IMG/VR virus record: IMGVR_UViG_3300027985_000286
Coordinates: 1 to 64,000 of that record
Length of the DNA stretch: 64,000 nucleotides
Source: a virus
Direction: 5' to 3' (one strand)
Shown: positions 1 through 64,000 of the stretch, one piece after another
Numbering within the stretch: the stretch's first letter is position 1
How the letters are laid out: the number at the start of each line of letters is the position of its first letter
Translations under genes and position numbers: made by a program
Notes under the pieces: model-generated
What the model saw: only the letters and a program-made list of their open reading frames with translations
Databases searched by the model: none
What the model was told of the DNA's origin: nothing

Positions 1-10
1 TTCTAGGTGC

Positions 11-16
11 TATACT
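11..16 (+). promoter_or_regulatory. -10 box of an early promoter (partial)
   Basis: TATACT lies about 30 bases before the first start codon. The matching -35 element would lie outside the window, so only half of the promoter can be seen. Confidence 0.35.
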
Positions 17-44
17 TTGCACATGAAATAAGGAGGGACACATA

Positions 45-284
45 ATGCCTAAGGTAATTGAAGACCTCAAGAACTACGCAAAGGAATTGGGTTATGAGGT
101 AGTTGAGCACACCTACTCAATCTACTTCAAAACTCCGAGCTTTTCCTTTGTGGTGCAGCTTGACCATAATGGAAACTTCAAGAAGGCGATGAAGCCCAAT
201 CCGTTCAAGGCTGACTGCACCACATACACCTCGGTGAACAAACTTCGGGCAGGGTTGGTTCGATGGTCAATTCATACGGAGTAG
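45..284 (+). CDS. Small hypothetical early protein (79 aa)
   Basis: ATG preceded by a strong AGGAGGG ribosome site. I do not recognise the family. The protein is small and mixed in charge, with no membrane segment or Cys pair. It is followed by the next gene with a 22-base overlap, so the two are probably translated together. Its position behind a host-like promoter and among other short ORFs suggests an early host-takeover gene. Confidence 0.7.
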   Translation: MPKVIEDLKNYAKELGYEVVEHTYSIYFKTPSFSFVVQLDHNGNFKKAMKPNPFKADCTTYTSVNKLRAGLVRWSIHTE

Positions 285-697
285 TACCTAGGCAGTTTCT
301 GGATTTCGTAAAAAAGCTCGAGCCCATCAAGGTTGTCCTGAAGTACGAGGAAGGGCGATACTATGGGCTAACGGATGATGGCACCTTTGGGTGTGATTGG
401 AGCACAACAACCATCACAATTTTCCATTCCAATGTAACCAACATCGTCAGGCCACCTAGGATTTCTGATGCACTCAGGGACTCTAGCCTACTGTGTGGTA
501 GAGTTGGCGGGGAGCAGTTCGACCCGCTGTCTCTGGATTGCCCTATCTTGATTGATTGGGTGAAATGGCTGAATGGAATAAACGTCCACACCAACTCTAG
601 GTTGCATATACCTAGACACGCACCCTTCACAGAAGAAGATCCCATCAGACTAGCAGTGCGTAGAGTGCAGGCTGGTCTCCCGCCGTATATTGAATAA
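263..697 (+). CDS. Hypothetical early protein (144 aa)
   Basis: Starts at an ATG inside the 3-prime end of the preceding gene, in another frame. No family recognised. The protein has an alternating beta/loop character in the first half and a basic C-terminus with an Arg-rich helix. An antisense ORF of 115 aa covers the same stretch but lacks a ribosome site and is treated as a shadow. Confidence 0.65.
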   Translation: MVNSYGVVPRQFLDFVKKLEPIKVVLKYEEGRYYGLTDDGTFGCDWSTTTITIFHSNVTNIVRPPRISDALRDSSLLCGRVGGEQFDPLSLDCPILIDWVKWLNGINVHTNSRLHIPRHAPFTEEDPIRLAVRRVQAGLPPYIE

Positions 698-702
698 TTT
701 TC

Positions 703-731
703 TTGCATCTTTCAATCAATGGTACTATCAT
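703..731 (+). promoter_or_regulatory. Host-like sigma70 early promoter
   Basis: TTGCAT, 17-base spacer, TATCAT. It sits in the gap between two plus-strand genes. The -35 element continues as TTGCATCTT, a form repeated at other early promoters of this phage (5524 and 18196). Confidence 0.55.
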
Positions 732-779
732 TATGAACATAGGGAAGCACATTAACAAATGATTGAGAGGGTCTTAACA

Positions 780-923
780 ATGTTGAAGAGCATCCGCAAA
801 AGCATTCGTTCGTACCAGCTTACCAGCAACGGTTGGAAGCAGATTGATAAGTCCCTGTACGAAAAGGGTGGCAAAAAGGTAATGCTTGACAGTGACGGCG
901 AAATCCACTACATTCACTATTAA
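780..923 (+). CDS. Short hypothetical protein (47 aa)
   Basis: ATG preceded by GAGAGG. The 47-residue product is basic at its N-terminus (a KSIRKSIRS-like start) and ends in aromatic and His residues (IHYIHY). It lies directly downstream of a promoter and 27 bases before the next start. No family recognised; it is supported by spacing, ribosome site and context only. Confidence 0.5.
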   Translation: MLKSIRKSIRSYQLTSNGWKQIDKSLYEKGGKKVMLDSDGEIHYIHY

Positions 924-950
924 GCGTTACTAATTGAAGAGGACTTGACA

Positions 951-1454
951 ATGAAAAAGAACTACTTTGTGGTAAAGAGTGTCGCCCAGGCTGCGCTGTT
1001 TGAGTACTGCCTTAAGGGTCAGATCTCTGACGGGTACTGGGAAAACTCCCGCCCCTTCAACCACTGGCAGATGTGGGGCCAAGCAACCGTCCAGGTTGCC
1101 AAGCCTGGTGATCAGACTGGTCGAAACTTTTATCCTCTGAAGGATAACTACAATTTCGCAGCAAAAGGTTTGCTGGATGTTGTGGGCAACCAAATGCTGG
1201 CAACGGCACGTTTGGGCATCAAGTTTGGCATGGATAACCTCAGTCTGCTGCGCAACTGCATTGGCGGTAACGGAGAGTTCTGTGTTCCTTCCTACCCTGG
1301 CACCCACTACGAAGACATCCGTGCTCGTCTGGCGAAGTTTGACCCCAAAGAGGTTGAGAACGCAATCAATGGTGTTAGTGTAGACTACACCATGAAGGAT
1401 ATGAAGGATGACCTCCAGGAACTCAAGAGTTTGGCTCGCACGCGCATTGCTTGA
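951..1454 (+). CDS. Hypothetical early protein (167 aa)
   Basis: I chose the ATG at 951, behind GAAGAGGA, over an in-frame TTG two codons earlier. The protein is soluble, with a Trp/aromatic-rich first third and a charged helical C-terminus. No recognised domain. G+C looks higher than in neighbouring genes such as PhoH, a feature shared with other apparently strongly expressed early genes in this window. Confidence 0.7.
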   Translation: MKKNYFVVKSVAQAALFEYCLKGQISDGYWENSRPFNHWQMWGQATVQVAKPGDQTGRNFYPLKDNYNFAAKGLLDVVGNQMLATARLGIKFGMDNLSLLRNCIGGNGEFCVPSYPGTHYEDIRARLAKFDPKEVENAINGVSVDYTMKDMKDDLQELKSLARTRIA

Positions 1455-1475
1455 CACGCGCGTTTGCGCTATAAT
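1447..1475 (+). promoter_or_regulatory. Sigma70 promoter before the DUF2325-like gene
   Basis: TTGCTT, 17-base spacer, consensus TATAAT. A perfect TTGACA overlaps it at 1451-1456 but would leave only 13 bases of spacer, so the TTGCTT registration is preferred. It overlaps the stop codon of the upstream gene. Confidence 0.6.
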
Positions 1476-1503
1476 CAAAAGACACACTGAGGAGGACTAC
1501 TGC

Positions 1504-2229
1504 ATGTCAAAACAGCGCATCGTGTGGACTGACCAAGAAAAAGACAAGATTGTCACCAGGGCAGCGGAACTTCGGTTCCTCAATCCTTCCCTTTCCGACG
1601 TGGACGCTTTGCGCTCTGCACAGAAAGAGCTGCTTCATGCGTCGCGTCAGCGTAACCTAACTCCTTGCCCCTCGTTGGTCGCCAAGTGGGCTCGTACCGC
1701 TATTGGCCAGAAGCTCCTGCACCTCAACCTCGAGGCCAAGGAAACTGAGAATGCAAAGAGCGAACCGCCTGAGGTTCCTGTGACGGATGTCAGCCAGGTT
1801 TCCACCGAAGACCTGCTGATGGCATTGGCAGAGCGGATCGCCCAGCACTTGAACATTCGTGCAATCGTCAAGGGAGCGGTGGCAGACGTCATTGCGGAAA
1901 TGCTCCCCAAGGCAGATGTGTTGCAGCAAAAACCCAAGAAGGCGGTCAAAGAACACACCGTTCTGATCCTCGGACTCTTGCCTAGCCAGTTCAACGAACT
2001 GAAGGAGGAATTCAAGGGAATGTTGGAACTGCGCATGGGATCGGCCAGCGTAGTGGCCAATGCCAAGGCAGCACGGTATATGGATGCTGTAATGGCACAT
2101 ACCAAGCATCTTGGGCACGACATGGAGAGGTCAATCCAGCCCTTGGCTAAGGAATACATCAGGGTCTCTGGGGGCGTTACTTCGATGAAGAGCGCGCTCG
2201 AGGACTACTGGGTTCGGGTCAACGAATAA
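1504..2229 (+). CDS. Hypothetical protein with C-terminal DUF2325-like domain (241 aa)
   Basis: Start ATG at 1504 follows GGAGGAC. Three parts can be seen: an N-terminal basic helical region beginning with a W-T-x-x-E pattern (residues about 6-70) that could bind DNA; an acidic Pro-rich linker; and a C-terminal alpha/beta domain (about 155-241). The C-terminal domain has an initial hydrophobic strand (VLILGL), a central AxxxxHTKHLGHD segment and a final SGGVTSMKSAL segment. That last pattern is typical of DUF2325, whose function is unknown. The gene has its own strong promoter and a terminator directly behind it, so it is an independent early unit. Confidence 0.65.
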   Translation: MSKQRIVWTDQEKDKIVTRAAELRFLNPSLSDVDALRSAQKELLHASRQRNLTPCPSLVAKWARTAIGQKLLHLNLEAKETENAKSEPPEVPVTDVSQVSTEDLLMALAERIAQHLNIRAIVKGAVADVIAEMLPKADVLQQKPKKAVKEHTVLILGLLPSQFNELKEEFKGMLELRMGSASVVANAKAARYMDAVMAHTKHLGHDMERSIQPLAKEYIRVSGGVTSMKSALEDYWVRVNE

Positions 2230-2243
2230 ACGATACCCCCATT

Positions 2244-2265
2244 GGGGCCTTCGGGCCCCTCTTTT
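2244..2265 (+). terminator. Rho-independent terminator
   Basis: GGGGCC, a TTCG tetraloop, GGCCCC, then TCTTTT. It lies 15 bases after the stop of the 241-aa protein. Confidence 0.85.
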
Positions 2266-2274
2266 GGAGGAAGT

Positions 2275-2454
2275 ATGAATAAAAAGAGCCTTCTGTGCAA
2301 GCTTGGTATTCACCGTCCGTTGTTTGGCCATATTTTTGAATTCACCGATGTGGTGTCTCATAAGCCAGTCTACTCTGTCACCTGCCCGTGTGGAAAGCGG
2401 TTTTTAACTGATAGCACCTCAAAATGGTTTGGTTTTAAAGTATCAACCAAATAA
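2275..2454 (+). CDS. Small Cys-containing protein, DUF1660-like (59 aa)
   Basis: ATG at 2275 behind GGAGGAAG; the ribosome site directly follows the terminator U-tract. The N-terminus (LLCKLGIHRP) and a TCPCGKRF segment resemble short phage zinc-ribbon-like proteins of the DUF1660 type. Function unknown. With so few residues the family call is tentative. Confidence 0.55.
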   Translation: MNKKSLLCKLGIHRPLFGHIFEFTDVVSHKPVYSVTCPCGKRFLTDSTSKWFGFKVSTK

Positions 2455-2457
2455 ATA
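2452..2457 (+). promoter_or_regulatory. Candidate T4-type late promoter (TAAATA)
   Basis: TAAATA overlaps the stop of the preceding small gene and lies 44 bases before the phoH start. The same hexamer occurs at the head of other transcription units here, in late positions. Confidence 0.4.
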
Positions 2458-2460
2458 CTA

Positions 2461-2478
2461 CTGAGCAATCCTGCTCAG
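2461..2478 (+). other. Hairpin in the phoH leader
   Basis: CTGAGCA, loop ATCC, TGCTCAG: a perfect 7-bp stem with no U-tract. It would sit near the 5-prime end of a transcript from the adjacent TAAATA element, so it may stabilise the messenger rather than terminate it. Confidence 0.5.
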
Positions 2479-2500
2479 CATAAAGTCAAAGAGAGGAAGC

Positions 2501-3241
2501 ATGGCCAAAGCTAAGTCACGCCACGATCTTATGGTCTATGACTTTGAAGCTAGAGAAGACGAGCGTACTGGTTCGAATAAGAAATCATTCCATGTCAAAG
2601 ACCTCCTCCCCGTTTCACCAAAAACCTTCACCCAAGAAACGTTCCTTAGAGCAATACTAGAGACCAACGTGTTTGGTTACGGCAGTGCAGGCACAGGAAA
2701 GTCGTTCCTAGCAATGCACGCAGCGTTTAAACTGGTTCTAGATGAGGACACACCCTACGACAAGCTGGTTATCATTCGCTCTACTGTACCTGTGAGAGAA
2801 AAAGGATTCCTACCTGGTACAGACGAGCAAAAGAACGAACCATATGAGATTGCCTATAAGGCTATTTGTGATGAGCTATTCCCGTACTCCAAGAGCTACG
2901 AGAATCTTAAGAAGGGTGGATACCTAACGTTCTCTGATACCAACTTGCGGGGTCTCACTCTATCAAACTGCGTGATGCTTGTCGATGAGACTCAGAATAT
3001 GACATTTGAGGAATTGGATACCATTATCACAAGAGCAGGAACAAACACAAAGGTGGTGTTTATTGGTGACACCAAGCAGACCGATCTTACCAAGAAACAC
3101 GATAAGAGTGGAATGGTTGACTTTATGCACATCATGGAAAATCTGAAGGAGGTTGAAATGATTCAATTCCTACCTTCAGATTGTGTCAGAAGCGGATTGG
3201 TAAAGGCGTACCTCAAGAGAAAAGAGGAGATTGGCCTTTAG
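2501..3241 (+). CDS. phoH: PhoH-like ATPase
   Basis: A P-loop ATPase of the PhoH family, common in marine and T4-like phages. Walker A is GSAGTGKS at residues 61-68 and Walker B is in VMLVDETQN near residue 160. A later GDTKQTDL segment matches the family sensor region. At 246 aa it is the usual length for the phage form. RNA-related roles have been proposed for PhoH, but the phage function is not established. The start follows GAGAGGAAG. The stop overlaps the stop of the convergent tailspike gene. Confidence 0.9.
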   Translation: MAKAKSRHDLMVYDFEAREDERTGSNKKSFHVKDLLPVSPKTFTQETFLRAILETNVFGYGSAGTGKSFLAMHAAFKLVLDEDTPYDKLVIIRSTVPVREKGFLPGTDEQKNEPYEIAYKAICDELFPYSKSYENLKKGGYLTFSDTNLRGLTLSNCVMLVDETQNMTFEELDTIITRAGTNTKVVFIGDTKQTDLTKKHDKSGMVDFMHIMENLKEVEMIQFLPSDCVRSGLVKAYLKRKEEIGL

Positions 3242-5133
3242 AAATTACGGCCAATCTCAATCCAAGCCCCTCTATCACCAGCAAAGTCGTCCCACTCTAG
3301 TGTGACGGCTTTGATATCTGTATCAAGAATCGCATCCGCCGTAAGCAAGAACACACCAGGTACGTCGATTGGCGTGGTATCTCTGGTACGATTTTTGAGC
3401 GTAAGGGTGGCAGATGATGCGCATTTCCTGATTGTTACTCTTTGACCATTGGTAAAACCAGCCTGGTTATCGGAAGAACCGTTGGACCCTAGAGCATCGA
3501 TGTTAGTTGCACTAGCGTTATAACCAATAACATTCTTACCATTAACCATTAGGTATGAGTAAGTAGTAACGCCGTCATCTGATGTAGCTGCTTGTCTAGA
3601 CGACCTCCAGTAAAAGGTTGCACCGTCAGGGTTCCAGATCTTCACGTAGTTACCGACCATATCTGTAATCGCTGAGGCAGGATTTCCTGGTGTTACGTTA
3701 TGCTCCAAAGACCAGAAAGACCTTGACTGCTGTGCAGACTCAGTCCATTCTAGAAAAGCGGTAGGAAACGTGGTAAACGTTCCAGACAGGTCCATTCTAT
3801 TATGTTCAACGTACAGACCTCGAACAAAACCTGCCATTATGACAGAGTAGTAAAGAGGATCACCTGACAACAAGAGGAACGTATTTTGGTAGATTCCAAT
3901 TGGACCAAGAACGGTTGCTGCAGATACTGCACTTTGGTCAGGGTGGGGCATAATCTCCAAACCCGGGTTAGGTTTTTCAAAGTTTGAACCAAGAACAGTC
4001 ACTGACCTACCTGCTTCAATGAATAGACCTGCAGGTCTATAATCGCTTCCTGATGTACCGTCCCAGTCTCTTGAAGGAACAAAATTGCAACCAATAAAGT
4101 TGATTCTCTTAGGGTGGAGAACCGTATTAACAGAAACCGGTGCTGCACCGCTAGCTTCCATGAGAAGCTCAACAGCACCTCTTCTGAATGCTCTGTCTGG
4201 TGTCGCAGACCTGGTACTAGGTCCGTATAACGAACGTGCAGGGCTTGATCCCAAGTGGCACCCGTCGTTGAAAAAGCATCCGATAAATTCGTGCTCCAGG
4301 CAATTGCCTTCTAAGCGGACATTGGCGTACTGGGAATCAACTACCGTACAGTCTCTGACTCTTAGTCTCTGAACGACGCCACCAGTGGTATAGAAATACA
4401 TGCCATATCCAGTAGATCCGGCTATGTGCATATTATCAATCCTGACATAGTCAATCGACCCAGATGTACCGCCATTAACCCCGTCGGCACTGGTCCATGA
4501 TGTACTAATACCTGTCCAATCTAGTCTCAATCCTTCGATCCAAATACCATTATTTCCAAAAACAGTAATCACAGGAGCGTTGCTAAAAGGTCTAATCTGA
4601 GCAAAACCAAAGATATGGGTCTTGGAGCTGATATTGATGTTTGCGTAATATACACCGTTAGGCACAAAGAGTTCTTGAACCGCCGCAATAGCTGCATTAA
4701 ACACAGCAGATTGGTCAACACTCGCTCCTGCGTCTGGGATTGCACCGAAATCTGTCACAGAAGCAATGCGATCAAGGTCACGTAACCAAGCCGAGGACCC
4801 GTCTCCAGCAGCAGGTACAAGAACAGTACCTCCATTGTGAGTGTAGGTCCCTGCAGAGGCTCCTGTAACGTACCTAAAGGGACCACCACCCCATCCTAGG
4901 GTAGTGTGGTAGTCAAGCCACACTCTGTTACCGTTAGACGCCACAACTTCTCTTAGAACGTCAACACCACCGGTGATTCTAGGCAGACCACTATCTGCCA
5001 TCTTCTTAAGAATACCATCTAGTTGGTACTTTCCAGTATCCGGATCCACAGGAATATCAGTAAAGAACTGAGACCAGGTGTTCTCTAGGTCTACTGAAGA
5101 AATAAGCTTGTCTGAAGGTATTTTGCTTGGCAT
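3238..5133 (-). CDS. Tailspike / beta-helix tail protein 1 (631 aa)
   Basis: Residues about 1-120 form an N-terminal particle-binding region. From about 127 (ASVTDFGAIPDAG) the protein follows the start of a pectate-lyase-3-type right-handed beta-helix, with many short Asn/Gly-rich turns afterwards. Such proteins bind and often depolymerise surface polysaccharide. No enzymatic residue can be assigned from sequence alone. A GTVLVPAAGDG segment just before the helix is shared with the second tailspike (21592-23691), suggesting a common adaptor. A TAAATA late promoter precedes it on the minus strand. Confidence 0.85.
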   Translation of the reverse strand: MPSKIPSDKLISSVDLENTWSQFFTDIPVDPDTGKYQLDGILKKMADSGLPRITGGVDVLREVVASNGNRVWLDYHTTLGWGGGPFRYVTGASAGTYTHNGGTVLVPAAGDGSSAWLRDLDRIASVTDFGAIPDAGASVDQSAVFNAAIAAVQELFVPNGVYYANINISSKTHIFGFAQIRPFSNAPVITVFGNNGIWIEGLRLDWTGISTSWTSADGVNGGTSGSIDYVRIDNMHIAGSTGYGMYFYTTGGVVQRLRVRDCTVVDSQYANVRLEGNCLEHEFIGCFFNDGCHLGSSPARSLYGPSTRSATPDRAFRRGAVELLMEASGAAPVSVNTVLHPKRINFIGCNFVPSRDWDGTSGSDYRPAGLFIEAGRSVTVLGSNFEKPNPGLEIMPHPDQSAVSAATVLGPIGIYQNTFLLLSGDPLYYSVIMAGFVRGLYVEHNRMDLSGTFTTFPTAFLEWTESAQQSRSFWSLEHNVTPGNPASAITDMVGNYVKIWNPDGATFYWRSSRQAATSDDGVTTYSYLMVNGKNVIGYNASATNIDALGSNGSSDNQAGFTNGQRVTIRKCASSATLTLKNRTRDTTPIDVPGVFLLTADAILDTDIKAVTLEWDDFAGDRGAWIEIGRNF

Positions 5134-5158
5134 GACTCTATCCTAATTGACTCTGCTC

Positions 5159-5164
5159 TATTTA
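5159..5164 (-). promoter_or_regulatory. Late promoter TAAATA for tailspike 1
   Basis: On the minus strand GGTTAAATAGAG lies about 26 bases before the tailspike start codon. Position and sequence fit a gp55/gp33-dependent late promoter. Confidence 0.6.
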
Positions 5165-5169
5165 ACCTC

Positions 5170-5198
5170 TTGCAATCTTGCGTCATTGGTGCTAGTAT
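5170..5198 (+). promoter_or_regulatory. Sigma70 early promoter
   Basis: TTGCAA, 17-base spacer, TAGTAT, reading away from the tailspike. It gives a divergent early/late promoter pair with the TAAATA site at 5159. Confidence 0.55.
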
Positions 5199-5222
5199 GT
5201 AGTGAACTAAAGGGAGTACGTT

Positions 5223-5510
5223 ATGTCAACTGCAAAGAACATTGAGGTCCCTAAGGTGTACGTCAGATGGTCTGATCCCAACCTAGACCACTTCGTCTCT
5301 ACTCAAATTGTTACTGACACCGGGTTGACCAACTGGAGTGTGGTGTATTCCTATGGCATGATGCGTGACGGAACCCTAGTCAACGTGGTACTGCCATTTG
5401 AGACCATTCCTAAGGGAAGGTTCTCTGGATTTGTTACGGATCACTGCAAGCAAGATGGCATTGATCCGGTCAGTAGTGGGTTCTGGAAATCTCTGGTTAG
5501 GATTTGGTGA
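5223..5510 (+). CDS. Hypothetical early protein (95 aa)
   Basis: ATG behind AAAGGGAG. A soluble 95-residue protein, rich in beta-type residues with several Trp. No family recognised. First gene of a run of short early genes between two promoters. Confidence 0.65.
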   Translation: MSTAKNIEVPKVYVRWSDPNLDHFVSTQIVTDTGLTNWSVVYSYGMMRDGTLVNVVLPFETIPKGRFSGFVTDHCKQDGIDPVSSGFWKSLVRIW

Positions 5511-5523
5511 TAAGAAAGATTGG

Positions 5524-5551
5524 TTGCATCTTAGATACAACCATGTATGCT
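5524..5551 (+). promoter_or_regulatory. Sigma70 early promoter
   Basis: TTGCAT, 16-base spacer, TATGCT. The -35 reads TTGCATCTT, the same extended form as at 703 and 18196. Confidence 0.5.
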
Positions 5552-5595
5552 TGCAACATACAAGCAGCGCAGCATCAAAGAGGACACGATATCCA

Positions 5596-5826
5596 ATGGA
5601 CACTGTATGGGAACTGAGCATCTTCATTACTACGAATTCCGGGACTACCCTTAAATTGTCCAAGATTTTTGGTCTCAGAGATGACGCTATTAAGGAGATG
5701 AAAGAGGACATTTCCAACAAAGCCTACTCCAACATCGAGTTGAAGGGTAAGAAAGATGGGAGCATCAGCGTTGAGATCTCAGATGACCGATATTACTTGT
5801 TACTGCGCCCTCGTTTGGTACACTGA
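5596..5826 (+). CDS. Hypothetical early protein (76 aa)
   Basis: ATG at 5596, preceded by AGAGGAC. A longer in-frame extension upstream overlaps the promoter and the previous gene and is rejected. The protein is small and charged, with alternating beta-strand character. No family recognised. It is followed 14 bases later by the next start, so the cluster is operon-like. Confidence 0.6.
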   Translation: MDTVWELSIFITTNSGTTLKLSKIFGLRDDAIKEMKEDISNKAYSNIELKGKKDGSISVEISDDRYYLLLRPRLVH

Positions 5827-5840
5827 GAGGACAACTTATC

Positions 5841-6059
5841 ATGCGTAAGCCGATCAAAACCTTAATCAAACGCGCCTCTCCCGGCATAGTCGGCATCGAG
5901 CACTTAGCAGAGCATTGGTGCCATTGGGAGATTATGGAACTCTACAGACAGCTGGGCTGTTGGTCTCGGTTAATTGAGAACGATGTGCTTGCAGGCGAGT
6001 ACATCAGTGTAGAGTACGGCCTCAGCTACAAAGAAAAGATGGCAGACCATGAAACGTGA
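5841..6059 (+). CDS. Hypothetical early protein, HWC-family copy 1 (72 aa)
   Basis: ATG behind AGAGGAC. The core LAEHWCHWEIMELYRQLG is closely similar to LARHWCLRELQELHEQLG in the protein at 6615-6839, so these are paralogues within one operon. Function unknown. The shared HWC helix is the only conserved part, and the N- and C-termini differ. Confidence 0.65.
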   Translation: MRKPIKTLIKRASPGIVGIEHLAEHWCHWEIMELYRQLGCWSRLIENDVLAGEYISVEYGLSYKEKMADHET

Positions 6060-6243
6060 ACTCTTCGATGTGAAGCGTGGTAAGATGGTTAACTGGTGCT
6101 GTCCTGGGCACGATGATTGGCCGGACGAGACCTACCGTAACCGTCGAAGTAAAAAGGCGCGATCTTTGGATAAGAAGCGGGAACACCGATATGTCCGCCA
6201 CGTAAAGAAGTATATCATCGGCGAGGAGAACGACAATGATTAA
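6049..6243 (+). CDS. Basic hypothetical protein (64 aa)
   Basis: Overlaps the previous gene by 11 bases. The product is very basic in its second half (Arg/Lys-rich) and carries a CCPGHDDW segment that could bind metal. Nucleic-acid binding is possible but not shown. No family recognised. Confidence 0.55.
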   Translation: MKRELFDVKRGKMVNWCCPGHDDWPDETYRNRRSKKARSLDKKREHRYVRHVKKYIIGEENDND

Positions 6244-6598
6244 GATCGTGCTGCATCACACCAGCGACCTGTTTCCTAAGGTAGATTCCAGGTACTGGTT
6301 CGTGAGAACCCAAGGTCAAAACCAGCACTTCATTTTCGATATCTTTTACGACTGCACTATCGCCCAAGGTGATAGTGTGCCCGAGCTGAAAGAATTCGTT
6401 AAGGCTTGTCAGCAAGGCAAGACTAGCCTTGCGAGACTGCATATTGACCATCTGACGCAGAAGATAAACGACCTCTACCAGCTGGTGAATGATCAGCATA
6501 ACTTCATTGATGGCGTGACGGTACACCACAACCTTGCCATACCAGAAGACCTATTCTCTCGTTACTACAAGCTGGTCCCTGTCAGCTTGCGTAGTTGA
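6236..6598 (+). CDS. Hypothetical early protein (120 aa)
   Basis: Overlaps the preceding gene by 8 bases, behind GGCGAGGAG. A soluble protein rich in His and aromatic residues. No family recognised. Overlapping starts and stops through 5841-7188 indicate translational coupling. Confidence 0.65.
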   Translation: MIKIVLHHTSDLFPKVDSRYWFVRTQGQNQHFIFDIFYDCTIAQGDSVPELKEFVKACQQGKTSLARLHIDHLTQKINDLYQLVNDQHNFIDGVTVHHNLAIPEDLFSRYYKLVPVSLRS

Positions 6599-6614
6599 AC
6601 ACCAGGAGTGTAAA

Positions 6615-6839
6615 ATGCCAGCTATAGCATTCAAGCTAGTTGACTTTAACCGAGATGCCAAGAGCTTAGCTCGACACTGGTGCTTAAGGGAACTGCAAGA
6701 GCTGCACGAGCAGCTAGGCATGAGTGTAGGTACCGTAACTGAAGAAGGACTAACCGGTCACGCAATTGATTTCATCTTCAACGATGAAGAAGACCTCTAC
6801 CAGGATTGGAAAGAGATGGAGAACTACTATGTCAATTAA
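6615..6839 (+). CDS. Hypothetical early protein, HWC-family copy 2 (74 aa)
   Basis: ATG at 6615 behind CCAGGAG; upstream in-frame codons lie inside the previous gene and are rejected. Paralogue of the protein at 5841-6059 through the HWC-containing helix. The C-terminus is acidic. Function unknown. Confidence 0.6.
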   Translation: MPAIAFKLVDFNRDAKSLARHWCLRELQELHEQLGMSVGTVTEEGLTGHAIDFIFNDEEDLYQDWKEMENYYVN

Positions 6840-7188
6840 CTACATTCTACAGCCCGAAGACATCATGTTTTCTTGGATGAATCCTGATGAATGGGCAGTT
6901 CACCCTCAGAGTGGTGCTGGTGCCAAATACGTCATTGTTGACTACAGCATCCAGGTAGCCGTGTTCGAAGGTGACAACAGCAACGAGTTGATAAATTTTA
7001 CAGGGCGTTGCCGGGACAGTTGGGACCACTTAAAATCAGTGTACCCGAAGAAGTTTGATGTTCATGTTAATCAGGTATGCGCAAAACGTTCACGCAAGCT
7101 GCGCAAGAAGGGTGTTACTACGTGGTACTCTGGCCGTACAATTAACGGTAAGTCGAAGTTCTACCATTCCTTCGTGGTGTATCGGTAA
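6829..7188 (+). CDS. Hypothetical early protein (119 aa)
   Basis: ATG at 6829, overlapping the upstream stop by 11 bases, with GAGATGGAG as ribosome site. The C-terminal third is basic (KRSRKLRKKG) and the first half is hydrophobic/aromatic. No family recognised. Last gene of the plus-strand cluster, just before the 19-bp hairpin. Confidence 0.6.
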   Translation: MSINYILQPEDIMFSWMNPDEWAVHPQSGAGAKYVIVDYSIQVAVFEGDNSNELINFTGRCRDSWDHLKSVYPKKFDVHVNQVCAKRSRKLRKKGVTTWYSGRTINGKSKFYHSFVVYR

Positions 7189-7190
7189 CA

Positions 7191-7243
7191 GACTAGGGGC
7201 GTTCAAAGCATACTGTTGGAATACGCTTTGAACGCCCCTAGTC
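7191..7243. terminator. Perfect 19-bp inverted repeat between convergent genes
   Basis: Left arm 7191-7209 (GACTAGGGGCGTTCAAAGC) is exactly complementary to right arm 7225-7243, with a 15-base loop. It lies between the stop of a plus-strand gene and the stop of a minus-strand gene. There is no clear U-tract on either side, so it may stop both transcripts or protect their 3-prime ends. Confidence 0.75.
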
Positions 7244-7267
7244 TTGAGGCATCCAGGAATTTGATTC

Positions 7268-7645
7268 CTATGTTTCGTTTCCTTTCCAGTCTTCTTCATC
7301 TGCTTCTTCCTGTCCAAAAACGTTTTCGAACGATTGAGGCGTATTGAATATTTCGCTACCGTATTGCCCTTCATAGTTGCTGACCTCTTTGACTTCTGTT
7401 ACCTGAATAAAACCTTCCCTACTCTTTGACACCACGATGTCATAGTAGGGAATGGGCGTCCCCTCTTTCACATGACGGAACATCGGGGAAAATCCCTTGT
7501 AGACATAGCGTTGGTTATAGCACTGGTTCTCAATGAACACTGGGAGGAATCTCATCTGAGAAAAGATCTCAGTAAGGACGATCCTCTCATGTTCCACCAC
7601 GTTGTGCGACACCACAATAAAGCCTACTCTCTTCTGTGTACTCAC
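7268..7645 (-). CDS. Hypothetical protein (125 aa)
   Basis: GTG start overlapping the DHFR stop by 4 bases, so probably coupled to it. A soluble protein with an acidic C-terminal tail. No family recognised. Its position right after DHFR does not by itself imply a folate role. Confidence 0.65.
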   Translation of the reverse strand: MSTQKRVGFIVVSHNVVEHERIVLTEIFSQMRFLPVFIENQCYNQRYVYKGFSPMFRHVKEGTPIPYYDIVVSKSREGFIQVTEVKEVSNYEGQYGSEIFNTPQSFENVFGQEEADEEDWKGNET

Positions 7646-8205
7646 GTGACTACCTCCAATTCAATGAACTGTACCCTGAACCGGTTTAACGCGTCAGCCT
7701 CTACGGTCTGAATGGCAGTAACGCACTCCCAATTCCTCAAAGGCAAGATTTGAAAGAACCTGCTACTGTCCTGCAGTGCAGCCTCTTCGGGCAATGCACC
7801 GTTGGTGTAGATCTCTGTAAGGTATATCTTATCTACCAAGAGGTGGTCCTGACAGTAGTTGAAGATGGACTCACCCCCAATGATAAAGAACTCGTCTCTG
7901 CCGGCCAAGGCACTAACAAACCCTGCAATACCAAAAGCATCCTCGACAGTGTTGGCAATCAGCACGTCAGACCGCCTGAGAAGCGTTCTGCTAGACTCTT
8001 CAGAGCAGACTACTACATTAACACGCCCTGGCAGAGGATTGTAGCTGAGGCTCTCTAGCGTTTTCAAACCCATAATGACCACGTGGCCGTAGGTCTTCTC
8101 TTTGAACCGTTTCATGTCAGCCGGAACAAAAGGCCAAGGCAGCTGGCCTTCATAACCAATCAATCCTGTATCTTTGTCTCTGGCCACGATAATGGATGCT
8201 TTCAT
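7642..8205 (-). CDS. frd: Dihydrofolate reductase
   Basis: NADPH-dependent reduction of dihydrofolate to tetrahydrofolate. Family signatures are clear: an N-terminal ASIIVA strand, a GQLPW loop, the DMKRFKEKT helix, a VVIMGLKTLESL stretch, LPGRVNVVV, and the second nucleotide-binding loop IIGGESIFN. Length 187 aa is normal. In T4-like phages this enzyme regenerates folate for thymidylate synthase. No thymidylate synthase gene lies in this window. Part of a minus-strand operon with overlapping genes. Confidence 0.93.
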   Translation of the reverse strand: MKASIIVARDKDTGLIGYEGQLPWPFVPADMKRFKEKTYGHVVIMGLKTLESLSYNPLPGRVNVVVCSEESSRTLLRRSDVLIANTVEDAFGIAGFVSALAGRDEFFIIGGESIFNYCQDHLLVDKIYLTEIYTNGALPEEAALQDSSRFFQILPLRNWECVTAIQTVEADALNRFRVQFIELEVVT

Positions 8206-8507
8206 TAGAGCTTGCCTATACTCTGAAGCATGTTGATACCAATCAGCGAGCGCAGTGCCATTGCTCCGGTCTGAGCAAGTTCTAGCTTCAGGTGCTCTAG
8301 GTCTCCACTAGAGTAGGTGCAGTCAATAGCAGCCTGCATAGCCTCACCACACTCTTCTGTCATAATCCCGACCATGTGGATTAGGTCTTCTGGCCAATGG
8401 CTATGCTTCTTCTCTGCCTTGGTCAACTCGTCCATGATAGCGGTGAGAGACTCGCCGTAAACCGTATTATCTCTTTGTTGCGTGTTGAACTGCGTACTCT
8501 TGGGCAT
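8205..8507 (-). CDS. MazG-like nucleotide pyrophosphohydrolase (100 aa)
   Basis: I place the start at the ATG behind GTAGGAG, nine codons inside a possible GTG start. The segment MTEECGEAMQAAID followed by an LEHLKLELAQ helix matches the EExxE + late acidic helix pattern of all-alpha MazG/HisE-type NTP pyrophosphatases. It is single-domain and short. It may cleanse the nucleotide pool or degrade alarmones. It abuts DHFR. A second MazG-like protein lies at 45209. Confidence 0.7.
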   Translation of the reverse strand: MPKSTQFNTQQRDNTVYGESLTAIMDELTKAEKKHSHWPEDLIHMVGIMTEECGEAMQAAIDCTYSSGDLEHLKLELAQTGAMALRSLIGINMLQSIGKL

Positions 8508-8518
8508 TGCCGGGTCTC

Positions 8519-8884
8519 CTACTTCTTCAGGCACATCATTTCAATAACGGTGTTGAGGAAGATTGTGTCCTTCATCTGAACCCACCCTGGCAGGCTAGAA
8601 AACGGTAGCAGGCAGGGATGAGTCTTTTTCTCTTCGTTCTTCTCTAAACCATACACCCATCCCTGACTCTTACGGAACGACATCCAGTTATCGTGCAGTG
8701 AGCTCGGGTAGATATTTGGGTAGTTCCTTAGAATAAACTGAACTCCATCTAAGACAGAGTCTTTCATCTCTTCAGAAGAATCAACCCACTCAGGCAGGCT
8801 GTTATCCCCATGTGCTTCGTTCCAAATCTTGGTACGTTCATGGCAAATGCAACCAATATCTTCAAGGCTGATGAATTCGCTCAT
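8519..8884 (-). CDS. RyR-domain protein (121 aa)
   Basis: The whole protein matches the single RyR (ryanodine receptor repeat) module found in bacteria and phages: a CHERTKIWNEAHGD segment, then HDNWMSFRKSQGWVYG, then KTHPCLLPFSSLP and a final KD-x-F helix. Prokaryotic RyR domains have been linked to nucleotide or ADP-ribose signalling in conflict systems, but the phage role is not established. It sits between a MazG-like gene and a membrane protein, overlapping its upstream neighbour by one base. Confidence 0.8.
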   Translation of the reverse strand: MSEFISLEDIGCICHERTKIWNEAHGDNSLPEWVDSSEEMKDSVLDGVQFILRNYPNIYPSSLHDNWMSFRKSQGWVYGLEKNEEKKTHPCLLPFSSLPGWVQMKDTIFLNTVIEMMCLKK

Positions 8885-9138
8885 TAAGAAATCCTCTTAG
8901 CAAGGTTCCATGACATATCATGGAGGTAAGTGTTAAACCAGCGTCTGATTGTGTAGCTGCGCACCAAGCTGATTAGCGTAAACCAAACACCGATGAGAAG
9001 GTTGTCGTGCAAAGGGATGTGAATCCCAAACCAAGGGAAAATGATTACCTGCGATGCAATTGCAATGCCATAGCCAATGACGATATTGGCAATAGATTCA
9101 ATCAAAGACCCGAGTCTACTCTGGTCCATCTGTTTCAT
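8884..9138 (-). CDS. Two-helix membrane protein, DUF7220-like (84 aa)
   Basis: Two hydrophobic segments (about 14-38 and 46-62) follow a QSRLGSLIESIANIVIG start, and a basic SYTIRRWFN segment follows them. This pattern is typical of a family found in many phages (DUF7220-like), of unknown function. Presumably in the inner membrane. Overlaps the upstream gene by 23 bases. Confidence 0.7.
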   Translation of the reverse strand: MKQMDQSRLGSLIESIANIVIGYGIAIASQVIIFPWFGIHIPLHDNLLIGVWFTLISLVRSYTIRRWFNTYLHDMSWNLAKRIS

Positions 9139-9379
9139 CCTCTATCTGAAACAAACCACTAGGGTTTAGCGTTGAACGAAAATCACTATCAGTGAAGTAT
9201 GTCTTTTGGGTCTTTTTGGTTTTCTTGTGCTGATGAAGGAGTTGGTGCAATTCATCGACGATAGTCTCACCTTCTCTTTCAATGAGAAGGTCTAGCTCTT
9301 TCAAGTCAAGGGATGGAGGAATTCTTGGATTCATATCTTCGTCCGGACCAATGAACAAAAGGGGAGGTATACCCTTCAT
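9116..9379 (-). CDS. Hypothetical protein (87 aa)
   Basis: Charged, helical, with a Lys-rich centre (HKKTKKTQK) and an acidic C-terminus. No family recognised. It begins just downstream of the gp32 terminator; its start sits near AGGTGAC. Confidence 0.6.
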   Translation of the reverse strand: MKGIPPLLFIGPDEDMNPRIPPSLDLKELDLLIEREGETIVDELHQLLHQHKKTKKTQKTYFTDSDFRSTLNPSGLFQIEDETDGPE

Positions 9380-9390
9380 AGTGTCACCTT

Positions 9391-9420
9391 AAAGATTGGG
9401 TGGGCATTGCGCCCACCCAA
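9391..9420 (-). terminator. Terminator after gene 32
   Basis: On the minus strand TTGGGTGGGC, loop of 5, GCCCACCCAA (10-bp perfect stem), followed by TCTTTAA. It begins 5 bases after the gp32 stop. Confidence 0.8.
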
Positions 9421-9425
9421 CGGTG

Positions 9426-10385
9426 TTACAGAGAGGCAAAGAATGCCATGTCGTCGTCTTCCTCCACACTTCCAGCAGCAGGAGGAGAAGACTGGTCAGG
9501 GGCCGTGTCAACTGTGCTAGCAGGCTCGTTCTGATTATGGATGGGGAGTCTTGAATCCTCGCCAGTTGAATCAGATGCCTTTTGGCCAGCAGAGGCAGGA
9601 ACGTTACCGTTCATGCCCAGCACCTTATGAAGATGAGCCTTCAGAACATCGTAGCTCTTGAAGAGCTTGGGATCGTTGAACTCCGTAAGGGAGAACGTAC
9701 CCTTCCACACCTCTTCCTTCTTAGCATCATTGCCAGGGAAAAGCTCTGACGGGTCAGCGAACTTAGAGTCCTCGTAATTAGGGACGACCTTGTTCTTACC
9801 GGTCCGTCTATCAGGCATTTCACGCCCAGAAGAACGATACTTGAAGTTGCACCCAAACCACATATCGAACGGGTCAACTGGAGTATCGTCCGCGTACTGA
9901 GGATTCACTGCCTTGTCGATAAAGTTCTTGACCTGCTTACCGAAGCGAAACAGGAAAACCTTACCGTTGTTCTCTGGGTGAACAGGGTCATCAACAACAA
10001 GGATGTTTGAAACGAACTTGAGGTTCTGATTCCGTTCACGAAGCTTCTTCTTCTTCGACTCGTCGTTGGCTTCCTTTGCAGCAGGCCACTCTTCGGCATT
10101 CAGCTCGGCAACAGGGTCAGGCTCACCGATAGAAGTGAGACTGCGCTCTGAATACACGCCACCAGGACCACGGAAGAAGAAAGACACCTCCTTGACGATA
10201 GAGTCATCACCATCCGGAGGAGGCAAGAACCGAATCGTTGCACTGCCGCACATCGTAGAATCTAGAGTCAGATTCCAAAAGCGGCCATCTTCCTTCTGGC
10301 TACCACCTCTATTGAGGTCATCGAGCTTCTTCTGAAGATCTTCAACACCCTTACCTGCACGACCTTTTAGCTTTGAAAAGTCCAC
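9426..10385 (-). CDS. 32: Single-stranded DNA-binding protein gp32
   Basis: Coats ssDNA during replication and recombination and interacts with gp59, gp43 and UvsX. I choose the GTG at 10385 (product begins MDFSKLKG) because AAGGA lies before it and T4-like relatives start similarly. The OB-fold core is residues about 30-230. The C-terminus is acidic and Ser/Pro-rich, ending EEDDDMAFFASL, as expected for the protein-interaction tail. The zinc-ligand region of T4 gp32 has no Cys here (GGVYSERSLTSIG), so the zinc subdomain is absent. A TAAATA late-type promoter lies upstream and a strong terminator follows. Confidence 0.9.
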   Translation of the reverse strand: MDFSKLKGRAGKGVEDLQKKLDDLNRGGSQKEDGRFWNLTLDSTMCGSATIRFLPPPDGDDSIVKEVSFFFRGPGGVYSERSLTSIGEPDPVAELNAEEWPAAKEANDESKKKKLRERNQNLKFVSNILVVDDPVHPENNGKVFLFRFGKQVKNFIDKAVNPQYADDTPVDPFDMWFGCNFKYRSSGREMPDRRTGKNKVVPNYEDSKFADPSELFPGNDAKKEEVWKGTFSLTEFNDPKLFKSYDVLKAHLHKVLGMNGNVPASAGQKASDSTGEDSRLPIHNQNEPASTVDTAPDQSSPPAAGSVEEDDDMAFFASL

Positions 10386-10462
10386 GTCTGTTTCCTTTTT
10401 TGAGTTAGTAATCGCTCTCTTGTTGCTAATTGTGCTCTCGGCACAGGCAAACTGAAGCAAGG

Positions 10463-10468
10463 TATTTA
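10463..10468 (-). promoter_or_regulatory. Candidate late promoter before gene 32
   Basis: Minus strand GCTAAATACC, between the gp59 stop and the gp32 start. This would give gp32 late expression independent of the upstream operon. Confidence 0.45.
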
Positions 10469-10480
10469 GCATGAGGAAAA

Positions 10481-11098
10481 CTAGCCCAATTCAAGAACAG
10501 CTAGAGAATCCCAGTCAACCCGCATGAACGGTCTGAACCTCTCTAGCTTTTTCATTGTTGGCTCCCAAAGGATAGGGTCTGCAATCTTGACGTCGTCCCC
10601 GCCCAATACCTTTGAGAGTACAATGTAAGACCAGGGTCGAATCACCTTGGCCATCAGAAGCTTGAACACTTCTGGGTGATCGTTTTTCTTTACAGCAGTG
10701 AAGAACTCTTGAGGGTTTAGCGCCGCATGTTTCTTTACCTCTTTAACGTCATCCTTAAATGAGGACGGGAGCCTATTCTCGTATTCTACATACTCGCGGT
10801 ACAAATTCATAGCACTTCCTGTTAGAAGTTTCTTGACGAATACCTTATCGTCTAACAAGAAATTAACTGCAATGAACGTACGTAGAGCAGAAGTAGGCTT
10901 ATCGCGAAAGGTGTACTCAAGCCTGGCAAAATCTTTCTTGTCCTTCCTTAACCGATAACTAGCAACCGAAGAGCTAGTTGACCAGTTGTATTTGGTACCA
11001 TCGTAGTCAACGTCTGGTAGGAAGTGCAGCTTTACCGCCAAGTATTCGCGATACGCATTAAACCCTGGTATGCGATAAGGCTTGGCTTGTTCTGTCAT
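10481..11098 (-). CDS. 59: Helicase loader gp59
   Basis: Loads the gp41 replicative helicase on gp32-coated forks. The N-terminal part contains AVKLHF, a KYNWST segment and the YRLRKDKKDFARLEYTF stretch typical of T4-like gp59. Length 205 aa (T4 form 217). It overlaps gp33 upstream by 4 bases and precedes gp32, the conserved 33-59-32 order of T4-like phages. Confidence 0.9.
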   Translation of the reverse strand: MTEQAKPYRIPGFNAYREYLAVKLHFLPDVDYDGTKYNWSTSSSVASYRLRKDKKDFARLEYTFRDKPTSALRTFIAVNFLLDDKVFVKKLLTGSAMNLYREYVEYENRLPSSFKDDVKEVKKHAALNPQEFFTAVKKNDHPEVFKLLMAKVIRPWSYIVLSKVLGGDDVKIADPILWEPTMKKLERFRPFMRVDWDSLAVLELG

Positions 11099-11364
11099 AG
11101 TGGTAAGGTTGGCTTCTTCTTTGACCGTATAATTCTAGCACCTTCCGCTTCTACGCGCAACCGCTCTTTCAAGGTTTCGTCAACAAGGTGCACAAGGTCG
11201 TCACCGTCAAGATCATGGTCTGCACAAAACACACCAATAGCCTCAATCATGCTCTCTGCTTTCTTTGACTCAACAATCTCCACCAGTTCAAGGTGAAAGC
11301 TTTCTGGTGTGTACACTTTACTCTTGATGTCTTCCTCGATGTCTTTGATGCTAACTTTGCTCAT
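11095..11364 (-). CDS. 33: Late-transcription co-activator gp33
   Basis: Small (89 aa) helical protein immediately upstream of gp59. It has the pattern of gp33 proteins: a short N-terminal helix, an ESMIEAIGVFCADHDLDGD helix-loop, a LKERLRVEAEG helix and a short basic tail. gp33 links gp55-RNA polymerase to the sliding clamp at late promoters. Family assignment rests on these patterns plus the conserved gene order. Its C-terminus (PTLPL) is not the classic clamp-binding tail. Confidence 0.75.
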   Translation of the reverse strand: MSKVSIKDIEEDIKSKVYTPESFHLELVEIVESKKAESMIEAIGVFCADHDLDGDDLVHLVDETLKERLRVEAEGARIIRSKKKPTLPL

Positions 11365-11527
11365 GCTTGATTAGGTTCCCTAGTGTGTCGTATCCTATGA
11401 ACTCACCAAGATGGTACGACACTACGTTCCAGCCACATTTGTTCACGTAGCTCTCGATATTGTTTGTGACGATGTGTCTGAACCAGTCACCGTTAATGTT
11501 CCTACAGATTACTGTCCAGGTTAACAT
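11351..11527 (-). CDS. Small hypothetical protein (58 aa)
   Basis: Start taken at the ATG behind TAGGGGGT; an in-frame GTG lies two codons earlier. A Trp-rich, beta-type small protein. Overlaps gp33 by 14 bases. No family recognised. Confidence 0.55.
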   Translation of the reverse strand: MLTWTVICRNINGDWFRHIVTNNIESYVNKCGWNVVSYHLGEFIGYDTLGNLIKHEQS

Positions 11528-11536
11528 CGTCACCCC

Positions 11537-12265
11537 CTAAAAGATATTGAAGAACGCAAGTTCCTTCTTATCTAGCTTCCCTTCGTAAGCTAATTTAACA
11601 CGTCGGGCCTCACGCATAAAAGGCCCGATAGGCTGTAGGATTGCTCGGCACTTGATATCGTATTCACTGGCCATGATAATGAAGCACTGTTCTGGGGTTT
11701 GTCCGTACCGCTCTTCCCACATCAGGCCGTAAATCCCTGTCTGAATGAGATATTTGAATATCTTCTTCTTTCCCCATTTAGCAAACTGCCCGGCATATCT
11801 GGCAGTCTTAAAGTCTCCGATAGTGAGCTTACTGTTGACGTATCCTACAATGTCTACAGACCCAGCAACACCAACATCGTCGGAGTATAGCGGATATTCA
11901 ACAGCTAGTACCTCGGTGAACTTGTTGATGTGGACACGGGCACGGTTAAAGAGCACACCATACCTAGGGTTATAGTTTTTGACGTCAAACGTGTCTAGTG
12001 TGATGTAATCCTCGCACATCTTGTGGAACGCTGTACCACGGTCTGCAGCATCCATGGTAATACGCTTGGCTTCATCCTCTCCAATCCTCTCGACCCAGTC
12101 TTTAATCCCACCATCATCCATTACTTTCAGGATGGTGGTTGCGCTAGGATAAGAGTTCCCCTCTGGCGTGGTATAGTGGCGCACGCCAGTATCTTGGGTA
12201 ACACAACCGATGCCTTCGAGTCGAGCAGCTGGATTGAATGCAGGCTTTCTTAGGAGGCTCGTCAA
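11537..12265 (-). CDS. PD-(D/E)XK exonuclease
   Basis: RecB/Cas4-like nuclease fold: an early AADRGTAFHKMCEDY helix, then GVAGSVDIVGYV followed by IGDFKTA, giving the D...DxK metal-binding core. The tail helix IQTGIYGLMWEERYG is also family-like. At 242 aa it matches exonucleases found in many T4-like phages. It probably acts on DNA ends in recombination, repair or host DNA degradation. Overlaps its upstream neighbour by 4 bases. Confidence 0.8.
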   Translation of the reverse strand: MTSLLRKPAFNPAARLEGIGCVTQDTGVRHYTTPEGNSYPSATTILKVMDDGGIKDWVERIGEDEAKRITMDAADRGTAFHKMCEDYITLDTFDVKNYNPRYGVLFNRARVHINKFTEVLAVEYPLYSDDVGVAGSVDIVGYVNSKLTIGDFKTARYAGQFAKWGKKKIFKYLIQTGIYGLMWEERYGQTPEQCFIIMASEYDIKCRAILQPIGPFMREARRVKLAYEGKLDKKELAFFNIF

Positions 12266-12615
12266 ACCAGTTCAACCCCTTCTTCATCGTCTTGGTCAGT
12301 TACACCAATACCCCTCTCTAACAGCCAGTGCTCGATGTACGCCTTCTTTTCCAGAAGAACTGTAAGAGTAGCCTGAGTAACTGCAACACCAACATAGCAC
12401 CCACCCATATCTACCTTGCCTCCACTCCCATCACTGTGTGACGAGAGGACACAATAGTAGACCTCCCCTTCGTCAATCCCTGGGATCTTAGCGCTCTTAG
12501 ATATACCTGCTTCAATCCCCATCAGTCTGGAGTTGGTGTTGTTGATTGCTTTAACAACGTTATTGTAAATACCAACAACGGTATTGATTTCACTCAACTG
12601 TTTCGTACTAATCAT
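12262..12615 (-). CDS. Hypothetical protein (117 aa)
   Basis: Helical N-terminus with Asn-rich segments, a central GSGGKVDMGGCYVG loop and an acidic C-terminus. No family recognised. Four-base overlaps on both sides (with DenV upstream and the exonuclease downstream) place it in a repair-type operon. Confidence 0.65.
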   Translation of the reverse strand: MISTKQLSEINTVVGIYNNVVKAINNTNSRLMGIEAGISKSAKIPGIDEGEVYYCVLSSHSDGSGGKVDMGGCYVGVAVTQATLTVLLEKKAYIEHWLLERGIGVTDQDDEEGVELV

Positions 12616-12995
12616 TCCTTAATTCCTCCTCGTTCAAATACTCTGGCTCGGTTTACCATAACCTCACCGTCTGAAGGTTCCCAGTTGCCCATCCATTCGT
12701 CAGGAATACCTACAACGAGTGAATCAACATCTGTATGCTGAATGTTGTACCCTCGCCGTAGGCATTCAGATACGACTGCTTTTTGTCTACTCACTAGCCA
12801 TCCGAGTCTTGGGTAGAAGAAACGACAATGACCAGTCCCTAGGGTGTAGCGACTAGGGTTGCGTTTATCGAGAGGAGACTCACCGCGTTTAATTGCTGCA
12901 CGGACATACCCAAAGATCCTGGGTAACTCACGGTACTCAGCAATCAGAGTTTTTTGTTTCAGCACCGTAGGGTCAAGCAGATTAACCCTAGTCAT
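12612..12995 (-). CDS. denV: Pyrimidine-dimer DNA glycosylase (endonuclease V)
   Basis: Base-excision repair of UV dimers. The catalytic residues of T4 DenV are at the same positions: Thr2 (MTRVNL) and Glu23 within AEYRELPR. Further matches include GYVRAAIKRG, LGTGHCRFFYPRLGWL, RQKAVVSECLRRGYNI and a late NRAR helix. The product is 127 aa against 138 in T4 and lacks the aromatic WYKYYG-type C-terminal tail implicated in dimer recognition, so substrate preference may differ. Confidence 0.93.
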   Translation of the reverse strand: MTRVNLLDPTVLKQKTLIAEYRELPRIFGYVRAAIKRGESPLDKRNPSRYTLGTGHCRFFYPRLGWLVSRQKAVVSECLRRGYNIQHTDVDSLVVGIPDEWMGNWEPSDGEVMVNRARVFERGGIKE

Positions 12996-13246
12996 TATCC
13001 TAATTCCTCAAGCCAAGGGTTGCAAGAAAGAGTCATCCAGCTCTGGTGAGAGTCATCCTGGGTTTGCTCTTCTTCTGGTGTTGTCCTAACCATTGCTTGC
13101 AGGTAGAAGTACCCGTCTGCGTACGCAACCCCACCTTGGCACGACCAGCCTTCTTTCTTTCCTAGAAGTCGATTCACTTCAGTAGCCAAGTCAGACAGGT
13201 TGAATGACCGGACAATCAGATACTCCTGTGTCAATCTACTTTCCAC
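12995..13246 (-). CDS. DUF1737-like protein (83 aa)
   Basis: I use the GTG at 13246, which follows AGAGAGG; longer readings run into the divergent promoter region. The core EYLIVRSFNLSDLATEVNRL followed by GWSCQGGVAY and YLQAMV is the DUF1737 pattern (small alpha/beta, function unknown). An acidic tail follows. The stop overlaps the denV start by one base. Confidence 0.65.
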   Translation of the reverse strand: MESRLTQEYLIVRSFNLSDLATEVNRLLGKKEGWSCQGGVAYADGYFYLQAMVRTTPEEEQTQDDSHQSWMTLSCNPWLEELG

Positions 13247-13299
13247 GTAATGCCTCTCTAATAAGTAGCCTAAAGGAACATCACATGCGAGTTTAACAA

Positions 13300-13806
13300 A
13301 TGACAGAAAAGAAGTCAAGTAGACAGAGATACTACCAGGGTAAGTACCGGCCAATCAACAGAGAAAAGATACTAGGCAACCCTGACAATATTGTATATAG
13401 GTCGGGCTGGGAACGAGACCTCATGAAAAAGTTTGATACATCTCCTGATGTGCTGAAGTGGGGTAGTGAAGTTGAAGGGCAGCACATATGGTACAAGTCT
13501 CCTGTGGACGGACAGAAACACCGGTACTTTCCGGATTTCATCTTAGTCACTAGAAGCTCATCAAACGTCAAAGGACACGACGTTAGTTTACTTGAGGTCA
13601 AGCCATACGGTCAATGTTTCCCTCCCCAGCAAAGAGGTAAAAAGAAGGTAAGGTACGTCCATGAGGTCAAAACGTACTTGGTTAACCAAGCCAAATGGAG
13701 GGCTGCCAGAGAGTGGGCTACAGCACGAGGTTGGGTGTTTAAGGTAGTCACAGAACAAGGCGTACTAGAGGCAAGTGAAGCCATCAACGAAGAGCTTGTG
13801 TTCTGA
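13300..13806 (+). CDS. 4: Head completion protein gp4 (nuclease fold)
   Basis: Closely follows T4 gp4: a basic N-terminus (RYYQGKYRPINREK), NIVYRSGWERDLM, the PD-(D/E)XK core with HRYFPDF and LLEVKP, a Pro-Lys rich loop and a VKTYLVNQAKWRAAREW helix. gp4 acts after DNA packaging to finish heads before tail joining. At 168 aa it is normal length. It is a late function placed at the head of a mostly early plus-strand cluster; no TAAATA site is evident immediately upstream. Confidence 0.9.
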   Translation: MTEKKSSRQRYYQGKYRPINREKILGNPDNIVYRSGWERDLMKKFDTSPDVLKWGSEVEGQHIWYKSPVDGQKHRYFPDFILVTRSSSNVKGHDVSLLEVKPYGQCFPPQQRGKKKVRYVHEVKTYLVNQAKWRAAREWATARGWVFKVVTEQGVLEASEAINEELVF

Positions 13807-13852
13807 ATTCGTTAGCGTTATTGTAGTCACTACTAGGTAACTCAGCGACTCA

Positions 13853-14206
13853 GTGAAAACAATGAAGAATCCACGCAGATATTATGTACCGAAGCTGGCT
13901 GGTGCCAACCAGCTTCCCATGAAAGAGAGGGAGCGCCTCCTCCTAGATGAACTGCGCAAGAGTGGTACTGGAGGCGTTCCTATGAATTACATAGACCCTA
14001 AGATCCTCAAGGGGCTGATCAAGAGAGGAGACGTGGTGTTGTTCACCCATTACTCCCCTCCGTTTACCTTGAGTAAGGTCAACTATCGGATGGTCAGAGC
14101 AAGGGAGTTTCCCAAGCAGGTTGACATTCCTGTTAGAGTGCCATACGCTAAACGCAAAGCAGATCTAGACGCTGCGGGGTTGAGGAGAAGGAGGGCAACA
14201 AAATGA
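13853..14206 (+). CDS. Basic hypothetical protein (117 aa)
   Basis: GTG start, with an ATG three codons later as an alternative; neither has a strong ribosome site. Very basic at the C-terminus (KRKADLDAAGLRRRRATK), so nucleic-acid binding is possible. No family recognised. Overlaps the next gene by 4 bases. Confidence 0.6.
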   Translation: MKTMKNPRRYYVPKLAGANQLPMKERERLLLDELRKSGTGGVPMNYIDPKILKGLIKRGDVVLFTHYSPPFTLSKVNYRMVRAREFPKQVDIPVRVPYAKRKADLDAAGLRRRRATK

Positions 14207-14637
14207 AAGTACCTGCTGTTAAGATTAAAGATAGTGTTCTGAGCGCCACTGAAAAATTGTACGGCGTTACAGAAGCAATGGCCCATATGGTAGGCAAGTG
14301 CTACACCACGTTTTTACCATACAACGGTGGAATTTTGGTTGATGGTATGTGGGACTTCTCTTTGGAGGATATTGAGTACGTTGAGGTTGAGGTCAGGGTC
14401 GATCCGAAGTCCTGCCGTACTACCTGCGAAACCTGGGTCTTGCTCAATGCCGCGCTCCCTAACCCAGAAGAGTACCCTCGGGTTCTGATCTACACTAAAA
14501 ACGATACGTTCGACGGCAAGCAGTATTTTGACGTCGACGCCAATCACCTAAATGAGGAGTTCTTTGCAGACCCGAGCCTGCAACCCAAGGAATGCAAAGC
14601 TGCGACGCACTGGACTGCTCTACCGTTTAAGATGTGA
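14203..14637 (+). CDS. Early protein of the KIKD paralogue family, copy 1 (144 aa)
   Basis: The N-terminal block VKIKDSVLSATEKLYGVTEA is similar to blocks in the proteins at 14964 and 19036. ATG behind GAAGGAGGG. The central part is acidic (DIEYVEVEVRVD) and the remainder has beta character. Function unknown. See the separate finding on the family. Confidence 0.65.
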   Translation: MKVPAVKIKDSVLSATEKLYGVTEAMAHMVGKCYTTFLPYNGGILVDGMWDFSLEDIEYVEVEVRVDPKSCRTTCETWVLLNAALPNPEEYPRVLIYTKNDTFDGKQYFDVDANHLNEEFFADPSLQPKECKAATHWTALPFKM

Positions 14638-14656
14638 AAACTGTAGGAGGACTACA

Positions 14657-14989
14657 ATGACCATGAAATCAATCAAAGAGCGAGTTTGGGATTACCTGAT
14701 TGAGGGTGTTGTGTCTAACACCCCCGAGGACTGTGCTGTAATCTATAACTCCCTCACTGACGACGAGAAGGATACGCTCAAGGAAATGATGCGCCACCCT
14801 ATTGACCTGTCTGACAAGGGAAACGCGCAATACAGTAAGGCAAGTTCCTGGCTAATCGAAGAGGGGTTGGCCACATACGTGAACTTTGATGGGTATGACT
14901 ATCTGGCTGCAACCATTATGGGTTCGCGGGTAATGATTGGTGTCAACAAAGGAAACCAGGGTAATGACGACAATTCGAATAAAGGATGA
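14657..14989 (+). CDS. Hypothetical early protein (110 aa)
   Basis: ATG at 14657 behind TAGGAGGAC; upstream in-frame codons lie inside the previous gene. A helical, charged N-terminal part is followed by a GLATYVNFDGYDYLAAT segment suggestive of a small winged-helix-like fold. No family assigned. Overlaps the next gene by 26 bases. Confidence 0.6.
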   Translation: MTMKSIKERVWDYLIEGVVSNTPEDCAVIYNSLTDDEKDTLKEMMRHPIDLSDKGNAQYSKASSWLIEEGLATYVNFDGYDYLAATIMGSRVMIGVNKGNQGNDDNSNKG

Positions 14990-15371
14990 CCTGAGCAAGA
15001 CCGAAAAGTTCTGTTCGGTCACGAGTGCCATGCTCGAAGCCAGGGGAAACACGTATAACAGTTCCGATAGCATCATTGAGTTTGGTACATTAGACAGAAT
15101 CTTCGACAAGTTCAACTATGTGACAGTGAAGCCGAACAAGGAGCCGTTCTTCGCTGTATGGATGTTTCACGCTGACGATGTAGATGTCATTAATGAAGGA
15201 TCACCTACGATTACGCCTTATGTCACTACAGATGAATGGATGGATAGACATCCGCAGCTGATCTCCAACATCCACGCAACGCTGAAATACACGTTGCGTG
15301 GAAGTCCAGAAGACATTAATATCGCAACTAGAATGTTGGCAATTCAATTCAGACAGGAGTTTGAAAAGTGA
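14964..15371 (+). CDS. Early protein of the KIKD paralogue family, copy 2 (135 aa)
   Basis: ATG at 14964 behind AAAGGA, preferred to a TTG nine codons upstream. N-terminal IRIKDDLSKTEKFCSVTSAM aligns with copies at 14203 and 19036. Residues about 55-75 (AVWMFHADDVDVINE) align with WIFHVSDVEFIEK of the 19036 copy. Function unknown. Confidence 0.65.
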   Translation: MTTIRIKDDLSKTEKFCSVTSAMLEARGNTYNSSDSIIEFGTLDRIFDKFNYVTVKPNKEPFFAVWMFHADDVDVINEGSPTITPYVTTDEWMDRHPQLISNIHATLKYTLRGSPEDINIATRMLAIQFRQEFEK

Positions 15372-15529
15372 GTAATAAAGATCTGAGCCGTAAGTTCTTC
15401 ATGGTTTTCAAAGACCGTCAGGCGATGGGTGACCTTCCCCGGACCCACGAGAACTGCCGCGAAAAGACCGGCGTCGCTCGACCTGGGAAGACTGGGCAGG
15501 ACAACGCCCGTCGAACTCGTTCTAAGTAA
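15368..15529 (+). CDS. Small basic hypothetical protein (53 aa)
   Basis: GTG start overlapping the upstream TGA (GTGA). The product is basic and rich in Arg, Lys and Gly at its C-terminus, ending RRTRSK. No family recognised. It ends 25 bases before a clear terminator, which supports it as the last gene of the unit. Confidence 0.55.
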   Translation: MSNKDLSRKFFMVFKDRQAMGDLPRTHENCREKTGVARPGKTGQDNARRTRSK

Positions 15530-15554
15530 GGTGTTGTTCGTGGTGTAACCTCCG

Positions 15555-15588
15555 ATTGGGGTTGGTGTAACAGCCAACCCAATTTTTA
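15555..15588 (+). terminator. Rho-independent terminator
   Basis: ATTGGGGTTGG / CCAACCCAAT stem (one bulge) with an 8-base loop, followed by TTTTT. It closes the 13300-15529 unit. Confidence 0.8.
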
Positions 15589-15590
15589 CT

Positions 15591-15619
15591 TTGCTTTTGC
15601 TGCAATGTTCTGTTAGACT
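15591..15619 (+). promoter_or_regulatory. Sigma70 promoter for the 676-aa protein
   Basis: TTGCTT, 17-base spacer, TAGACT, immediately after the terminator. Transcription would reach the 15667 and 17711 genes and end at 18151-18187. Confidence 0.5.
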
Positions 15620-15666
15620 TAGCCTCGAGTACCTAACAAGGCTCTCTAACAAAGGAGTGATACGTA

Positions 15667-17697
15667 ATGATTGACAAGTTCCAGGCCTTTTCTGATAAGG
15701 TCGAGCATCAGTACAACCGTATGGCCGCCGAAGAAGGTGAGCTGTATACGGTTGACCTCCCAAACATTTTCGACATCTACCTGGAAGCGTTCCCTAAGGG
15801 TACCAATCCAGTGTTCCGCGAGCGGACTGAACACGATTGCTCCTGCTGCAAGAATTTCGTGCGGCATCTGGGCAACGTGGTCAAGATTCGTAAGACCAAG
15901 AAGGACGGTTTCTGGATTGAGACCATCTGGGACGTTGAAGGGCTCCCATACCCCTATGATGAAGTGGCTGTCATCCTCGGTGATCACATTCGAGCCAGCG
16001 CAATCAACGGCGTGTTTCGATCAAAGGAGGCTTCCTTCGGCAACAAGAAGACCTACGAACGGGTTGCCGAAAACGTCAAGACCTGGCATCACTTCTACGG
16101 CAAGGTGAACAGCAAGCATCGCCTGGAAAAGGGCAGTCGGACCTCAGCTGATCAGATTAACGGGGATGTCAACACCAAGGTCAAGGTTGTCAAGAGAGGT
16201 CTGGAAGAGATTGATGTAAACGCCTTGCGCAGTATCTCTGACCTCATTAAGGAAAAGGTACTGTACCGTGGAGAGGAGTTCGCCCAGGTCGTTTCTGAGT
16301 ACACTACGCTCAAGGTGAACTACGATAAGGTTCCGGATGACCAGAAGATGCTTTATGTCTGGTTCCATCGCAGTGATCGGAGTGCTCTGTTCCGCAATAC
16401 TGTGATCGGCACTCTCGCTCAGGACCTGACCAAGGGTGATGACCTCGAATCTGCAGTGCGGTCTTTTGAGTTGAAGGTCGCTCCGACCAACTACAAGCGA
16501 CCGAAGGCTCTCATCACTAAGAAGATGGTTGACAGTGCTCTGGCTACACTCAAGGAGAACAACCTTGATACTGCAATTGAGCGCCGTCTCGCCAAGCTGT
16601 CTGACGTGTCTGTGAACGATGTGCTGTTTGTGGACAACACGGTCAAGTCGGTTCTCAAGGGTGGTCATCTCGAAGAGTTGCTTTTGAGCAGCATCACGAA
16701 GAAGGATTCCAAGGTGGCGATTGCACATGACATCACCGGGGAGGAATTCTTCAAGCGTGTGGTCCCTGGAGCAAGTAACATTTCCATTTATTTGAGCGGC
16801 GATCATCTGAATAACTTTGTGACCCTTACCGCTCCTGTTCACGATGATGTTGCTCCTCTGTTCAAGTGGGACAACAACTTCTCTTGGTCTTATGATGGTG
16901 ACGTCACCGACTCCATCAAGGAGCGAGTGAAGAGGGCCGGAGGTAACGTCAGCGGAAAGCTTCGTGTCTCTCTGGCATGGTTCAACAAGGATGACCTTGA
17001 CATCCACGTTCACGAACCGAACCGTAACCATATCTACTTCGGCAACAAGAGCGGTAAGTTGGATGTAGATATGAACGTAGCATCGCCGGTTCGCGATGCT
17101 GTTGAGAACGTCACTTGGACTGACAGTAACCTGGCAGACGGGGAGTACCGGGTGGTTGTTCACAACTATAACCAGAGAGAGACGGACAACGTAGGATTCC
17201 TAATTGAGGTTGAATACGAGGGCAACGTTCGCACGTACTCGTTCGACAGTGCGGTGGGTAGCCGCTCGTATGTCGATGCTATCACCTTCAGCGTGAAGAA
17301 GGGTAAGCTCGTAGAGATCAAGGAATCAGCTGGTGTTCGACTCTCTGGTTCTGCTACTGCAGAGAAGTGGGGTTTGACTACCAACACGCTCGTGCCTGTT
17401 GACATCCTGTTGCTCTCCCCGAACTATTGGGGTGACAACAAGGTCGGGAACAAGCACTGGTTCTTTATTCTGAGAGGATGCAAGAATCCTGAGCCGGTGC
17501 GAGGTATCTACAACGAGTACCTGCGGCCTTCTCTCGATAAGCACCGCAAGGTATTTGAGGTGCTTGGGGCTAAGACCAAGTGTCCTGTGGCAGACGAGCA
17601 GCTTTCAGGGGTTGGGTTCTCCTCAACCAGACACGATACGGTAACTGCACACGTTACCACCGGCAACCGTACTACCGCTTACAACATCACGTTCTAA
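15667..17697 (+). CDS. Large early protein with DUF2135/YfaP-like domain (676 aa)
   Basis: A conserved but uncharacterised type of large phage protein. Near residues 55-70 there is a Cys-rich segment (TEHDCSCCKNFVRHLGN) that could bind metal. Residues about 435-530 have the DUF2135/YfaP-like beta-sandwich pattern: SLAWFNKDDLDIHV, NHIYFGNK, LDVDMNV, then ENVTW and a GEYRVVVHNY strand. Its start follows AAAGGAG. Base composition is more G+C-rich than neighbouring genes, like other apparently highly expressed genes here. Paired with the 137-aa gene at 17711 between its own promoter and terminator. Function unknown. Confidence 0.75.
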   Translation: MIDKFQAFSDKVEHQYNRMAAEEGELYTVDLPNIFDIYLEAFPKGTNPVFRERTEHDCSCCKNFVRHLGNVVKIRKTKKDGFWIETIWDVEGLPYPYDEVAVILGDHIRASAINGVFRSKEASFGNKKTYERVAENVKTWHHFYGKVNSKHRLEKGSRTSADQINGDVNTKVKVVKRGLEEIDVNALRSISDLIKEKVLYRGEEFAQVVSEYTTLKVNYDKVPDDQKMLYVWFHRSDRSALFRNTVIGTLAQDLTKGDDLESAVRSFELKVAPTNYKRPKALITKKMVDSALATLKENNLDTAIERRLAKLSDVSVNDVLFVDNTVKSVLKGGHLEELLLSSITKKDSKVAIAHDITGEEFFKRVVPGASNISIYLSGDHLNNFVTLTAPVHDDVAPLFKWDNNFSWSYDGDVTDSIKERVKRAGGNVSGKLRVSLAWFNKDDLDIHVHEPNRNHIYFGNKSGKLDVDMNVASPVRDAVENVTWTDSNLADGEYRVVVHNYNQRETDNVGFLIEVEYEGNVRTYSFDSAVGSRSYVDAITFSVKKGKLVEIKESAGVRLSGSATAEKWGLTTNTLVPVDILLLSPNYWGDNKVGNKHWFFILRGCKNPEPVRGIYNEYLRPSLDKHRKVFEVLGAKTKCPVADEQLSGVGFSSTRHDTVTAHVTTGNRTTAYNITF

Positions 17698-17710
17698 AGG
17701 AGGAACGACA

Positions 17711-18124
17711 ATGGCAGAAAAGAACATTTTTGAAGTGGCAACCCGTGAGAAGTTTCGCTTCCAGTCTATCCGAGGTGAGCTGACGGTCGAGCAGCTCTGG
17801 GATATGCAGCTCCTTGCTCGTCAGGGTGACTTCGACCTCGACAACATCGCGAAGAAGATCTTCACCAACCTGAAGTCAATGGAAGAAGAATCCTTCGTTC
17901 GTACTCGCCCCAACCCGAAGAAGGCCGTGGAGGAGATGAAGCTGGAAATCGTCAAGCATATCATCCGGGTCAAGCAGGATGAGAAGGCGATTGCCAAGGC
18001 TGCAGCTGATCGGGCAGAGCGTCGCAACCAGCTCATGAAGGCCCTCGCAGAAAAGGAGAACGAGGAGCTGGAAAACAAGACGAAGGCGGAGATCATCAAG
18101 GAGCTGGAAGAACTCGGTGGTTAA
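17711..18124 (+). CDS. Coiled-coil partner of the 676-aa protein (137 aa)
   Basis: ATG 13 bases after the upstream stop, behind AAAGGAGG. An N-terminal module contains a LTVEQLWDMQLLA helix. A long charged helix rich in Ala, Lys and Glu follows (about 75-137) and is likely a coiled coil. Small proteins of this layout recur beside the large DUF2135-like protein in phages, as far as I recall. Function unknown. Confidence 0.7.
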   Translation: MAEKNIFEVATREKFRFQSIRGELTVEQLWDMQLLARQGDFDLDNIAKKIFTNLKSMEEESFVRTRPNPKKAVEEMKLEIVKHIIRVKQDEKAIAKAAADRAERRNQLMKALAEKENEELENKTKAEIIKELEELGG

Positions 18125-18150
18125 GAACCTGCTGGTCTTGAGCTAAACCG

Positions 18151-18187
18151 AATCCCTGGATGGTGCAAATCATCCAGGGATTCTTGT
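18151..18187 (+). terminator. Terminator after the 676/137-aa pair
   Basis: AATCCCTGGATG, 8-base loop, CATCCAGGGATT (12-bp perfect stem), then CTTGT. The U-tract is weak but the stem is strong. Confidence 0.75.
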
Positions 18188-18195
18188 AAAAGTGC

Positions 18196-18223
18196 TTGCA
18201 TCTTTGATGCGTGCGTGTATACT
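18196..18223 (+). promoter_or_regulatory. Sigma70 early promoter
   Basis: TTGCAT, 16-base spacer, TATACT, with the TTGCATCTT form of the -35 region. Confidence 0.6.
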
Positions 18224-18264
18224 AACAACATACAAACAACGCAGCATTGAAGAAGGACTACAAA

Positions 18265-18660
18265 GTGAGCGTTCAAACCAAAAATGTGACCAAGACCAAA
18301 ATACCCGAAGAAGTCAAACAAGCTCTTCTGAAAACCAACCTTGCTTATCTCTGGAACCTAGAAGAGGCTAAAGAGTACACACTAACCGAAGACACCCAGG
18401 CGGTAGTCTGGAAGAATGGCAGGGTGGAGTACTACAGGAAGAATGTTGAAAAAGGTACCAAAGGTTGGTTGTTCACGTTTCCTAAGGTAACCTACAGTAA
18501 GTACGAGCAGATTGGTGACCAGAACTGGCCAGCAAAAGGTGCGGATATCATCCAGCACGGTGCGAACTACCAGTTCGTTGCGCTCCTTGAAGATGGTACC
18601 TTTGCGGAATCGTTCAAATCCGTAAAGTTCGACGAACCCCAAATTATTGGCAAGGTCTGA
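18265..18660 (+). CDS. Hypothetical early protein (131 aa)
   Basis: GTG start at 18265 behind AAGGAC; an upstream TTG lacks a ribosome site. Lys-rich N-terminus, then a WKNGRVEYYRK segment and beta-type strands. No family recognised. Confidence 0.6.
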   Translation: MSVQTKNVTKTKIPEEVKQALLKTNLAYLWNLEEAKEYTLTEDTQAVVWKNGRVEYYRKNVEKGTKGWLFTFPKVTYSKYEQIGDQNWPAKGADIIQHGANYQFVALLEDGTFAESFKSVKFDEPQIIGKV

Positions 18661-18672
18661 GAGGTACGCAAA

Positions 18673-18981
18673 ATGACCAATCATATCCAAAATGCAATTG
18701 CTGCTATCGCATCCCAAACTGATAAGCAGTTCTTTGTGGTCACTCTGGTGGAAGAGGCTATCGGCCGCAAGGTTTCCTTCGAAGAACTCGGAAAGGCGAT
18801 CAAAGCCCTGGGCTACCACATTGAAAACAAGGTGGTCAGCGGACACGCTTTTCAACTGCAGTACAGGGAGAAGTACAACCAGCAAGCTGAAGAGAACATC
18901 CCGAACATCTACTTCGGCCCTGGCGGCTTCGAGAGCTATTGCGTCGGGGGTGGTTGCGCATACGCCATCAATAAGGGGTAA
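18673..18981 (+). CDS. Hypothetical early protein (102 aa)
   Basis: ATG behind GAGAGG. The first 65 residues look like a helical domain (VTLVEEAIGRKVSFEELGKAI). The C-terminus is Gly/Cys-rich (CVGGGCAYA). No family recognised. Confidence 0.6.
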   Translation: MTNHIQNAIAAIASQTDKQFFVVTLVEEAIGRKVSFEELGKAIKALGYHIENKVVSGHAFQLQYREKYNQQAEENIPNIYFGPGGFESYCVGGGCAYAINKG

Positions 18982-19035
18982 CAACCTCTGATTGCAGGGT
19001 TACTACGAACCAGTCCGGGATTGTAAGGAGGGAAA

Positions 19036-19260
19036 ATGGTTGCAAAACTCGTTAAGATCAAAGAAGACCTAACCGAGACCGAGTACTGGTTCGGTCTCAA
19101 CACTAAAACGGAGGGCATGAAAGGGGAGGAGTACTCGGAGTACCAAATGATTTTAACCAGCATGTACTCCCGACGGGACGAAAAGTACGTCAACGTTAGA
19201 GGAGTAGACGTGCTCGGTTGGATCTTTCATGTGTCGGATGTTGAATTCATCGAAAAGTGA
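19036..19260 (+). CDS. Early protein of the KIKD paralogue family, copy 3 (74 aa)
   Basis: ATG behind AAGGAGGG. VKIKEDLTETEYWFGL at the start and WIFHVSDVEFIEK at the end match copy 2 (14964). It is the shortest of the three copies and lacks the long C-terminal part. Function unknown. Confidence 0.65.
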   Translation: MVAKLVKIKEDLTETEYWFGLNTKTEGMKGEEYSEYQMILTSMYSRRDEKYVNVRGVDVLGWIFHVSDVEFIEK

Positions 19261-19270
19261 GGAGGTTACA

Positions 19271-19453
19271 ATGTCAATCGTAAGCATTTTTCTGTTCTTC
19301 TTGGGTGCCATGATGCTGACTGCTGCCGTGGTCTCAGAGGTGCGTTCTGCTGTTGTAGTTTTCAAGGGAACGGCAGCGTATCGTAATATATGGCCTGCTA
19401 TCTTATATGCCTCTATAGGATCAACTCTGATGTTTATTGCATCACACTTCTAA
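19271..19453 (+). CDS. Small two-helix membrane protein (60 aa)
   Basis: ATG at 19271 behind GAGGAGG. Two hydrophobic segments (about 2-22 and 43-58) with a short polar loop. First of three consecutive genes of this build. Holin, antiholin or exclusion roles are possible but unproven. Confidence 0.6.
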   Translation: MSIVSIFLFFLGAMMLTAAVVSEVRSAVVVFKGTAAYRNIWPAILYASIGSTLMFIASHF

Positions 19454-19464
19454 GAGCAACGGCC

Positions 19465-19677
19465 ATGATATACGGTTATGTGCTAGTGGCTCTGGTCTTT
19501 GGTGGCCTGTGGCTTGTATTTACTGCCATCGTCAAGGAAATACGTCACGTTGCTTACATCATCGTCTTCAAAGATGAAGAGTACACAGTAAAGTACCCGA
19601 TACTCGTCGCATCTATAGGGATGCTGATAACCCTAATGTCATTAGTGGAAATCATGAGGATGGTGATCAATGGGTGA
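19465..19677 (+). CDS. Small two-helix membrane protein (70 aa)
   Basis: ATG at 19465; the ribosome site (AAGAGCAACGG) is modest. Two predicted membrane helices (about 3-22 and 46-66) around a charged loop (FKDEEYTVKYP). Overlaps the next gene by 8 bases. Confidence 0.55.
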   Translation: MIYGYVLVALVFGGLWLVFTAIVKEIRHVAYIIVFKDEEYTVKYPILVASIGMLITLMSLVEIMRMVING

Positions 19678-19867
19678 CATCGGTCTAGTGCAGGCAGTAG
19701 CGCTCGTATTCTTTGGGTTGTCTGGTTTCTTTATCCACTACCAGACGTTTCAGATTTCTTTGCGAAACGGAGACAACCCGATTCGTATCACTGGCCTCCA
19801 GCTCGCGCTATACATGACAATTGCGGTAAACGGTTTTGCTGCTTTACTGCATATTGTCATTGGGTAG
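19670..19867 (+). CDS. Small two-helix membrane protein (65 aa)
   Basis: ATG with GAGGATGG upstream. Two hydrophobic segments (about 4-22 and 43-64) separated by a polar loop (RNGDNPIR). Its 3-prime end overlaps the convergent o-spanin gene by 24 bases. Confidence 0.6.
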   Translation: MGDIGLVQAVALVFFGLSGFFIHYQTFQISLRNGDNPIRITGLQLALYMTIAVNGFAALLHIVIG

Positions 19868-20200
19868 GGCACAGATCGGTTCGTTCTGGTCCTTTCGGTA
19901 ATAACAGAGCAGATCCTGTTCCTTTTTGATAAAGGTCAGGATCTGCTCCATCCATGTGGCAAACTTGGCAGCGTCCTGCCTGGTCAGCGCAATGTAAGAA
20001 GTAGGGACCCCTCCTTCGTCAACCACCAACGATTTGAACTGAACAGACGGAGCTTCAACCGGAGCCGGTCTATCTGGGTGCACCATTGGGGTTGGTACAT
20101 ACTCCACTCCCGGTCGAGCAGGAAAATCCCAAAAACAGCCGCTGAGCGTAAGTGTTGACATCAGCACCATCGGCAATAGGATCTTTGATAGCTTGGTCAT
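19844..20200 (-). CDS. o-spanin (Rz1-like outer-membrane lipoprotein)
   Basis: Start placed at the ATG whose product begins MTKLSKILLPMVLMSTLTLSGC: a signal peptide ending in an LSGC lipobox, with the lipid-bearing Cys at about residue 22. The mature part is Pro-rich, as usual for o-spanins. The first 131 bases are nested in another frame inside the i-spanin gene, the classic Rz/Rz1 layout. Acts in fusing inner and outer membranes at lysis. Confidence 0.8.
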   Translation of the reverse strand: MTKLSKILLPMVLMSTLTLSGCFWDFPARPGVEYVPTPMVHPDRPAPVEAPSVQFKSLVVDEGGVPTSYIALTRQDAAKFATWMEQILTFIKKEQDLLCYYRKDQNEPICALPNDNMQ

Positions 20201-20495
20201 TTTTGGCTTCCCAGTCTTTAATAGCTCTTCGAGCAATTGCTAGTTCAATGTCCGTCTTTCTGTTCTGCTTATCCAGCTCGTCCTTGCGTTTTTGCAAGTC
20301 GTCGTAGAGCGCCTGTAGCGCGTTATAACGCGACTCTGCATTTTGCTGTGCTACTACAGCAGCCTGCAGTTCTGTCTGCGCTACGTCGATCCTAGAGCTT
20401 TGCAGCAACAGAAACAGTGCTAACACTACGACCCAGGAAACTGCAGTTGCACTTATCCAAGGGTTCTTTAGAATCTTTAGCAGAAAACCGACCAT
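20070..20495 (-). CDS. i-spanin (Rz-like inner-membrane protein)
   Basis: Start taken at the ATG giving MVGFLLKILKNPW. One N-terminal membrane helix (about 13-32), then a long coiled-coil periplasmic region (about 35-105). The gene overlaps the o-spanin gene. Together they form a two-component spanin for Gram-negative hosts. No endolysin was found in the window. Confidence 0.78.
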   Translation of the reverse strand: MVGFLLKILKNPWISATAVSWVVVLALFLLLQSSRIDVAQTELQAAVVAQQNAESRYNALQALYDDLQKRKDELDKQNRKTDIELAIARRAIKDWEAKNDQAIKDPIADGADVNTYAQRLFLGFSCSTGSGVCTNPNGAPR

Positions 20496-20788
20496 CACAA
20501 GTCCTTCATCTTTAGGTAGATGTGTTGTGTGGTATTGGCAGAGTTGCACAGCACAGTTGGCTTGCCCGAGTAAAGCCTCTTCTTTAGCTCTGCAGTCAAG
20601 TCAACATCGTCTAAAATCTCTTTCCATTTTCTACCACGTTCTTTACCCTGCATCATCTTAAGGTAGGAGTCATGAGGGACATGATATACAGGAGCACCGA
20701 ATGCCATGTCTCTACCTGCAACCGAAGCGCCGGTAACGTTAGTTGCCGGGGCAGAGTCCTCGTTGAGATATTCTTGGAAAGTCTTCAT
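20495..20788 (-). CDS. Putative encapsidated protein with capsid-targeting N-terminus (97 aa)
   Basis: The N-terminus MKTFQEYLNE-D closely resembles the T4 capsid-targeting sequence (MKTYQEFIAE-A) that directs internal proteins into the prohead and is removed by the gp21 protease after Glu. The remainder (87 aa) is soluble and not recognised. Start overlaps the upstream stop (ATGA). The adjacent gene carries a similar N-terminus. Prediction: packaged in the head and injected with DNA. Confidence 0.6.
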   Translation of the reverse strand: MKTFQEYLNEDSAPATNVTGASVAGRDMAFGAPVYHVPHDSYLKMMQGKERGRKWKEILDDVDLTAELKKRLYSGKPTVLCNSANTTQHIYLKMKDL

Positions 20789-20952
20789 CAGATGCTTCCT
20801 TTATTGTGCAGAGCCCAAGCAGTTGCGTAGAGCTTTTCTTCCCAACCTTCTCCATACCTCTTCTTGAACTCTTCCTTGTTCGCCTTTACCCAGTCCTCTG
20901 CTTTCTTACCAGGAGGGGCTGACTCTTTGATATAGTCTTGGAACCTTTTCAT
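20788..20952 (-). CDS. Putative encapsidated small protein with capsid-targeting N-terminus (54 aa)
   Basis: Start MKRFQDYIKE-S again fits a capsid-targeting peptide with a gp21-like cleavage site (I-x-E). The rest is a short helical, charged protein containing KKRYGEGWEEKLYATAWALHNK, seen here in two pieces: KKRYGEGWEEKLY and ATAWALHNK. That YG-x-x-W...LYATAW pattern recurs in small phage proteins. ATGA overlaps on both sides tie it to its neighbours. Confidence 0.6.
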   Translation of the reverse strand: MKRFQDYIKESAPPGKKAEDWVKANKEEFKKRYGEGWEEKLYATAWALHNKGSI

Positions 20953-21338
20953 GCTAGTGCCTCTAACTTGAACCTAAGGTCTACGTCTTCACTATACTCG
21001 CTCATGTTTATCTCAGGTATTGCCTGAGGTAGGACATTAAGAAATCTGAATACAGTCTTCGCCACCGGTATTTGATCACCGGTAAGCCTGAAGAATGCGA
21101 TTCTGACTAATGCCTTACTATCAAACACGTTTAGGAGCATTATGAAGGTGTTCAGCATTATCCTAACGTTAATACCATGGTCCCTGTCATTGAGGAAGGT
21201 ATCAATTGTCCTTCCCAGTCGTAACAGTTTGATGAAGTCAGACTTGAACTCCTCAACACCTAAGCAATGAGGGTTGGTGTAAGAGTCAATGGCGAACTGC
21301 TTTAGGTTGGTATTGTTCAAGAGATGTTGCTTATTCAT
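20949..21338 (-). CDS. Conserved T4-like hypothetical protein, DUF7207-like (129 aa)
   Basis: All-helical protein with a YTNPHCLGVEEFKSD start and a NVRIMLNTFIMLLNVF helix, matching a conserved family of T4-like phages (DUF7207-like) of unknown function. In relatives it also sits among structural and late genes. Overlaps both neighbours slightly. Confidence 0.65.
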   Translation of the reverse strand: MNKQHLLNNTNLKQFAIDSYTNPHCLGVEEFKSDFIKLLRLGRTIDTFLNDRDHGINVRIMLNTFIMLLNVFDSKALVRIAFFRLTGDQIPVAKTVFRFLNVLPQAIPEINMSEYSEDVDLRFKLEALA

Positions 21339-21588
21339 CTGATGCTTGGTTAGCGGTAGATTTACTACCCGGCTTTCTACCTGCTCTTCTTCTTACCGCT
21401 TCTCTGGCAATCTTACTCACATGCTCGAGCTCTTCCACGTATTGCTCAATCTTCTTATCCAAATCTTTGACGGATACCAAAACTTCTCCGGTCTTGTCTA
21501 CAACCCAACCTTTGTCTGTTGCAGAGACCCAGTCGTCGTGCTTGGGCTTTTGCAACCATCTGGGTGGTGTAATCCAAATCATACGCAC
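21331..21588 (-). CDS. Hypothetical protein (85 aa)
   Basis: Trp-rich N-terminus (WITPPRWLQKPKHDDW), a GWVVDKTGEVL strand pair, then a basic helix ending RRRAGRKPGSK. No family assigned. Begins 4 bases after the tailspike stop, behind AGGAG, so it is in the same late transcript. Confidence 0.6.
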   Translation of the reverse strand: MRMIWITPPRWLQKPKHDDWVSATDKGWVVDKTGEVLVSVKDLDKKIEQYVEELEHVSKIAREAVRRRAGRKPGSKSTANQASDE

Positions 21589-21591
21589 TCC

Positions 21592-23691
21592 TTATTCAAA
21601 AACGTTTGCAACGATTCTAATCGTCTGCCCAGCAGTCGCCCCGCCTCTTGTTATACGAACCCTGACACTGTTCACGCTATTCAGGTACCAACCAAGATCC
21701 AACGGGCTTCTAGGTGTAGCAGAATATTTCTGAGGGATGGCATTGTATGGCCAAGTAGAGGCAAACAAGCTATCCGTATTCACATCCGTAAGAATCAAAT
21801 TCTCAACGTGTTTTAGCGTGAGTTTGCCGTCACCGTATGATGAGAATGTTGAGCTACCTTTTGTGGTGTCCGCTCTCACAAAATCGACGATGTTGAACTT
21901 AGTCACATTCGCCCCATCGATATGGACAGCACCCAGGTGGAATGCACCAGGAGTACTGATCAGAGCAGACGTATCCAATAGTGTCATTGTTGCAGTGACG
22001 CCTGTTGCAATGGTACAAGCCTCATCACTGTAGAACGTAACTGCTTGACCACCACCCAGAAGATCAATGATATCCCAAGGTGCGACCACGCGCGCATACG
22101 TTTCGATACCAGTTGCGTTCATCTGGCGTACGATCATGATGTTACCAGCAGCATCTTTAAAGTATTGACCAGAGGCAATCGTACCACCAACAACACTGGT
22201 GATAGAGAATTTAGAGTCGGCCATAAACTCCGACACGTCACCAGTACCAATGAAGATTAGAGAATCAGCACCGTTACCCATACGGAAGCCTTGCATCTGT
22301 CTTCCGTTAGACAGCGTAACGAAGTCATTAATGTAGATGTAATCCTGACCGTTGAAATCACCTAGAGTGTGAATACCTTCAAACCAAGTGCTACCGTCAA
22401 CGCTAAGCCCGGTCAGCACTGCTCTGGATTCGTTTCTACCAGCATCGCTAATCTCATTTGGCCACAGGTAGTTTCGGGATTTGATAGCAGCAAAAGGCTC
22501 GTATGCTTCAGATGTAGACTGGTAGAAGTGGCAACCTCTGATGCTAACCTCTCTCCAATCACCGAAGAAGTTACCACCGCAATTCGCCGGAGACCCTTCT
22601 GTGCCGTCTCCTCTGTACGAGTGGGCGACAATATGAGATCTGTACAGCGGGTCGGTTCCTGTGATATCTTCACCAGACACTGACATAGTGCTATTGTAGA
22701 TATGAACATGACCGTGACCGTGACCCGCAGCATTTAGGAAAATTGATGCCTGGGCAAATCCAAGGAACCTGCAATCAGTGATGTATACCCACTGAGCAGA
22801 AATCATTTCGATACCAAAGCTGGTCGGACCGCCGCCATTGTTAATCCAAACATTCTGGAAGTACGTTCTGTTGGCAGTGACTAGCTTTACGGTTGGAACG
22901 TTGGTTGCGGTACTCTTCTGAGAAATAAGAATATCTCTGAAAATTGTAAAAGAAGGCCCGTACACACCATCGTAGAAAGCATGGGTTGGGTCGACATTAG
23001 CAGTACCCACCTGTATAGTACCGGTAATAGAGATACCGGCCTTACCCATTCCGTCACCCTTGATAATGAAGCTATCGTCTCGAATGACAAGGTCACCAGT
23101 GTATAGGTAATTACCAATATCGTTGTGCTGGAAGTAAAGTGTTCCACCACCTAGTCCATCAACACCCGGGCCGCAACCAGTGAGACCGGCGCTTTCCATA
23201 GCGGCAACAGTAGCATCAATACCAGCAGTGTCCAGTACGCTATCTTGACCGACTGCGCCGAACCATCTGATGTTGTAAACGTTGTTGAACTGGTACCTAA
23301 CTAGAGCACTCTTACCGTCACCGCCTGCAGGGACAATAACCGTTCCACAATACGCCCCGCCGTTATCAACAAAGGTGCCTGCCACATCTACAGTTTTGTA
23401 AATGAACGTACCACCGTCTTCACCGCTAATCAGAAAAAACTTCCCGTCAGGAACGACATAGGTAGCCAAGTGAGTTAGCGCTTCTGCCTTGCCACTCAGG
23501 ATGGTGGCAGTTTTCATGATATCGGAAAGAGATACTGCGTCCGCCGCCGTGTTTACGATATCAGTGATAGGGTGTGGGTGTACTTCTACCTTATGCGCAT
23601 CAAGAATAGCCGTAGACACTGCAGTTGCAACATCCTGTGAAACCACGTTGCTATCCGTAAAAGGGTCTCTTCCTACGTAAGGGCTTGCCAT
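21592..23691 (-). CDS. Tailspike / beta-helix tail protein 2 (699 aa)
   Basis: N-terminal adaptor region (about 1-150) ending in GTVIVPAGGDGKSALVR, close to the corresponding segment of tailspike 1, then NIRWFGAVGQDS, the usual beginning of a right-handed beta-helix. The long central region is rich in Asn/Gly turns. The C-terminal region (about 540-699) is distinct from tailspike 1 and may be a second receptor-binding or trimerisation domain. Probably recognises or degrades surface polysaccharide. Lies in a late operon with two small structural proteins. Confidence 0.85.
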   Translation of the reverse strand: MASPYVGRDPFTDSNVVSQDVATAVSTAILDAHKVEVHPHPITDIVNTAADAVSLSDIMKTATILSGKAEALTHLATYVVPDGKFFLISGEDGGTFIYKTVDVAGTFVDNGGAYCGTVIVPAGGDGKSALVRYQFNNVYNIRWFGAVGQDSVLDTAGIDATVAAMESAGLTGCGPGVDGLGGGTLYFQHNDIGNYLYTGDLVIRDDSFIIKGDGMGKAGISITGTIQVGTANVDPTHAFYDGVYGPSFTIFRDILISQKSTATNVPTVKLVTANRTYFQNVWINNGGGPTSFGIEMISAQWVYITDCRFLGFAQASIFLNAAGHGHGHVHIYNSTMSVSGEDITGTDPLYRSHIVAHSYRGDGTEGSPANCGGNFFGDWREVSIRGCHFYQSTSEAYEPFAAIKSRNYLWPNEISDAGRNESRAVLTGLSVDGSTWFEGIHTLGDFNGQDYIYINDFVTLSNGRQMQGFRMGNGADSLIFIGTGDVSEFMADSKFSITSVVGGTIASGQYFKDAAGNIMIVRQMNATGIETYARVVAPWDIIDLLGGGQAVTFYSDEACTIATGVTATMTLLDTSALISTPGAFHLGAVHIDGANVTKFNIVDFVRADTTKGSSTFSSYGDGKLTLKHVENLILTDVNTDSLFASTWPYNAIPQKYSATPRSPLDLGWYLNSVNSVRVRITRGGATAGQTIRIVANVFE

Positions 23692-23709
23692 TATTCGTCT
23701 ACCTTGTTA

Positions 23710-24051
23710 TTAGAATGTGAGCTCTAGGTAATCCATGGTCAAATCGACAGCGGCAGCATCACCAGCAATAGCCTGAATCTTATCACCAGGGGCAAGCACA
23801 ATACGGTTGCCGTCTGCGATGTTTAGAGCAGAGCCTACAGGGAGTTCAGTGTTCAACCCAGTAACCATCTTTTGGTCGAGAGTTGCGGCAATATACTTTC
23901 TCACGCCAACAGTGGTGTTAATCGTACCATCGGCATTGGCAGCTCTGAGACCAACAATGATGGTTTGGGTGGCAGCTGGACAAGTGTAGATGTCTGTCCA
24001 TGATGTAGTAAGAGTAACACCTAGATCTAGAAAGTTGAAAGGGACAGCCAT
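23710..24051 (-). CDS. Probable virion structural protein (113 aa)
   Basis: A compact beta-rich protein with LTTSWTDIYTCPAATQTIIVGL and a C-terminal strand MDYLELTF, typical of small fibre- or head-decoration-like phage proteins. Gene order (between the tailspike and another structural gene) supports a virion role. The exact location is unknown. Confidence 0.6.
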   Translation of the reverse strand: MAVPFNFLDLGVTLTTSWTDIYTCPAATQTIIVGLRAANADGTINTTVGVRKYIAATLDQKMVTGLNTELPVGSALNIADGNRIVLAPGDKIQAIAGDAAAVDLTMDYLELTF

Positions 24052-24057
24052 CTCTTA

Positions 24058-24534
24058 TTATCCTCCGAGTGCAATGGCCATGACGATCGCGTACATGATG
24101 GAGTTTTGTTCAATTTGCGGGTGGGCGTTAGGATCATCTCTGTTGATAAGGTTTTGGTGATCCATTACCTCAGTGTTTAGCCATGTGCGATAGTCTTCGA
24201 TTAGGGTAATGACACCGGCAGCAGTCGTGACACGATACAGCGCAATGGCATCAGACGATGGAGTGAACCCCTCTACTGCTGACGCGAGTGCTTCTGCACC
24301 CAACGTAACATCTAGGTACACAACGTTGACGCTGTTATCTGCGAGTGTGACAAAAGTATCAGGAATGTTGACTAGGGCAGTACCACGTCTCAGGTAGCTA
24401 GCTCGAATAAAGAAGTCAAGACCGGTATTGAAGTCTGGGTCGTTAGAAAAGCTACCAACCACACCTGTAGCGATTACCTCATTGTACTTCTCGAACCAAG
24501 TCTTAAAGGTATCACCCTGCTTAAGAGTTCTCAT
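24058..24534 (-). CDS. Probable tail fibre/adaptor structural protein (158 aa)
   Basis: Carries the pattern of tail-appendage adaptor modules: VNVVYLDVTLG, DAIALYRVTTAAGVITLIEDYRTW in two blocks (DAIALYRVTT, ITLIEDYRTW), and a RDDPNAHPQ segment. First gene of a late operon with tailspike 2; a TAAATA promoter lies 25 bases before its start. Confidence 0.65.
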   Translation of the reverse strand: MRTLKQGDTFKTWFEKYNEVIATGVVGSFSNDPDFNTGLDFFIRASYLRRGTALVNIPDTFVTLADNSVNVVYLDVTLGAEALASAVEGFTPSSDAIALYRVTTAAGVITLIEDYRTWLNTEVMDHQNLINRDDPNAHPQIEQNSIMYAIVMAIALGG

Positions 24535-24559
24535 TCGTGCTTCCTCTGCTGTTTGATTG

Positions 24560-24565
24560 TATTTA
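24560..24565 (-). promoter_or_regulatory. Late promoter TAAATA for the tailspike 2 operon
   Basis: Minus strand GCTAAATACAATC, just after a terminator and 25 bases before the 158-aa structural gene. Confidence 0.6.
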
Positions 24566-24574
24566 GCAGAGACA

Positions 24575-24600
24575 AAAAGAAGGCCAGCATTGCTGGCCTA
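24575..24600 (-). terminator. Rho-independent terminator (minus strand)
   Basis: AGGCCAGC, loop AAT, GCTGGCCT, then TCTTTTTG on the minus strand. It separates the dsbA transcript from the tailspike 2 operon. Confidence 0.85.
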
Positions 24601-24610
24601 AAGGCTGGTT

Positions 24611-24713
24611 AGTTATGTTCTACAGGCAGTGTCGTTATCCAGGCAGGTCCAGCTCCACCCTAGTACACTTTGGCACCCCTGTAGGCAGCTCTAGGACTGC
24701 GTTCTAGCGGACT
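24611..24713 (-). other. In-frame protein-like extension behind dsbA
   Basis: About 115 bases between dsbA and its terminator. In the dsbA frame, after the TGA, 17 sense codons follow (ending AYRGAKVY), then a TAG, then 16 codons (GGAGPAWITTLPVEHN) and TAA. No start codon or ribosome site was found for a separate gene. It may be a decayed C-terminal extension, a readthrough product, or chance. Confidence 0.35.
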
Positions 24714-25016
24714 TCACACGGCAGGGGTTGTATTGCTATTGCTGCCTACAATCGCCGTGTAGGCAGTCTCGTAGGCCTCGTTCTCTGCAACAGTCTTATC
24801 ATGAGACTGCTTATGGTAGTCTCGAGACATGGTCCGGAACAGCTTCTTGTCAAACTTGAACTCATCTGCCACACGATCAACAATAGCCTTCATCTGGTCT
24901 CGCTGAGCAGCAATGTGAGTCAAACACACATCCATTTCCTTGACTGCATTAAAAATCTTCTCACGGTCAGCAGGGCTGGACGGGACATTCGATTCCATGA
25001 TAGCTTCTACGGTCAT
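24714..25016 (-). CDS. dsbA: dsDNA-binding protein DsbA
   Basis: The C-terminal half (KFDKKLFRTMSRDYHK...AYETAYTAIV) follows T4 DsbA (GVDGKMFNRLLALYHK...). DsbA binds dsDNA near late promoters and influences late transcription. Length 100 aa (T4: 89). ATG preceded by AGGTAAAATC; the ribosome site is modest. Confidence 0.75.
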   Translation of the reverse strand: MTVEAIMESNVPSSPADREKIFNAVKEMDVCLTHIAAQRDQMKAIVDRVADEFKFDKKLFRTMSRDYHKQSHDKTVAENEAYETAYTAIVGSNSNTTPAV

Positions 25017-25024
25017 TATTGATT

Positions 25025-25684
25025 TTACCTGTGGTTGAGTACTGAAGGATATTCGAACCGGCAGTGGCTCTTAGGAGTTTCCCAAAACTCAGCAGCGTAC
25101 ACCTCAAAGACATGGTCTGCAACTGAGTACCCGAGGGAATCGCTATTACTTCTTTTCGAAGATCTCATAGTTCCCATGACGCTGCGTGCAACGTCAAGGA
25201 GAAACTTGGTAAGGTTCTCACTGGTAGGAACGAACGGAACGAAAACCATTCCTTCGAACTTCTCAGCGATTTCTTGTTTGAGAGGACCACCATCCAATAG
25301 CTCGGGGCTGATGCACTTGATATTGTGAGTTCTAGCAATATCGTTGGGGTGAGGTACAACCCATTCGTTGAACGGTTTAGGTACCTCGTGACTGAACAAA
25401 GGATCGTTGATGTCCATAATGAACTTGTGGTCCAGAACATCATCAATAAAGTCCTTCATAAACCCAAGGTGCTTGAAATCTGTTACCATGCCGGTATCGT
25501 CCACATCAGACGAACGCATGAAAATCTTCACACGACCTTGGTGTCCATGAATATGCCTGCACGCTAGACACGTTGAGTTACCAGATGTGAGCTTTGAGTC
25601 AAGCTTTTGAGTCCATACTCGATGGCCATAGCAAAAATCAAAACTCTTGTCGATAGAGAAAATCTGAGTATTCCGAGGCTGCAA
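25025..25684 (-). CDS. queD: 6-carboxytetrahydropterin synthase QueD
   Basis: Second step of 7-deazaguanine synthesis (dihydroneopterin triphosphate to 6-carboxytetrahydropterin). Zinc ligands and catalytic Cys are visible: His21 (CYGHRVW), then Cys42-x3-His46-x-His48 (CRHIHGH). The family GMVTDFKHLG and VLDHKFIMD segments follow. TTG start behind GGAG. At 219 aa it is longer than the common 120-aa enzyme, with an insertion in the middle. It lies about 12 kb from queC in the minus-strand region but shares the pathway with FolE, QueE, QueC and DpdA. Confidence 0.88.
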   Translation of the reverse strand: MQPRNTQIFSIDKSFDFCYGHRVWTQKLDSKLTSGNSTCLACRHIHGHQGRVKIFMRSSDVDDTGMVTDFKHLGFMKDFIDDVLDHKFIMDINDPLFSHEVPKPFNEWVVPHPNDIARTHNIKCISPELLDGGPLKQEIAEKFEGMVFVPFVPTSENLTKFLLDVARSVMGTMRSSKRSNSDSLGYSVADHVFEVYAAEFWETPKSHCRFEYPSVLNHR

Positions 25685-25696
25685 GTCAGTGTCTCC

Positions 25697-26194
25697 TTAG
25701 GAAGGTTTATAGTTGACAACAGTAATATCTGCGCCTGCTGTGACTTCTTCAATAACTGCGGCGATCTTGTTCCAATCACCACCGGCAATACCAGCCCCAA
25801 TCTTCGGTATACCAATTTTGGGCTTGTTAAAGTTGGCAAAGCGAAGCTTGACATTGTAAAACGCTTCACGCACCCAGCGCAAACGGTTTTCAGGAGTGTC
25901 GTACAGTAGCGAAAAACCACCAGGCTGATACTGCGTGTACGCATTGATAATAGTAAGCTTGTGGCTACCTAAGTCGCAATTGACGAACGACATCTTTCCT
26001 GCCTGATTAATATCGCCTTTATACAGCTTTGCGAAGTTCTTGTCTGCCTTGACCGCCGCCGGGAACTCTTTTGCGATGGTTGCTGCAATGCCTCCACCCA
26101 TCGTGGCAAAGCAGTTGCAACCGTGTACGATGACATCAAAGTCACCGTTTTTTGCCATTGCAATGAGATCACCATCAACATACTTGAGCGCCAT
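25697..26194 (-). CDS. Macro-domain ADP-ribose hydrolase-like protein (165 aa)
   Basis: A single macro domain: GDLIAMAKNGDFDVIVHGCNC, seen here as two parts (GDLIAMA, DVIVHGCNC), then MGGGIAATIAKEFP, NAYTQYQ, and IGIPKIGAGIAGGDW. These are the ADP-ribose-binding elements. Such proteins hydrolyse ADP-ribose-1''-phosphate or remove ADP-ribose from targets. In a phage it could reverse a host ADP-ribosylation defence or recycle tRNA-repair by-products. Confidence 0.88.
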   Translation of the reverse strand: MALKYVDGDLIAMAKNGDFDVIVHGCNCFATMGGGIAATIAKEFPAAVKADKNFAKLYKGDINQAGKMSFVNCDLGSHKLTIINAYTQYQPGGFSLLYDTPENRLRWVREAFYNVKLRFANFNKPKIGIPKIGAGIAGGDWNKIAAVIEEVTAGADITVVNYKPS

Positions 26195-26209
26195 GTAGGT
26201 ACCTTCCTC

Positions 26210-26632
26210 TTAGTGCATCTTATCTCTGGGTGGGATATACTCAACTTCCCACAGTTCTTTTTCTACAGCGTCTCTTACTTCCATCAAGACCGAAGCGAGA
26301 TGATACTTCCATAAAATCTCATCCCGGAAGCAGTATTCTGCCTTATTTGCCTCTAGTATCATTTCAAACTCTTGCCTTGCTTCATCAATCTCTTCATCAC
26401 TCTTACCAGCGTCTTTCATCTTAACTAGCTGGTCTTCGATCCACTCTCTCATCTTGACAACCCGTTCCTCGGTGTCCTTCTTGAAATTCCGAGGAACGGG
26501 ATGCCGACTAATGTCAATCAAGGCCGAGCTATCTATGATGCTGTCCAGCATATCTTGATCGCTAGGCCCTTTGTATTCGTCATCAACCCCTTCATCATCT
26601 AGTTCGTCGATGTCGCTGTTTTCTTCCGACAC
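26210..26632 (-). CDS. Acidic helical hypothetical protein (140 aa)
   Basis: Very acidic N-terminus (about 1-30), then long charged helices. No family recognised. A DNA-mimic or scaffold-type role is possible but unsupported. Confidence 0.6.
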   Translation of the reverse strand: MSEENSDIDELDDEGVDDEYKGPSDQDMLDSIIDSSALIDISRHPVPRNFKKDTEERVVKMREWIEDQLVKMKDAGKSDEEIDEARQEFEMILEANKAEYCFRDEILWKYHLASVLMEVRDAVEKELWEVEYIPPRDKMH

Positions 26633-26635
26633 AAG

Positions 26636-26872
26636 CTAGCCTCTTGAGTAAACAGGCCGAAGATGAGGTTCCTTGGTGTTCTCATCGATAAGAACGTCGA
26701 TGTCGACAATAGCATACCCGGGCATGGCACTGTCTACGAAATAGACACCATGCTTGAAACCCAGATCATTAATGATCTGGGAGAGTTCCTTCTGCATCCT
26801 GCCTAGGTCATTCCTGGGCACGTTGCTCAGGCGGTTGGTCACATATTCCTTGATGTCTTCGATGTTCATCAT
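26636..26872 (-). CDS. Hypothetical protein (78 aa)
   Basis: Helical first half, then GVYFVDSAMPGYAIVDIDVLI strands. Begins behind AGGAGGAC. Lies between the tRNA gene and the acidic protein. No family recognised. Confidence 0.6.
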   Translation of the reverse strand: MMNIEDIKEYVTNRLSNVPRNDLGRMQKELSQIINDLGFKHGVYFVDSAMPGYAIVDIDVLIDENTKEPHLRPVYSRG

Positions 26873-26892
26873 AGTGTAGTCCTCCTGTTAAG

Positions 26893-26968
26893 TGGTGGGC
26901 CCGGCGGGATTCGAACCCGAAACCTGAGCGTTATGAGCACCCTGCACTAACCGTTGTGCTACAGGCCC
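26893..26968 (-). tRNA. tRNA with CAU anticodon (Met elongator or Ile2)
   Basis: Full cloverleaf on the minus strand: acceptor GGGCCTG/CGGGCCC, D-stem GCAC/GTGC, anticodon stem GGGTG/CGCTC with loop CTCATAA, T-loop TTCGAAT, and an encoded CCA. The T-stem has one U-C mismatch. A paired first acceptor base and the lack of GGG/CCC in the anticodon stem argue against initiator tRNA. With TilS lysidine modification it would read AUA. Confidence 0.9.
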
Positions 26969-26974
26969 GTGTCA

Positions 26975-27181
26975 TTAGTAATTATAAAGCCTGGAAACTT
27001 CTTTTTCAACACTTGTTGACGTGAACATCTTGTTCATGTCGTTCCATTCAACAAGATCACCTTGAGTGGTACGCGCAACCTTATCGTTCAACCATCGGTC
27101 GATAGTAAAGATCTGAGGGTTCTTACCGGGCCGAGCTACGAGACAAGTAGAACCAGAATCAGGCCGTCCACTATTGGTCAT
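26975..27181 (-). CDS. Hypothetical protein (68 aa)
   Basis: Small soluble protein with no recognised motif. Overlaps the ParB-like gene by 11 bases, so probably coupled. It ends 7 bases before the tRNA. Confidence 0.5.
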   Translation of the reverse strand: MTNSGRPDSGSTCLVARPGKNPQIFTIDRWLNDKVARTTQGDLVEWNDMNKMFTSTSVEKEVSRLYNY

Positions 27182-27560
27182 CTTGTTTGCTCCAAGCTAG
27201 AATTGAGATAACGTCAGCATTTAACCGAACAGCACTAATGGTTTCAGGTGCAGACTTTGAAAGAACAAACGCTGCAGCCCTGTGATTACCGTCAACGATA
27301 TGGTCATCTGAAGACGTGACAATGGGTTTATCAAACTTATTGATTCGGTTAACCTTTTCTAAATCCAAATGATGCTGAACTGTCCTGAGCGACGTAACTT
27401 CACCCTTGGATAAGTCCACCAAGTCGTAGCCAAAGTAATTCTTAGCCTTATCGAGTAGATCATCATCAAACTGCGGCATGTCCGTACGTGACACCAAGGC
27501 AGTCACGTTGTTATTGGCACTTTGCTCGTTAAGAAAAGACCTAAAGCTTTTGAGCTGCAT
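27171..27560 (-). CDS. ParB/sulfiredoxin-like protein with capsid-targeting N-terminus (129 aa)
   Basis: ATG at 27560 behind GGAGAA. N-terminus MQLKSFRSFLNE-Q resembles a T4 capsid-targeting peptide with L-x-E cleavage. The body has a ParB-like core: IVTSSDDHIVDGNHRAAAF, the IVDGxHR motif of ParB/Srx nucleotidases and nucleases. If packaged, it could be an injected nuclease or NTPase acting at once on host DNA or defences. The combination is inferred, not proven. Confidence 0.65.
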   Translation of the reverse strand: MQLKSFRSFLNEQSANNNVTALVSRTDMPQFDDDLLDKAKNYFGYDLVDLSKGEVTSLRTVQHHLDLEKVNRINKFDKPIVTSSDDHIVDGNHRAAAFVLSKSAPETISAVRLNADVISILAWSKQDDQ

Positions 27561-27588
27561 GAATTCTCCGGCAAAGGTTGAGTGAGAA

Positions 27589-27828
27589 TTACGAAACGAA
27601 GGTAAGTCCATTTTCGTAGAAATACCCAAGGCGGGATCGATGGGTAACCGGGCAATCCACCTTCACAGTGGCAATGTTTGGGATGCCTTCTGCGCCCAAA
27701 AGCTTGCGCACTGTGGCATCACTGATGTTCTTAAGAGCCTTTAACCGAATGATTTCAGGGAAGGTTGCAGGAGTTTTGCGCTTCTTGAGGTAACTGATAA
27801 TGATCTGAGTAACAGTCTTCTTAGCCAT
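27589..27828 (-). CDS. Small winged-helix-like protein (79 aa)
   Basis: Start at the ATG behind AAGGAC (product MAKKTVTQ). IIISYLKKRKTPATFPEI, ISDATVRKLLGAEG and a hydrophobic YFYENG end look like a small winged helix. No specific family assigned. Confidence 0.55.
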   Translation of the reverse strand: MAKKTVTQIIISYLKKRKTPATFPEIIRLKALKNISDATVRKLLGAEGIPNIATVKVDCPVTHRSRLGYFYENGLTFVS

Positions 27829-27883
27829 TGCGGTGTCCTTATAGAAGGGAAAATAGAAAACAGTTGTATATCCTACATTTAGC

Positions 27884-27912
27884 ATAGTACAGGAAAACTA
27901 ACTCCTGGTCAA
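27884..27912 (-). promoter_or_regulatory. Sigma70 promoter (minus strand)
   Basis: TTGACC, 17-base spacer, TACTAT, overlapping the end of nrdJb and directed at the 27828-26210 genes. Confidence 0.5.
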
Positions 27913-28541
27913 GAACATTTGCTCGATCCACAGGAAGAACACATGAAGCACCCTCCTGAATAGATGATCTTTCCACCACACTCCTCGCACTCTTGATCAT
28001 CTGCTACTTCACCATCCATAATGTAATTGCTAAGGAACTTCTTCAACTGGAACAGAAAAGAGTTGACGTAAATGTCTTCCATCCTATTCAATTCAGCTAC
28101 GATGTTCTTGATTAGAACTCCGTGCCTAAGCAGCAAAGAGATCACTCGTGTGAGTTTAGTTGTATTCGACTCGTGGTGTATCTTTTTCTCTACGTCTCTC
28201 ACGTAATCTTCTGGAATCTTCTTACGTCTTGCTAGCCCCAACATACGCTCAACAGCGTCGCTCGTAGATGCTGATTTCTCTGGGCTGTTGGTATGACAAA
28301 ACAGCGCAAAAGGCTGCTCTGTAGACTTGTGGTACACAACAGTCAGGTACCACTTTCTACCTTCAGACCTCAGCACCTTCATCCGAGCAGGAGAGTCATC
28401 TGGCAGCTTTACGCTATCTAAGATCACTTCCTCTGGTGCTTGTTCTTTAGGTGCAAGCTTATTCAAGCTCACGCTCACAATCTTTTGAAAAATAGGCAGC
28501 GCCTCTGGTTCTTCTTTGTAGGCGAGATTAGAATTTGCCAT
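27909..28541 (-). CDS. nrdJb: Class II ribonucleotide reductase, small C-terminal subunit NrdJb
   Basis: C-terminal part of the B12-dependent reductase. It ends in a Cys-rich tail (CEECGGKIIYSGGCF then CSSCGSSKCS) that receives electrons from thioredoxin-like donors. Start ATG at 28541 behind GGAAGGG, overlapping nrdJa by 14 bases in another frame. The split resembles NrdJa/NrdJb of Pseudomonas aeruginosa. The ribosome site and overlap argue for two proteins rather than a frameshift. Confidence 0.85.
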   Translation of the reverse strand: MANSNLAYKEEPEALPIFQKIVSVSLNKLAPKEQAPEEVILDSVKLPDDSPARMKVLRSEGRKWYLTVVYHKSTEQPFALFCHTNSPEKSASTSDAVERMLGLARRKKIPEDYVRDVEKKIHHESNTTKLTRVISLLLRHGVLIKNIVAELNRMEDIYVNSFLFQLKKFLSNYIMDGEVADDQECEECGGKIIYSGGCFMCSSCGSSKCS

Positions 28542-30540
28542 AGTACCCTTCCTTAATTGCGTCAAAAAGGTTTGCGGCTGTATGTGTCTGCCCATCGTAC
28601 TCAATCAAGGTGTTACCTGTTACCACAACATCAGACCCGTCTTCTAGAGTAAAGACGTACTCTGTATTACCAAGATCCTCTTCTTTCACCAACACACCTT
28701 GAAACGCATCGGGATTGAAACGGAAGGTGGTACACCCCTTAAGTCCTTTCTCGTACGCATAAAGGTAGATATCACTGAAATCCTTATAGGGTAATGATGT
28801 TGGAACGTTAACTGTTTTGGAGATAGAAGAGTCGCACCACTTTTGCGCAGCAGCCTGTACGTCGATGTGATTTCGGGGTGTTACGTTATCTGTGGTGCTG
28901 AACCATTCAGGTACAACATCCGACCCCGTGATGTGTTTATACGCAAGCATCTCGTAACTAAAGACGAGCATTGCGTCTTTAGTCTTCTTGCCTTCCTTGA
29001 TCACGTTGCGAGTATACTGGTGAGCAAAGCTTGGTTCAATGCCACCAGATGCGTTATTGTTGATAGACAGAGAAATTGTACCAGTGGGTGCCACGCTGGT
29101 ATGGTGCGAGAATCTGCATCCGTGTTCTAACGCAATGCTGTAACCCTCAGGCCACTCTTCCCAGATCTTGCTCATGTACTTACCGTTAACCCACATCCTT
29201 CGATTGTTTTGATCTTCAAAAAGCGGGGCTGGGCCTTTCTCAATCGCCAGCTCAGTACCTGTCTTGAATCCCTGCACTGCCATCTCACGCATGACGTTCT
29301 CGGTAAACTCAATTGACTCTTCGCTACCGTATGTCATGTTCATCATAGTCATCGCAGAACCTAACCCAAGAACTCCCATACCGTGTCGTCTAGTAAGGCT
29401 GATCTCTTCTCTCTGCTCTTTCAAAGGGAGTCCGTTCATATCAACCACATTATCTAACATACGGGTAAACGTAGCCACTACACTACGGAACTTCTCCCAG
29501 TCAAACAGAGGTGAGTCACTAAAGGGGTTGATAACAAACCTGGTGACGTTAACAGAACCCAGAAGACACGAGCCATGAGGGGGAAGAGGCTGCTCACCGC
29601 ACGGGTTGGTTGCACGGATCCGCTCTCTCCAATAGTTGTTATTCAACTCGTTGATTCTATCAATAAGAAGGAATCCAGGCTCAGCGTAATCGTATGTGGA
29701 CTGCATAATGATGTCCCAGAGATACCTAGCCTTTACTCTTTTGTAGACTCGACACGTGATATGGTTATCGCTGTAGACATAATCCATGCTATCGCAATAC
29801 TCGGCATCCCAGAACATCTTCTTAAGCGTCACCTCAATCTCACCAGATTCAACCTTATCTAGCTCACTCTTCTTGATAGGGAAAACGAGTTCCCAATCGT
29901 CATCATTGATTACACGATCAACGAAATCATCGTCGATTAAGAGCGACATATTGAATTGGCGCAATCTGCCATCTTCTCTCTTGGCCCGAATAAAGTCTTC
30001 CACATCTGGGTGCCACACTGCGAAGGTTGCCATCTGTGCTCCTCTGCGACCACCAGCCGAGGAGACAGTGAAACACATCTTATCAAAGATATCCATAAAT
30101 GGCAAGGGTCCAGACGTATACGCGCCTGCACCGCTAACGTGGGCTCCCTTTGGACGTAGAGTTGAAAACTCGTACCCGATACCACACCCAGCCTTCAAAG
30201 TTAGAGCAGACTCTTTGCATGAATCCATGATACTGTCCATGGAGTCTTTTACGATATTGGATACAGTGCAGTTAATCAGAGACGTCTTAGGCTTGAACTC
30301 TTCTGCACCTGCGTTAGATACAATTCTACCACCAGGTGTTGCACCATCTACCATACACTGAAAGAAGCGTTCCTCCCATTCGCCACGAACAGGTTCCTTC
30401 TCTACCCTAGCCAGTGCCCTGGCAATCCTTCGATACGTACCAAATAGATTGCGGTCAACTGCATTGCCCTTCAGATCTTTGAGCTGATACTTCTTCTGCC
30501 AAATTTCAACGGATGTCTCTTGTAGCGGGATGGAAATCAT
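28528..30540 (-). CDS. nrdJa: Class II ribonucleotide reductase, catalytic subunit NrdJa
   Basis: Adenosylcobalamin-dependent reduction of ribonucleotides, oxygen-independent. Catalytic landmarks: SLINCTVSN, LKAGCGIGYEFS, the RATNPCGEQPLPPHGSC active-site loop with Cys and Glu, and APTGTISL. 670 aa, ending YYGKF. No NrdA/NrdB pair is seen in the window, so this is the phage dNTP source here. It supplies the replication genes upstream in the same strand block. Confidence 0.93.
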   Translation of the reverse strand: MISIPLQETSVEIWQKKYQLKDLKGNAVDRNLFGTYRRIARALARVEKEPVRGEWEERFFQCMVDGATPGGRIVSNAGAEEFKPKTSLINCTVSNIVKDSMDSIMDSCKESALTLKAGCGIGYEFSTLRPKGAHVSGAGAYTSGPLPFMDIFDKMCFTVSSAGGRRGAQMATFAVWHPDVEDFIRAKREDGRLRQFNMSLLIDDDFVDRVINDDDWELVFPIKKSELDKVESGEIEVTLKKMFWDAEYCDSMDYVYSDNHITCRVYKRVKARYLWDIIMQSTYDYAEPGFLLIDRINELNNNYWRERIRATNPCGEQPLPPHGSCLLGSVNVTRFVINPFSDSPLFDWEKFRSVVATFTRMLDNVVDMNGLPLKEQREEISLTRRHGMGVLGLGSAMTMMNMTYGSEESIEFTENVMREMAVQGFKTGTELAIEKGPAPLFEDQNNRRMWVNGKYMSKIWEEWPEGYSIALEHGCRFSHHTSVAPTGTISLSINNNASGGIEPSFAHQYTRNVIKEGKKTKDAMLVFSYEMLAYKHITGSDVVPEWFSTTDNVTPRNHIDVQAAAQKWCDSSISKTVNVPTSLPYKDFSDIYLYAYEKGLKGCTTFRFNPDAFQGVLVKEEDLGNTEYVFTLEDGSDVVVTGNTLIEYDGQTHTAANLFDAIKEGYYGKF

Positions 30541-30585
30541 TGCTTCTCTCTTGTTATGAGCTTATTGACACGGATACTACTTATT

Positions 30586-32040
30586 CTAGATATTCCAGTC
30601 CGAAACGTCCACATTTTTGGCAGAGTTTGGTTTCTGCTGTGTACTCAAAGGGTTATTATCGCTCTTACTTTCCTGTGATTTTTTGTTTTTTCTAACCTTT
30701 TCTTCATAGAGTAGTTCTTGCTGATCTGCAGGTAACTGATGGAAACGCATCAAGTCCGTATCCATACCTAGCAAGAAGCGCCTCACTCTAGACTTCTTAT
30801 TGTAGCGATTCTTCAACTGCTTGAACAACGCCTTGTTCTCTTCTTCCATCTCTTCAGGTTGAGATATTGAGAGAATGAAGTCAGCGTCCTTGGTAATATC
30901 AATAGATCCCCCAGAGTGTGTCATTTGCACCTCAAGTTGCTGCATACCTTCTCTATTCAGCTGGTGTGCAGACCAAAGGCCGAAGTTACCTTCGGTCGCA
31001 AGAGCCTTGAGCTCTTTTGTTACTGTGCCTAAGTAAAGATTAGAATTCTGCATGGCACTTAGAGGTAGAGAAGACGATGCAACAATACCAAGGTAGTCAA
31101 CAAGAACAACATCAGGTGTAAACCCTTTCTTGAACAAGAGCTCACGTAGAAGATTCTTATATGTGATGCTGTTTGACCTTAGAGGAGGGTAATCACGAAT
31201 TACCAGCTCACCTGTAACCTTTTCACGTATGCTCTTCAGACGCTTGACATAGTTGTCTTCCTTGATTTTGTAGAAGTTATCTGTTGTGATACCTAGGATG
31301 TTCGCGTCAATTCTCTCGCGAATCATTTCCCTTGACATCTCACAAGATAGGAAAAGTACCTTGTACCCCTGTGACAAGTACATTCCCGCCAAGTAGCACA
31401 GAAACGCAGTTTTACCTACGTTAACACCAGCAAACACCAGGTTAACAGTCTTTCTTGGGATGCCACCTCTTGTGATGTAGTTCAGTACCTCAATATCAAA
31501 AGGCATCTTGTTGGTATTATCTTCAGAGTGCTGATAGTATTGAAACTGCTTTTCGATGTCTTCGAAGTAGTCCATACCAATATCAGTATCGAAATCTACT
31601 GCAAGTGCGTCTCTGAAAAGGTCAGGGATAGCCGTTCTTTGAAGGCTCTTTTCCTTATCTGCGGACTTTTCGTAAATGCTGATGGACTCCATCAGAGCGT
31701 TATGAAGAGCTCTGTCCTTAATCCACTCCTTTGTTCTGTCAATAAGCCACGCAGAGTGCGTCTCTCCACTAGGACCAGTTTCTGGAGCCTCTCGTATTTC
31801 CTGAAGCGTGTCAACGCAATCTCGGTGGAGTTTCTCGTTTAGGTCAGAGTCTTCTACCATGATACTCAGCGCATCAATCGAAGGAACGCCGTTGTACTCT
31901 TTGTAAAATGACTCAATCAAACCAAATACCTTCCCGTAAGGAGGGTGTTGGAAGTACTCTTTCTTGATGTAAGGGATTGCTCTGATTGTGTAATCTTTGT
32001 TATGGATTAAACCTTTAAGAACTTCTGTGTCAAACGCCAT
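30586..32040 (-). CDS. 41: Replicative DNA helicase gp41 (DnaB-like)
   Basis: Hexameric 5-3 helicase of the T4-type fork. N-terminal helical domain (1-165), RecA-like core with Walker A AGVNVGKT (204-211), then LFLSCEMSREMIRERID, VDYLGIV Walker B, and SAHQLNREG sensor segments. 484 aa (T4: 475). Loaded by gp59. The start overlaps the stop of the upstream gene by one base. Confidence 0.93.
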   Translation of the reverse strand: MAFDTEVLKGLIHNKDYTIRAIPYIKKEYFQHPPYGKVFGLIESFYKEYNGVPSIDALSIMVEDSDLNEKLHRDCVDTLQEIREAPETGPSGETHSAWLIDRTKEWIKDRALHNALMESISIYEKSADKEKSLQRTAIPDLFRDALAVDFDTDIGMDYFEDIEKQFQYYQHSEDNTNKMPFDIEVLNYITRGGIPRKTVNLVFAGVNVGKTAFLCYLAGMYLSQGYKVLFLSCEMSREMIRERIDANILGITTDNFYKIKEDNYVKRLKSIREKVTGELVIRDYPPLRSNSITYKNLLRELLFKKGFTPDVVLVDYLGIVASSSLPLSAMQNSNLYLGTVTKELKALATEGNFGLWSAHQLNREGMQQLEVQMTHSGGSIDITKDADFILSISQPEEMEEENKALFKQLKNRYNKKSRVRRFLLGMDTDLMRFHQLPADQQELLYEEKVRKNKKSQESKSDNNPLSTQQKPNSAKNVDVSDWNI

Positions 32041-32396
32041 TACACTTCCTTGATAGCTGCGGTCGGGTTTTTCCCATCAAAGATAAGCATATCAAGAACT
32101 CGTCTTACAAATCGCCTGGTCTCTAGATCTTGGATGATAGACGGGGATTCTTTACCAGGATCAACAACCTCACCATTCAACTCAAAAACTACATGGTACA
32201 CTGCAGGATTCTTGGAGTTCTCTACATCTAGAGATAGACCAGTCATGTATACAGTATAACCCTTAAGCTCCCCCGTCAAGACATCAAACGCAACACACCC
32301 CCTTTCCATGTCATAGAAATCACGTATCTTTACACCATTGACTTTGATAGCTCTTTTGGTGATTTTACGGTATAGCTTGGCTAGGAAAGAAAACAT
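32040..32396 (-). CDS. Hypothetical protein between uvsX and gene 41 (118 aa)
   Basis: Basic first 20 residues, then a beta-rich domain. No family recognised. One-base overlaps on both sides with UvsX and gp41 suggest a replication- or recombination-linked role. Confidence 0.6.
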   Translation of the reverse strand: MFSFLAKLYRKITKRAIKVNGVKIRDFYDMERGCVAFDVLTGELKGYTVYMTGLSLDVENSKNPAVYHVVFELNGEVVDPGKESPSIIQDLETRRFVRRVLDMLIFDGKNPTAAIKEV

Positions 32397-33496
32397 TACC
32401 CAAGCTCCACACCAGTGGTAGAAGCAACGATTTCACCTGTCTCTTCATCATACACGACATTACCAATTTTACCTGACCCATCGTTTGACAGAGAGTAAGC
32501 GTTTTTGATGTCTCTCTGGAAATCCTTATTGTTCAAGACAGGTCCCCAGAACTCTTCTGTGGACGTATCTCTTCTGCGCCAACCTTTGTCGTTTTCGACG
32601 CAGGTTCGGCTGTACCACCCCTTCTTACTGGCATCGATGTAACCGAGCGCAGCGCCAATATCTAGGAGGCCAGAGTACGGGTCGATACCACCTTCGAATG
32701 TAACAGTAAGAGGAATAGAGCTACGTTCCTTTACAGCTCTGCTCTTATCAATATCAATAATGAACTCGTAGCCAATAACATCCGTTCCTTCTTTAATCTG
32801 CCGTCTACGGATAATAAAGATGCTGTTAGAGGCATAGTAGCCGCCAGTACCGCCACCCACAATTTGTCTAGGGTGCGTCGCGATTTCAGAGTAAGTATGG
32901 TTAACGCAGATGAACGGAATATCTTTGGTCGCGAAGTGTGGAGTTGACATGCGGAACAGACTTTTGAGCGCCTTGGCTCTTGTCATATCTGCAACAGACT
33001 TCTCAGTTAGCGCGTCCTCTACTTCTTTCTTGGATGCCAAGTTACCAATCGAGTCAACGAACATAATAACATGGTCTTCACGCTTCAGTTCTTCCAGCAT
33101 AGACATCAGATTGAACTTAAGCTCTTCAATATTGGTAACAGGCACATGAATCACTCGATTTTTGTCAATACCGAAGAAGTCAAAGTACGAGAAACTTGCA
33201 CCAAACTCTGAATCAAAGAACACGCAAACAGCATCATCGTACTTCTCCATGAAAGGAGCGATCATGGCCAAGCTGATATTTGACTTGAAGTGCTTGGATG
33301 GCCCAGCAGGCATGATAACACCACAGCTCAACCCACCTCCAAGTTCACCGCTCAAGGCGATGTTAAGAGCGTAGATGGGAGTCGGTACTTCCTTTCTGTC
33401 TGTGAAAAACTTCGAGTTTGCAAAGATCTCTGCCCCTTCCGTCTTAACAGCTTTCATCATACGTAGGGCGAGTGAAGAGTGGTTAGAGATTGCCAT
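32396..33496 (-). CDS. uvsX: Recombinase UvsX (RecA-like)
   Basis: Strand-exchange protein for recombination-dependent replication. Walker A AGPSKHFKS (64-72), VFFDSEFG Walker B-like strand, and a VNHTYSEIATHPRQIVGGG loop. 366 aa, slightly shorter than T4 UvsX. Works with gp32, gp59 and gp46/47, all present here. Confidence 0.93.
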   Translation of the reverse strand: MAISNHSSLALRMMKAVKTEGAEIFANSKFFTDRKEVPTPIYALNIALSGELGGGLSCGVIMPAGPSKHFKSNISLAMIAPFMEKYDDAVCVFFDSEFGASFSYFDFFGIDKNRVIHVPVTNIEELKFNLMSMLEELKREDHVIMFVDSIGNLASKKEVEDALTEKSVADMTRAKALKSLFRMSTPHFATKDIPFICVNHTYSEIATHPRQIVGGGTGGYYASNSIFIIRRRQIKEGTDVIGYEFIIDIDKSRAVKERSSIPLTVTFEGGIDPYSGLLDIGAALGYIDASKKGWYSRTCVENDKGWRRRDTSTEEFWGPVLNNKDFQRDIKNAYSLSNDGSGKIGNVVYDEETGEIVASTTGVELG

Positions 33497-33534
33497 GTAA
33501 TGTCCTTTAGCGTTGACTATGAGAATATGCCCTA

Positions 33535-33580
33535 CACTGCGCTAGACGCGTTCTCCCACGACTTCTAGCGTAGTGCAGTG
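33535..33580. other. Imperfect hairpin between gene 43 and uvsX
   Basis: CACTGC-GCTAGA pairs with TCTAGC-(GTA)-GTGCAGTG across a 17-base loop, with a small bulge. It could attenuate or process the messenger between the polymerase and UvsX. Not a standard terminator, since no U-tract was found. Confidence 0.45.
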
Positions 33581-33592
33581 TAACTGTACTGA

Positions 33593-36226
33593 TTAGAAAA
33601 AAGACTGGGGAGGACCGTCTCTATCTTCTTCAAGCTTGGGCTTGAACTCTAAGTCCCAACCTATCAGCCCTGCAAAAGACTCGGCAGGCGAGACAAACGA
33701 CTTCTGGAAGATAGTTTCTCTGTCAACATATTGGTGAAGTTTAAACTCAGGAGGCAGTTCCTCTCTGAACGCAATCACATCTACATGATGGTGATTGGGC
33801 TTGAGCATAATATAGCGGATTTTCTCTTTATCTGCAATAGGAGGGATACTCTTAATCTCAAGCTTTCTTAGTATTGCATTATGGTAGATAGACCCCCGAA
33901 TGTGGGCTTGTACGCCCTTCACAGTAGGCATGCCTTTTGAGTCTGAGTACTTCTTGATACCATTTACACCTCTAGGCACTGCAATGGTTTCTACTGGCAT
34001 TGCTTGGTATTCTACCTTAACACCTCTGAAAAGTTCAAAGAGCGCTTCCTGGTCTTTCAGTAGACACGTCATGTACACCTTTTTTAGATACTCTCGCGCC
34101 CACTTTGGCGTAGACGACTTTACCGACTCAAGCCCCTGTACCTTCAAGTCAGGCTCGTAGTACCTAACGCCTTCGTTATCCCAGACTGCCATGGCGTAGT
34201 GTTTCTTTGAACTCCAGATCGCTACCTCTGCAATAGCCTCTCTCTTCATAAAGAGTTTCTGATCGTAACCGTTCAGGTACTCTCTTAAATTCTCGCAGGA
34301 CTGGTTGATAACAGGCTGGATCCTGGTTTCACAGAACTTATCCAGCATGGTAACGATGTCGTTGGTCGACGCTTTGGGGTTGAACTTGGTATACCTGTTG
34401 ACGATGTCACTAAGGTCAACGTACGATGAGTCTGTATCTGAGTATATCCACCTGGACTTTGTATCACCTAACACAGACATCAAGAACTCATCGATATCAC
34501 GAGATGCCCACCTTACTGCAGTCTGCCCACCTGTTGTGATTGCCTCTGCAACATCAATCTTGAAGTATTGGAAGAACTTGTTGGAGATTGCGCCATAACC
34601 AGAGTTCATAGCAATCTTGAGTGCCATCTGCATGGCATCCTTAGCTGCAACTGCGTTTTCGTAGAACTTCTTGTCCTCCTCGGTTGTTGCATCGACCTTC
34701 TTTTGTTTGAGCGCCAGCATCTCTTTCTTCACAACCTTTCTTTGGTTGTAGTAGAACTGCATCATCTCGCTAAGGAACGACCTGAAGTCTCTTCGGTACA
34801 AAGAACCATTAGGTGTAACACACAGGTTCAATGTCTTTGCGTAGTGCAGCAGAGTTTCTGATACCTCTTTGTTGACGCATGTATCAATGCTTACAGCGTC
34901 AATGTCACAGTCAAACTCAGAAGACTTTGCGTACCTAATTGCATCTTGGTCGTTTGACTTCATCAACGCTTGTCTAAAGTCAGACCTAGACACCCAGGTT
35001 TCCGGACCAAGATTCTGGTGCATGATAAGGTGTGGATACAGAGACGCAAAATCGAAAGATACAACCCAACGATACTTCCCTGCCTTAGGCTCCATGACAA
35101 ACCCGCCAGGAAACTCTCGGTATAGCTCTTTATTGGGGAAGACCGGTGGTATCTGTTTCTTGTCAAGGTACAGGTACGAATAGATCGCGTTGGTCCACAA
35201 TCTGGTAGTACCTAGCGTATCTGCGTAGTTTGACATCGTCAAGTAAGACAAAGCATACGTGATGTCTAGATACTTGAGTTTTCTATCTAGCTCAACAACA
35301 AGCTCAACGTCAACGATGTTGTAAACCTGGTAAAGCTGAGGATTCTCTCGTGCTAGATCCTGAAGGTTGTGGTTGCTGTAAGCCACCTTGTTACCTACAC
35401 CTTCTGCCTGAGCAATAAAGCCCAAGCGATACGATTCTCTTGTCAGGTACCTGTGCTTCTTGTAAAGACTGATATAGTCAAGGTCGGTCATACCTACGAT
35501 GTCAATCTTCTTGACCTCGTTTCCAAAATTAACTGTAGTCTCGACAACAAAAACACTCTCGAACGGACTGAGTTTTTTCGCCCATGTTTCACCCAAGACC
35601 TTACAAATGCGGAAGTACAGATACGGAATATCAAAAATCTCTGTATTCCATCCGGTGAAGTTATCGGCATTCATGGATGCCCAGAACTGAACAAATGCAA
35701 CCAATAAGTCGTGCTCACTATCAAACTTCTTATGCACCACGTTCAAGTGGGATATCATCGGGTCACTAGAATCAAAATCATACAGGCTCAGGCAAACGTA
35801 CGTATCTGTGATATTATCGTGTACGGTCAGGAGGTCAACAGGGTACTTTGCTTCTTCTGGATTTGGAAACTCGTCTGCATTAACCTCAATGTCCAAGGTT
35901 AGGGTTCTAATCTTACTCTTATCGTACTCAATCTTTCCGTACCTGTTGCATACCTCTTCCAGAGCAAAATCAGATGTACCGCAAAAGCTAACCCCTTCAA
36001 CACCTTTGTACGACTTCAGGAACTGCGATGCGTCTTTAGCTGAGCTAAAGCTCTTAGGTTTCAGAGATGTTCCGTAATAATCGGTATAACCAGACTCAAA
36101 GCTCGGGTCCCTTTCCCAGATAGTCGGCTCTAGCTCTACTATCACATTCTTTGTGTCTACATCATCCTGTTTTTCTCTTACCAGTACAGTGTTTCCCCAT
36201 CTACGATAGAAAGTGTAAAATGACAA
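33593..36226 (-). CDS. 43: DNA polymerase gp43 (family B)
   Basis: Replicative polymerase with 3-5 proofreading. Exonuclease motif I TLDIEVNADEF (about 112), motif II FTGWNTEIFDIPYL, polymerase motif A SFDFASLYP (about 390), motif B KIAMNSGYGAISN, motif C YSDTDSSY (about 595). 877 aa (T4: 898). The extreme C-terminus is GPPQSFF, where T4-type enzymes carry a sliding-clamp-binding tail. No intein or insert. Confidence 0.95.
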   Translation of the reverse strand: MSFYTFYRRWGNTVLVREKQDDVDTKNVIVELEPTIWERDPSFESGYTDYYGTSLKPKSFSSAKDASQFLKSYKGVEGVSFCGTSDFALEEVCNRYGKIEYDKSKIRTLTLDIEVNADEFPNPEEAKYPVDLLTVHDNITDTYVCLSLYDFDSSDPMISHLNVVHKKFDSEHDLLVAFVQFWASMNADNFTGWNTEIFDIPYLYFRICKVLGETWAKKLSPFESVFVVETTVNFGNEVKKIDIVGMTDLDYISLYKKHRYLTRESYRLGFIAQAEGVGNKVAYSNHNLQDLARENPQLYQVYNIVDVELVVELDRKLKYLDITYALSYLTMSNYADTLGTTRLWTNAIYSYLYLDKKQIPPVFPNKELYREFPGGFVMEPKAGKYRWVVSFDFASLYPHLIMHQNLGPETWVSRSDFRQALMKSNDQDAIRYAKSSEFDCDIDAVSIDTCVNKEVSETLLHYAKTLNLCVTPNGSLYRRDFRSFLSEMMQFYYNQRKVVKKEMLALKQKKVDATTEEDKKFYENAVAAKDAMQMALKIAMNSGYGAISNKFFQYFKIDVAEAITTGGQTAVRWASRDIDEFLMSVLGDTKSRWIYSDTDSSYVDLSDIVNRYTKFNPKASTNDIVTMLDKFCETRIQPVINQSCENLREYLNGYDQKLFMKREAIAEVAIWSSKKHYAMAVWDNEGVRYYEPDLKVQGLESVKSSTPKWAREYLKKVYMTCLLKDQEALFELFRGVKVEYQAMPVETIAVPRGVNGIKKYSDSKGMPTVKGVQAHIRGSIYHNAILRKLEIKSIPPIADKEKIRYIMLKPNHHHVDVIAFREELPPEFKLHQYVDRETIFQKSFVSPAESFAGLIGWDLEFKPKLEEDRDGPPQSFF

Positions 36227-36237
36227 GCTGCACCTCT

Positions 36238-36957
36238 TTATGATAGGCTTTCTATGACTTCTTTTAGTACCATGTGGACTGTTCTTTCCGCTACGTGGTA
36301 ATTATAGGTTTTGGATAGAACAGTAACTCTAGCACAATCTGTGCTGGAAGAAAACATATTGTCCAAGAGGTAAGCAAAGTCTCTCCTCTCTTCTGATAGG
36401 TTCAGCGCGTTATGCGGATTAGCAACCCAAACAAAACCGGCCTTTCCTCTTTTGATATCTTTCTCGTAGTGACCAATAAAGGCTTTGATCTGGTCAATAC
36501 TATCATCTACCAAGATTGGTGCATGTCCGTAAGGCGTGTTCTTTCTGATGAAGTCAACTTTGGTTTCGTACAGAGGAAGGCAATCAATTTCGTCTGGCGG
36601 CTTACACGAAACGGCACTAAATTGAGTTGAGCTGTCAAACGCAGACAGAACATCAACGATGTTATTTTCTCTTAACCTCTTGGTTTTAGTGCTTGACCCA
36701 CAAGAAGATAAGAGGTGCGTACCTTGAAGGTGTCTGGCTAGAACCCTGGAGTTCTCTAGAGTGTTAAGGTTTCCGAAAAATTCGCTTTCGTTGAACTTGC
36801 GGACAGACGCGTCGAATTCTTCTTCACTCAGACCAAATCTAGGTAGCTTGTTTGCGTGCCATCCTAAACACTTATGCTCCACTCCGTTCATATATTCGCG
36901 GATACCTTCTTTCCAGTCAAGGATGGTATCGTCTACATCAATGAATGTTTTGTGCAT
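36238..36957 (-). CDS. HAD-superfamily phosphatase (239 aa)
   Basis: Motif I is FIDVDDT (Asp7, Asp9). HLLSSCGS is motif II, a Lys in YETKVDFI is motif III, and PILVDDSIDQIKAF is motif IV. A helical cap-type insertion lies at about 20-80. Substrate unknown. Lies directly downstream of queC, in a unit starting at the inositol-phosphate synthase, so an inositol-phosphate or modified-nucleotide substrate is a reasonable guess. A (deoxy)nucleotidase is an alternative. Confidence 0.75.
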   Translation of the reverse strand: MHKTFIDVDDTILDWKEGIREYMNGVEHKCLGWHANKLPRFGLSEEEFDASVRKFNESEFFGNLNTLENSRVLARHLQGTHLLSSCGSSTKTKRLRENNIVDVLSAFDSSTQFSAVSCKPPDEIDCLPLYETKVDFIRKNTPYGHAPILVDDSIDQIKAFIGHYEKDIKRGKAGFVWVANPHNALNLSEERRDFAYLLDNMFSSSTDCARVTVLSKTYNYHVAERTVHMVLKEVIESLS

Positions 36958-36970
36958 CGTACTTTACCTA

Positions 36971-37765
36971 CTAGACTGTTGGCATTTCGGAAATTTCTAC
37001 GGGTGTGATGTTTTTGGTTACAAGGTTTTGCATGTTAAGGTCATCTGTATTCGGGTTCTTTTTCTGCAATAGGTCTGCAATCATTTCTGCAACCTTTTTT
37101 GATTTCAAGGGGTGAACTGCATATTCTTCAAAATCCAGATAAGATCCGGTTGCTTCTCTAAACGTGACAAACCTCTTTAAGCACTGCCAACATTCACCAC
37201 AAGGAACACCATTATGACTATGCCAGCAAGAAGATGACTTCTTGCTGATATCATAAATGCTTACGCCGTGATTCAAGGCCCATCTAACAGCATCAACCTT
37301 AGTCCATCCTCTGTCGGCTAGTGGGAAAACCACTCTGACCTGTTCTTCCTTGAATGGAGACAAGGTGTAGGTTGTAAGACCAGATACCACGTCTCTAAAG
37401 AAGGCGTTCTTATCTGTAGCGTCAATATTTACCTCATCAACCAAAGATCCTAGCCATATCTCATCTGGCAGGAACTGGCAAGCAGCAAGGGTAACAAACA
37501 CTAGGTTTCTCCCTGGAATGTAGATACTACCCTTTAAAGGCTCGCTCTTCTTGGCGACGCAGCCAATACCATTCTTACCCAACCAGTCTACGTTCATGCG
37601 AATAACGTTTAGAGGGAGAAGGGAAACTTCCTCTTTCTCCGATTCTGCTCCGTGCGCATAATAAACGCACACAACATCGTCATCTTTATTTTCTACCTCT
37701 GACAACCTCTTCATTATGAAACTGTCTAGACCACCAGAGTAAAGGATTACAATCTTTTTACGCAT
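36971..37765 (-). CDS. queC: 7-cyano-7-deazaguanine synthase QueC
   Basis: ATP-dependent conversion of 7-carboxy-7-deazaguanine to preQ0. N-terminal PP-loop VILYSGGLDS (6-15), a PGRNLVFVTLAA segment and C-terminal zinc-binding Cys (SSCWHSHNGVPCGECWQC). 264 aa. No glutamine-amidotransferase or ArcS-type domain is fused, so the predicted product is preQ0. Overlaps the upstream HAD gene by 8 bases. Confidence 0.9.
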   Translation of the reverse strand: MRKKIVILYSGGLDSFIMKRLSEVENKDDDVVCVYYAHGAESEKEEVSLLPLNVIRMNVDWLGKNGIGCVAKKSEPLKGSIYIPGRNLVFVTLAACQFLPDEIWLGSLVDEVNIDATDKNAFFRDVVSGLTTYTLSPFKEEQVRVVFPLADRGWTKVDAVRWALNHGVSIYDISKKSSSCWHSHNGVPCGECWQCLKRFVTFREATGSYLDFEEYAVHPLKSKKVAEMIADLLQKKNPNTDDLNMQNLVTKNITPVEISEMPTV

Positions 37766-38138
37766 CGTCGTGTCTCACGTTTTCTTTTTCTACAAGGTTA
37801 TGATGAAGAAGGACGATATTAACCCAAGGGCAAGCCTTCTTTATGATTTCTGCCTGAATCTGGTCATCCTCAAAATGGATATCTATCCGTTTTCCAGAGT
37901 CCTTAAGCATAGTAATCACTTCAGCCTTATGAAGAGCAGAGCTCTCTCTAGTCTTTTGATTGAACGGAAGAGGATTGTAAAACACTCTGTTCGCAATGCC
38001 TAGCCCACCTAGAAATCTTTCTGTTTCGGGCATCTCTTCAAAAGACCTACCTGTGATGATAACGTCAGAGTGACATGGTCGGACCCCAGTCCGACCATGT
38101 CCCATAAAGATTACACCGTCAATATCGAATGAGTTCAT
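37758..38138 (-). CDS. Small HAD-like phosphatase (126 aa)
   Basis: Motif I FDIDGVIF (Asp5, Asp7), a VIITGRSFEEM motif II, Lys in HKAEVI, and IHFEDDQIQAE as motif IV. No cap domain, so it may act on large substrates or be a nucleotidase or polynucleotide phosphatase. Start at the ATG just after the synthase stop; an alternative start lies four codons upstream. Sits between the inositol-phosphate synthase and QueC. Confidence 0.7.
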   Translation of the reverse strand: MNSFDIDGVIFMGHGRTGVRPCHSDVIITGRSFEEMPETERFLGGLGIANRVFYNPLPFNQKTRESSALHKAEVITMLKDSGKRIDIHFEDDQIQAEIIKKACPWVNIVLLHHNLVEKENVRHDDA

Positions 38139-38139
38139 A

Positions 38140-39264
38140 CTAGAACTCATTCGTGAGGTAGTAGGTAGGGATCTCTCTGGCAGCTAGGTACTCACATTCT
38201 GCCTTCGCTTCCGAGTACATCATTTGCATTGGAGGTGTCTTCTGAGTCCACGCGCTAGGTCCACGAAGAGAACCTTTAATGCCCAATTCCTGAGCCACCT
38301 TTAGATACCTGATAGCATCAATAACAACACCCGCAGAATTTTCACTATCTTGGACTGACAGCTTGATATCAACTGTAATCTCAGCCCCTCCGAAAGATTC
38401 AAGGATGACGTTGAAGTAAGCAACCTTATTGTCTTTCAGGTACGGAATAAAGGTACTTGGCCCAGCGAACAACGTATCCTTTTCCATAGGAATACCACGT
38501 ATGTCATTCTGAGCCCTAATGACATTCTCTTTGCTAATCTTCTTGGAAGACAGCCTGTTAGGGTTCATCATGTTGGCGAAGTCTGTATTTCCACCAACAT
38601 TCAGTTGCTGATGGAACTTTACCTTGCACCCTCTGTCAAAGGCGAGCTCCTGAATAACCTGAGACAAGATAGATGCACCAACTTGACTACGCATATCATC
38701 ACCAATAAGAGGAAGACCGGCATCAATAAACCTTTTCTCCCACTCAAGGTTAGACGCAATGAATACTGGAATACAGTTTAAGAAAGGAATACCTGCATCA
38801 ATAGCACTCTGCGCGTAGAACTCAGTACCAACCTGAGACCCCACAGGGAGATAGTTAATGAGCATCTGTGCACCACTGTCTCTGAGGGCTTGAGCTACAT
38901 CAACAGGCTCTTCCTTGGCAATTTTGAAATTGATTGTATCGTGGAAGTTCTCCATATGAAGTGAGACACCATCACAAACTCTACCCATTTGAACCGTACA
39001 CTTGTCATCAATCTGAGTATGAAACACGCGGCAACAGTTGGGCTCTTCGAACATTGCAACATGAAGAGGCTTACCAACCTTTCTTTCATCAACATCAAAA
39101 GCAGCAACTACCTCAATGTCTGTTGGTCCATAACCACCGATGTCTTTAAACATAATACCAGGAAGACTATCCTGATTATTGTGACGATAGTAGTTGATGC
39201 CCTGAATCAGGGCAGATGCGCAGTTACCAACTCCCGCGATAGCAACCTTAATTTTTTCAGACAT
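38140..39264 (-). CDS. ino1: myo-Inositol-1-phosphate synthase (Ino1)
   Basis: NAD-dependent isomerisation of glucose 6-phosphate to inositol 1(3)-phosphate. The protein follows the actinobacterial-type enzyme along its length: VAIAGVGNCASALIQGI (NAD loop), AAFDVDERKVG, INYLPVGSQ, PVFIASNLEWEKRF, GDDMRSQVGA, LNVGGNTDFANM and DSENSAGVVIDAIRYLK. 374 aa is full length. It has its own promoter (39342-39370). A phage Ino1 next to a glycosyltransferase and DpdA suggests that inositol phosphate feeds a modification pathway. Confidence 0.92.
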   Translation of the reverse strand: MSEKIKVAIAGVGNCASALIQGINYYRHNNQDSLPGIMFKDIGGYGPTDIEVVAAFDVDERKVGKPLHVAMFEEPNCCRVFHTQIDDKCTVQMGRVCDGVSLHMENFHDTINFKIAKEEPVDVAQALRDSGAQMLINYLPVGSQVGTEFYAQSAIDAGIPFLNCIPVFIASNLEWEKRFIDAGLPLIGDDMRSQVGASILSQVIQELAFDRGCKVKFHQQLNVGGNTDFANMMNPNRLSSKKISKENVIRAQNDIRGIPMEKDTLFAGPSTFIPYLKDNKVAYFNVILESFGGAEITVDIKLSVQDSENSAGVVIDAIRYLKVAQELGIKGSLRGPSAWTQKTPPMQMMYSEAKAECEYLAAREIPTYYLTNEF

Positions 39265-39341
39265 GTCTGTTTCCTTTAGAGTTAAAGGGTGGAAAGGCCT
39301 AAGGAAAACACCCCAAAAGCGACGCCTTTATGTCAATCTAT

Positions 39342-39370
39342 ATAGTAACACTTTCAGAGATACTAGTCAA
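39342..39370 (-). promoter_or_regulatory. Sigma70 promoter for the ino1-HAD-queC unit
   Basis: TTGACT, 17-base spacer, TACTAT on the minus strand. The -35 lies within the last codons of the glycosyltransferase gene. Confidence 0.6.
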
Positions 39371-40691
39371 ACAAAGAGTCTAACGTTCCTCTTTGAGTTG
39401 TTATTTTTGATGCTTTAAACCCAACTCTTGTCAAGGTACTGCCGTTCTTTTCGTTTGTTATGACCAAATTGGTATTGAACCTGTTGTTGGATACGGTTCT
39501 ATAGTCGCCAACGTGACTAAAGCTATCACTTCGTCCTAAACTAGAAAAATAATCATCCAACCTTACTGTTTCTTGAACCGTTGCGAGACCGCCTCTCAGT
39601 GGTCTTGCAACTTTCTCTTGCATGACACCCTCTACAAACCTTAACCAGGTTTCGTCTACATCTCTGGAGTATGATACTGCCTGAGAGTTGTTATAAACTC
39701 TAGAAGAAGCCAGTAGCTGTTTGATTTTCTCTGTAACGCTACTCAATGACTCCAAGTGCGCCCATTTTTCGTGCATTAGCGTCCATGGCATCTCTTTTAG
39801 AACAACAACAGGGCAAGAAAAAGCCTCTTCAATCACACCGTAGCCGAAAGTCTCCATCTTAGCTGGATGGTAAGCCACTTTGGCCTTAGAAATGAAGTCA
39901 ACCTTAGCAGCCCCTGTTAAACTATGTCGAATCTCATACTCCTTAACTCCGTTATCTTCGAGAGACCTTCTGAACTTCTCAGCGCTGGAACCAGATGTCA
40001 TTACTAGAGCTTTGCACTTCAGTTCTTTCACAACTCTAATGAACTCTTCTGGATTTTTTCTATCCTGGTACGTTCCGATAAACAGCAACCCTTCTTTACT
40101 TGGATAGAGGTTCGCGTATTCTAAGGATGGTTCTGCTATGGGTAAAGGAAGGCACACCCCTTTTGATGTTGGTGGTATCAACTTTAGATTATCGTTTGAC
40201 TGACTTCCTATTACCACGTTCTTACTAAGAAGAGACAACAACCATTCTTGGTACGGTCTGTTGAACACTGACTTTTTAGCAAGTAAAACCGATTCCGGGT
40301 TATGGGTGTAGTACACTACTGGAACGTTCAGATCCAAAGATACAATTGGATCAAGAGCCTCTTCATCATTGACAATGATTAAGTCATACACTGATTCTCT
40401 AATAGCGTCAATCAAAGCGTTCCTAAAGTTTACCTGTCTCTCAAAGCAAAGTCCATCACTGAACATGAATATCTTCTTATGGTGGCTATAAGCCAACGGA
40501 TCTTTAGGGCTAACTACCTTGCACTCCTTTTCAACATCTGGGTGCAGTCTTCCTCTCATTAAGGGTGAGTCTACAACAATATCAACAACCCACCCATACT
40601 TCTTCGCCATAAGATGAAACCCCTTGATAAAGGTCCCAACACCACCATTAATAGACAAATATCGATTCGAAACGACCTGACACACTCGCAT
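39363..40691 (-). CDS. GT4 glycosyltransferase with clamp-binding-like tail (442 aa)
   Basis: GT-B fold retaining glycosyltransferase: GGVGTF acceptor loop (16-21), LLFIGTYQDRKNP hinge strand (202-214) and the E-x7-E signature (Glu280-TFGYGVI-Glu288). MshA, which glycosylates inositol 3-phosphate, is a GT4 relative, and the gene lies directly before ino1. A long C-terminal extension (about 360-442) ends TLDSLFD, nearly the same as the DpdA end and like T4 clamp-binding tails; a LDDYF lies inside it. T4 alpha-glucosyltransferase is reported to bind gp45. DNA is therefore the favoured acceptor; inositol phosphate or a carrier is the alternative. Confidence 0.85.
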   Translation of the reverse strand: MRVCQVVSNRYLSINGGVGTFIKGFHLMAKKYGWVVDIVVDSPLMRGRLHPDVEKECKVVSPKDPLAYSHHKKIFMFSDGLCFERQVNFRNALIDAIRESVYDLIIVNDEEALDPIVSLDLNVPVVYYTHNPESVLLAKKSVFNRPYQEWLLSLLSKNVVIGSQSNDNLKLIPPTSKGVCLPLPIAEPSLEYANLYPSKEGLLFIGTYQDRKNPEEFIRVVKELKCKALVMTSGSSAEKFRRSLEDNGVKEYEIRHSLTGAAKVDFISKAKVAYHPAKMETFGYGVIEEAFSCPVVVLKEMPWTLMHEKWAHLESLSSVTEKIKQLLASSRVYNNSQAVSYSRDVDETWLRFVEGVMQEKVARPLRGGLATVQETVRLDDYFSSLGRSDSFSHVGDYRTVSNNRFNTNLVITNEKNGSTLTRVGFKASKITTQRGTLDSLFD

Positions 40692-40699
40692 GGTAACTC

Positions 40700-41983
40700 C
40701 TAGTCAAAGAGATCATCCAGAGACGATACGTTTGCCGCTTTCGTTTCCAGCCTTTGACTGTGAACCTTAGGTCCAATAGTTTTTGACCACTTAATGAATT
40801 CGTTATAGTCAGTAACTTGCAACAAGGTAGATAGAATAGATTGCCCTTCTCTAGACAACCATTTCAATAGGGAAGACTCTTCCCTAAACAAGGAGTTCAC
40901 GTGGTAGGTGAAATTGGCTATACTAGCAAACGCAGCAGCAACCATGAACACATGATATTGTTCAACTCTGTCTTCAGAAGAAAAATAGTCCCAGCTCCTC
41001 TTTGAAGAGTTTGTTGTCAACGACTCAACCACATCGCTCAAAGAAAACCTAGCACCCACATCACCAAAGTACCTTATGATATCCCTATGGTATTCTTCTA
41101 TTACCTTAACGTTGGTTGTTCCATAGAGCTGAAGCTTACCTCTACTGTTTAGGTAAGACCCGTTACTGAGCTTCATGGTATGAGACGTTGAATCGTAAGA
41201 TAGGTGCGTGTTCTGGTTAAGGTAACCAGTTTGATACAAGATAGCAGAGGGGAAAAGCCTAGCGATGCTTCCAACACCCAAAAGGTGCACGTTGGCTTTG
41301 ATGTCTTCCTCACACGGGAGAACAGGTACAGATGCCGCCCTTTCAATAGCTTCAAGAAGACCGTTACCGATAGACGTACCAGCAATTGATACACCTGCAA
41401 TCTGACAGTGCATGTCTATTGGGACCTCTTTAAGAAGAACCTCAACCCAACGTTGAAACCAATAGATCCCATTACCCTGCACGATCATCATAGGCTTGGT
41501 TTTATAGCCATGGGTCCTAAAGTACTCAATCTGAGATGCGAGATTGTACCCTGACTTCTTAGCGTACGAGTCGAAGTTATCTTTATCAAATCTCTTGCTA
41601 TTCAGGTCATTAATGACTGACCGGTTGTTGACTACAACAGGGACCTCATCAAAAGACATTGCGACTGTTGAGTGCTTCCCTTGTTTTTCATAAACAGCCT
41701 GCCTAAGACTGTCAGTAATCATTTTTCCTAGAGTAACGACCTGTAGGCCTCCCGAATCTGCATGTACGCTAGAAACGCTCTTAAATCTGTCATACGCTGC
41801 ACCAAACTTCTTTTCAGTATGCGCGTTGAACAAAATTCCATAACTATGACCGTGCGCTCCTTGTATAGGAGCAAACACCTCTTTGTCAATCCTATCCAAT
41901 ACGCTGTTGTTCTGGTAGCTTCTACTTAGAGCGAACCGGGTATGACCCATTCCTGAAGCAATGTACTCTAGATTAAGTGGCAT
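40700..41983 (-). CDS. dpdA: DpdA-type DNA 7-deazaguanine transglycosylase
   Basis: Exchanges guanine in DNA for a 7-deazaguanine such as preQ0. TGT-fold residues: Asp76 (HADSGGLQ), Asp112 (MSFDE), GVSIAGTS, and the nucleophile candidate Asp264 (LSYDSTS). The tRNA-TGT zinc motif is absent, as expected for phage DpdA. 427 aa, ending SSLDDLFD, a T4-like clamp-binding tail. Flanked by FolE (2-base gap) and the glycosyltransferase (8-base gap). Confidence 0.88.
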   Translation of the reverse strand: MPLNLEYIASGMGHTRFALSRSYQNNSVLDRIDKEVFAPIQGAHGHSYGILFNAHTEKKFGAAYDRFKSVSSVHADSGGLQVVTLGKMITDSLRQAVYEKQGKHSTVAMSFDEVPVVVNNRSVINDLNSKRFDKDNFDSYAKKSGYNLASQIEYFRTHGYKTKPMMIVQGNGIYWFQRWVEVLLKEVPIDMHCQIAGVSIAGTSIGNGLLEAIERAASVPVLPCEEDIKANVHLLGVGSIARLFPSAILYQTGYLNQNTHLSYDSTSHTMKLSNGSYLNSRGKLQLYGTTNVKVIEEYHRDIIRYFGDVGARFSLSDVVESLTTNSSKRSWDYFSSEDRVEQYHVFMVAAAFASIANFTYHVNSLFREESSLLKWLSREGQSILSTLLQVTDYNEFIKWSKTIGPKVHSQRLETKAANVSSLDDLFD

Positions 41984-41985
41984 GT

Positions 41986-42663
41986 TTAGTTTCGGATTAG
42001 GCTAGTAAACTCTTTTCTAGTACTCTCATTTTCAATGAAAGCACCGTTCAAAGATGTTGAAGTCGTCTCCGATCCAGCATCTTCAATACCCCTCGAAATC
42101 ACGCAATAGTGCTTCGCAGTAATAGACACTGCCACATCATTCGTATCAAGGATGTACTTGAGCGCCTCTGCAATCTGCACAGTAAGCCTCTCTTGAACCT
42201 GAGGCCTGCGTGAGAAGTAGTCCACAATGCGGTTAATCTTGCTCAGGCCAATCACCTTAGCCTTAGGGATATAGGCTACAGTAGCCTTGCCATCAATAGT
42301 AACACCGTGATGCTCACACGCAGACATCACCCGAATGCCACGCTCTACGAGCATCTCATCGTACCCCATCTTATTCTCGATGGTGGTACACTTAGGGAAA
42401 TACTCTGGCTTCAAACCCCAGAACAGCTCGTTGACGAACATCTTAGCAATTCGGTTGGGTGTATCCCTCAGAGAGTCGTCTTGCAGGTCCATGCCTAAGA
42501 TAGACCAGATTGACTTCATGTGAGCACGAATATCTTTAATCTTTTCCTCGTCATCACCTCTTAGATGAGTCTCGATGACAGGGGTTTGCAACTTGAGCTT
42601 TAGGAGGTGCTCTTGAACTCTGAGACCCAGCACCTCATCACACTTAGACTTATCCGGCTTCAT
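41986..42663 (-). CDS. folE: GTP cyclohydrolase I FolE
   Basis: GTP to dihydroneopterin triphosphate, first step to preQ0. Signature segments: RIAKMFVNELFWG, the zinc CEHHG site (MSACEHHGVTIDGKA), AYIPKAKVIGLSKINRIVDYFSRRPQVQERL in its family form, and HYCVISRG. 225 aa. Leads the folE-dpdA-GT unit. Confidence 0.93.
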   Translation of the reverse strand: MKPDKSKCDEVLGLRVQEHLLKLKLQTPVIETHLRGDDEEKIKDIRAHMKSIWSILGMDLQDDSLRDTPNRIAKMFVNELFWGLKPEYFPKCTTIENKMGYDEMLVERGIRVMSACEHHGVTIDGKATVAYIPKAKVIGLSKINRIVDYFSRRPQVQERLTVQIAEALKYILDTNDVAVSITAKHYCVISRGIEDAGSETTSTSLNGAFIENESTRKEFTSLIRN

Positions 42664-42680
42664 TCGGTTTCCTTAAAGGT

Positions 42681-42715
42681 AAGAAAGGGTGGTGTAGGAG
42701 ACTCCTACACCACCC
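42681..42715 (-). terminator. Terminator after the HTH gene (minus strand)
   Basis: GGGTGGTGTAGGAG / CTCCTACACCACCC near-perfect palindrome followed by TTTCTT on the minus strand, between the HTH gene and folE. Confidence 0.8.
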
Positions 42716-42738
42716 AGCTTAGTTAACACCGGTGGGCA

Positions 42739-43257
42739 TCAGTAAGCCACACCATCTCGCATCTCATCCACAGTGTCCCGCACGTAGCTGGAGGCGAGGG
42801 CCTTGTTGCTGTTGAAGAGGTCCACAGCGGCCTTCTCGATGACCGCCTTCTCCGACTCCTTCACCTTCTCCATATCCGACCCAGCCTTCAGGAGGTCGGC
42901 GTCCATCATTTCCTTGACCATCCGGATGACGTCCCCCTTCTTGCTGGAAATCAGCGTGCGCTTCCGATACACGCTCTTGCCGTTACGATACTTGACCTCA
43001 CGGTCAATGTGCACCACGTTGCCGTCGCTCGGGGCCGGGGCCGGGGCCGGGGTGGTCACCGCCTCTTCGGGCTGGGCCGGGTCAACATCCACCAGCTTCA
43101 GGGCCGGCGCAGCCTGCGGGATGCCAGCCTTGGCCCACCGACGGGCGCTGGAGACCGAAACACTGTGCTTCGCGGCCGCAGCAGCCGGGCTCATACCGTT
43201 GGACATATCCGCGATCACCGCATTCTTCACCTTCATGTCAATTGCGTTCGAGTTCAT
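42739..43257 (-). CDS. HTH-containing regulatory-type protein (172 aa)
   Basis: Start at the ATG behind AAGGAG. N-terminal HTH (DMSNGMSPAAAAAKHSVS... ARRWAK; residues about 15-42), then a Pro/Ala linker (PAPAPAP) encoded by a GGGGCC repeat, then a basic and helical C-terminal part. The gene is far more G+C-rich than its neighbours and has its own promoter and terminator. It could be a phage regulator or DNA-organising protein. No close family recognised. Confidence 0.65.
   Translation of the reverse strand: MNSNAIDMKVKNAVIADMSNGMSPAAAAAKHSVSVSSARRWAKAGIPQAAPALKLVDVDPAQPEEAVTTPAPAPAPSDGNVVHIDREVKYRNGKSVYRKRTLISSKKGDVIRMVKEMMDADLLKAGSDMEKVKESEKAVIEKAAVDLFNSNKALASSYVRDTVDEMRDGVAY
43031..43052 (+). 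repeat. GGGGCC hexanucleotide repeat
   Basis: Three GGGGCC units plus GGGG on the plus strand, inside the HTH gene (encodes alternating Pro-Ala on the minus strand). Four G4 tracts fit a G-quadruplex motif on the template strand. Confidence 0.85.
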
Positions 43258-43328
43258 GTTGTTACTCCTTTCCATTGTCTAGTAGTGTTCTGGCCCTTGC
43301 CAGCGTGTTTTGTGTTTCCACAGTATGA

Positions 43329-43356
43329 ATAATACTGTCTTTTAGATATCTTGCAA
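43329..43356 (-). promoter_or_regulatory. Sigma70 promoter for the HTH gene
   Basis: TTGCAA, 16-base spacer, TATTAT on the minus strand, in the gap between queE and the HTH gene. Confidence 0.55.
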
Positions 43357-43400
43357 GGCTTTTCTGCACAAGAGTTTCTTATGAGAATGATAAATTTTAC

Positions 43401-44282
43401 TTATGTCCCCCAGCTGTTCCCGAACAGGTCAATGTGAAGCCTGGGGCTGTACCGGTAGCCATACTTCATTGCAAGGTTAGCCACAGTGGTTGAATTCTTG
43501 ATGTAGTCTTCATAAGTACCACCAACAGGCATCAGGTACACCGGTACGCTAAACGGTAGTTTGGCATATTCCATGAACTCGCCAACCTCGAACACATCTT
43601 GTTCATCCTGAACAACGAACTTGAGAACTGGTTGTGCTCCGGATTCAAACAACGTATTGACCGCATCGTAAGACCATGCCTTCTCCCTACTCTCTCCAGA
43701 TGCTCTCATCTTCGGTGAGATTGACAGTGTGATGCAATCTAGGTCAATAAGGCTCCCTCCGGCGATTAGAGCACCGTTAACACACCAAAAGTCCGACGGC
43801 CACGCTTGCGTGCCATTCGTCTCAAACGTGATATGCTGAAGTCCGTTCTCACGACAGAGTATGTCAATCGTCTCTAACAGACCTTTAGCGTTCTTCTGAA
43901 GCAGAGGCTCCCCGCCTGTAATAACAAGGTGCGTGTTCTCGTCAAACTGCTCATCAAAGAACAGTCCCCCGTTCACCTCAACAATCTTATATGCTAACTC
44001 CTTAGGGGTCATCTCAGTGCTCATATGCTTGAAACGCTTATCCCAAGCAGCGTAGCTATCACACCCAGTCTTGACAAGAGGAAGATCTTTGATGCTACCA
44101 TATTGATAAAATAGAGCAGCTACGGAGTCACGTTCCTTGGACTTCTGACCTTCAGGCATGCCAAACCCTGCGCACTGAAGATTGCATCCAAAGAGGCGCA
44201 CAAACACCGAAGGAGTGCCTACATGCAGGCCCTCACCTTGAATAGACTTGAACACCTCAACAACAGTTAGATTGCTGCTCAT
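43401..44282 (-). CDS. queE: 7-carboxy-7-deazaguanine synthase QueE (radical SAM)
   Basis: Third enzyme of the preQ0 route. Start at the ATG behind GGAGAAG. VEVFKSIQGEG, then FGCNLQC (Cys33, Cys37), then Cys74 in KTGCDSYAAWD. The third cluster Cys is displaced by a 34-residue insertion relative to the classic CxxxCxxC. HLVITGGEPLLQ, ITFETNGTQ and LSISPKM are the usual later motifs. 293 aa. Confidence 0.88.
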   Translation of the reverse strand: MSSNLTVVEVFKSIQGEGLHVGTPSVFVRLFGCNLQCAGFGMPEGQKSKERDSVAALFYQYGSIKDLPLVKTGCDSYAAWDKRFKHMSTEMTPKELAYKIVEVNGGLFFDEQFDENTHLVITGGEPLLQKNAKGLLETIDILCRENGLQHITFETNGTQAWPSDFWCVNGALIAGGSLIDLDCITLSISPKMRASGESREKAWSYDAVNTLFESGAQPVLKFVVQDEQDVFEVGEFMEYAKLPFSVPVYLMPVGGTYEDYIKNSTTVANLAMKYGYRYSPRLHIDLFGNSWGT

Positions 44283-44790
44283 CTTTCTTCTCCATATACT
44301 TTTCCATGAACTCTTCGTAGCGGATAGACATTGTAGCATGGTACTCACGAGGGTTCATATTACACTTTACTGATGGCTTGCTTGAGTTCGTCAACCCTGC
44401 CGATAGGGTGAAAACCTTCTGCCTACTATGACCTGCTCCCCTACCAGACCAGTACACTACTTCTATGAGTTGCGTCTTGTCTTTATTTAGAATCCTGAAG
44501 ATCTCAGAATCGTTAACTCTAAGGAGTGCAGTACACCTAGCCATCACTTCGATTTGTTTCTGCTTGGGTAAGCAAGACTGCTCTGTGGGATATACCTTGA
44601 TTGTTGAGCCGTCAACAAGGTTGAGGTAATCTGTAAGGCCACCAACAGGACAGTTGGTGTTAGCGTCAATGGTTACGCAGTAGTAACCTGTCTGCTTGTT
44701 TGATTCCTGAATGAATCCAATGCCATCGAAAGCATAGTACAGTTCTGGATATAGAGTTCGTTTCTGTCTAATAGCAACAACTCTTGTCAT
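44257..44790 (-). CDS. Hypothetical protein (177 aa)
   Basis: Overlaps queE by 26 bases. Cys-containing, beta-rich, with a WSGRGAGHSRQKVF segment and a charged C-terminal helix. No family recognised. Confidence 0.6.
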   Translation of the reverse strand: MTRVVAIRQKRTLYPELYYAFDGIGFIQESNKQTGYYCVTIDANTNCPVGGLTDYLNLVDGSTIKVYPTEQSCLPKQKQIEVMARCTALLRVNDSEIFRILNKDKTQLIEVVYWSGRGAGHSRQKVFTLSAGLTNSSKPSVKCNMNPREYHATMSIRYEEFMEKYMEKKDEQQSNCC

Positions 44791-44807
44791 ATCGCAAACT
44801 CCTCATC

Positions 44808-44837
44808 AATAAAAAGAGGGGGAGTTAATCCTCCCCC
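44808..44837 (-). terminator. Rho-independent terminator overlapping a stop codon (minus strand)
   Basis: GGGGGAG, loop GATTAA (holding the stop of the acidic protein), CTCCCCC, then TCTTTTTATT. A downstream gene starts only 18 bases later, so some readthrough or a separate promoter is needed. Confidence 0.85.
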
Positions 44838-45178
44838 AAACCTTCTTCGTCGTCATCAAACTCGTCGTCTTCGATGTCGCTGACCTCGATGTCGTTCAGC
44901 TCTTTGAGCGTATCCTCGTCATTGAGATCATCATCATCAACATCAACACCGTAATACTCACTCATGTATTCCTGCATGAAATCCAGATCTTGCCAGTAAG
45001 AGCTAGCAATCTCCTTACCATCCGAATCCGCAAGAACCAAGCAGTAGCTCTGAGTCTCGTTGCTGAAGTAAACGTTGAAATACTCTGCCTTATCGATCTG
45101 CTCGTCAGTGAACGGTGGCTGGACTTCTCCATCCTCTGCCATACGAACGAACGTCATGTACTCGTTAAGTTTCAACAC
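44825..45178 (-). CDS. Acidic hypothetical protein (117 aa)
   Basis: The last 40 residues are almost continuous Asp/Glu. The N-terminal part is a mixed alpha/beta domain. No family recognised. Such tails occur in DNA-mimic and protein-partner proteins, but no function can be assigned. Confidence 0.65.
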   Translation of the reverse strand: MLKLNEYMTFVRMAEDGEVQPPFTDEQIDKAEYFNVYFSNETQSYCLVLADSDGKEIASSYWQDLDFMQEYMSEYYGVDVDDDDLNDEDTLKELNDIEVSDIEDDEFDDDEEGLGED

Positions 45179-45208
45179 TGTCTTTTTCTCCTATGGTGAA
45201 CGTCTTAT

Positions 45209-45727
45209 TTACACCTTATCACCAACGTAGAAAAGACCATCAGACTCCAGGTCAGGAGTAAAGAACGTTTCCTTGCTCTTAAGGAATTTGCCGGCAGGGA
45301 AGAACTTACCGTTGTCGTCGGTATGATCCTTCACTACACGTAGAGCATACGCAGATTTCTTTTTGAACTCCACCGGGAAGATTATGCAGTCCACACCATG
45401 CTTGAGCTTGTACGTCTCAGCTGTTCGGTAAGCGCACTCGTAGGTAGGACACAGCTTGCTCATGTTACTATCAAAGACTCGACGCATCCCTTCATCGGCG
45501 TCCATCCCCATAACATACGCAAGGCCATAAGCAACAACCAGGAGGTCCAAGCACCCGTCTGCCATCTCCTTGATATCCTTTTTCTCGAAACCCTCAAAGA
45601 CCTCTCCAGCTTCCTCTCGGATGAGGTCTACGTACATCGAAACCGGACCCCAGTCCAGATTACGAACGTCCCCTCTCACATTGCCAAACACCTCGTTCAT
45701 TACTGCAACATCTGAAAAGTTGCTCAT
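45209..45727 (-). CDS. MazG-like nucleotide pyrophosphohydrolase (172 aa)
   Basis: LIREEAGEVFEGFEKKD followed by EMADGCLDLLVVAYG is the EExxE...ExxD metal-binding pattern of MazG/HisE-type enzymes. A C-terminal 70 residues have beta character and are not recognised. 4-base overlap with regA. Probably nucleotide-pool control or alarmone removal. Confidence 0.8.
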   Translation of the reverse strand: MSNFSDVAVMNEVFGNVRGDVRNLDWGPVSMYVDLIREEAGEVFEGFEKKDIKEMADGCLDLLVVAYGLAYVMGMDADEGMRRVFDSNMSKLCPTYECAYRTAETYKLKHGVDCIIFPVEFKKKSAYALRVVKDHTDDNGKFFPAGKFLKSKETFFTPDLESDGLFYVGDKV

Positions 45728-46203
45728 GCTCCACCTTCCTTGCGAGCCCGAGCCTTATCAGCTCGCATCATATACTTGGGTTTCAGAGACCAATTCTTCT
45801 TGTCTGCGTAACTAAGAATCTTGATCATACCCAAGTGCGATACATTGGACTCAGCGTCCGCCTTATCGATGAGTTCACACAGTCCCCATTCCTCTAGAAG
45901 AAGTGCGATACGGTTGCGCCGTCCGTAGTCTTCATGCGTCATGGTGGACGGGCGACCATCCTGAGCAAACATTTCCTTGAAGTGCAGGATTGCGTACTCA
46001 CCCTGGCGATGCAGGATGTGGCAACTCTGCCAAAGCACGCTACCCTTTGCAGGCACGCCAATTCGGGTAAGAGACTCCCTGATCTTGTTGAAGTCTTCGT
46101 GGCTCTTCAGCTTGATTCGAATGCCATCGCCGTCAAACACATCGGTTTCAATTCCTTCAACTTCCGCCAGAAGGGTACCGTTGTTAGTCGTATCAGAACT
46201 CAT
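45724..46203 (-). CDS. regA: Translational repressor RegA
   Basis: RNA-binding repressor of early T4 messages. Matches: IRIKLKSHEDFNKIRESLTRIG, seen in two parts (IRIKLKSHEDF, IRESLTRIG), LWQSCHILHRQGEYAILHFKEMF, again in parts (QSCHILHRQGEY, ILHFKEMF), and WGLCELID. 159 aa, longer than T4 RegA (122) by an N-terminal extension and a basic tail. Lies in the conserved 45-44-62-regA order. Confidence 0.93.
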   Translation of the reverse strand: MSSDTTNNGTLLAEVEGIETDVFDGDGIRIKLKSHEDFNKIRESLTRIGVPAKGSVLWQSCHILHRQGEYAILHFKEMFAQDGRPSTMTHEDYGRRNRIALLLEEWGLCELIDKADAESNVSHLGMIKILSYADKKNWSLKPKYMMRADKARARKEGGA

Positions 46204-46592
46204 TTTACTCTGCCTCCAACGTTCATTCTCTGCTTAATGTCGTCAATTTGCTCTTTAGTTAAAACCTTAAGAGCATCAACTGCCTTTGCCTTACTGTAAC
46301 CGTAATAACGCATAACAACGTCCAAATCATCGTATGCTGACTTTTTAGCCCACTTTCCTCTGCGTCTCTTCGACCGGATTGAGTTAAAAAGGTAGTCGAA
46401 GTGCATCTGCTTACTTACCAAAGGATGCTTATTCATCTCATTGGCATACAAGATCGTATCTACGTGTTGACTCAAAGCTTGCACGATGATAAAAGGATCG
46501 TAGGTCCTAACGTTGTCTTCTCCGTTTTCGCCCCTAGTAGCATCAACCTTAGTAAACGTAATCGAGTCTAGGATCTCAAACAAGTCAGCCAC
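46200..46592 (-). CDS. 62: Clamp loader small subunit gp62
   Basis: Partner of gp44. Start GTG at 46592, because GGAAGG lies six bases before it at the end of gene 44; a TTG six codons upstream lacks a ribosome site. LYANEMNKHPLVSKQMHFDYLF and a basic SIRSKRRRGKWAKK patch are family-like. About 130 aa (T4: 187). Confidence 0.85.
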   Translation of the reverse strand: MADLFEILDSITFTKVDATRGENGEDNVRTYDPFIIVQALSQHVDTILYANEMNKHPLVSKQMHFDYLFNSIRSKRRRGKWAKKSAYDDLDVVMRYYGYSKAKAVDALKVLTKEQIDDIKQRMNVGGRVK

Positions 46593-46593
46593 G

Positions 46594-47550
46594 TTAAGCC
46601 TTCCACTCAACAGAGGCCATTAAGGAAACCGCTAGGGCAACCAAATGAACCTCCTTGCTTGGAACAATACCATCAAACCGTTGGTACTCTTCAAGGGTCA
46701 AGATAACCTCAGGAATTGACGAAGGCTTAACCTTCTCGTAGAGAACCTTATAGAGACCCTCGTAGATAGCAGACGTGTCGTACCCTGATGTGTCCGCTGC
46801 CCACTGTCGAATCTCTTTGAAGTCTCTATTCTTCATTAGCTCAACAAGCTTGTCAACGTTAGAACCTTTGAGTGCCTCAAGGATACCAACGTCAATTTTC
46901 CCGCTCTTAGCGTAGCTGTTAAGCTCTGTAAGGACCTTACGGTTATCGGGGAAATAACGCTGGATAACTGCAGCAACCACTTTCTTATCGTGCACAACAC
47001 CTTCCAGTTCCAGAATCTGGATAGTCCTCTTCATCAGCTGAAGAGCAAGCGGTGCTTTCTCAGTTGACGGGATTGAGAAATCAATCTGCTTCAACCGAGA
47101 GCGAAGAGGTTCGATAATAAGATTGGGATAGTTGCAGGTGAAGATAAAGCTACAGTTCTTGCTGAACTCTTCAATCGCAGACCTCAAGGCAGGCTGAGTA
47201 GAGTTCTTCTGTAGGTGGTCAGCCTCATCAAGGATTACAACCTTGCCGTTACCTGTTAGGCTGGTGGTAGATGCAAACTGCCTAATCTTGGTACGTAGTA
47301 CATCAATACCACTATCTTCTGATGCTGGAATAAACATCCAATCGCAGTCCAGCTCGTTACACAGAGCTTTCGCAGCAGTTGTCTTGCCAGTTCCCGGCGG
47401 TCCTGACAGAAGTAGATTGGGCATTCTACCGCTATCTACAATAGAGAGCATTAGCCCAGATGTTGCAGCTGGAAGGATGCAGTCTTTGATTGTTGCTGGT
47501 CTATACTTTTCTGTCCAAAGGTGTTCGTTTTCGTTAAATGAAATCGTCAA
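46594..47550 (-). CDS. 44: Clamp loader ATPase gp44
   Basis: AAA+ subunit that loads gp45. TTG start at 47550 behind GGGGAG, giving MTISFNENEHLWTEKYRP, a T4-like N-terminus. Walker A GPPGTGKT (50-57), Walker B LDEADHL (108-114), and an Arg finger region LRSRLKQ. 318 aa (T4: 319). Confidence 0.93.
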   Translation of the reverse strand: MTISFNENEHLWTEKYRPATIKDCILPAATSGLMLSIVDSGRMPNLLLSGPPGTGKTTAAKALCNELDCDWMFIPASEDSGIDVLRTKIRQFASTTSLTGNGKVVILDEADHLQKNSTQPALRSAIEEFSKNCSFIFTCNYPNLIIEPLRSRLKQIDFSIPSTEKAPLALQLMKRTIQILELEGVVHDKKVVAAVIQRYFPDNRKVLTELNSYAKSGKIDVGILEALKGSNVDKLVELMKNRDFKEIRQWAADTSGYDTSAIYEGLYKVLYEKVKPSSIPEVILTLEEYQRFDGIVPSKEVHLVALAVSLMASVEWKA

Positions 47551-47601
47551 AACACATACTCCCCGCAATGTGCCCTCCCTGGCACTGTCCATCTCAACGC
47601 T

Positions 47602-47631
47602 ATTATACGTTGAATTCGCTGCTATCTGCAA
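47602..47631 (-). promoter_or_regulatory. Sigma70 promoter before gene 44
   Basis: TTGCAG, 18-base spacer, consensus TATAAT on the minus strand, overlapping the end of gene 45. Confidence 0.55.
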
Positions 47632-48307
47632 CAGCCATCACATAAACAATCGGCTGGTTTTTGTTGATAAAGAGCGCAATGAGAGAACCTTTACGCTTTG
47701 CGATCTTAACAGTATAGTCCCCACCAAGCATCTTGAGGTTGTCAGAGTCAAAGACAATCTTGAACACCTTATCAGACGAACATAGCTTAGTCTTGAATGA
47801 ATTGCCCTTGCTTCCTGTGTCCAACTTCACATCTAGCGCAGTAAATGAAATATCCGATCCGTCACCAACAAACGCAAGGTTAGGAAGCTTCAGTGTAGCC
47901 GACGCGCGATAAGCAGCAACAAGCTTATCGTTGCCCAAGTCAAACTCAACAAGAATCTCATCAGGTACCAGATCTCTATCGGAGAATCCAGTAATCATTC
48001 GCTCATCTGCCATGTGGTACTTAATGGCAAGCTCTCCCTTCTGGTCCTGAATTGACAGGAAATCGTCGTCGACGAACTCAATAAGAGGAGACTCGACCAA
48101 AGAAAGAACAGACAAGAGTTCCATAATGTCGTACACCACAAAGTTGCCCGGGAAGGCACCAACCTTTGCAGTGAGCATGAGGGTATTATCAGGGCTCTTA
48201 ACACGAAGAATATCAGAGTCCTTCTTAATCATCACGTTACGATGAATCGTGCCTGCATTTTTGAGAATATCAAACAGCTCTTTTGTTACCTTTACCTGAC
48301 TAGTCAT
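47603..48307 (-). CDS. 45: Sliding clamp gp45
   Basis: Processivity clamp and late-transcription coactivator. 234 aa (T4: 228), two beta-clamp domains; SQVKVTKELFDILKNAGTI at the start and KIVFDSDNLKMLGGDYTVKI near the end are family-like (shown in short form). Its presence makes the clamp-binding-tail hypothesis for DpdA and the GT testable within one genome. Confidence 0.9.
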   Translation of the reverse strand: MTSQVKVTKELFDILKNAGTIHRNVMIKKDSDILRVKSPDNTLMLTAKVGAFPGNFVVYDIMELLSVLSLVESPLIEFVDDDFLSIQDQKGELAIKYHMADERMITGFSDRDLVPDEILVEFDLGNDKLVAAYRASATLKLPNLAFVGDGSDISFTALDVKLDTGSKGNSFKTKLCSSDKVFKIVFDSDNLKMLGGDYTVKIAKRKGSLIALFINKNQPIVYVMAVADSSEFNV

Positions 48308-48326
48308 GTTTTCTCCAAACGTTGAA

Positions 48327-49586
48327 CTAAGCTACCTTGTGATACCTGGTGGTCTCAACCAAATCTTGCCTGATCACTTCCCCAGAAAACGGATTATACG
48401 CTACGAGCTTACCTCCATAAACAGCCCCACCGTCAATATTGGCCTTAACCTTGTCAATGTTCTCTACGTACTCCCAATGCCTATGGCCGTGCACCTGCTT
48501 CATATCAAACGAACGGAACCACTGGTGTTCGTCATCGAACATGATAGAAGTCCGACGATTAGAGACAGAAATCGGAAAAGTAATACACCCGTCAATAGAC
48601 GCGTTTGCGTCCATACCAGCATGAGTGATCAGCACAGAATCGCAACTGCCGTCCTTCATCAGAATGATGCTAGGAGGCATATGACCAATAATCAGGTCAA
48701 TGACACCCTCCTTGGTCATGATTGTGCTTTGCTCTAACTGACGGTGGGTGTACTCCCTAGAAACACTCCTACACACCTTATTCTGGGTGAGTTCCATCAA
48801 GAAGGAGTGCTCGTGGTTTCCCCGAACGCAATGCAGGTTGATGTCTTTCGAGGATTCCGGGAGCTCGACGTTGTCTTTAATGAACCTCAACATCTCAATA
48901 CTACCGTACCCGCGGTCAATAACATCCCCAGCGAGGATCACGTCCTTTGCTCCGACGTTTGCGAGCTTCTGCATCAACTCAAGAAACGTCTGATAGCAAC
49001 CGTGGACATCACCAACAACCCAAGCAGACCCGTTGGTTTGGACGATCTTCGTCCAGAAATTCTTTCCGTACTTCGTGAAGAAGAGATGAACAGAGTCGTC
49101 GAAGTTCTTCTCGTACATCTCCTTGGTTACAGTAAAAACTTCAATACCACTGGTGTACAGCCACTTATCGCTGCTCTGGAGCTTCGACACCGTTCCTTCA
49201 ACTACAGCCTTGGGCACGTAGAGCCCAAAAGTTTCGGCCCGTCTGCGAATGTTTCCCATAAGGTACTCAACATCTCGCACCCTGAAGTCAATCACGATCA
49301 ACCTTGCCCGGTAACGGTCAACAATCTTCTTGATCTCGTTAATACCTTTCGAAGTGGCAAAAGTCGCATCGATAACAGTGGGCGCCCCGCGAAGGAGCCG
49401 GCTCTCTAGGGCCTGGTTGATAAAACTGAACACCTCTTTCGAAGTGTCCTGGTCAGCACTGTTGCCACCAAGCATCACCCTCAAGGCATCGGAAGACAGA
49501 ATGATAGATGTAGGAAACAGTACTCTAGCAAGAGTACTCTTGCCGGACCCTTGAGGCCCTCTCATCAAAACCACAGTGTTTCTCAT
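48327..49586 (-). CDS. Polynucleotide kinase / calcineurin-type phosphatase (419 aa)
   Basis: Two domains: an N-terminal P-loop kinase (GPQGSGKST, 10-18; VIDATFATSKG) and a C-terminal metallophosphatase (GDVHGCYQT at 192-200, LAGDVIDRG, VRGNHEHS, THAGMD). This matches the kinase-phosphatase part of bacterial Pnkp and would heal RNA 5 and 3 ends. It lacks a ligase domain. The RNA ligase gene sits immediately upstream, giving a split Pnkp-ligase layout. Confidence 0.88.
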   Translation of the reverse strand: MRNTVVLMRGPQGSGKSTLARVLFPTSIILSSDALRVMLGGNSADQDTSKEVFSFINQALESRLLRGAPTVIDATFATSKGINEIKKIVDRYRARLIVIDFRVRDVEYLMGNIRRRAETFGLYVPKAVVEGTVSKLQSSDKWLYTSGIEVFTVTKEMYEKNFDDSVHLFFTKYGKNFWTKIVQTNGSAWVVGDVHGCYQTFLELMQKLANVGAKDVILAGDVIDRGYGSIEMLRFIKDNVELPESSKDINLHCVRGNHEHSFLMELTQNKVCRSVSREYTHRQLEQSTIMTKEGVIDLIIGHMPPSIILMKDGSCDSVLITHAGMDANASIDGCITFPISVSNRRTSIMFDDEHQWFRSFDMKQVHGHRHWEYVENIDKVKANIDGGAVYGGKLVAYNPFSGEVIRQDLVETTRYHKVA

Positions 49587-49590
49587 GATG

Positions 49591-50574
49591 TCACTCCATG
49601 TTAAATCCGAGGTACTTAACGTACTTCTGGAAGTTGGGCTGCTTTTCTAGCCACTCTTCAACAGAAAGTCCTTCGATGTTGTTCTTAGCGTCATTATACG
49701 CTGCTTCCAGCGCAGGAACAACTTCTTCCTCACAATTCAAAGGAACGCCGTTGTGCATATCCATGATAAGAGACTTTGCCTTGTGCTTTAACTCGCCATA
49801 CCAGTAATGACGCACAAACAAGAAAAAGCGAGTCTTCACCTTGAATACAACAAGGGGCTGGTCATCGGCGTCCTTCAAGTGCACTACCCACCCTTCGGTG
49901 TTTCTGTATCTCCGGAGCATGTTCAGGTATCCACCAAAACCCACCATATCCCCAAACGTTCTTCGACCATCAAAAACTACGCTCTTGGGGATGATAACCT
50001 CATCGTCAAAAACGCTGGTTCGGTAGTCAAGGTACCTGCCCGTAACCGTTTCACGGACTCCAATAAGAACAGCAGTGTCCAACACGTCGTGCCGGTTATT
50101 ACGCTCCAAGAAAGGGAACATGACATGAGGATCGTTCTTGGTATCCATAACCTCGAACATATAGGTGTGGTTCTTTCGCATACCGTTGTAATTACAGACC
50201 TTATCCAGCAAGACCCGGTCATTCAAGGTCATGTCAGTCCCTGCACTACCCTTGTTGGTATTGATCCACTGACCTTTATGATTGAAGACAATGGACAAAT
50301 GACCATTGAACTTCTCATACGCCTCGAAGTAAGACCCAGGGTTTTCAAGGTGAATTCGAAGTAGGTTGGCCTCTTTAGTATTGTGCACCTCGTTGACGTT
50401 GAAGAACTTATCAAACGGGTTGCTTACGATGTCACCGTGCTTGTCGTAAACATGACCACGAGACTTAATAACCGTTGGAGTCCACAGTCTCTTGTAGAAG
50501 GCAGCCTTCGTGTAGCAGTGAAGCGTAAGATCTTCACCAAAAGGAACTTTCCTTACAACACGATTGGAGCTCAT
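49591..50574 (-). CDS. RNA ligase (Rnl1-like)
   Basis: ATP-dependent nucleotidyltransferase of the T4 Rnl1 type. Nucleotidyl lysine motif KFNG at about 88-91, SNPFDKFFNVNE upstream loop, motif IIIa YMFEVMD, motif IV EGWVV, motif V FKVKT. 327 aa (T4 Rnl1: 374). With the adjacent kinase-phosphatase it can reseal tRNAs cut by host anticodon nucleases. Confidence 0.85.
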   Translation of the reverse strand: MSSNRVVRKVPFGEDLTLHCYTKAAFYKRLWTPTVIKSRGHVYDKHGDIVSNPFDKFFNVNEVHNTKEANLLRIHLENPGSYFEAYEKFNGHLSIVFNHKGQWINTNKGSAGTDMTLNDRVLLDKVCNYNGMRKNHTYMFEVMDTKNDPHVMFPFLERNNRHDVLDTAVLIGVRETVTGRYLDYRTSVFDDEVIIPKSVVFDGRRTFGDMVGFGGYLNMLRRYRNTEGWVVHLKDADDQPLVVFKVKTRFFLFVRHYWYGELKHKAKSLIMDMHNGVPLNCEEEVVPALEAAYNDAKNNIEGLSVEEWLEKQPNFQKYVKYLGFNME

Positions 50575-50583
50575 ACCGCCTCC

Positions 50584-50691
50584 TTAACGAAACATGGTCG
50601 CAGAAATCGCAAAGATTGCGATCAGCAGAGCGGCCAGACCTGCGGTAGCGAGGCGGCAAAGGGAAAACGGCTCACAGCTTCGAATAGTCAT
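50584..50691 (-). CDS. Tiny single-span membrane protein (35 aa)
   Basis: ATG within the end of the phosphoribosyltransferase gene, behind GGGAGG (an ATG two codons earlier is possible). One hydrophobic helix (about 13-32) after a short basic start. No family recognised; supported by ribosome site and hydrophobicity only. Confidence 0.5.
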   Translation of the reverse strand: MTIRSCEPFSLCRLATAGLAALLIAIFAISATMFR

Positions 50692-51157
50692 ACGCATCAA
50701 CCTCCCATGGGAATTTAATCCAAGTGTTTGCATCTTTATTCACACGTCTTGCTGCATAATCACAAGTGAAAGAGCTATTGGTGTTCTCAATCAATACCGC
50801 AGACTTGCACCTGTCAGAAGTTTGAAATCTGGACATCACATGGTCTAACGTCGCACCGCTATCGTTAATATCATCAACAATCAGCACATTTGACTCACTC
50901 TGAGAAAGTAGGTCAAAGATGCTGCCGTCCTCGTAAGATAGGTGCCCGTTGTCGTTTCTGCCATTATAGTGGCTAACGAAGTAGGTGTAAACAGAGCCAA
51001 CGTTCAACTGATGGCTAAGAATGGTTGCAGGAACCATTCCACCTCGAACCAACGCAAGAATGCAGTCTGGCTTGAAACCTGAAGTTTGAACGAGAAGACA
51101 GAGGTCACGGACATTATCCAACACTTCCTGAAACGACAATTCCTTATCAGCCATCAA
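50672..51157 (-). CDS. Phosphoribosyltransferase (161 aa)
   Basis: Type I PRTase fold: ILALVRGGMVPATILSH and the PRPP loop VLIVDDINDSGATL. Looks like hypoxanthine/xanthine-type enzymes. Likely purine salvage for dNTP synthesis. Begins 8 bases after the dCMP deaminase stop. Confidence 0.82.
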   Translation of the reverse strand: MMADKELSFQEVLDNVRDLCLLVQTSGFKPDCILALVRGGMVPATILSHQLNVGSVYTYFVSHYNGRNDNGHLSYEDGSIFDLLSQSESNVLIVDDINDSGATLDHVMSRFQTSDRCKSAVLIENTNSSFTCDYAARRVNKDANTWIKFPWEVDAYDYSKL

Positions 51158-51164
51158 GACACCC

Positions 51165-51686
51165 TCAATAGTTGGTTGGCTCGAAAGGTCTTCCTAAGAC
51201 CTCTTCCCAAGACATCACGTTAACTCCTCTGTTCTTCAGGTAATCTACTCCCGTTAAGTCTCTGTATGCTTCCAAGTAGTATAGCGACTTGACACCTGAG
51301 TTTGCAACTCTCATTGCGCATTGAAGACAAGGCGAGTAGGTCTGGTAAATCACACTGCCGTGAGCAGATACTCCTTCCTTGAGCATCTTGTCTAGAGCGT
51401 TCTGCTCTGCATGGATGACAGTAGGCTTGGTGATGAGCTCAAACCCGCCTCCTGGCCAGAACTTGGCATTGTCCTTAATCTCGCAACAGTTATCATCACC
51501 GGGTGCGGTTCCGTTGTAACCTACATATACGCCCATGGAAGGAGTGACAATACAAGCGCCAACCTTCTTCCTAACTGCGTAGCTTGCATCCTTTATCATG
51601 AAGGCAATCATCATCCATTGCATCGGGTACTTTTCTTGATTGTCCGCGCTGTATGATGGTTTCAAGTGCAGCAGATCATGGTTCAT
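51165..51686 (-). CDS. cd: dCMP deaminase
   Basis: Zinc deaminase: VIHAEQNAL and YSPCLQCAM. Start at the ATG at 51686 near AGGGTGG; overlaps dexA by 11 bases. 173 aa (T4: 193). Supplies dUMP for dTMP. Confidence 0.88.
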   Translation of the reverse strand: MNHDLLHLKPSYSADNQEKYPMQWMMIAFMIKDASYAVRKKVGACIVTPSMGVYVGYNGTAPGDDNCCEIKDNAKFWPGGGFELITKPTVIHAEQNALDKMLKEGVSAHGSVIYQTYSPCLQCAMRVANSGVKSLYYLEAYRDLTGVDYLKNRGVNVMSWEEVLGRPFEPTNY

Positions 51687-52311
51687 TGTCAGAAGCCCAC
51701 CCTGCCAATGCTTTTTGAATCTGCAGTGCATCAATAATGCAGTCATGCAGAGAATCGTGCTTCTGGCAGTTTGGTGTTTCGTCAGACACATCAATGTAAC
51801 CACGTTCAGCACCTACTAGGAAGTGAAGCATAGTACGAATATCTCTCCAACGCCAAAAGTCGTAGAACCCGTCCTTTTGTACGCTCTTTCCTTGAGACTT
51901 GTACAAGTTATGCAAGAGCTTTACTTCAAGCTCCCCACGACTTGCCAACCAAAAGTTCAGATGGTCACCACTCTTGTTAGAGAAGTGGTTTTCCTTTAGA
52001 GTTTTCTCAATGTTGGGTACAAGATCTTGGATGGGGATATCGTTAGGGCTTGGCAAAACGCAGCGTTTCCGCACGTCGGGTGCCTGCATCTTCCACCAGT
52101 CTACAGTATCACTATCTACCGTCCTTCCCATCAGTTTTTGAGACGAAACATCTAGCTTCCACCTCTTACCTGAGCTCATCAGCTCTTTTTCTGTGTAGTT
52201 CAGTCTCTGGTTGAAATCAACCAAAACCATAGAGAAATCTAAAATGACAGACCCTTCGTCAACACCCAAGGTCTCTGCGTCACAAATCATAAACCGCATG
52301 TTCATTGTCAT
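51676..52311 (-). CDS. dexA: Exonuclease DexA
   Basis: 3-5 exonuclease with an RNase-H-like fold: ICDAETLG (Asp-x-Glu), WKLDVSSQKLMGRTV, VDWWKMQAPDVRKR, FWRWRDIRT and HDSLHDCIID. All match T4 DexA in order. 211 aa (T4: 227). Confidence 0.88.
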   Translation of the reverse strand: MTMNMRFMICDAETLGVDEGSVILDFSMVLVDFNQRLNYTEKELMSSGKRWKLDVSSQKLMGRTVDSDTVDWWKMQAPDVRKRCVLPSPNDIPIQDLVPNIEKTLKENHFSNKSGDHLNFWLASRGELEVKLLHNLYKSQGKSVQKDGFYDFWRWRDIRTMLHFLVGAERGYIDVSDETPNCQKHDSLHDCIIDALQIQKALAGWASDNEP

Positions 52312-52871
52312 TTATCAGCCTCGAAGTAATCCATAGATTGCTCATCATCGTCGTCGCCACCAAGCACTTCGTCAGCAAGCTCATCCAACTTATACTTGTC
52401 TGTTAAAGGTAGCCCATCAACCCTTCCGAACATGGTACCATCCTTGATGCTATCCAGAACTTCCTTGGGCATCACTCTAAGGTTCATCTTCGCTTGAGCT
52501 GACTCTTCTTTATCTTCATCAGAGACCCTGTCATCAAGATCCTTCCTGGTGTAGAACATCTCTGACAGAGTCATGGCATTCCAGAGAATCGCGTCAACCT
52601 CAGCACTCCCCTTCATTGTAGGGTCATCGTCCATATCCTGACCATTCTGAAACTTCGTAAGATGGCGCAACATGCAATCAATAAGCTCAGACCACTGAGC
52701 ACCCTTCTTCCAGTTACCTCTTGAATACTTTACAGAACCTCGTTCACAATGGCCCGCAAAACCTTTGATAGCGTTGGGCCATTCAAGAAAATAGCTGAGC
52801 TTAGGCTTACCAGAGTTATTTCTGGAGCAAAGAGTAGCGTCTCTGTTAGGGTCTTGTGAGTCGATTGCCAT
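52308..52871 (-). CDS. dATP/dGTP diphosphohydrolase-domain protein (187 aa)
   Basis: N-terminal half has KPKLSYFLEWP, GHCERGSVKYSRGNWKKG, and CMLRHLTKFQNGQDMDDD followed by AILWNAMTLSEM, the pattern of the phage dATP/dGTP diphosphohydrolase N-terminal family (PF18909-like). Acidic tail. Probably acts on the dNTP pool. Confidence 0.72.
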   Translation of the reverse strand: MAIDSQDPNRDATLCSRNNSGKPKLSYFLEWPNAIKGFAGHCERGSVKYSRGNWKKGAQWSELIDCMLRHLTKFQNGQDMDDDPTMKGSAEVDAILWNAMTLSEMFYTRKDLDDRVSDEDKEESAQAKMNLRVMPKEVLDSIKDGTMFGRVDGLPLTDKYKLDELADEVLGGDDDDEQSMDYFEADK

Positions 52872-52879
52872 TTTGTCCT

Positions 52880-54601
52880 CTACTTGATGACCGTAAAATC
52901 GTTTTCTAGCTTGAAAGAAATCTCGCTTCTAAAGTGCGAAGCCATCTCTTCTTGTCTCTGAGTGATAACAAAGATGTTCTTATCCGAAAATTCCTGCTTA
53001 AGAAGCAACAGTAACATTTCAACGCCCTCAGGGTCAAGTGACTCCATCATCTCATCAATAAAGAGCAAGTTGCACGATAGAGTAGACTTTGCCTCTGCCA
53101 CTTTCTTCCAAGTAAGAAGAATTGCAAAGTCAACCCTCCTCTTCTGACCGTTAGACAGGTTTTCGTACACAAAGCCAGACCTGGCTGGATTAGCAAACGA
53201 CTCGCCGAACGTTTCGTCCAACTGAAACGCAATGTTAAAGTTCATCTTCTCAAGAAAACCATTAAGGATCTGGTTAATCACAGGAATGTACTGCTTGATG
53301 ACGTGAGCCTTTGCACCGTCATCCTTTAAAGAAATCACTACGTCTCTTAGCGCATCGTAAACCTTATCGACGTCAGCTTTTCTGATAAGCAGTTCGCTCA
53401 TCTTGCTCTGGAGCTCTTTCAGCGTTTCCCTCTTAGGGTCCAAATCAAGACTACTCTCTAGCTTTTTGATAGAGGCCTCGATAAGAGAAAGATTGGCCTT
53501 TGCAGCATCCAGCTCTGCTGACACCAGCATGGCTCTTTGCTTGATTTCTCTTACCTTCTCCTCAGTATCAATGAACGAGTTAACTGCAAGACGATGATCT
53601 TCCTCCCTGCGCTTCAGCTCCTCATGCTTTCCGTCAAGGTCTCTGATTTGGATGTTGCAATCATCAACAATAGACTTCACGTGGCTGGGGTTCATGCTCT
53701 GCCCGCACGTAGGGCAAACGCTATTACTTTCAAAGAACCCAATCTTGTCCCAGCAGGCTTTGATCTTAGTTCTAATCTCACCACCAAACCTAAAGAAGTT
53801 GGCAGTCTTCTCCTTCATCTTATCGCCGTCGTACGCTGTTAGAGCGGTCAGGAGAGGACTTGCCTCTTCCTTGACCAAGCGTAAACGTTCTACAATTTCG
53901 TCGCAGCGTGCACGCTCTGAGGCAGCCTCAGCCTGCTTTTCGCTAACCTGTCTTGCTGCATTGGCCTCAAGTTCAGAGATTAGAGACGCAGCATTATCAA
54001 TGTCTTTTTGTAGAAGACGGATGTTAAGCTCAATGTCATCATACTCAATCTTAACTTGCTTGATTTTTGCAGATGCAATCTTGTTCATGAACGAGAAGAT
54101 GCTAATACCTAAGACATCTTCTACAACCTTTCGTCTACTAGCAGCATCTAAGGACATGAAGGGGACAAAGTCTTCCTTTTCCAGGATGACCATCTGGGTA
54201 AAAAGTTTCTTGTCAAAACCAATCCTATTCTCCAACATCTTCTGATATAGCTTAATGTTGGCAGGTTGCTTGAGAAGCTCACCGTTTTCCCAAATTTCAA
54301 ACTTCTTGGGTTTTTCTCCTCGTACTACCTTATACAGAGTGCTTCCTTGCTTCCACTCGATCTCAACCTCTAGTCCGCCCTTACTCTTGATGTTGATTAG
54401 ACCACCCAGATTCACTTTTCTGTGAGGTCTACCAAACAAGGCATACACGATAGCTTCTGCGATTGTGGTTTTGCCTGATCCGTTAAGACCTGTGATTGCG
54501 GTTAGGTGCGATTTATCCAAGTCAATGGTAATCCAGTTGTTACCTACCGCAAGAAAGTTTCTGTATCGTACCTTAATGAAGTCTAAGTGCATTCTACTCA
54601 C
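52880..54601 (-). CDS. 46: Recombination nuclease ATPase gp46 (Rad50/SbcC-like)
   Basis: Walker A GLNGSGKTT (38-46), long coiled coils around a CPTC zinc hook (about 302-305), signature LSNGQKRR, Walker B LLFIDEMMESLD. 573 aa (T4: 560). Forms the gp46/47 complex for end resection and host DNA degradation. Overlaps gp47 by 8 bases. Confidence 0.93.
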   Translation of the reverse strand: MSRMHLDFIKVRYRNFLAVGNNWITIDLDKSHLTAITGLNGSGKTTIAEAIVYALFGRPHRKVNLGGLINIKSKGGLEVEIEWKQGSTLYKVVRGEKPKKFEIWENGELLKQPANIKLYQKMLENRIGFDKKLFTQMVILEKEDFVPFMSLDAASRRKVVEDVLGISIFSFMNKIASAKIKQVKIEYDDIELNIRLLQKDIDNAASLISELEANAARQVSEKQAEAASERARCDEIVERLRLVKEEASPLLTALTAYDGDKMKEKTANFFRFGGEIRTKIKACWDKIGFFESNSVCPTCGQSMNPSHVKSIVDDCNIQIRDLDGKHEELKRREEDHRLAVNSFIDTEEKVREIKQRAMLVSAELDAAKANLSLIEASIKKLESSLDLDPKRETLKELQSKMSELLIRKADVDKVYDALRDVVISLKDDGAKAHVIKQYIPVINQILNGFLEKMNFNIAFQLDETFGESFANPARSGFVYENLSNGQKRRVDFAILLTWKKVAEAKSTLSCNLLFIDEMMESLDPEGVEMLLLLLKQEFSDKNIFVITQRQEEMASHFRSEISFKLENDFTVIK

Positions 54602-55676
54602 CCACCGCCATCATGTCTACCGCTTCATCGTAGATCTGTCTAACGGTATTAGCTAAAGTCGTCTTATCTGCCTTACTGTACTCTTCAACGTAACCCATCA
54701 AAACCTCTACGGTACCTTTCTTGGCAGCGTCTTGGATAATCTTGCTCGTATCGTCTGGGCTGATGTTAGTCAACAGGTAACGTTCAACAACTCCAAACGA
54801 TATGAGATCTAACGTGTCAAGCCTCTTTTTAAGACTAAGGTACTTCTTGTTATCGCTCTTGTTCAAGACGATAAGCTCAAGAATACTGCCCTCCAGCTCA
54901 CGTTTCAAGACATCGGCATCCGGAACCTCAAACTCAACCGAATCATCATAGTAGATACGCTGAAACAAGCAGTAATCATTTTCAACATACTCATCGTCGC
55001 CTGTATCAGTGTCAAGAACGAAGAAGCCTCTCTTGTCTCCGTAACACTGCCAGGTCAAGTGAAACGTAGACCCGATATACTGGATGTTATCTGTTAAACC
55101 TGGATGGTGGTAGTGTCCGCTATACACCTTTTTGAAGTGCTTGAAGATACCCGAGTCCAAGCCCTTTTCCGACACGCTGTTGGCGTACATCTTAGCACCA
55201 GCGACCTCGAAGTGGCCTACACAGTAATCAGCTGTGGACTCTGCCATCTTCAAAAGAAACTGCTCAGCGTTATTCTTAGATAACCACGGTACGAGGCAGA
55301 AGGTAGTACCACCGATATGAACGTCTTCTACGGATTCGATTAGCTTGACGTTTGGATGGTTAGGGAAAAGTTCTTTGATAGCATTGATCTCATTGTCATG
55401 TCTAAAGAAGATGTCGTGATTGCCCGGGATGACATACATCATCACACCTTCTTTCTCAAGCATATCAAAGAAAGACTCTTTCATGGAACGATGGACCTTA
55501 TAGTTGATGTTTGTTTTCACATCAACAAAGTCACCACCATGAATGATTACTTTAATGCCGTGCGCCTTGAGATATGGAAAGAAGACCTCTTTCCAATAGT
55601 AGCGCATCAGTTCTTCGAAGGCGCTGGAGTTACCCCTAGCGCCCCAGTGAGTATCAGAGATTAACGCAACCTTCAT
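54594..55676 (-). CDS. 47: Recombination nuclease gp47 (Mre11/SbcD-like)
   Basis: Metallophosphoesterase: LISDTHWGARG (Asp8, His10), IHGGDFVDVK, VIPGNHDIFF, and a YSGHYHH site. 360 aa (T4: 339). Works with gp46. Confidence 0.93.
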   Translation of the reverse strand: MKVALISDTHWGARGNSSAFEELMRYYWKEVFFPYLKAHGIKVIIHGGDFVDVKTNINYKVHRSMKESFFDMLEKEGVMMYVIPGNHDIFFRHDNEINAIKELFPNHPNVKLIESVEDVHIGGTTFCLVPWLSKNNAEQFLLKMAESTADYCVGHFEVAGAKMYANSVSEKGLDSGIFKHFKKVYSGHYHHPGLTDNIQYIGSTFHLTWQCYGDKRGFFVLDTDTGDDEYVENDYCLFQRIYYDDSVEFEVPDADVLKRELEGSILELIVLNKSDNKKYLSLKKRLDTLDLISFGVVERYLLTNISPDDTSKIIQDAAKKGTVEVLMGYVEEYSKADKTTLANTVRQIYDEAVDMMAVGE

Positions 55677-55960
55677 TCTTTGCCTACCTTACGTCTCGCC
55701 CAATGGTAGATATCCGTCTTTGAGTGAGCAAGCATCTCGTTCAGGAGCTGAACGATAACTTCAGCTCCCTTAACCGAAAACAGAGACATAACCGCCGAGT
55801 GTTCAAAGTCGGCATTGTTTTGCAGCTCTCCGTAATGCACACTCACCCGATAGTTGTACCGCCGACTTTCCGAGTTCTTTAGCAGCACAGTTGGACCGTG
55901 ATTGTAGATATCGAAGCAGAACTTGTAGAACATGCTAGGCGTGACAGTTTTCATTTTCAA
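55673..55960 (-). CDS. Hypothetical protein between gp55 and gp47 (95 aa)
   Basis: Beta-rich N-terminal half with several Tyr, then a helical basic C-terminus. 4-base overlaps with both neighbours. No family recognised. Confidence 0.65.
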   Translation of the reverse strand: MKMKTVTPSMFYKFCFDIYNHGPTVLLKNSESRRYNYRVSVHYGELQNNADFEHSAVMSLFSVKGAEVIVQLLNEMLAHSKTDIYHWARRKVGKE

Positions 55961-56610
55961 TCCTCCAGAATTGCATCAAGACCAACCTTGGGTGGAGTAG
56001 TCTCACTCCCCTCATCAACTGCAGCCTTAGGCTTCTTGCCTCCGTACGCAGGACTATTTTCAAAATGATCAACAAACTTCAAGGCATCTACAAACTGGTC
56101 TGATAGTACAGACCCACCCATTATAGCAAAGTCTTCGTCGTCCTGCACAGCAGAAAAGCCGCCATTTTCAACGAAAAGCTTATACCGTATGTACTGCTTG
56201 GTTTTTTCCTCTTTGATCTTTTTGATAAAAGCAGTCCTAACAGTCTGAGTAATGTACGCAAACGGGTTCCTAGACTCAGACGGGTTAAAGGCTCGGGTAT
56301 ACCTCACACAAGCTTCAATGGCATTACCTATCATATCCTCTTTCCATGAGCTGGTATATCCACGAAAGAGATGATGGTTTGAGTAGCCTTGCGCTATAAG
56401 GATGAAAGCCTCTCCCATGTACTCCGTCATCTTAGGCATTTCATCAATCAAGCCTTGCTTGTATTTCTGATACTCTCCGTGGAACCAAACATAGTCTTGG
56501 TACAAACGCTCGTTGTCTATGTAGTGTCGAGTCTCTCTTAGCCCTCTAACGACTTCTTCATCCACTTTATCTGGTTCCATCGTAACTGACTTCACGATGG
56601 CTTTCTTCAA
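55957..56610 (-). CDS. 55: Late sigma factor gp55
   Basis: Directs host RNA polymerase to late promoters. TTG start behind AGGAGAA. Sigma-2-like helix with RNPFAYITQTVRTAFIKKIKEE (given in parts: NPFAYITQTV, IKKIKEEK). C-terminus GLDAILED fits a hydrophobic clamp-binding tail. 217 aa (T4: 185). Confidence 0.88.
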   Translation of the reverse strand: MKKAIVKSVTMEPDKVDEEVVRGLRETRHYIDNERLYQDYVWFHGEYQKYKQGLIDEMPKMTEYMGEAFILIAQGYSNHHLFRGYTSSWKEDMIGNAIEACVRYTRAFNPSESRNPFAYITQTVRTAFIKKIKEEKTKQYIRYKLFVENGGFSAVQDDEDFAIMGGSVLSDQFVDALKFVDHFENSPAYGGKKPKAAVDEGSETTPPKVGLDAILED

Positions 56611-56639
56611 CGCTAGTTCTCCTTTTCTGAGTAACCTAC

Positions 56640-56668
56640 AATATAACGCTTTTGGCTATCCTAGTCAA
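56640..56668 (-). promoter_or_regulatory. Strong sigma70 promoter for the gp55-gp47-gp46 operon
   Basis: TTGACT, 17-base spacer, TATATT on the minus strand, about 30 bases before the gp55 start. Confidence 0.7.
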
Positions 56669-56734
56669 CCTTTATTCTACGTTTCTTTCACAACGTTCAA
56701 CTCAAAGTTTTACAAAAGTTTACACTTTTCAGGC

Positions 56735-56763
56735 TTGACAAGGTCGATTTGAGCTAATACATT
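56735..56763 (+). promoter_or_regulatory. Sigma70 promoter reading into the AT-rich region
   Basis: Consensus TTGACA, 17-base spacer, TACATT. No ORF begins within 200 bases downstream, so it may make a leader, a primer RNA or a small RNA. Confidence 0.6.
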
Positions 56764-56951
56764 ATTATTCTTGTGTTGTTAAATCTGTTAGCCAATCGCG
56801 TAGCGAGACATATACAGTAACATCAACTTGAAGAATTAGCTAATATCGTCATTCTCTAAAGAAAAATCAAATAAGAAAAAGATAAATCAATGAAATTATA
56901 ACAATTATTCCAATTTCTATGAGTGAAATTAGGCTGTACTCTTAATCAGCT

Positions 56952-56957
56952 TAAATA
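56952..56957 (+). promoter_or_regulatory. Late promoter TAAATA for the tail operon
   Basis: CTTAAATACAG, 28 bases before the first late gene start. Confidence 0.6.
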
Positions 56958-56984
56958 CAGTTATTGCACACAAGCGTGACTGGC

Positions 56985-57653
56985 ATGGCTGATACCCCAA
57001 CTAAATCAAAGCAAGAAGCTCTAGAACGAGAACTGGACAAGAGTAGACCAGCTCTTGTCCGTACCCTCATCAAAAGATACCATCGTGACTTCGGTGCTAA
57101 CGCAGCACGTCACTCTCGTAGAAGTAGACAATGGTTTAGAGAGCAAGCGACTAAGATAGGCAAGGTTCGCACATCCAAGATCATGAAGGCTCAATGGATT
57201 GCGGACAAGCCTAAAATTGGTCGCTTGTACCTGTACCAGTACGATGCCAAGACTAAAGATACGTTACCATATTGGGATATGTTCCCATTGGTGTTCTTCT
57301 TCAACTCTTGGACAGGTAAGAATGGAAAGAAGTACCTAATTGGTATCAATCTTCATTACCTGCAGCCTGCTCTCAGAATGTACCTTTTTGCTGAGTTGCT
57401 TTCGCTAAGAAACGAAAAGAGGTACAGACCTAATACACGACTCAAGATATCGTGGGAGATACTACAGCGATTTGCCAACTTCAAGCTGGTTCAACCTTGT
57501 GTTAAGAAGTACCTAGTGGAGCACATCCGTTCGAAGTTTATTGAAATCCCGTCCGAAGATTGGGAAATTGTCATCCCGTTGGGTCTGGAGAGATTCCAGA
57601 AGGCAGCTTCAGCTAAGGTTTGGTCAGACTCAGCTAAAGGTAGAACAAAGTGA
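56985..57653 (+). CDS. Conserved virion/baseplate-linked protein (222 aa)
   Basis: ATG at 56985; longer readings would start upstream of the predicted late transcript. Basic first 70 residues, then LYLYQYDAKTKDTLPYWDMFP (in part: YDAKTKDTLPYWD) and GINLHYLQPALR, a pattern common in T4-like and cyanophage tail regions. Exact role unknown. Overlaps the next gene by 4 bases. Confidence 0.7.
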   Translation: MADTPTKSKQEALERELDKSRPALVRTLIKRYHRDFGANAARHSRRSRQWFREQATKIGKVRTSKIMKAQWIADKPKIGRLYLYQYDAKTKDTLPYWDMFPLVFFFNSWTGKNGKKYLIGINLHYLQPALRMYLFAELLSLRNEKRYRPNTRLKISWEILQRFANFKLVQPCVKKYLVEHIRSKFIEIPSEDWEIVIPLGLERFQKAASAKVWSDSAKGRTK

Positions 57654-58504
57654 TAAGCACAAGCGAGATTCTCAATGACATCAAGCTTAACGGTATTGCT
57701 AGGAAGAACCGGTTCCTGGTAGAAATCCAGATACCGGACAAGGTTGTTGAAGCTGCAGCTGCCAAAGGCGTTAAGGTAGACAGTAGAACCTTATCTCTGA
57801 GATGTTACAGCACACAGCTTCCACCGAAATCTATTGCCAGCACTGATGTTAAGATTGGTGGTGTTAACCAGAAGATTCCTTACAGCAGAACCTTTGATGA
57901 TGTGACCATGACGTTTCTCATTGAGCGCAACATGAACACTAAGAAGGTTTTTGATATTTGGCAAGATGTGATCGCCCCTAATGACTTCGGGCATGTTGCC
58001 TATGCTGACGATATCTCAACAACTGTCTCGGTTAGCCATATCACGAACACAGATACGATTGAGTACACTCTATTCCTAAAGAAGGCATACCCAATTATCG
58101 TTAACTCACTGGATTATGCCAACGACGACAACGAGAGCTACCAGGCTCTAGGCGTTACGTGGACATTTAGAACTGTATCCTCTACAATGGACTCCAAGGA
58201 GACTAAGCTAACCACGCTACCTTCATTCGATGTATTCAATAAGGACGGGTTTACTGTTGCATCTGTGATGGAGTTTACCAACCAGCTGGCTAGCTTCAAC
58301 CTTCAAGGAGAGGCTCTCCTGTGGTACCAGAAGGCAGATAACTTTGTGGGAGGGTTCACCGGTGGTTACGGCATAAACAGCATTGGTTCTCTTGTTAAGA
58401 GGATGGAGTTTTCTGTTACCAATAACATCAGGTTCCTAGAATCTGATAGAGCTAAAATCACAACCGCTATCAGCTCTCTTAAGAGCAAGCTTGGTATCAA
58501 TTAA
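57650..58504 (+). CDS. 54: Baseplate tail-tube initiator gp54-like (284 aa)
   Basis: GTG start. Tail-tube fold pattern: a LPPKSIASTDVKIGGVNQKIPY-type loop, FDDVTMTFLIERNM strand, and a late KAYPIIVNSL strand. Closest by layout to gp54 of T4-like phages (with gp48 nearby). Confidence 0.7.
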   Translation: MISTSEILNDIKLNGIARKNRFLVEIQIPDKVVEAAAAKGVKVDSRTLSLRCYSTQLPPKSIASTDVKIGGVNQKIPYSRTFDDVTMTFLIERNMNTKKVFDIWQDVIAPNDFGHVAYADDISTTVSVSHITNTDTIEYTLFLKKAYPIIVNSLDYANDDNESYQALGVTWTFRTVSSTMDSKETKLTTLPSFDVFNKDGFTVASVMEFTNQLASFNLQGEALLWYQKADNFVGGFTGGYGINSIGSLVKRMEFSVTNNIRFLESDRAKITTAISSLKSKLGIN

Positions 58505-58516
58505 GGAGATGACTAC

Positions 58517-59260
58517 ATGGCATTGCCCAAACTAAAGGTTCCTGTTTCTAGACTGAAGTCTATGGATGGAAAGGTGACCTATACTATTCGTCCTTTCTCT
58601 AACAAAGAACAGAACATTCTGCTCATGGCCAAGGAGTCGGTTAAGGCTTCTACTGACAAGCGTCAGGCTATGAAAGCTGTGGTAGAGTCAATGGAACAGG
58701 TAATCGGTAACTGCTTGATTGATGCAAATATTGATGACATTCCTTGGTATGACTTCCAGTTTCTGATGATTGAGATTCGTAAGATTAGCGTAGATAATAT
58801 CTCTAAACTCAGCTTCAAGTGCACTAGCACCAAGGAAGACGGTAGCAAGTGCAACACACCTTATACCATCGGTGTCAACTTAGATAAGATTGAGGTTGTA
58901 GGCAAGGTCCCAGAGACTAAAGATGATAGAGTTATTGATATTGACGGTAACGTGAGCGCGTACATGAGGCATCCTACTTTCAAGATGTTCAAGTCAATCT
59001 ACCTCGATGACTTGAACGAGTATAATGCTCTACGCATGTTCATTGAGTACGTGTTTGATAAGGAAGGCAACATATACCCAATGGCTGAAGCAACAGATCA
59101 AGAGCTTGAAGAATTCTTGGAAGATGCCGGTCCAAACATGAAAAAGATCCAAGACTGGATTGAGTCTGCGCCCAAGCCGTATTACCGACTTGAATATACT
59201 TGCAGAGGGTGTGGAAACAAAAAGGTAATTGAGCTGAGGACCCCCGACGATTTTTTTTAA
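58517..59260 (+). CDS. 26: Baseplate hub / tail chaperone gp26-like (247 aa)
   Basis: T4 gp26-type protein: N-terminal strand region, FSNKEQNILLMAKES helix, PWYDFQFLMIEIRKIS and two Cys-pair regions near the middle and C-terminus. Ends ...DDFF at a T8 run. Gene position before the tape measure and the frameshift site suggest that it also serves as a tail assembly chaperone. Confidence 0.75.
   Translation: MALPKLKVPVSRLKSMDGKVTYTIRPFSNKEQNILLMAKESVKASTDKRQAMKAVVESMEQVIGNCLIDANIDDIPWYDFQFLMIEIRKISVDNISKLSFKCTSTKEDGSKCNTPYTIGVNLDKIEVVGKVPETKDDRVIDIDGNVSAYMRHPTFKMFKSIYLDDLNEYNALRMFIEYVFDKEGNIYPMAEATDQELEEFLEDAGPNMKKIQDWIESAPKPYYRLEYTCRGCGNKKVIELRTPDDFF
59251..59257 (+). other. Candidate -1 ribosomal frameshift site (T TTT TTT)
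   Basis: GAT TTT TTT TAA: a T8 run at the stop. Slipping -1 opens the frame LTLLSHES and runs without a stop into the 56-aa ORF. A small stem (AGCATG/CGTGCT, 59278-59293) lies downstream. Transcript slippage on T8 is an alternative route. Confidence 0.6.
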
Positions 59261-59280
59261 CACTGCTCAGTCATGAGAGC

Positions 59281-59451
59281 ATGATTTCGTGCTTCAAGGT
59301 TAACCTCTCACTGAAGAAGCATGGATTCTCTATTACTGAGTTGGATGATATGATGCCTTTTGAAAGAGATGCCTACTTCCTCTTGATTGAGCAAGAGATA
59401 AACGAGAAGAACAGCAAGAATAAGAATAACAAGGCTTTCGATATAGGATAA
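59281..59451 (+). CDS. Small ORF fused by frameshift to gp26-like protein (56 aa)
   Basis: Begins with ATG but has no good ribosome site, and lies in the -1 frame from gp26. Content (LKKHGFSITELDDMMPFERD, then helix) resembles the second part of tail chaperones upstream of tape-measure genes. A fused product would be about 311 aa. Confidence 0.6.
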   Translation: MISCFKVNLSLKKHGFSITELDDMMPFERDAYFLLIEQEINEKNSKNKNNKAFDIG

Positions 59452-59455
59452 TGTA

Positions 59456-61336
59456 ATGGCAACAAACAGCAAAGATACAGACGTTCCACGTCAAGATATG
59501 GTTGACGAGAAGAACGCGAACATTACTCAATCCAAACTAGGCCAGTTCCTAAGCAGGGCTAGAGCAATCCAAGTTGCGCTAGATGTACGCCTTAAGCAAG
59601 GTGATGAGCTAGTTCAGTTCTTGCAGAAGAAGTTAGAGGATAATCTCAAGGCTCAGCTAACAGATAGTCTGGTTATTCGTCGCCAGTCTGTTAGAGAAAT
59701 GAGGACTATTAAAAATCAGATCTACCAAGGAAACCTTTCTCTATCCGAAAAGAACAGGGACGTGTTTGCTGGACTCTACAATAGAGCCATTGAAGAATCG
59801 GTAAAGAGTAACAGCATCCTTGCCAAGACCGCTAGCGATTTTGTCTCGAGCGTTAAGGGCAACCTTCCGTCGATGGACACAATATTGTCTGCCGTGTCGG
59901 TTGCTAACCCTGTTGTTGGTTTTGGATTGAGGCTGACAAAGGACCTGATTGGTAGCGCAAGGAACAGAAAGAGAGCATTTGAAGAAGAGCGTAAGAAGAC
60001 ACTTGAGAACCTAGAGGATGAGGCTAGGAAGACTAGCCTAGAGGACAAAGCTGCACAAAAGCAGCTTGACAATGAAGAGGCCCAAGAAGAAAAGGATAAG
60101 AAGGGTGACGGTGATATTGTCACCATGTCCGATAAATCTGTCAGTGACCTAAACGCACCTTCAGACGAGTGGCTCCAAAAGATTTACACGTCAATAGAGC
60201 AGATTAAAGAGCATACTCTTGATTTGCTAGGCAGACCGGAAGACATCAAGACTGACGATCCCCTAGATCTTCTAAGAGAGTCGCTACAGAACGATGGTAC
60301 AGTTAAGATTGATACTGCAGACCTCCTAAATGCTCAGGAAGACCTTAAGGGAGAGATTGAAAAGGTAGCGGACAACACGGGTGACATTCTCAGTATTAAC
60401 GAGGAGGAGCAACGTGATAACGAATCAGAAAGACTTCAGACCATCGAAGACAAGAGGGAAGATAAGTCGCTTGGGGTGGGCACAGAGAAGATCGCAGAAG
60501 AGGGCAAAGGGAAACTTGGGTCTATTGTATCTGGCATCACAGGAATGCTTCTGGGTCGCGGTGGCCTCGGTATGCTCTTGGGTCTTGCTGGTGCTATCAT
60601 TGGCACTATCATTTCTGTATTGACAGGCTTTGTTGGTCTAGCTGCATACATCCCTGGTATCGCTGTAGTTGGTGCGGCTTTTGCTGCAGCTAAGTCATTC
60701 TTTGACGGGTGGACAGATGCGGCTGCGATTCTTGGAAAACCAGAGAACCAGATTGACTTCGGCGATAAAATTGCTGCTGGTCTCGGTTCTATTGGTGGTT
60801 TGGTTGGTAGTCTCCTTGATATGATTACGTCTGCGTTTGGTTTTGACACTAACCTAGAGGAAGGAATCAAAGATTTCAGCGCCAAGTTTGTAGCAGAGTT
60901 GATTGATGACGTTGAGAGTCTTCTAAAATCTGCTGTTAGCGGTGCGACAGAGTTCTTTGGCAAGCTAGGTGAAACCATTGATAAGGTAATCGAATGGGCT
61001 AAAGAAAAGACCAAAGAGTACCTGCCGGATTTCATGTATGACTGGATGTGGGGCAACTCAAGCGATGTCAACATTGGAGAAGGGTTTACTCCTGGTGGGA
61101 GTGATGTGCAGATGGGAGAGGTTGCACCTTCTGCTAGGGTGTCTAGAGCAGAGGCGCTCAACAGCGCAGTTGAAAGAGCTAAAGCCCAAGGAGCGGCCGT
61201 GCCTACTGTAGTGGCACCCAGCCAGACTACAGTCGACAACTCTAGAAGCACTGTGATCAATGTTCCTAGGAGTGTGCGCAACGACGACAGGACTCTAGAC
61301 AGAATAGAGCGCCAGACTGCGAATGGCGGCTGGTAG
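59456..61336 (+). CDS. 29: Tape measure / baseplate hub gp29-like (626 aa)
   Basis: Long helical N-terminal half, an acidic coiled region (170-320), then a hydrophobic Gly-rich stretch (about 365-425, GMLLGRGGLGMLLGLAG in parts) and an amphipathic C-terminal part. Typical tape-measure layout; T4 gp29 is 590 aa. Placed after the gp26-frameshift pair. Confidence 0.8.
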   Translation: MATNSKDTDVPRQDMVDEKNANITQSKLGQFLSRARAIQVALDVRLKQGDELVQFLQKKLEDNLKAQLTDSLVIRRQSVREMRTIKNQIYQGNLSLSEKNRDVFAGLYNRAIEESVKSNSILAKTASDFVSSVKGNLPSMDTILSAVSVANPVVGFGLRLTKDLIGSARNRKRAFEEERKKTLENLEDEARKTSLEDKAAQKQLDNEEAQEEKDKKGDGDIVTMSDKSVSDLNAPSDEWLQKIYTSIEQIKEHTLDLLGRPEDIKTDDPLDLLRESLQNDGTVKIDTADLLNAQEDLKGEIEKVADNTGDILSINEEEQRDNESERLQTIEDKREDKSLGVGTEKIAEEGKGKLGSIVSGITGMLLGRGGLGMLLGLAGAIIGTIISVLTGFVGLAAYIPGIAVVGAAFAAAKSFFDGWTDAAAILGKPENQIDFGDKIAAGLGSIGGLVGSLLDMITSAFGFDTNLEEGIKDFSAKFVAELIDDVESLLKSAVSGATEFFGKLGETIDKVIEWAKEKTKEYLPDFMYDWMWGNSSDVNIGEGFTPGGSDVQMGEVAPSARVSRAEALNSAVERAKAQGAAVPTVVAPSQTTVDNSRSTVINVPRSVRNDDRTLDRIERQTANGGW

Positions 61337-61347
61337 AGCGCGATACG

Positions 61348-61353
61348 TAAATA
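61348..61353 (+). promoter_or_regulatory. Late promoter TAAATA before gene 48
   Basis: CGTAAATAGTAG, 12 bases after the tape-measure stop and 62 before the gp48 start. Confidence 0.5.
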
Positions 61354-61414
61354 GTAGCATTGCTAGTACACGTCAGAAAAAGAACCGCTTAGAACGCGTC
61401 TTAGAGGGTCACAG

Positions 61415-62311
61415 GTGGCTAACCAAACACAAGCACTAAACGATAAGGCTAAGAGAAACCCTTACCTGAAGACCTCACTCAAGTATCCTTTGGACGTTGA
61501 GACTGAAGGGCAAGGTCATATCATTCTATTCAACATCAATGTGGTGTCTGGTACTAAGTTTGCAAACACCACATCCAATATCCAGAATCCAGGACCTGTA
61601 GTTCAAAGACCAGGATCTAACTCCCTAAGGTCTAGAACGTCCCTGGATAGGAACACAAAGCGAATTGACACGTCGATTGCTTTGCACTTACCTCTCAACC
61701 TTACCTTCAACTACATGCAGGATTGGAGCGAGAGTGAGATGGGTGCTGCAGCTAGAGCATACGACTTCGTCTCTAACTGGGACCAGCTTACCTTATCTCA
61801 GGTGTGGGAGTCGTTCAAGACAAGTGGTGGTAACATCCTTGCGAGTATGCTCCAGCAGCTAAGCCCTATCAATGCAAGAGACTTGCTAGATTTCGAACGG
61901 GGTCAGATTAAGAACCCGTACAAAGAGCTTCTCTTCGGTGGTACTAAGAACCGCGCGTTTAACTTTCAGTTCAAGTTCACACCAAGGAACGCAGAAGAGA
62001 CAAAGCAGGTAAAAGATATCTGCAAACAGTTCAAGCTACACCAGGCGCCAGAGTTTGTTGGAACTCTCGGTAACGCATATATCTTATACCCGTCAGAGTT
62101 TGATATTAGTTTCATTAAGAAAGATGGTACGAGGAATGAATGGATTAACAAGATATCAACGTGTGCGCTAACAAGCTGCGAGATTATATACGGAGATGAG
62201 GGAGGGTATCAAATCCATGAAGACGAGTCTCCGGTAGAGATCGCACTGAATCTTGCGTTCATGGAAATGGAAGCTTTGTCCAAGGCAAGAATTGAGCAGG
62301 AGGACTTCTAA
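61415..62311 (+). CDS. 48: Baseplate tail-tube cap gp48
   Basis: GTG start behind AGAGGG. LKYPLDVETEGQGHIILFNI, ALHLPLNLTFNYMQDW, NPYKELLFGG and NFQFKFTPRNAEE match gp48 in order (quoted in short blocks). 298 aa. Stops at the next start (1-base overlap). Confidence 0.85.
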   Translation: MANQTQALNDKAKRNPYLKTSLKYPLDVETEGQGHIILFNINVVSGTKFANTTSNIQNPGPVVQRPGSNSLRSRTSLDRNTKRIDTSIALHLPLNLTFNYMQDWSESEMGAAARAYDFVSNWDQLTLSQVWESFKTSGGNILASMLQQLSPINARDLLDFERGQIKNPYKELLFGGTKNRAFNFQFKFTPRNAEETKQVKDICKQFKLHQAPEFVGTLGNAYILYPSEFDISFIKKDGTRNEWINKISTCALTSCEIIYGDEGGYQIHEDESPVEIALNLAFMEMEALSKARIEQEDF

Positions 62312-62781
62312 TGAGCTACTTCTTACCCTTTCCGATGGTAAGCTTTGACGGTACACAAATGCCGGACATTACTGTCTCAACTATCATTTCTAGTTACGGC
62401 AGAGATAGCTTCTTTGAGTATACGGTCCAAGACGATGAAACCCCTGAGATGCTAGCTCATAGGCTGTACCGTAATTCTGAGTATGCTAGCTTTATTCTCA
62501 TGATGAATGATATTGTTGACCCTTACGAAGAGTGGCCTCTTAATTCAGAGGCTCTCAACCAAGTTGTTGCAGATAACTACATTGACCCCTACAGTATTCA
62601 CCACTACGAAACTCTGATGGGAAACATTGTCTCAGAGACCTACCCAGAGTTTGACCGTATTCCTGTTACCAACTTAGAGTACGAGACTAGGAAGAACGAT
62701 GCTAAGAGAGATATCTTCCTGCTGGTTCCAGACTTAATTGCTTCTTTTGCCGAGCAGCATAAGGCTCTTCTGAAGGTGTAG
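62311..62781 (+). CDS. 53: Baseplate wedge gp53
   Basis: FFEYTVQDDETPEMLAHRLY resembles a LysM-like wedge pattern of gp53, followed by LMMNDIVDPYEEWPL. 156 aa (T4: 196). Position after gp48 supports the call. Confidence 0.78.
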   Translation: MSYFLPFPMVSFDGTQMPDITVSTIISSYGRDSFFEYTVQDDETPEMLAHRLYRNSEYASFILMMNDIVDPYEEWPLNSEALNQVVADNYIDPYSIHHYETLMGNIVSETYPEFDRIPVTNLEYETRKNDAKRDIFLLVPDLIASFAEQHKALLKV

Positions 62782-62782
62782 T

Positions 62783-64000
62783 ATGAACGAAATCCAGCAA
62801 GACAGAAAGTTTAGAGGTCAGTATACCATATCTAAGGTGTCTTTGATCACGCACCAAGGAGTTGAAGCTGACCTGCTGCATGTCTTTACTGAAATCAACA
62901 TATACGAAGACATCTTCTCAACCTCTCTGTCTGGTAATATCTCAATATACGATTCAATCAACCTGATTTCGAATTTACCAATCGTGGGTGGCGAAACACT
63001 AGAGCTTGAGTGGTCTACGTCAGCCAAAGAAGATACCCCTATTAAGAAAACCATGGTTGTGCATCGTATTGGTGACAAGATACCTCAGAAAGAACGTGTG
63101 CGCTCTTACACGCTATACTTCGTTACCCCAGAAGCCTTCATGAACCAACAGGTTCAGCTGATTAAGTCATATACGGGTACGCCATCCAAGATCATTGAAG
63201 ACATCTTTTACAAAGACGCGTTTCCTGATACAACCAAGCCTATTGTTGTTGAGAAGACAAAGAACATTCATTCTCTTGTATCCTGTCACTGGAACCCGTT
63301 TAAGGCGTTTACGTACCTAGCCAAGAGAGCAGTATCAATCGAAGGTAAAACTGCGTACCTGTTTTACGAGAGTCTGTATGGGTTTAATTTTAGATCTCTT
63401 GAGACGTTGTTTGAGCAAGAACCTTCTGTCAAGTACCAAAGAATCCTTGCAGTCAACGCCAACAATTTTAGCTCTGATGAGTTCAAGGAACGATTTAGCC
63501 ACGTAGAGTCTTTCTTGATTGGTGAGAGCGGACAGGTACTGGACATGGTGAACAGAGGTGCCTTTGGTCATACATGGGTGTATGTTGATGTATTCAACAA
63601 ACGCATTGATAAGAAACCCTACGTGTACGATTCAGACTTTAATAAGACCAAGCACGTAGAACAATACCCCTTCTATCCAGATAACGTTCAGTGGTTAGGT
63701 GACGAGAAGTCAAATAGGTACATGAGTGTGATTCACCCAGGGTCTACAATCGCCAACAATACGATGGCTGGTCAACTCCAGTATGGAAAACGATTGGCAA
63801 TCCTTAACCAGTTGTCTATGGTTGAAGAAACTATTGAAGTGGCAGGTGACAGTGAAATGTTCGTCGGCAACGTTGCTGAGTTCGACCCACCATCACCAGA
63901 GAGTATGGATACCCAATTCAAGAGAGAGCGGTACTACTCTGGTAAATCTTTGGTGACTGCAATCAGACACCAGTTGACTAAGACAGGCTACAAGATGTTT
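62783..64000 (+). CDS. 27: Baseplate hub-like protein, gp27-type (partial, 406+ aa)
   Basis: Runs open to the window end. YTISKVSLITHQGVEADLL, IFSTSLSGNISIYDSINLI (in parts), then HSLVSCHWNPFKAFTYLAKRAVS, and PGSTIANNTMAGQLQYG: patterns of T4-like hub proteins. Only the N-terminal 406 residues can be seen, so gp27 is the best of a few possible hub names. Confidence 0.65.
   Translation, partial: MNEIQQDRKFRGQYTISKVSLITHQGVEADLLHVFTEINIYEDIFSTSLSGNISIYDSINLISNLPIVGGETLELEWSTSAKEDTPIKKTMVVHRIGDKIPQKERVRSYTLYFVTPEAFMNQQVQLIKSYTGTPSKIIEDIFYKDAFPDTTKPIVVEKTKNIHSLVSCHWNPFKAFTYLAKRAVSIEGKTAYLFYESLYGFNFRSLETLFEQEPSVKYQRILAVNANNFSSDEFKERFSHVESFLIGESGQVLDMVNRGAFGHTWVYVDVFNKRIDKKPYVYDSDFNKTKHVEQYPFYPDNVQWLGDEKSNRYMSVIHPGSTIANNTMAGQLQYGKRLAILNQLSMVEETIEVAGDSEMFVGNVAEFDPPSPESMDTQFKRERYYSGKSLVTAIRHQLTKTGYKMF

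Follow-up and report, generated by a model that had tools for sequence, protein, structure and literature searches.

Two neighbouring genes of an uncultured phage encode short proteins whose N-termini resemble the capsid-targeting sequence (CTS) of phage T4, which raises the question of whether their products are cargo packed with the DNA or components of the head itself. The window, i.e. the whole stretch of DNA that was analysed, corresponds to bases 1-64,000 of a 149,348-base record of a virus of bacteria. Among isolates, Pseudomonas phage pf16 has the most similar major capsid protein (gp23, 65% identity over 96%) and, judging from these comparisons, the source phage is T4-like and pf16-related. 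The two adjacent proteins with T4-like targeting peptides announced in the preliminary description were found at their place. The first, p54 (20788..20952, minus strand, 54 residues, starting MKRFQDYIKESAPPGKK), carries the tag MKRFQDYIKE (20923..20952, minus strand), followed by SAPPGKK and a helical FKKRYGxxWExxLYATAW module. In the second, p97 (20495..20788, minus strand, 97 residues, starting MKTFQEYLNEDSAPATNVTGASV), the tag MKTFQEYLNE (20759..20788, minus strand) is followed by DSAPATNVTG, within a segment resembling the N-fist of gp23, and by an alpha/beta domain of about 65 residues.

The capsid-targeting sequence of the T4 internal proteins IPI, IPII and IPIII is known from the work of Mullaney and Black, and the relevant sections of a review (PMC9026906) assign targeting mainly to residues 4 and 7 and processing to residues 8 and 10. 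In the T4 record, ipII and ipIII each begin with MKTYQEFIAE. The ten-residue tags of p54 and p97 match the T4 proteins at all four positions: both have F4 and Y7, of the aromatic type, at the targeting positions, and the L/I-x-E cleavage positions are occupied by I8 and E10 in p54 and by L8 and E10 in p97. Together with an encoded S77 protease and a near-identical predicted cut site in gp23, this argues for a T4-type head-targeting tag with its cleavage site, as had been proposed. The first 30 bases of the two genes are identical at 24 of 30 positions, which is suggestive, not decisive, of a duplication of the leader from p97 to p54.

The entire 149,348-base record was then analysed with the strict pattern M[KRS]x[FYL]x[DEK][YFL][LIVM]xE, applied to ORFs of at least 40 residues. 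Five ORFs matched, namely p54, p97 and three genes in another piece of the record, L019:11310-11498 (MKSFKEFVNE), L019:11987-12271 (MKTLKDYLGE) and L019:15505-15741 (MSKFTKYLSE), and 40 genomes simulated from the record with a first-order Markov model contained no match. The tag is thus recurrent in this genome, of which the preliminary description had listed only the pair in the window. The product of L019:11310-11498 has weak PHROG matches, at E 2e-7 to families named 'virion structural protein' and at E 0.064 to 'internal head protein'. A looser pattern, in which a few extra N-terminal residues were allowed, added two credible genes with 2 to 3 residues ahead of the motif, as well as five ORFs beginning within a longer open frame; these matches are weaker because the looser pattern arises 0.92 times per simulated genome, and the narrower of its two versions 0.2 times. 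One of the two credible genes, at 27171..27560 (minus strand), is the third CTS-like gene of the window and encodes 129 residues starting MQLKSFRSFLNE|QSANN. Its product carries DGNHRAAAF, a motif that we read as ParB-like, and resembles pf16 FDG98_gp195 (note pf16_gp103; MIQSFSQYVARHS...DGHHRY), the gene of which adjoins a helicase gene. The other, L021:15612-16046, encodes a DUF5856 protein (E 9e-11) with the start MKKIKSFETFVNE, CTS-like after three extra residues.

The genome encodes gp20, gp21, gp22 and gp23 in T4 order (L019), with Pfam matches for gp20 (E 6e-154), the gp21-type S77 protease (E 3.2e-43), gp22 (T4_CASP, E 3.2e-25) and gp23 (E 2.7e-131); a small gp67-like acidic ORF was spotted by eye between gp20 and gp21, and the gp23-family gene is single. 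The gp23 of this phage reads ...QIDFLKESAPPVNVTGSAIQNWDPVLIQMVRRA and, by comparison with T4 LTE65|A66, is predicted to be cut after FLKE. This predicted maturation site, DFLKE|SAPPVNVTG, resembles the tags of both p54 and p97. When the cut-site segment IDFLKESAPPVNVTGSAIQNWDPVL was compared with the 969 ORFs of at least 40 residues, gp23 itself scored 132, p54 47, p97 45 and the next ORF 36. Apart from gp23, no ORF thus resembles the maturation site of the phage as closely as p54 and p97; in p97, the matching segment is DSAPATNVTGASVAGRDM (20705..20758, minus strand).

Neither the window nor any of the six pieces of the record contains the canonical T4 late promoter TATAAATA, so the phage's own variant, YTAAATA, was used for the analysis of late expression. 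This motif occurs 24 times in the record, and 17 of the 24 copies are placed 10-56 nt ahead of an ORF start; none of 14 permuted control motifs has more than 7 copies so placed. It stands ahead of gp18, gp22, gp23 and two of the three other strict-tag genes. On the minus strand of the window, a CTAAATA (24560..24566), with a terminator-like hairpin just upstream (24581-24599), lies 25 nt before the gene 24058-24534, which heads a run ending with a DUF7207 gene, p54, p97 and two spanin-like genes. The motif and the adjoining spanin genes bear out the late operon of the preliminary description, and late expression of p54 and p97, both several genes downstream of this promoter-like motif, is supported by the arrangement. 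Adjacent genes of the run share a few bases (ATGA, TGATG), the p54 and p97 ORFs overlapping in TGATG, and translation is therefore probably coupled. The DUF7207 gene (20949..21338, minus strand; phrog_407, T4-GC 198 in cyanophages; Pfam E 3e-19, PHROG E 3.9e-20) has tblastn matches in 413 phage records and served as a synteny anchor. On the other side, an inner-membrane spanin-like (Rz) gene (20070..20549, minus strand; PHROG Rz-like spanin, E 3.3e-4) has an ATG at about 20495 that overlaps the p97 stop, and is followed by an outer-membrane spanin-like (Rz1) gene (19844..20236, minus strand; PHROG Rz-like spanin, E 1.6e-17). A Pfam match of a spanin-like protein to the 'Diphtheria toxin T domain' (E 1.9e-4) was below cut-off, lay in a coiled region and was put down to chance. 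Elsewhere in the window, 25697-26194 (minus strand) encodes a Macro-domain protein (Pfam E 1.4e-6).

By tblastn, none of 50,697 phage records matched p97 at E 0.01, and no viral contig was found with p97 peptide patterns. Its relatives were recognized by position. In pf16, gp46 (NC_041881 17441-17764, 107 residues) occupies the slot between a DUF7207-like gene and the spanins, and can be aligned with p97 end to end (shuffle z 9.5; none of 1,000 shuffles scored as high). Among 1,278 pf16 ORFs compared with the pf16 gp23 cut-site segment, gp46 is the best match after gp23 (43, next 37). It differs from p97 by a longer leader, by the lack of a canonical MKxF...E tag and by having no p54 counterpart alongside. 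The words 'mass spectrometry' do not occur in the text of the pf16 paper. A further relative, in the 145-kb uncultured phage L239, was found only through an alignment of p97 with two uncultured relatives; there the gene order is DUF7207, a tagged p97-like protein (MKTLREYISE) and spanins. In total, p97 is syntenic and alignable with pf16 gp46 and with the proteins of L239, L146 and L164, with a common C-terminal domain and a position fixed by DUF7207. Around the spanins of L239 (101-5789) stand four further CTS-like genes, so that the starts MKTFQQF, MKTAKDFLNE, MKTLREYISE, MKTFKQFTES and MKSFQQFTEA are found together, possibly as an internal-protein island.

The cyanophage gene following DUF7207 is T4-GC0426, which part of the records annotate as 'major head protein' or 'T4-like structural protein' and others, among them that of S-SM1, as 'hypothetical'; the GC426 gene of this phage, SSM1_197, is not named in the sections consulted of the S-SM1 proteomics paper (PMC3037559). 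The T4-GC0426 sequence opens much like the mature N-terminus of gp23. p97 resembles this group (phrog_696; PSSM4_163, P-TIM40 gp190) by its gp23-like N-terminus and by its place next to DUF7207/T4-GC198, except that p54 is inserted between them in the window. Unlike p97, the cyanophage members mostly have no CTS leader, and their C-terminal parts are longer, basic and different. P-SSM4_163 matches phrog_696 at 7e-77, whereas p97 fails this profile and gave only a weak phrog_4805 match (E 0.0083). Although phrog_696 is named 'major head protein', its member L110:3345-3884 has 179 residues, and the family probably owes its name to the N-terminus resembling gp23. In most of the 36 uncultured DUF7207 loci inspected, out of 80 fetched, the slot protein is unrelated. 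In the slot after DUF7207 in L117 (3363-4115), a CTS-like start (MKSFRQYVNE) is fused to an endolysin-like domain (phrog_7, E 3e-14). The AlphaFold model of p97, of modest confidence (mean pLDDT 63.8), shows a helix at 4-10, a disordered stretch at 11-25 corresponding to the copied segment, and a domain at 27-92, for which no confident PDB match was obtained (Foldseek, none below E 0.8). A weak chitosanase match in a PDB sequence search with the p97 alignment (best E 0.015) was read as chance, and a PADLOC match to Cas6d (E 0.034) was dismissed as below cut-off or chance.

The likeness to gp23 is a property of the family. In the relevant parts of two structural papers on T4, gp23 residues 66-91, directly after the cut, form the N-fist (PMC7136217), which touches four subunits, and, as the head expands, the gp23 N-termini shift from its interior to its outer face (PMC9958956). 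Most family members carry a copy of this segment, directly after the protease site in those that have one; in T4, the N-fist is part of the shell subunit, whereas the family's copy lies on a separate small protein. No paper on a separate protein copying the gp23 N-fist was found among the open-library texts covered. The small protein and its own gp23 read, respectively, QTTGYTGADAATGPTAGYDPV and QTTGYTTGDTATGPVAGFDPV in P-SSM4, TNVGPINTPTTGKGAIAGFDPI and TNVGPINTPTTSSGAVAGFDPI in P-HM1 (NVGPINTPTT being present in both), GVNTDGSFDKVAGLDKPL and GANTDGNFSSVAGFDPVL in L146, and DSAPATNVTGASVAGRDM and ESAPPVNVTGSAIQNWDP in the window phage. The members of QB2, S-RIM8 and P-TIM40 are leaderless, starting at the mature N-terminus of gp23 or close to it; in these and in P-HM1, the mature segment has no upstream Glu to cut after. 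The likeness runs as far as DPxL and stops near it. The persistence of the segment in leaderless members suggests that it matters in itself, beyond the protease site.

We then analysed whether each small protein resembles the gp23 of its own phage more than those of others, permutations being drawn in every case with kinship ignored. In a first set of 14 phages, the mean score was 63.6 with the own gp23 and 35.4 with foreign ones, the own gp23 ranked first in 9, and none of 100,000 permutations was as high. In a second set of 11 named cyanophages fetched later, these values were 67.4 and 51.6, with the own gp23 first in 4 of 11 (17 of 100,000 permutations), and for all 26 phages, including L239, they were 64.0 and 40.3, with the own first in 10 (0 of 100,000). 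After dereplication to 17 phages, the means were 60.5 and 34.5 and the own gp23 was first in 10 of 17 (0 of 100,000), so that in 7 it was not the best match. Clear exceptions are L169, L172, L186, P-SSM2 and ACG-2014f and, in the larger set, Bellamy. For p97 the own gp23 ranks first, with only 8 of 18 aligned residues identical. A gp23 was found in 17 of the 24 records searched for it, and those without were excluded from these tests, as were L121 and L141 (a different slot protein), L171 (a duplicate of L169) and L118 (a gp23 fragment); the P-RSM1 ORF, which is unannotated, was picked by script, and for P-SSM2 the immediate DUF7207 neighbour was used, though the next gene appears more mimic-like. 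That next gene (L109:3656-4303, the second after DUF7207) has a CTS-like start, M/VKTFKQFQE|A, and contains a GKIAGTVEAGDDPPV stretch that is shared with Bellamy and L169, is unlike gp23 and may copy another head protein. In 13 pairs chosen for clear alignment, 222 of 311 aligned residues were identical and only 97 of these 222 had the same codon, near the chance level of 0.25-0.5 for most amino acids (higher for N and F). The likeness therefore appears to be old and maintained at the protein level, not the result of fresh DNA copying.

p54 stands apart. Its FKKRYGxxWExxLYATAW module recurs at the end of, or within, other phage proteins, often behind an E-APP stretch, and the protein has no counterpart in the slot of pf16 and L239; it therefore looks like a later arrival. 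AlphaFold gave four helices at modest confidence (mean pLDDT 76.7), no PDB sequence match was obtained, and an NCBIfam match to aureocin A53 (E 0.0036; 16.9 bits against a cut-off of 27) was rejected.

These observations have to be set against several other readings. That p54 and p97 are ordinary small proteins with accidental tags is hardly credible: the motif is short and its looser forms arise about 0.2-0.9 times per simulated genome, but the five strict matches had no equivalent in 40 simulations and the two proteins lead the 969 ORFs in likeness to the gp23 site. A more serious, though unlikely, reading is that both are classical internal proteins, packed unattached alongside the DNA, processed by gp21 and injected into the cell, where they would inhibit restriction or other defences. 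The CTS-tagged internal proteins of T4 have established anti-restriction roles in the passages concerned of PMC3012670, PMC9391042 and PMC12373910, the last of which describes Ip1-Ip3 as inhibitors of GmrSD enzymes with only their leader in common. p54 and p97 are similar to them in their tag, small size, late expression and unrelated mature parts as well as in the presence of a gp21-type protease, and the diverse CTS-like genes around the L239 spanins resemble a cargo hotspot. The preliminary description had gone further and suggested a blocking of host defences. This found no backing, as no PADLOC, Pfam or NCBIfam match above cut-off links p54 or p97 to anti-defence, and no link to anti-restriction was found such as the T4 proteins have. 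Moreover, unlike these, p97 has a mature part whose first segment copies the N-fist of its own gp23, and its family keeps its genomic position and imitates gp23, something for which a free effector would have no need.

The gp23-like segment could also serve only to extend the site that the gp21 protease recognizes, the likeness then reflecting a common cut site and not docking. In the window phage and in pf16 it does sit around the leader's L-x-E-like site, but QB2, S-RIM8, P-TIM40 and P-HM1 have the mature segment with no Glu ahead of it and the likeness reaches DPxL, which makes this explanation improbable. It is very improbable that the family regulates head maturation, for instance as a product mimic inhibiting or timing gp21, instead of being a shell component: an N-terminus without a leader, resembling the cleavage product, could occupy the protease, but the tracking of the N-fist, including parts distant from the cut, better fits binding to the lattice.

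The explanation that we favour, by a little over an even chance, is that p54 and p97 are late proteins targeted to the prohead, that p97 is cut there and docks by its N-fist-like end as a minor head protein, and that p54 is a recent arrival. By analogy with the mapped T4 determinants, the first ten residues would bind the scaffold core and carry each protein into the prohead, where the gp21-type protease would cut after Glu10 as it is predicted to cut gp23. In p97, cutting would expose the segment resembling the mature N-terminus of its own gp23, and on expansion this segment would take an N-fist position in the lattice, fixing the C-terminal domain to the shell. The site could be one where no neighbouring gp23 supplies an N-fist, e.g. 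at or near the vertices or the portal. At the T4 portal vertex, as described in part of PMC7136217, the five N-fists facing the portal lose their partner and become disordered, and vertices would thus be natural sites for extra N-fist-like proteins. The copying of the mature N-terminus of the own gp23, in some members with no cuttable leader, favours such a shell-associated role and suggests that p97 plugs into the shell and is not simply injected cargo; p54 is most likely packaged too. More tentatively, and with slightly less than an even chance, a widespread and so far unrecognized family of small proteins may be at hand, in which the copied own N-fist is kept in step by selection and docks into the expanded capsid, some members entering the prohead with the help of a T4-type tag that can be cut off and others lacking a leader and beginning close to the mature N-terminus.

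Since the CTS residues known from T4 and a gp21-like cut site have matches in this T4-like but distant phage, candidate head cargo can be listed by means of the tag even in phages remote from T4. Should the N-fist interpretation hold, there would be a second route for attaching proteins to a capsid of the T4 type, by means of a copied part of the shell. The same reading would explain the 'major head protein' label on short proteins such as PSSM4_163, would offer a testable anchor for the display or retention of proteins on heads, and would give a testable role to the slot beside a gene present in 413 phage records.

Follow-up and report, generated by a model that had tools for sequence, protein, structure and literature searches.

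In bacteriophage T4, the C-terminal tails of the DNA polymerase gp43 (SLDFLFG), the late sigma factor gp55 (SLDFLYEAND) and gp33 (TLDFLL) are hydrophobic-acidic peptides that bind the sliding clamp gp45 and are interchangeable (reviewed in PMC2988020). The T4 ligase carries a TFEDVF peptide near its end, and PMC7892883 cites a crystal structure (PDB 6DRT) in which this ligase motif is seen with gp45. The residues that line the peptide pocket of T4 gp45 have been named (PMC3012046). A phage enzyme that modifies DNA has also been connected to this clamp, since a 2026 study showed that the T4 alpha-glucosyltransferase (alpha-GT) co-purifies with gp45, and concluded that the enzyme contributes to glucosylation according to its expression and not according to its binding to the clamp (PMC13216743). 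The role of this contact, which bears on when and where phages modify their own DNA, is disputed. For the transglycosylases of the DpdA group, a homologue in phage nt-1 has been named DpdA2 (PMC6884629).

Organization of the dpdA locus

We analyzed a stretch of 64,000 nucleotides (hereafter the window) taken from a virus contig of 149,348 bp. The features on which the analysis relies are the following:

25025-25684, minus strand: QueD-like (PTPS) protein
33593-36226, minus strand: gp43 DNA polymerase, ending in PPQSFF (Pfam DNA_pol_B; alignment; DNA read)
36971-37765, minus strand: QueC-like protein
38140-39264, minus strand: inositol-3-phosphate synthase (INO1), mycothiol type
39363-40691, minus strand: GT4-like glycosyltransferase (GT) with a GT-B fold, 442 aa
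39366-39386 (codons), minus strand: C-terminal, clamp-binding-like tail TLDSLFD of the GT, within residues 426-442 of pLDDT <50 and kept in homologues
40700-41983, minus strand: DpdA2-type DNA-guanine transglycosylase, 427 aa (PHROG 10773 match)
40703-40723 (codons), minus strand: C-terminal, clamp-binding-like tail SLDDLFD of DpdA, with F426 invariant in 36 alignment rows
41986-42663, minus strand: FolE, GTP cyclohydrolase I of the preQ0 pathway
43401-44348, minus strand: QueE-like radical SAM protein, start codon uncertain
46200-46610, minus strand: gp62 clamp-loader subunit (T4 gp62 profile, E 5.2e-42)
46594-47631, minus strand: gp44 clamp-loader subunit, between gp45 and gp62 (AAA+ sequence, by inspection)
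47603-48307, minus strand: gp45 sliding clamp, proposed partner of the tails (PHROG 223, E 1.7e-42; T4 gp45 profile, E 2.6e-74)
55957-56610, minus strand: gp55 late sigma factor with the weak tail variant VGLDAILED (T4 gp55 profile, E 1.3e-55)

FolE, DpdA, GT and INO1 are encoded consecutively in a run of minus-strand genes, and the gap between the GT and DpdA genes is 8 nt long with a GGAG inside. The genome of this DpdA holds the preQ0 gene set (FolE, QueC, QueD and QueE), and the record encodes a T4-type replisome composed of gp43, gp44/62, gp45, gp32, gp55, gp33 and UvsX. The assignment of gp45 made in an earlier note on this DNA was confirmed by both the PHROG and the T4 profile matches. 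Small genes located between those of QueC, INO1 and the polymerase (37758-38150 and 36238-36957) match phrog_415 (polynucleotide kinase) and phrog_420 (unknown function).

DpdA gave no Pfam or NCBIfam match. Its relatives were found in KVP40/nt-1 and in phage X1, and its structural model has a TGT fold, with TGTs matched at E of about 1e-7 and DpdA 7ui4 at E 3.2e-6, at global TM-scores of only 0.37-0.57. The candidate catalytic aspartates D76, D112 and D264 were invariant in three alignments. The GT was modelled by AlphaFold2 as a GT-B fold (pLDDT 82.6) whose top Foldseek matches were OtsA, MshA, BshA and PimA, and its residues E280 and E288 form an invariant EX7E pair. Because the Pfam GT4 models PF00534, PF13692 and PF13439 all scored below their gathering thresholds, the protein is filed as GT4-like only.

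GT and DpdA share a C-terminal tail

The GT ends in ...ITTQRGTLDSLFD, with GTLDSLFD as last residues, and DpdA in ...KAANVSSLDDLFD, with SSLDDLFD as last residues. The earlier note had reported a common tail on two neighbouring proteins of unrelated fold, and indeed both minus-strand open reading frames exist with these ends, one encoding a GT-B enzyme and the other a TGT/TIM barrel. The strict motif [ST]-L-[DE]-x-[LF]-F, with no more than two residues after it, was present at the C-terminus of 18 out of 1,966 proteins of at least 80 aa, taken from non-overlapping predicted ORFs of 11 T4-type genomes (about 99 kb of T4 and 10 genomes that encode these enzymes or relatives), and all 18 were DNA polymerases (8), DpdA proteins (6) or GTs (4). 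The count was run on 20-kb pieces and left out a few genes that lie at piece ends or overlap others, such as that of the DpdA of Stenotrophomonas phage IME-SM1, which itself ends in SLDDLFG. Shuffled tails matched at a rate of 2.0e-5 per protein, equivalent to 0.04 expected matches. With a looser pattern, exactly two of the 211 predicted ORFs of the own genome matched, and these were the neighbouring GT and DpdA. The likeness of the tails is thus more than chance would give. That short hydrophobic C-termini became alike by chance, or because neighbouring genes exchanged them, might be argued from the adjacency of the genes and from a motif with only about six informative positions; nevertheless, the excess of 18 over 0.04, the gene order (DpdA-GT here and GT-DpdA elsewhere), the presence of the tail on the non-adjacent polymerase of phage BUCT-ZZ01 and the dissimilar linkers of the different proteins make this explanation highly improbable, and chance similarity was rejected. 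In sum, the tail is genuine, kept among homologues and selective for these proteins.

Conservation of the tail in homologues

To describe the tails in other phages, 80 IMG/VR loci with DpdA relatives (kept from 374 found) and 47 loci with GT relatives were used. The tail is retained although the homologues are only about 28-37% identical to the enzymes of the window. In its loose form, the tail or a near variant was present in about 44 of 54 distinct DpdA tails and in 27 of 32 GT tails; after thinning for redundancy, the strict motif was found in 31 of 48 DpdA and 11 of 23 GT proteins, with near variants in most others. F426 of DpdA is invariant in 36 alignment rows, and F441 of the GT is nearly invariant in 21. 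The linkers that precede the tails vary in length and sequence, also between DpdA and GT, and in both families the information content, anchored on the final F, was low in the linker and rose sharply at L, E/D, L and F. AlphaFold2 assigned a pLDDT of about 54 to the last block of DpdA and placed a short helix at the extreme C-terminus of both proteins; from these models, the linkers are probably disordered. A flexible and variable linker of this kind also precedes T4-type clamp-binding motifs.

The distribution of the tail was broad and at the same time incomplete. Most relatives carry the motif or a near variant, but the motif is absent from the DpdA proteins of KVP40, pf16 and the L013 group, so that DpdA in itself does not depend on the motif. 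The GT relative of Xanthomonas phage X1 (L007, 4713-6029), whose gene adjoins NAD-salvage genes and lies far from dpdA, has no tail either. Conversely, DpdA is tailed without a neighbouring GT in ACP17, X1, IME-SM1 and the phage of record G006.

Similar endings were observed in other proteins. DpdA proteins of 9g-type siphophages (L246-L252) end in LQDLFDE, EQRLF, PGLF or QGFF, and the 9g dpdA gene adjoins a clamp gene; in these phages, too, a terminal LF is possibly a clamp motif. The gp26-like baseplate hub chaperones of several phages end in G-L-x-x-F-F, a similar-looking conserved tail with G before L (L003, 13102-13863; L209, 4546-5328; L151, 7844-8554; L268, 17416-18132). A general rule by which T4-like modification enzymes carry the tail was rejected, given that CmoX, CmoY and CmoA of Synechococcus phage S-B43 have none.

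The tails resemble those of the polymerases of the same phages

The earlier note had likened both tails to the gp45-binding C-termini of T4-type polymerase and of gp55/gp33, and this agrees with PMC2988020, with PMC7892883 and with the polymerase tails of the relatives. In BUCT-ZZ01 the polymerase ends in STLDDFFS, DpdA in ASLDSFFD and the GT in GSLEDFFND. The polymerase and DpdA tails are SLDDLFE and TLDELFE in ACP17, SLESLFG and SLEELFG in X1, and TVDDLFG and TVDSLFD in the phage of record L018. In jumbo phages, the GT ends in SDLFSW or ESLFEW and the polymerase in NDLFSF or DTLFSFG. Genome-specific peculiarities are shared between proteins: FF replaces LF in all three BUCT-ZZ01 proteins, V replaces L in both L018 proteins, a terminal E is present in the two ACP17 proteins, and LFS[FW] is common to the polymerase and the GT of jumbo phage L107. 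In a label-permutation test, tails matched the polymerase of their own phage better than others (p 0.015-0.02 for polymerase and DpdA; p 0.005-0.046 for polymerase and GT), a result that is confounded by shared ancestry.

The phage under study is an exception, as its polymerase ends in PPQSFF, its gp55 in GLDAILED and its gp33 in KPTLPL. The PPQSFF end stands where relatives keep LxxLF, and may be either a Q..FF PIP-like variant or a loss. A search for close relatives in which to compare the polymerase tail gave only two distant loci, and none when the GT of this phage alone was used as query. This phage and most relatives encode gp45; in the jumbo-phage records G007 and G010 none was detected. 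The own gp45 is only 20% identical to that of T4, and in an alignment at this level of identity the named pocket residues are kept, and are hydrophobic, only in part (Y39>L, I107>L, F109>P, W199>A, V217>V).

Proposed tethering of DpdA and GT to gp45

Taken together, the most satisfactory explanation, and one that we consider likely from sequence comparison, is that the tails are T4-type clamp-binding motifs that tether DpdA and the GT to gp45. The S/T-L-D/E-x-L-F tails, on their flexible linkers, would dock in the hydrophobic peptide pocket of the phage's gp45 in the way that the tails of T4 gp43, gp55, gp33 and ligase dock on theirs. DpdA, which would exchange guanine for preQ0 or a related 7-deazaguanine, and the GT, which would transfer a sugar, would then be held on clamps on replicating or newly replicated duplex. 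Binding of the tails to gp45 as such appears likely; for a measurable benefit of tethering to modification we consider the chances even. Coupling of modification to replication is what we infer from such tethering, bearing in mind that the contact of T4 alpha-GT with gp45 does not set the extent of glucosylation (PMC13216743).

Instead of gp45, the tails could bind a different hub, namely the partners of the acidic gp32 tail or the beta clamp of the host, or one tail could bind the other. The tip of gp32 is also acidic-hydrophobic (DLDDLLNDL in T4, DDDMAFFASL here), and peptides ending in LF are known among the ligands of the beta clamp. However, in the same genomes gp32 ends in ESLSYFSKLASDD or a similar sequence, which differs from S-L-E-x-L-F, and mimicry of the gp32 tail is disfavoured on this ground. 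The beta-clamp pentamer requires Q at its first position (QxxLF), where these tails have L, and the polymerases carry the same motif. Moreover, since DpdA is tailed in phages in which no GT relative was found, the tail does not serve contact between DpdA and GT. Another hub is thus unlikely, and gp45 is the preferred partner.

The earlier note had also invoked T4 alpha-GT as a precedent, and here only one part held. Binding of this enzyme to gp45 is documented (PMC13216743 and a 2004 study cited there), but the enzyme ends in EQFDIITK; it does not use this tail and was rejected as a tail-sharing precedent. As a whole, that first reading was supported for the tails, their likeness to T4 and the gp45 gene, and not supported for alpha-GT as a tail precedent or for the polymerase of this phage.

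Possible acceptor of the GT

The GT family is essentially viral, as in one scan that covered 84,980 genomes of bacteria and archaea it was found only as fragments in a single assembly. Among 60 GT loci (a redundant set), 47 also encode DpdA, directly adjacent in 45 of them, and in 43 of these 45 pairs the order is GT-DpdA with a 4-nt overlap. The opposite order, DpdA-GT, in this phage shows that the pairing survived rearrangement. Independently of the tail, DNA as the acceptor is supported by the adjacency to DpdA, by the restriction of the family to viruses and by its occurrence in clusters with preQ0 genes; the argument of the earlier note that the shared tail backs a DNA substrate is consistent with this and supportive without being a proof. 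Against DNA, the nitrile of preQ0 has no hydroxyl, no DpdA or TGT was found in the GT-bearing jumbo phages, and the adjacent INO1, a rare gene in the group (2 of 23 records), could provide another acceptor. On the comparative evidence, we favour DNA as the probable acceptor, with reservations.

The tails might bind gp45 while the acceptor of the GT is a small molecule (for instance inositol phosphate, as in an MshA-like reaction) or another compound that is not DNA. The mycothiol-type INO1 gene that adjoins the GT gene (38140-39264) could supply an MshA-like acceptor, and the GT has MshA and PimA among its nearest structural matches. On the other side, INO1 was absent from 21 of the 23 related phage records searched, IME-SM1 has INO1 and DpdA with no GT match, the GT directly adjoins DpdA in 45 of the 60 loci, a jumbo phage retains the GT together with FolE/QueD/QueE and an NDP-sugar epimerase, and a clamp tail is hard to justify for a soluble acceptor. 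We regard a non-DNA acceptor as doubtful and DNA as the better candidate.

INO1 was also observed in the DpdA clusters of IME-SM1 (62% identical) and G011/L123 (56%), listed with L257 and L258. It is much more conserved across these clusters than DpdA (about 30%). The region 5607-12168 of jumbo phage L121 encodes IMPDH/GMP reductase, FolE, QueD, a phosphoribosyltransferase, QueE, the GT and an NDP-sugar epimerase. No DpdA or TGT was found in the GT-bearing jumbo phages, including the L121 record, and this cluster possibly serves a DpdA-independent incorporation plus glycosylation.

A fuller scheme can be put forward tentatively, with the odds somewhat against it: in many T4-type phages hypermodification would be clamp-borne, with a DpdA2 tethered to gp45 that replaces G by a 7-deazaguanine and a virus-specific GT, likewise tethered to gp45, that then glycosylates this base. 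To our knowledge, a glycosylated 7-deazaguanine has not been described so far as a DNA base.

Comparison with known systems

As a short peptide that can be removed, that two unrelated modifying enzymes conserve and that is identical in type to the polymerase tail, the proposed tether makes the coupling to replication testable by a one-residue change. Adjacency and the shared tail also mark the members of an uncharacterized, virus-specific GT family as probable glycosyltransferases acting on DNA in the 7-deazaguanine pathway. In the literature searched, which included few subscription journals, no work linking DpdA to a clamp motif was found.

The tails of the window resemble the motifs of T4 gp43, gp55, gp33 and ligase gp30 in being a [ST]-[LF]-[DE]-x-[LV]-[FYL] peptide at or near the C-terminus on a flexible linker. 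The carriers in T4 replicate, seal or transcribe DNA, whereas those found here are DNA-modification enzymes, and in contrast to T4 the polymerase of this phage has no canonical tail. DpdA is homologous to DpdA2 of nt-1/KVP40, with which it shares the TGT fold and the accompanying FolE/QueD/QueE/QueC genes (PMC6884629); KVP40 DpdA has no tail, while the tailed forms often adjoin a GT. T4 alpha-GT offers another case of a clamp-associated glycosyltransferase from a phage (PMC13216743), but it must contact gp45 through a site other than the tail seen here, and no T4 GT family appeared among the Pfam, PHROG or top-50 Foldseek matches of the GT. Finally, in eukaryotes a PIP-type motif recruits the DNA-modifying enzyme DNMT1 to the sliding clamp PCNA (PMC9690074), a comparable arrangement in which, however, enzymes and clamp are unrelated to those of the phage and DNMT1 maintains methylation.

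Follow-up and report, generated by a model that had tools for sequence, protein, structure and literature searches.

Gene Organization at the Junction

The window analysed here is a 64,000-nucleotide stretch of viral DNA, positions 1 to 64,000 of IMG/VR virus record IMGVR_UViG_3300027985_000286. As shown in Table 1, a tail tube protein gene was followed by a gp26-like gene, a 56-aa ORF and a 626-aa ORF presumed from its position to encode the tape measure protein, so that the gp26-like gene and the 56-aa ORF occupy the place of gpG/gpT. The gp26-like ORF passed the curated cutoff of PF12322, the T4_baseplate family (122.9 bits, cutoff 24.5). The 56-aa ORF matched phrog_634 (gp51, baseplate hub assembly catalyst) with E=1.9e-13 and also columns 243-281 of phrog_150, the last 39 columns, which fits family members with both parts in one protein. 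These matches identify the 56-aa ORF as gp51, which corresponds to the C-terminal domain (TAC-C) of a tail assembly chaperone, and the gp26-like protein as the short chaperone, TAC-N. The original prediction had placed the pair directly before the tape measure gene; a plus-strand ORF does start there, at 59456, and its identity as the tape measure is assigned by position only. It matched only phrog_3799, of function not known (E=7e-9), and had no match in a Pfam search.

Table 1. Features at and around the gp26-gp51 junction in the window.
Feature	Position	Strand	Evidence or remark
Tail tube protein gene	57650..58504	+	phrog_3629 E=6e-32, phrog_45 E=2e-25
gp26-like gene (247 aa) for the short chaperone, TAC-N	58517..59260	+	PF12322 E=2e-35, phrog_150 E=1e-36
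GAGG, Shine-Dalgarno-like, weak candidate upstream stimulator	59236..59239	+	11 nt 5' of T8; best anti-SD energy -5.6
T8 slippery run	59251..59258	+	0-frame T TTT TTT, TAA stop immediately 3'; phase as T TTT TTN of relatives
-1 frame reading: LTLLSHES junction and 56-aa ORF (TAC-C, gp51)	59251..59451	+	phrog_634, phrog_150, leave-one-out profile
Two adjacent short predicted hairpins (CTCA/TGAG, AGCATG/CGTGCT), weak candidate downstream stimulator	59266..59293	+	7 nt after T8
ATG of the 56-aa ORF, candidate independent start, poorly supported	59281..59283	+	GAGAG 1 nt 5'; within predicted hairpin
56-aa ORF	59281-59451	+	ORF listing
626-aa ORF, presumed tape measure protein	59456..61336	+	Position only: after TAC, before tube cap
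gp48-like tube cap	61415-62311		phrog_230

The gp26 ORF ended in GAC GAT TTT TTT TAA, and the T8 run lay exactly at the stop codon, as originally predicted. Past the run, the -1 frame read FFLTLLSHES-MISCF... and was free of stops to the end of the 56-aa ORF, which confirmed that a -1 slip would lead through LTLLSHES into that ORF. The predicted fusion protein, TAC-NC, has 311 aa (247+8+56) and a predicted junction peptide of ...DDFFLTLLSHESMISCFK. The T8 was the only run of seven or more T or A residues in the 64 kb window. One T8 was within chance (4.0 +/- 2.4 expected from dinucleotide shuffles), and the 10-codon open -1 stretch 5' of the ATG was not significant by itself.

Elsewhere in the window, a 360-aa protein encoded at 54594-55676 (-) showed a weak PADLOC match to PDC-S10 (E=1.5e-7). 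Its sequence is metallophosphoesterase-like with a GNHD motif, which makes a recombination nuclease of the T4 gp47 type a likelier identity than a defence protein. The sole tRNA gene found in the window was tRNA-Met (cat) at 26893-26968 (-).

Conservation of the -1 Frame and of the Slip Site

The window was compared with 17 reference phages, covering Kyanoviridae, Straboviridae, Ackermannviridae, Pootjesviridae and unclassified phages, and with 114 IMG/VR loci picked by gp26 similarity alone. Removal of near copies left 101 representatives, and 21 remained at under 50% protein identity. In every one of the 132 loci, counting the window (124 distinct), the gp51 domain was found in an overlapping ORF at -1, where chance would give 1/3. 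Seven further phages were added, of which six had the -1 offset and one, Providencia phage PSTCR6, had a fused ORF. In total, gp51 was at -1 in 138/138 unfused loci, and the junction was T TTT TTN or N NTT TTY. The conservation of T run and frame expected from the original prediction thus held throughout, and no relative carried a -1 stop before the gp51 domain or lacked a T-rich slip site. The decisive signal above chance is conservation, namely the -1 offset together with a T-rich slip site in the correct phase.

Among the 124 distinct loci, the slip site was T6, T7 or T8 in the T TTT TTN phase in 103 and N NTT TTC in 21, mostly Ackermannviridae. In each of the 101 representatives, the gp26 stop codon was located 0-3 codons past the slip site. 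The window's arrangement of a T8 with TAA immediately 3' recurred in L120-L122 and L126-L130. The sites of L013, L139, L138 and the Ackermannviridae loci were N NTT TTC or CTT TTT and not T6; P-site re-pairing would be imperfect at such sites, so the efficiency of slippage may differ there. The site of phiMAM1 (Ackermannviridae), G GTT TTC, is that of T7 gene 10A/10B (G GUU UUC), although the T7 gene is unrelated and encodes the capsid protein. T7 gene 10 slips with X_XX = G_GU (PMC5009743).

IMG/VR was searched with gp26, with the DNA end protector and with the 626-aa ORF as queries, and no close relatives of the window phage were found in which the T8 itself could be followed. The gp51/TAC-C frame was present at -1 but unannotated in GenBank in L003, L004, L012, L016 and L136 (S-SSM6b, S-CAM1, Menlow, phiMAM1 and CC2).

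Only T4 gp51 and PSTCR6 were found without a frameshift, each with both domains in one ORF. T4 gp26 (208 aa) consists of the PF12322 part only. T4 gp51 (249 aa) is a natural fusion of TAC-N and TAC-C, matching PF12322, phrog_150 (3-248) and phrog_634 (147-246), and genes 26 and 51 lie on opposite strands. As in T4 gp51, TAC-N and TAC-C shared one ORF in PSTCR6 (L140, 577-1335), and a further hub gene came immediately after it. This suggests that the fused arrangement reaches beyond T4 itself.

Candidate Frameshift Stimulators

The gp26 types taken together were too divergent for a scan of their alignment. A set of 49 cyanophage-type representatives was analysed, selected for fitting a hairpin with at least 8 of 11 pairs. 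In these, an 11-bp hairpin started 6 nt 3' of the T run, and its 5' arm contained the gp51 AUG. Paired cells made up 93.8% of the alignment, a value partly built in by the selection; covariation is the better evidence. The covariation score was higher than in any of 500 shuffles or any slid control, with support coming mainly from one pair, whose compensatory changes gave UA, GC and AU. Structure downstream of the run was stronger than in the rest of the locus: its 50-nt mean z was about -2.1 right after the run and near -0.3 from 15 nt on. At lower redundancy (21 lineages), z was -1.1 compared with -0.15 elsewhere in the locus. A Shine-Dalgarno-like GGAGGG was located 7-10 nt 5' of the run in cyanophages and exceeded the synonymous codon expectation (p=0.0007, 70% clustering). 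Across 21 or 16 diverse lineages, an SD-like stimulator was not significant (p=0.24 and 0.18, respectively), and the element is therefore not claimed for the whole family.

The corresponding candidates in the window were weak. The GAGG had a synonymous-null P of 0.11 (window alone), and the downstream fold had -10 kcal/mol over 40 nt with z -1.2. The T8 may compensate for these weak stimulators. It is conceivable, although we would hold it only tentatively, that T4-like phages carry a slip-site cassette whose parts have drifted. Such a cassette would consist of GGAGGG, T6C and the 11-bp hairpin hiding the gp51 AUG in cyanophages, whereas the window phage and the L120 and L126 groups would have just T8-UAA, and the longer run, perhaps with transcriptional slippage, would there replace the stimulators. 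No description of such a cassette was found in the literature, in which the 2022 Virology paper was represented by the papers citing it.

Predicted Fold of the gp26 N-Terminal Domain

The AlphaFold model of gp26 had a pLDDT of 89.8. A Foldseek comparison of this model with structures gave no significant match, and when the gp26 profile was searched against PDB sequences, nothing relevant and no solved TAC was returned. Among Foldseek's top 1000 chains, VIA-align 2 ranked 2ob9 (HK97 gp13) first (Z 7.7, rmsd 4.3, 86 aligned) and 3klu (YqbN, a TAC-type protein) second (Z 6.6), and the next chain had Z 4.0. Both alignments spanned gp26 residues about 1-94. These values are suggestive of a TAC-like fold of the gp26 N domain, bearing in mind that Z below 8 can reflect a common arrangement.

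Separate Initiation, Transcriptional Slippage and Sequence Error

Could gp51 instead be a separate small protein made from its own ATG by reinitiation after gp26, with the T8 incidental? The ATG lies 21 nt past the gp26 stop, an early ATG was present in the -1 frame in 90/101 representatives, so that separate synthesis of gp51 is possible there, and annotators have called the ORF on its own in many phages. However, in six diverse representatives, including S-SSM6b and phiAS5, no start codon (ATG, GTG or TTG) was found among the initial 15 codons of the -1 frame, and the full gp51 domain could be reached only via a change of frame. The invariable -1 frame, the fact that the cyanophage ATG is part of a conserved hairpin (5' arm), and the retention of both parts as a single protein in T4 and PSTCR6 also speak against separate initiation. 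Homology moreover extends upstream of the annotated ATG of the window: with a leave-one-out profile from which the window was excluded, the full -1 frame scored 63.4 bits, a score that fell to 56.4 when only the part from the ATG was used and to 56.0 when the residues before it were scrambled, and the alignment began at residue 5 of the -1 frame, 5' of the ATG. We regard a separately started gp51 as very improbable.

The same fusion would arise from transcriptional slippage on the T8, with one U added to, or two removed from, some of the mRNAs. Bacterial RNA polymerase slips at runs of about this length, and T8-TAA recurs in other contigs, but most relatives have just T6C or NTTTTC at this place, which is short for efficient transcriptional slippage, and the cyanophages carry stimulators of the ribosomal type. 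Transcriptional slippage as the source of the fusion is unlikely. An error in the homopolymer, with a true run of T9 and a single fused ORF, was also considered, since the source is an IMG/VR virus record and one extra T would join the frames. The identical frame break at the identical place in well over 100 loci, isolates among them, makes such an error highly implausible, and the recurrence of T8-TAA in contigs of several metagenomes (L120-L122, L126-L130) speaks against it as well.

Proposed Mechanism and Relation to Known Systems

From the comparison of sequences, a programmed -1 frameshift very probably joins gp26 to the 56-aa ORF to form one tail assembly chaperone gene. We infer that slippage occurs, as well as its efficiency, its ribosomal nature and the role of its products. 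Most ribosomes would terminate at the TAA after ...DDFF and release TAC-N, and a minority, with tRNA-Phe on TTT TTT, would slip -1 on the U8 run and continue through LTLLSHES-MISCF... to yield TAC-NC. By analogy with lambda gpG/gpGT, TAC-N would coat the tape measure protein, whereas recruitment of tail tube subunits would fall to TAC-NC, the minor form, so that the ratio of the two would matter for tail assembly. Comparative genomics and the gp51 homology support this analogy and the -1 reading, and the TAC-like fold does so suggestively. The lambda gpG/gpGT and HK97 gp13-type chaperones likewise occur as a short and a -1-extended form between tube and tape measure genes, and the gp26 model suggests a similar N-terminal fold. 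In contrast to them, the TAC-N of the window is larger, with more chain past residue 92, its slip site is U-rich, and no sequence match to a solved TAC was found. T4 has homologous proteins, with gp51 holding TAC-N and TAC-C in one ORF, but uses two separate opposite-strand genes in place of a frameshift.

Vladimirov and colleagues reportedly identified the TACs of T4-like phages in 2022, with the frameshift conserved in several groups and with T4 using genes 26 and 51. The same arrangement is described in Vandenendeviridae and Andersonviridae (PMC12846349), a paper that cites Vladimirov, Gautam & Davidson (Virology 2022, 566:9-15) for T-rich -1 signals that T4-like phages have in their TAC-N genes. 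The same work is cited for some T4-like phages having separate short and fused long gene copies instead (PMC10274946). As far as these citations convey its content, the mechanism is known in kind, and the original suggestion that such a frameshift was undescribed for T4-type gp26 was wrong. The window phage shares with the T4-like TACs, as represented there, a gp26/gp51-type TAC-N/TAC-C pair preceding the tape measure and a T-rich -1 signal, but it is distant (~31% identity to the best phage-collection match) and its T8 leads directly into TAA. It is a fresh, divergent example of an already proposed mechanism, and its novelty is modest.

Proteins gp26 and gp51 have long been catalogued as baseplate hub assembly proteins, and they form the TAC pair arrangement in many T4-like phages, in which gp51 is frequently overlooked or given a wrong start in annotation. 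The cyanophage hairpin and GGAGGG provide concrete elements with which the frameshift can be tested experimentally in T4-like phages.
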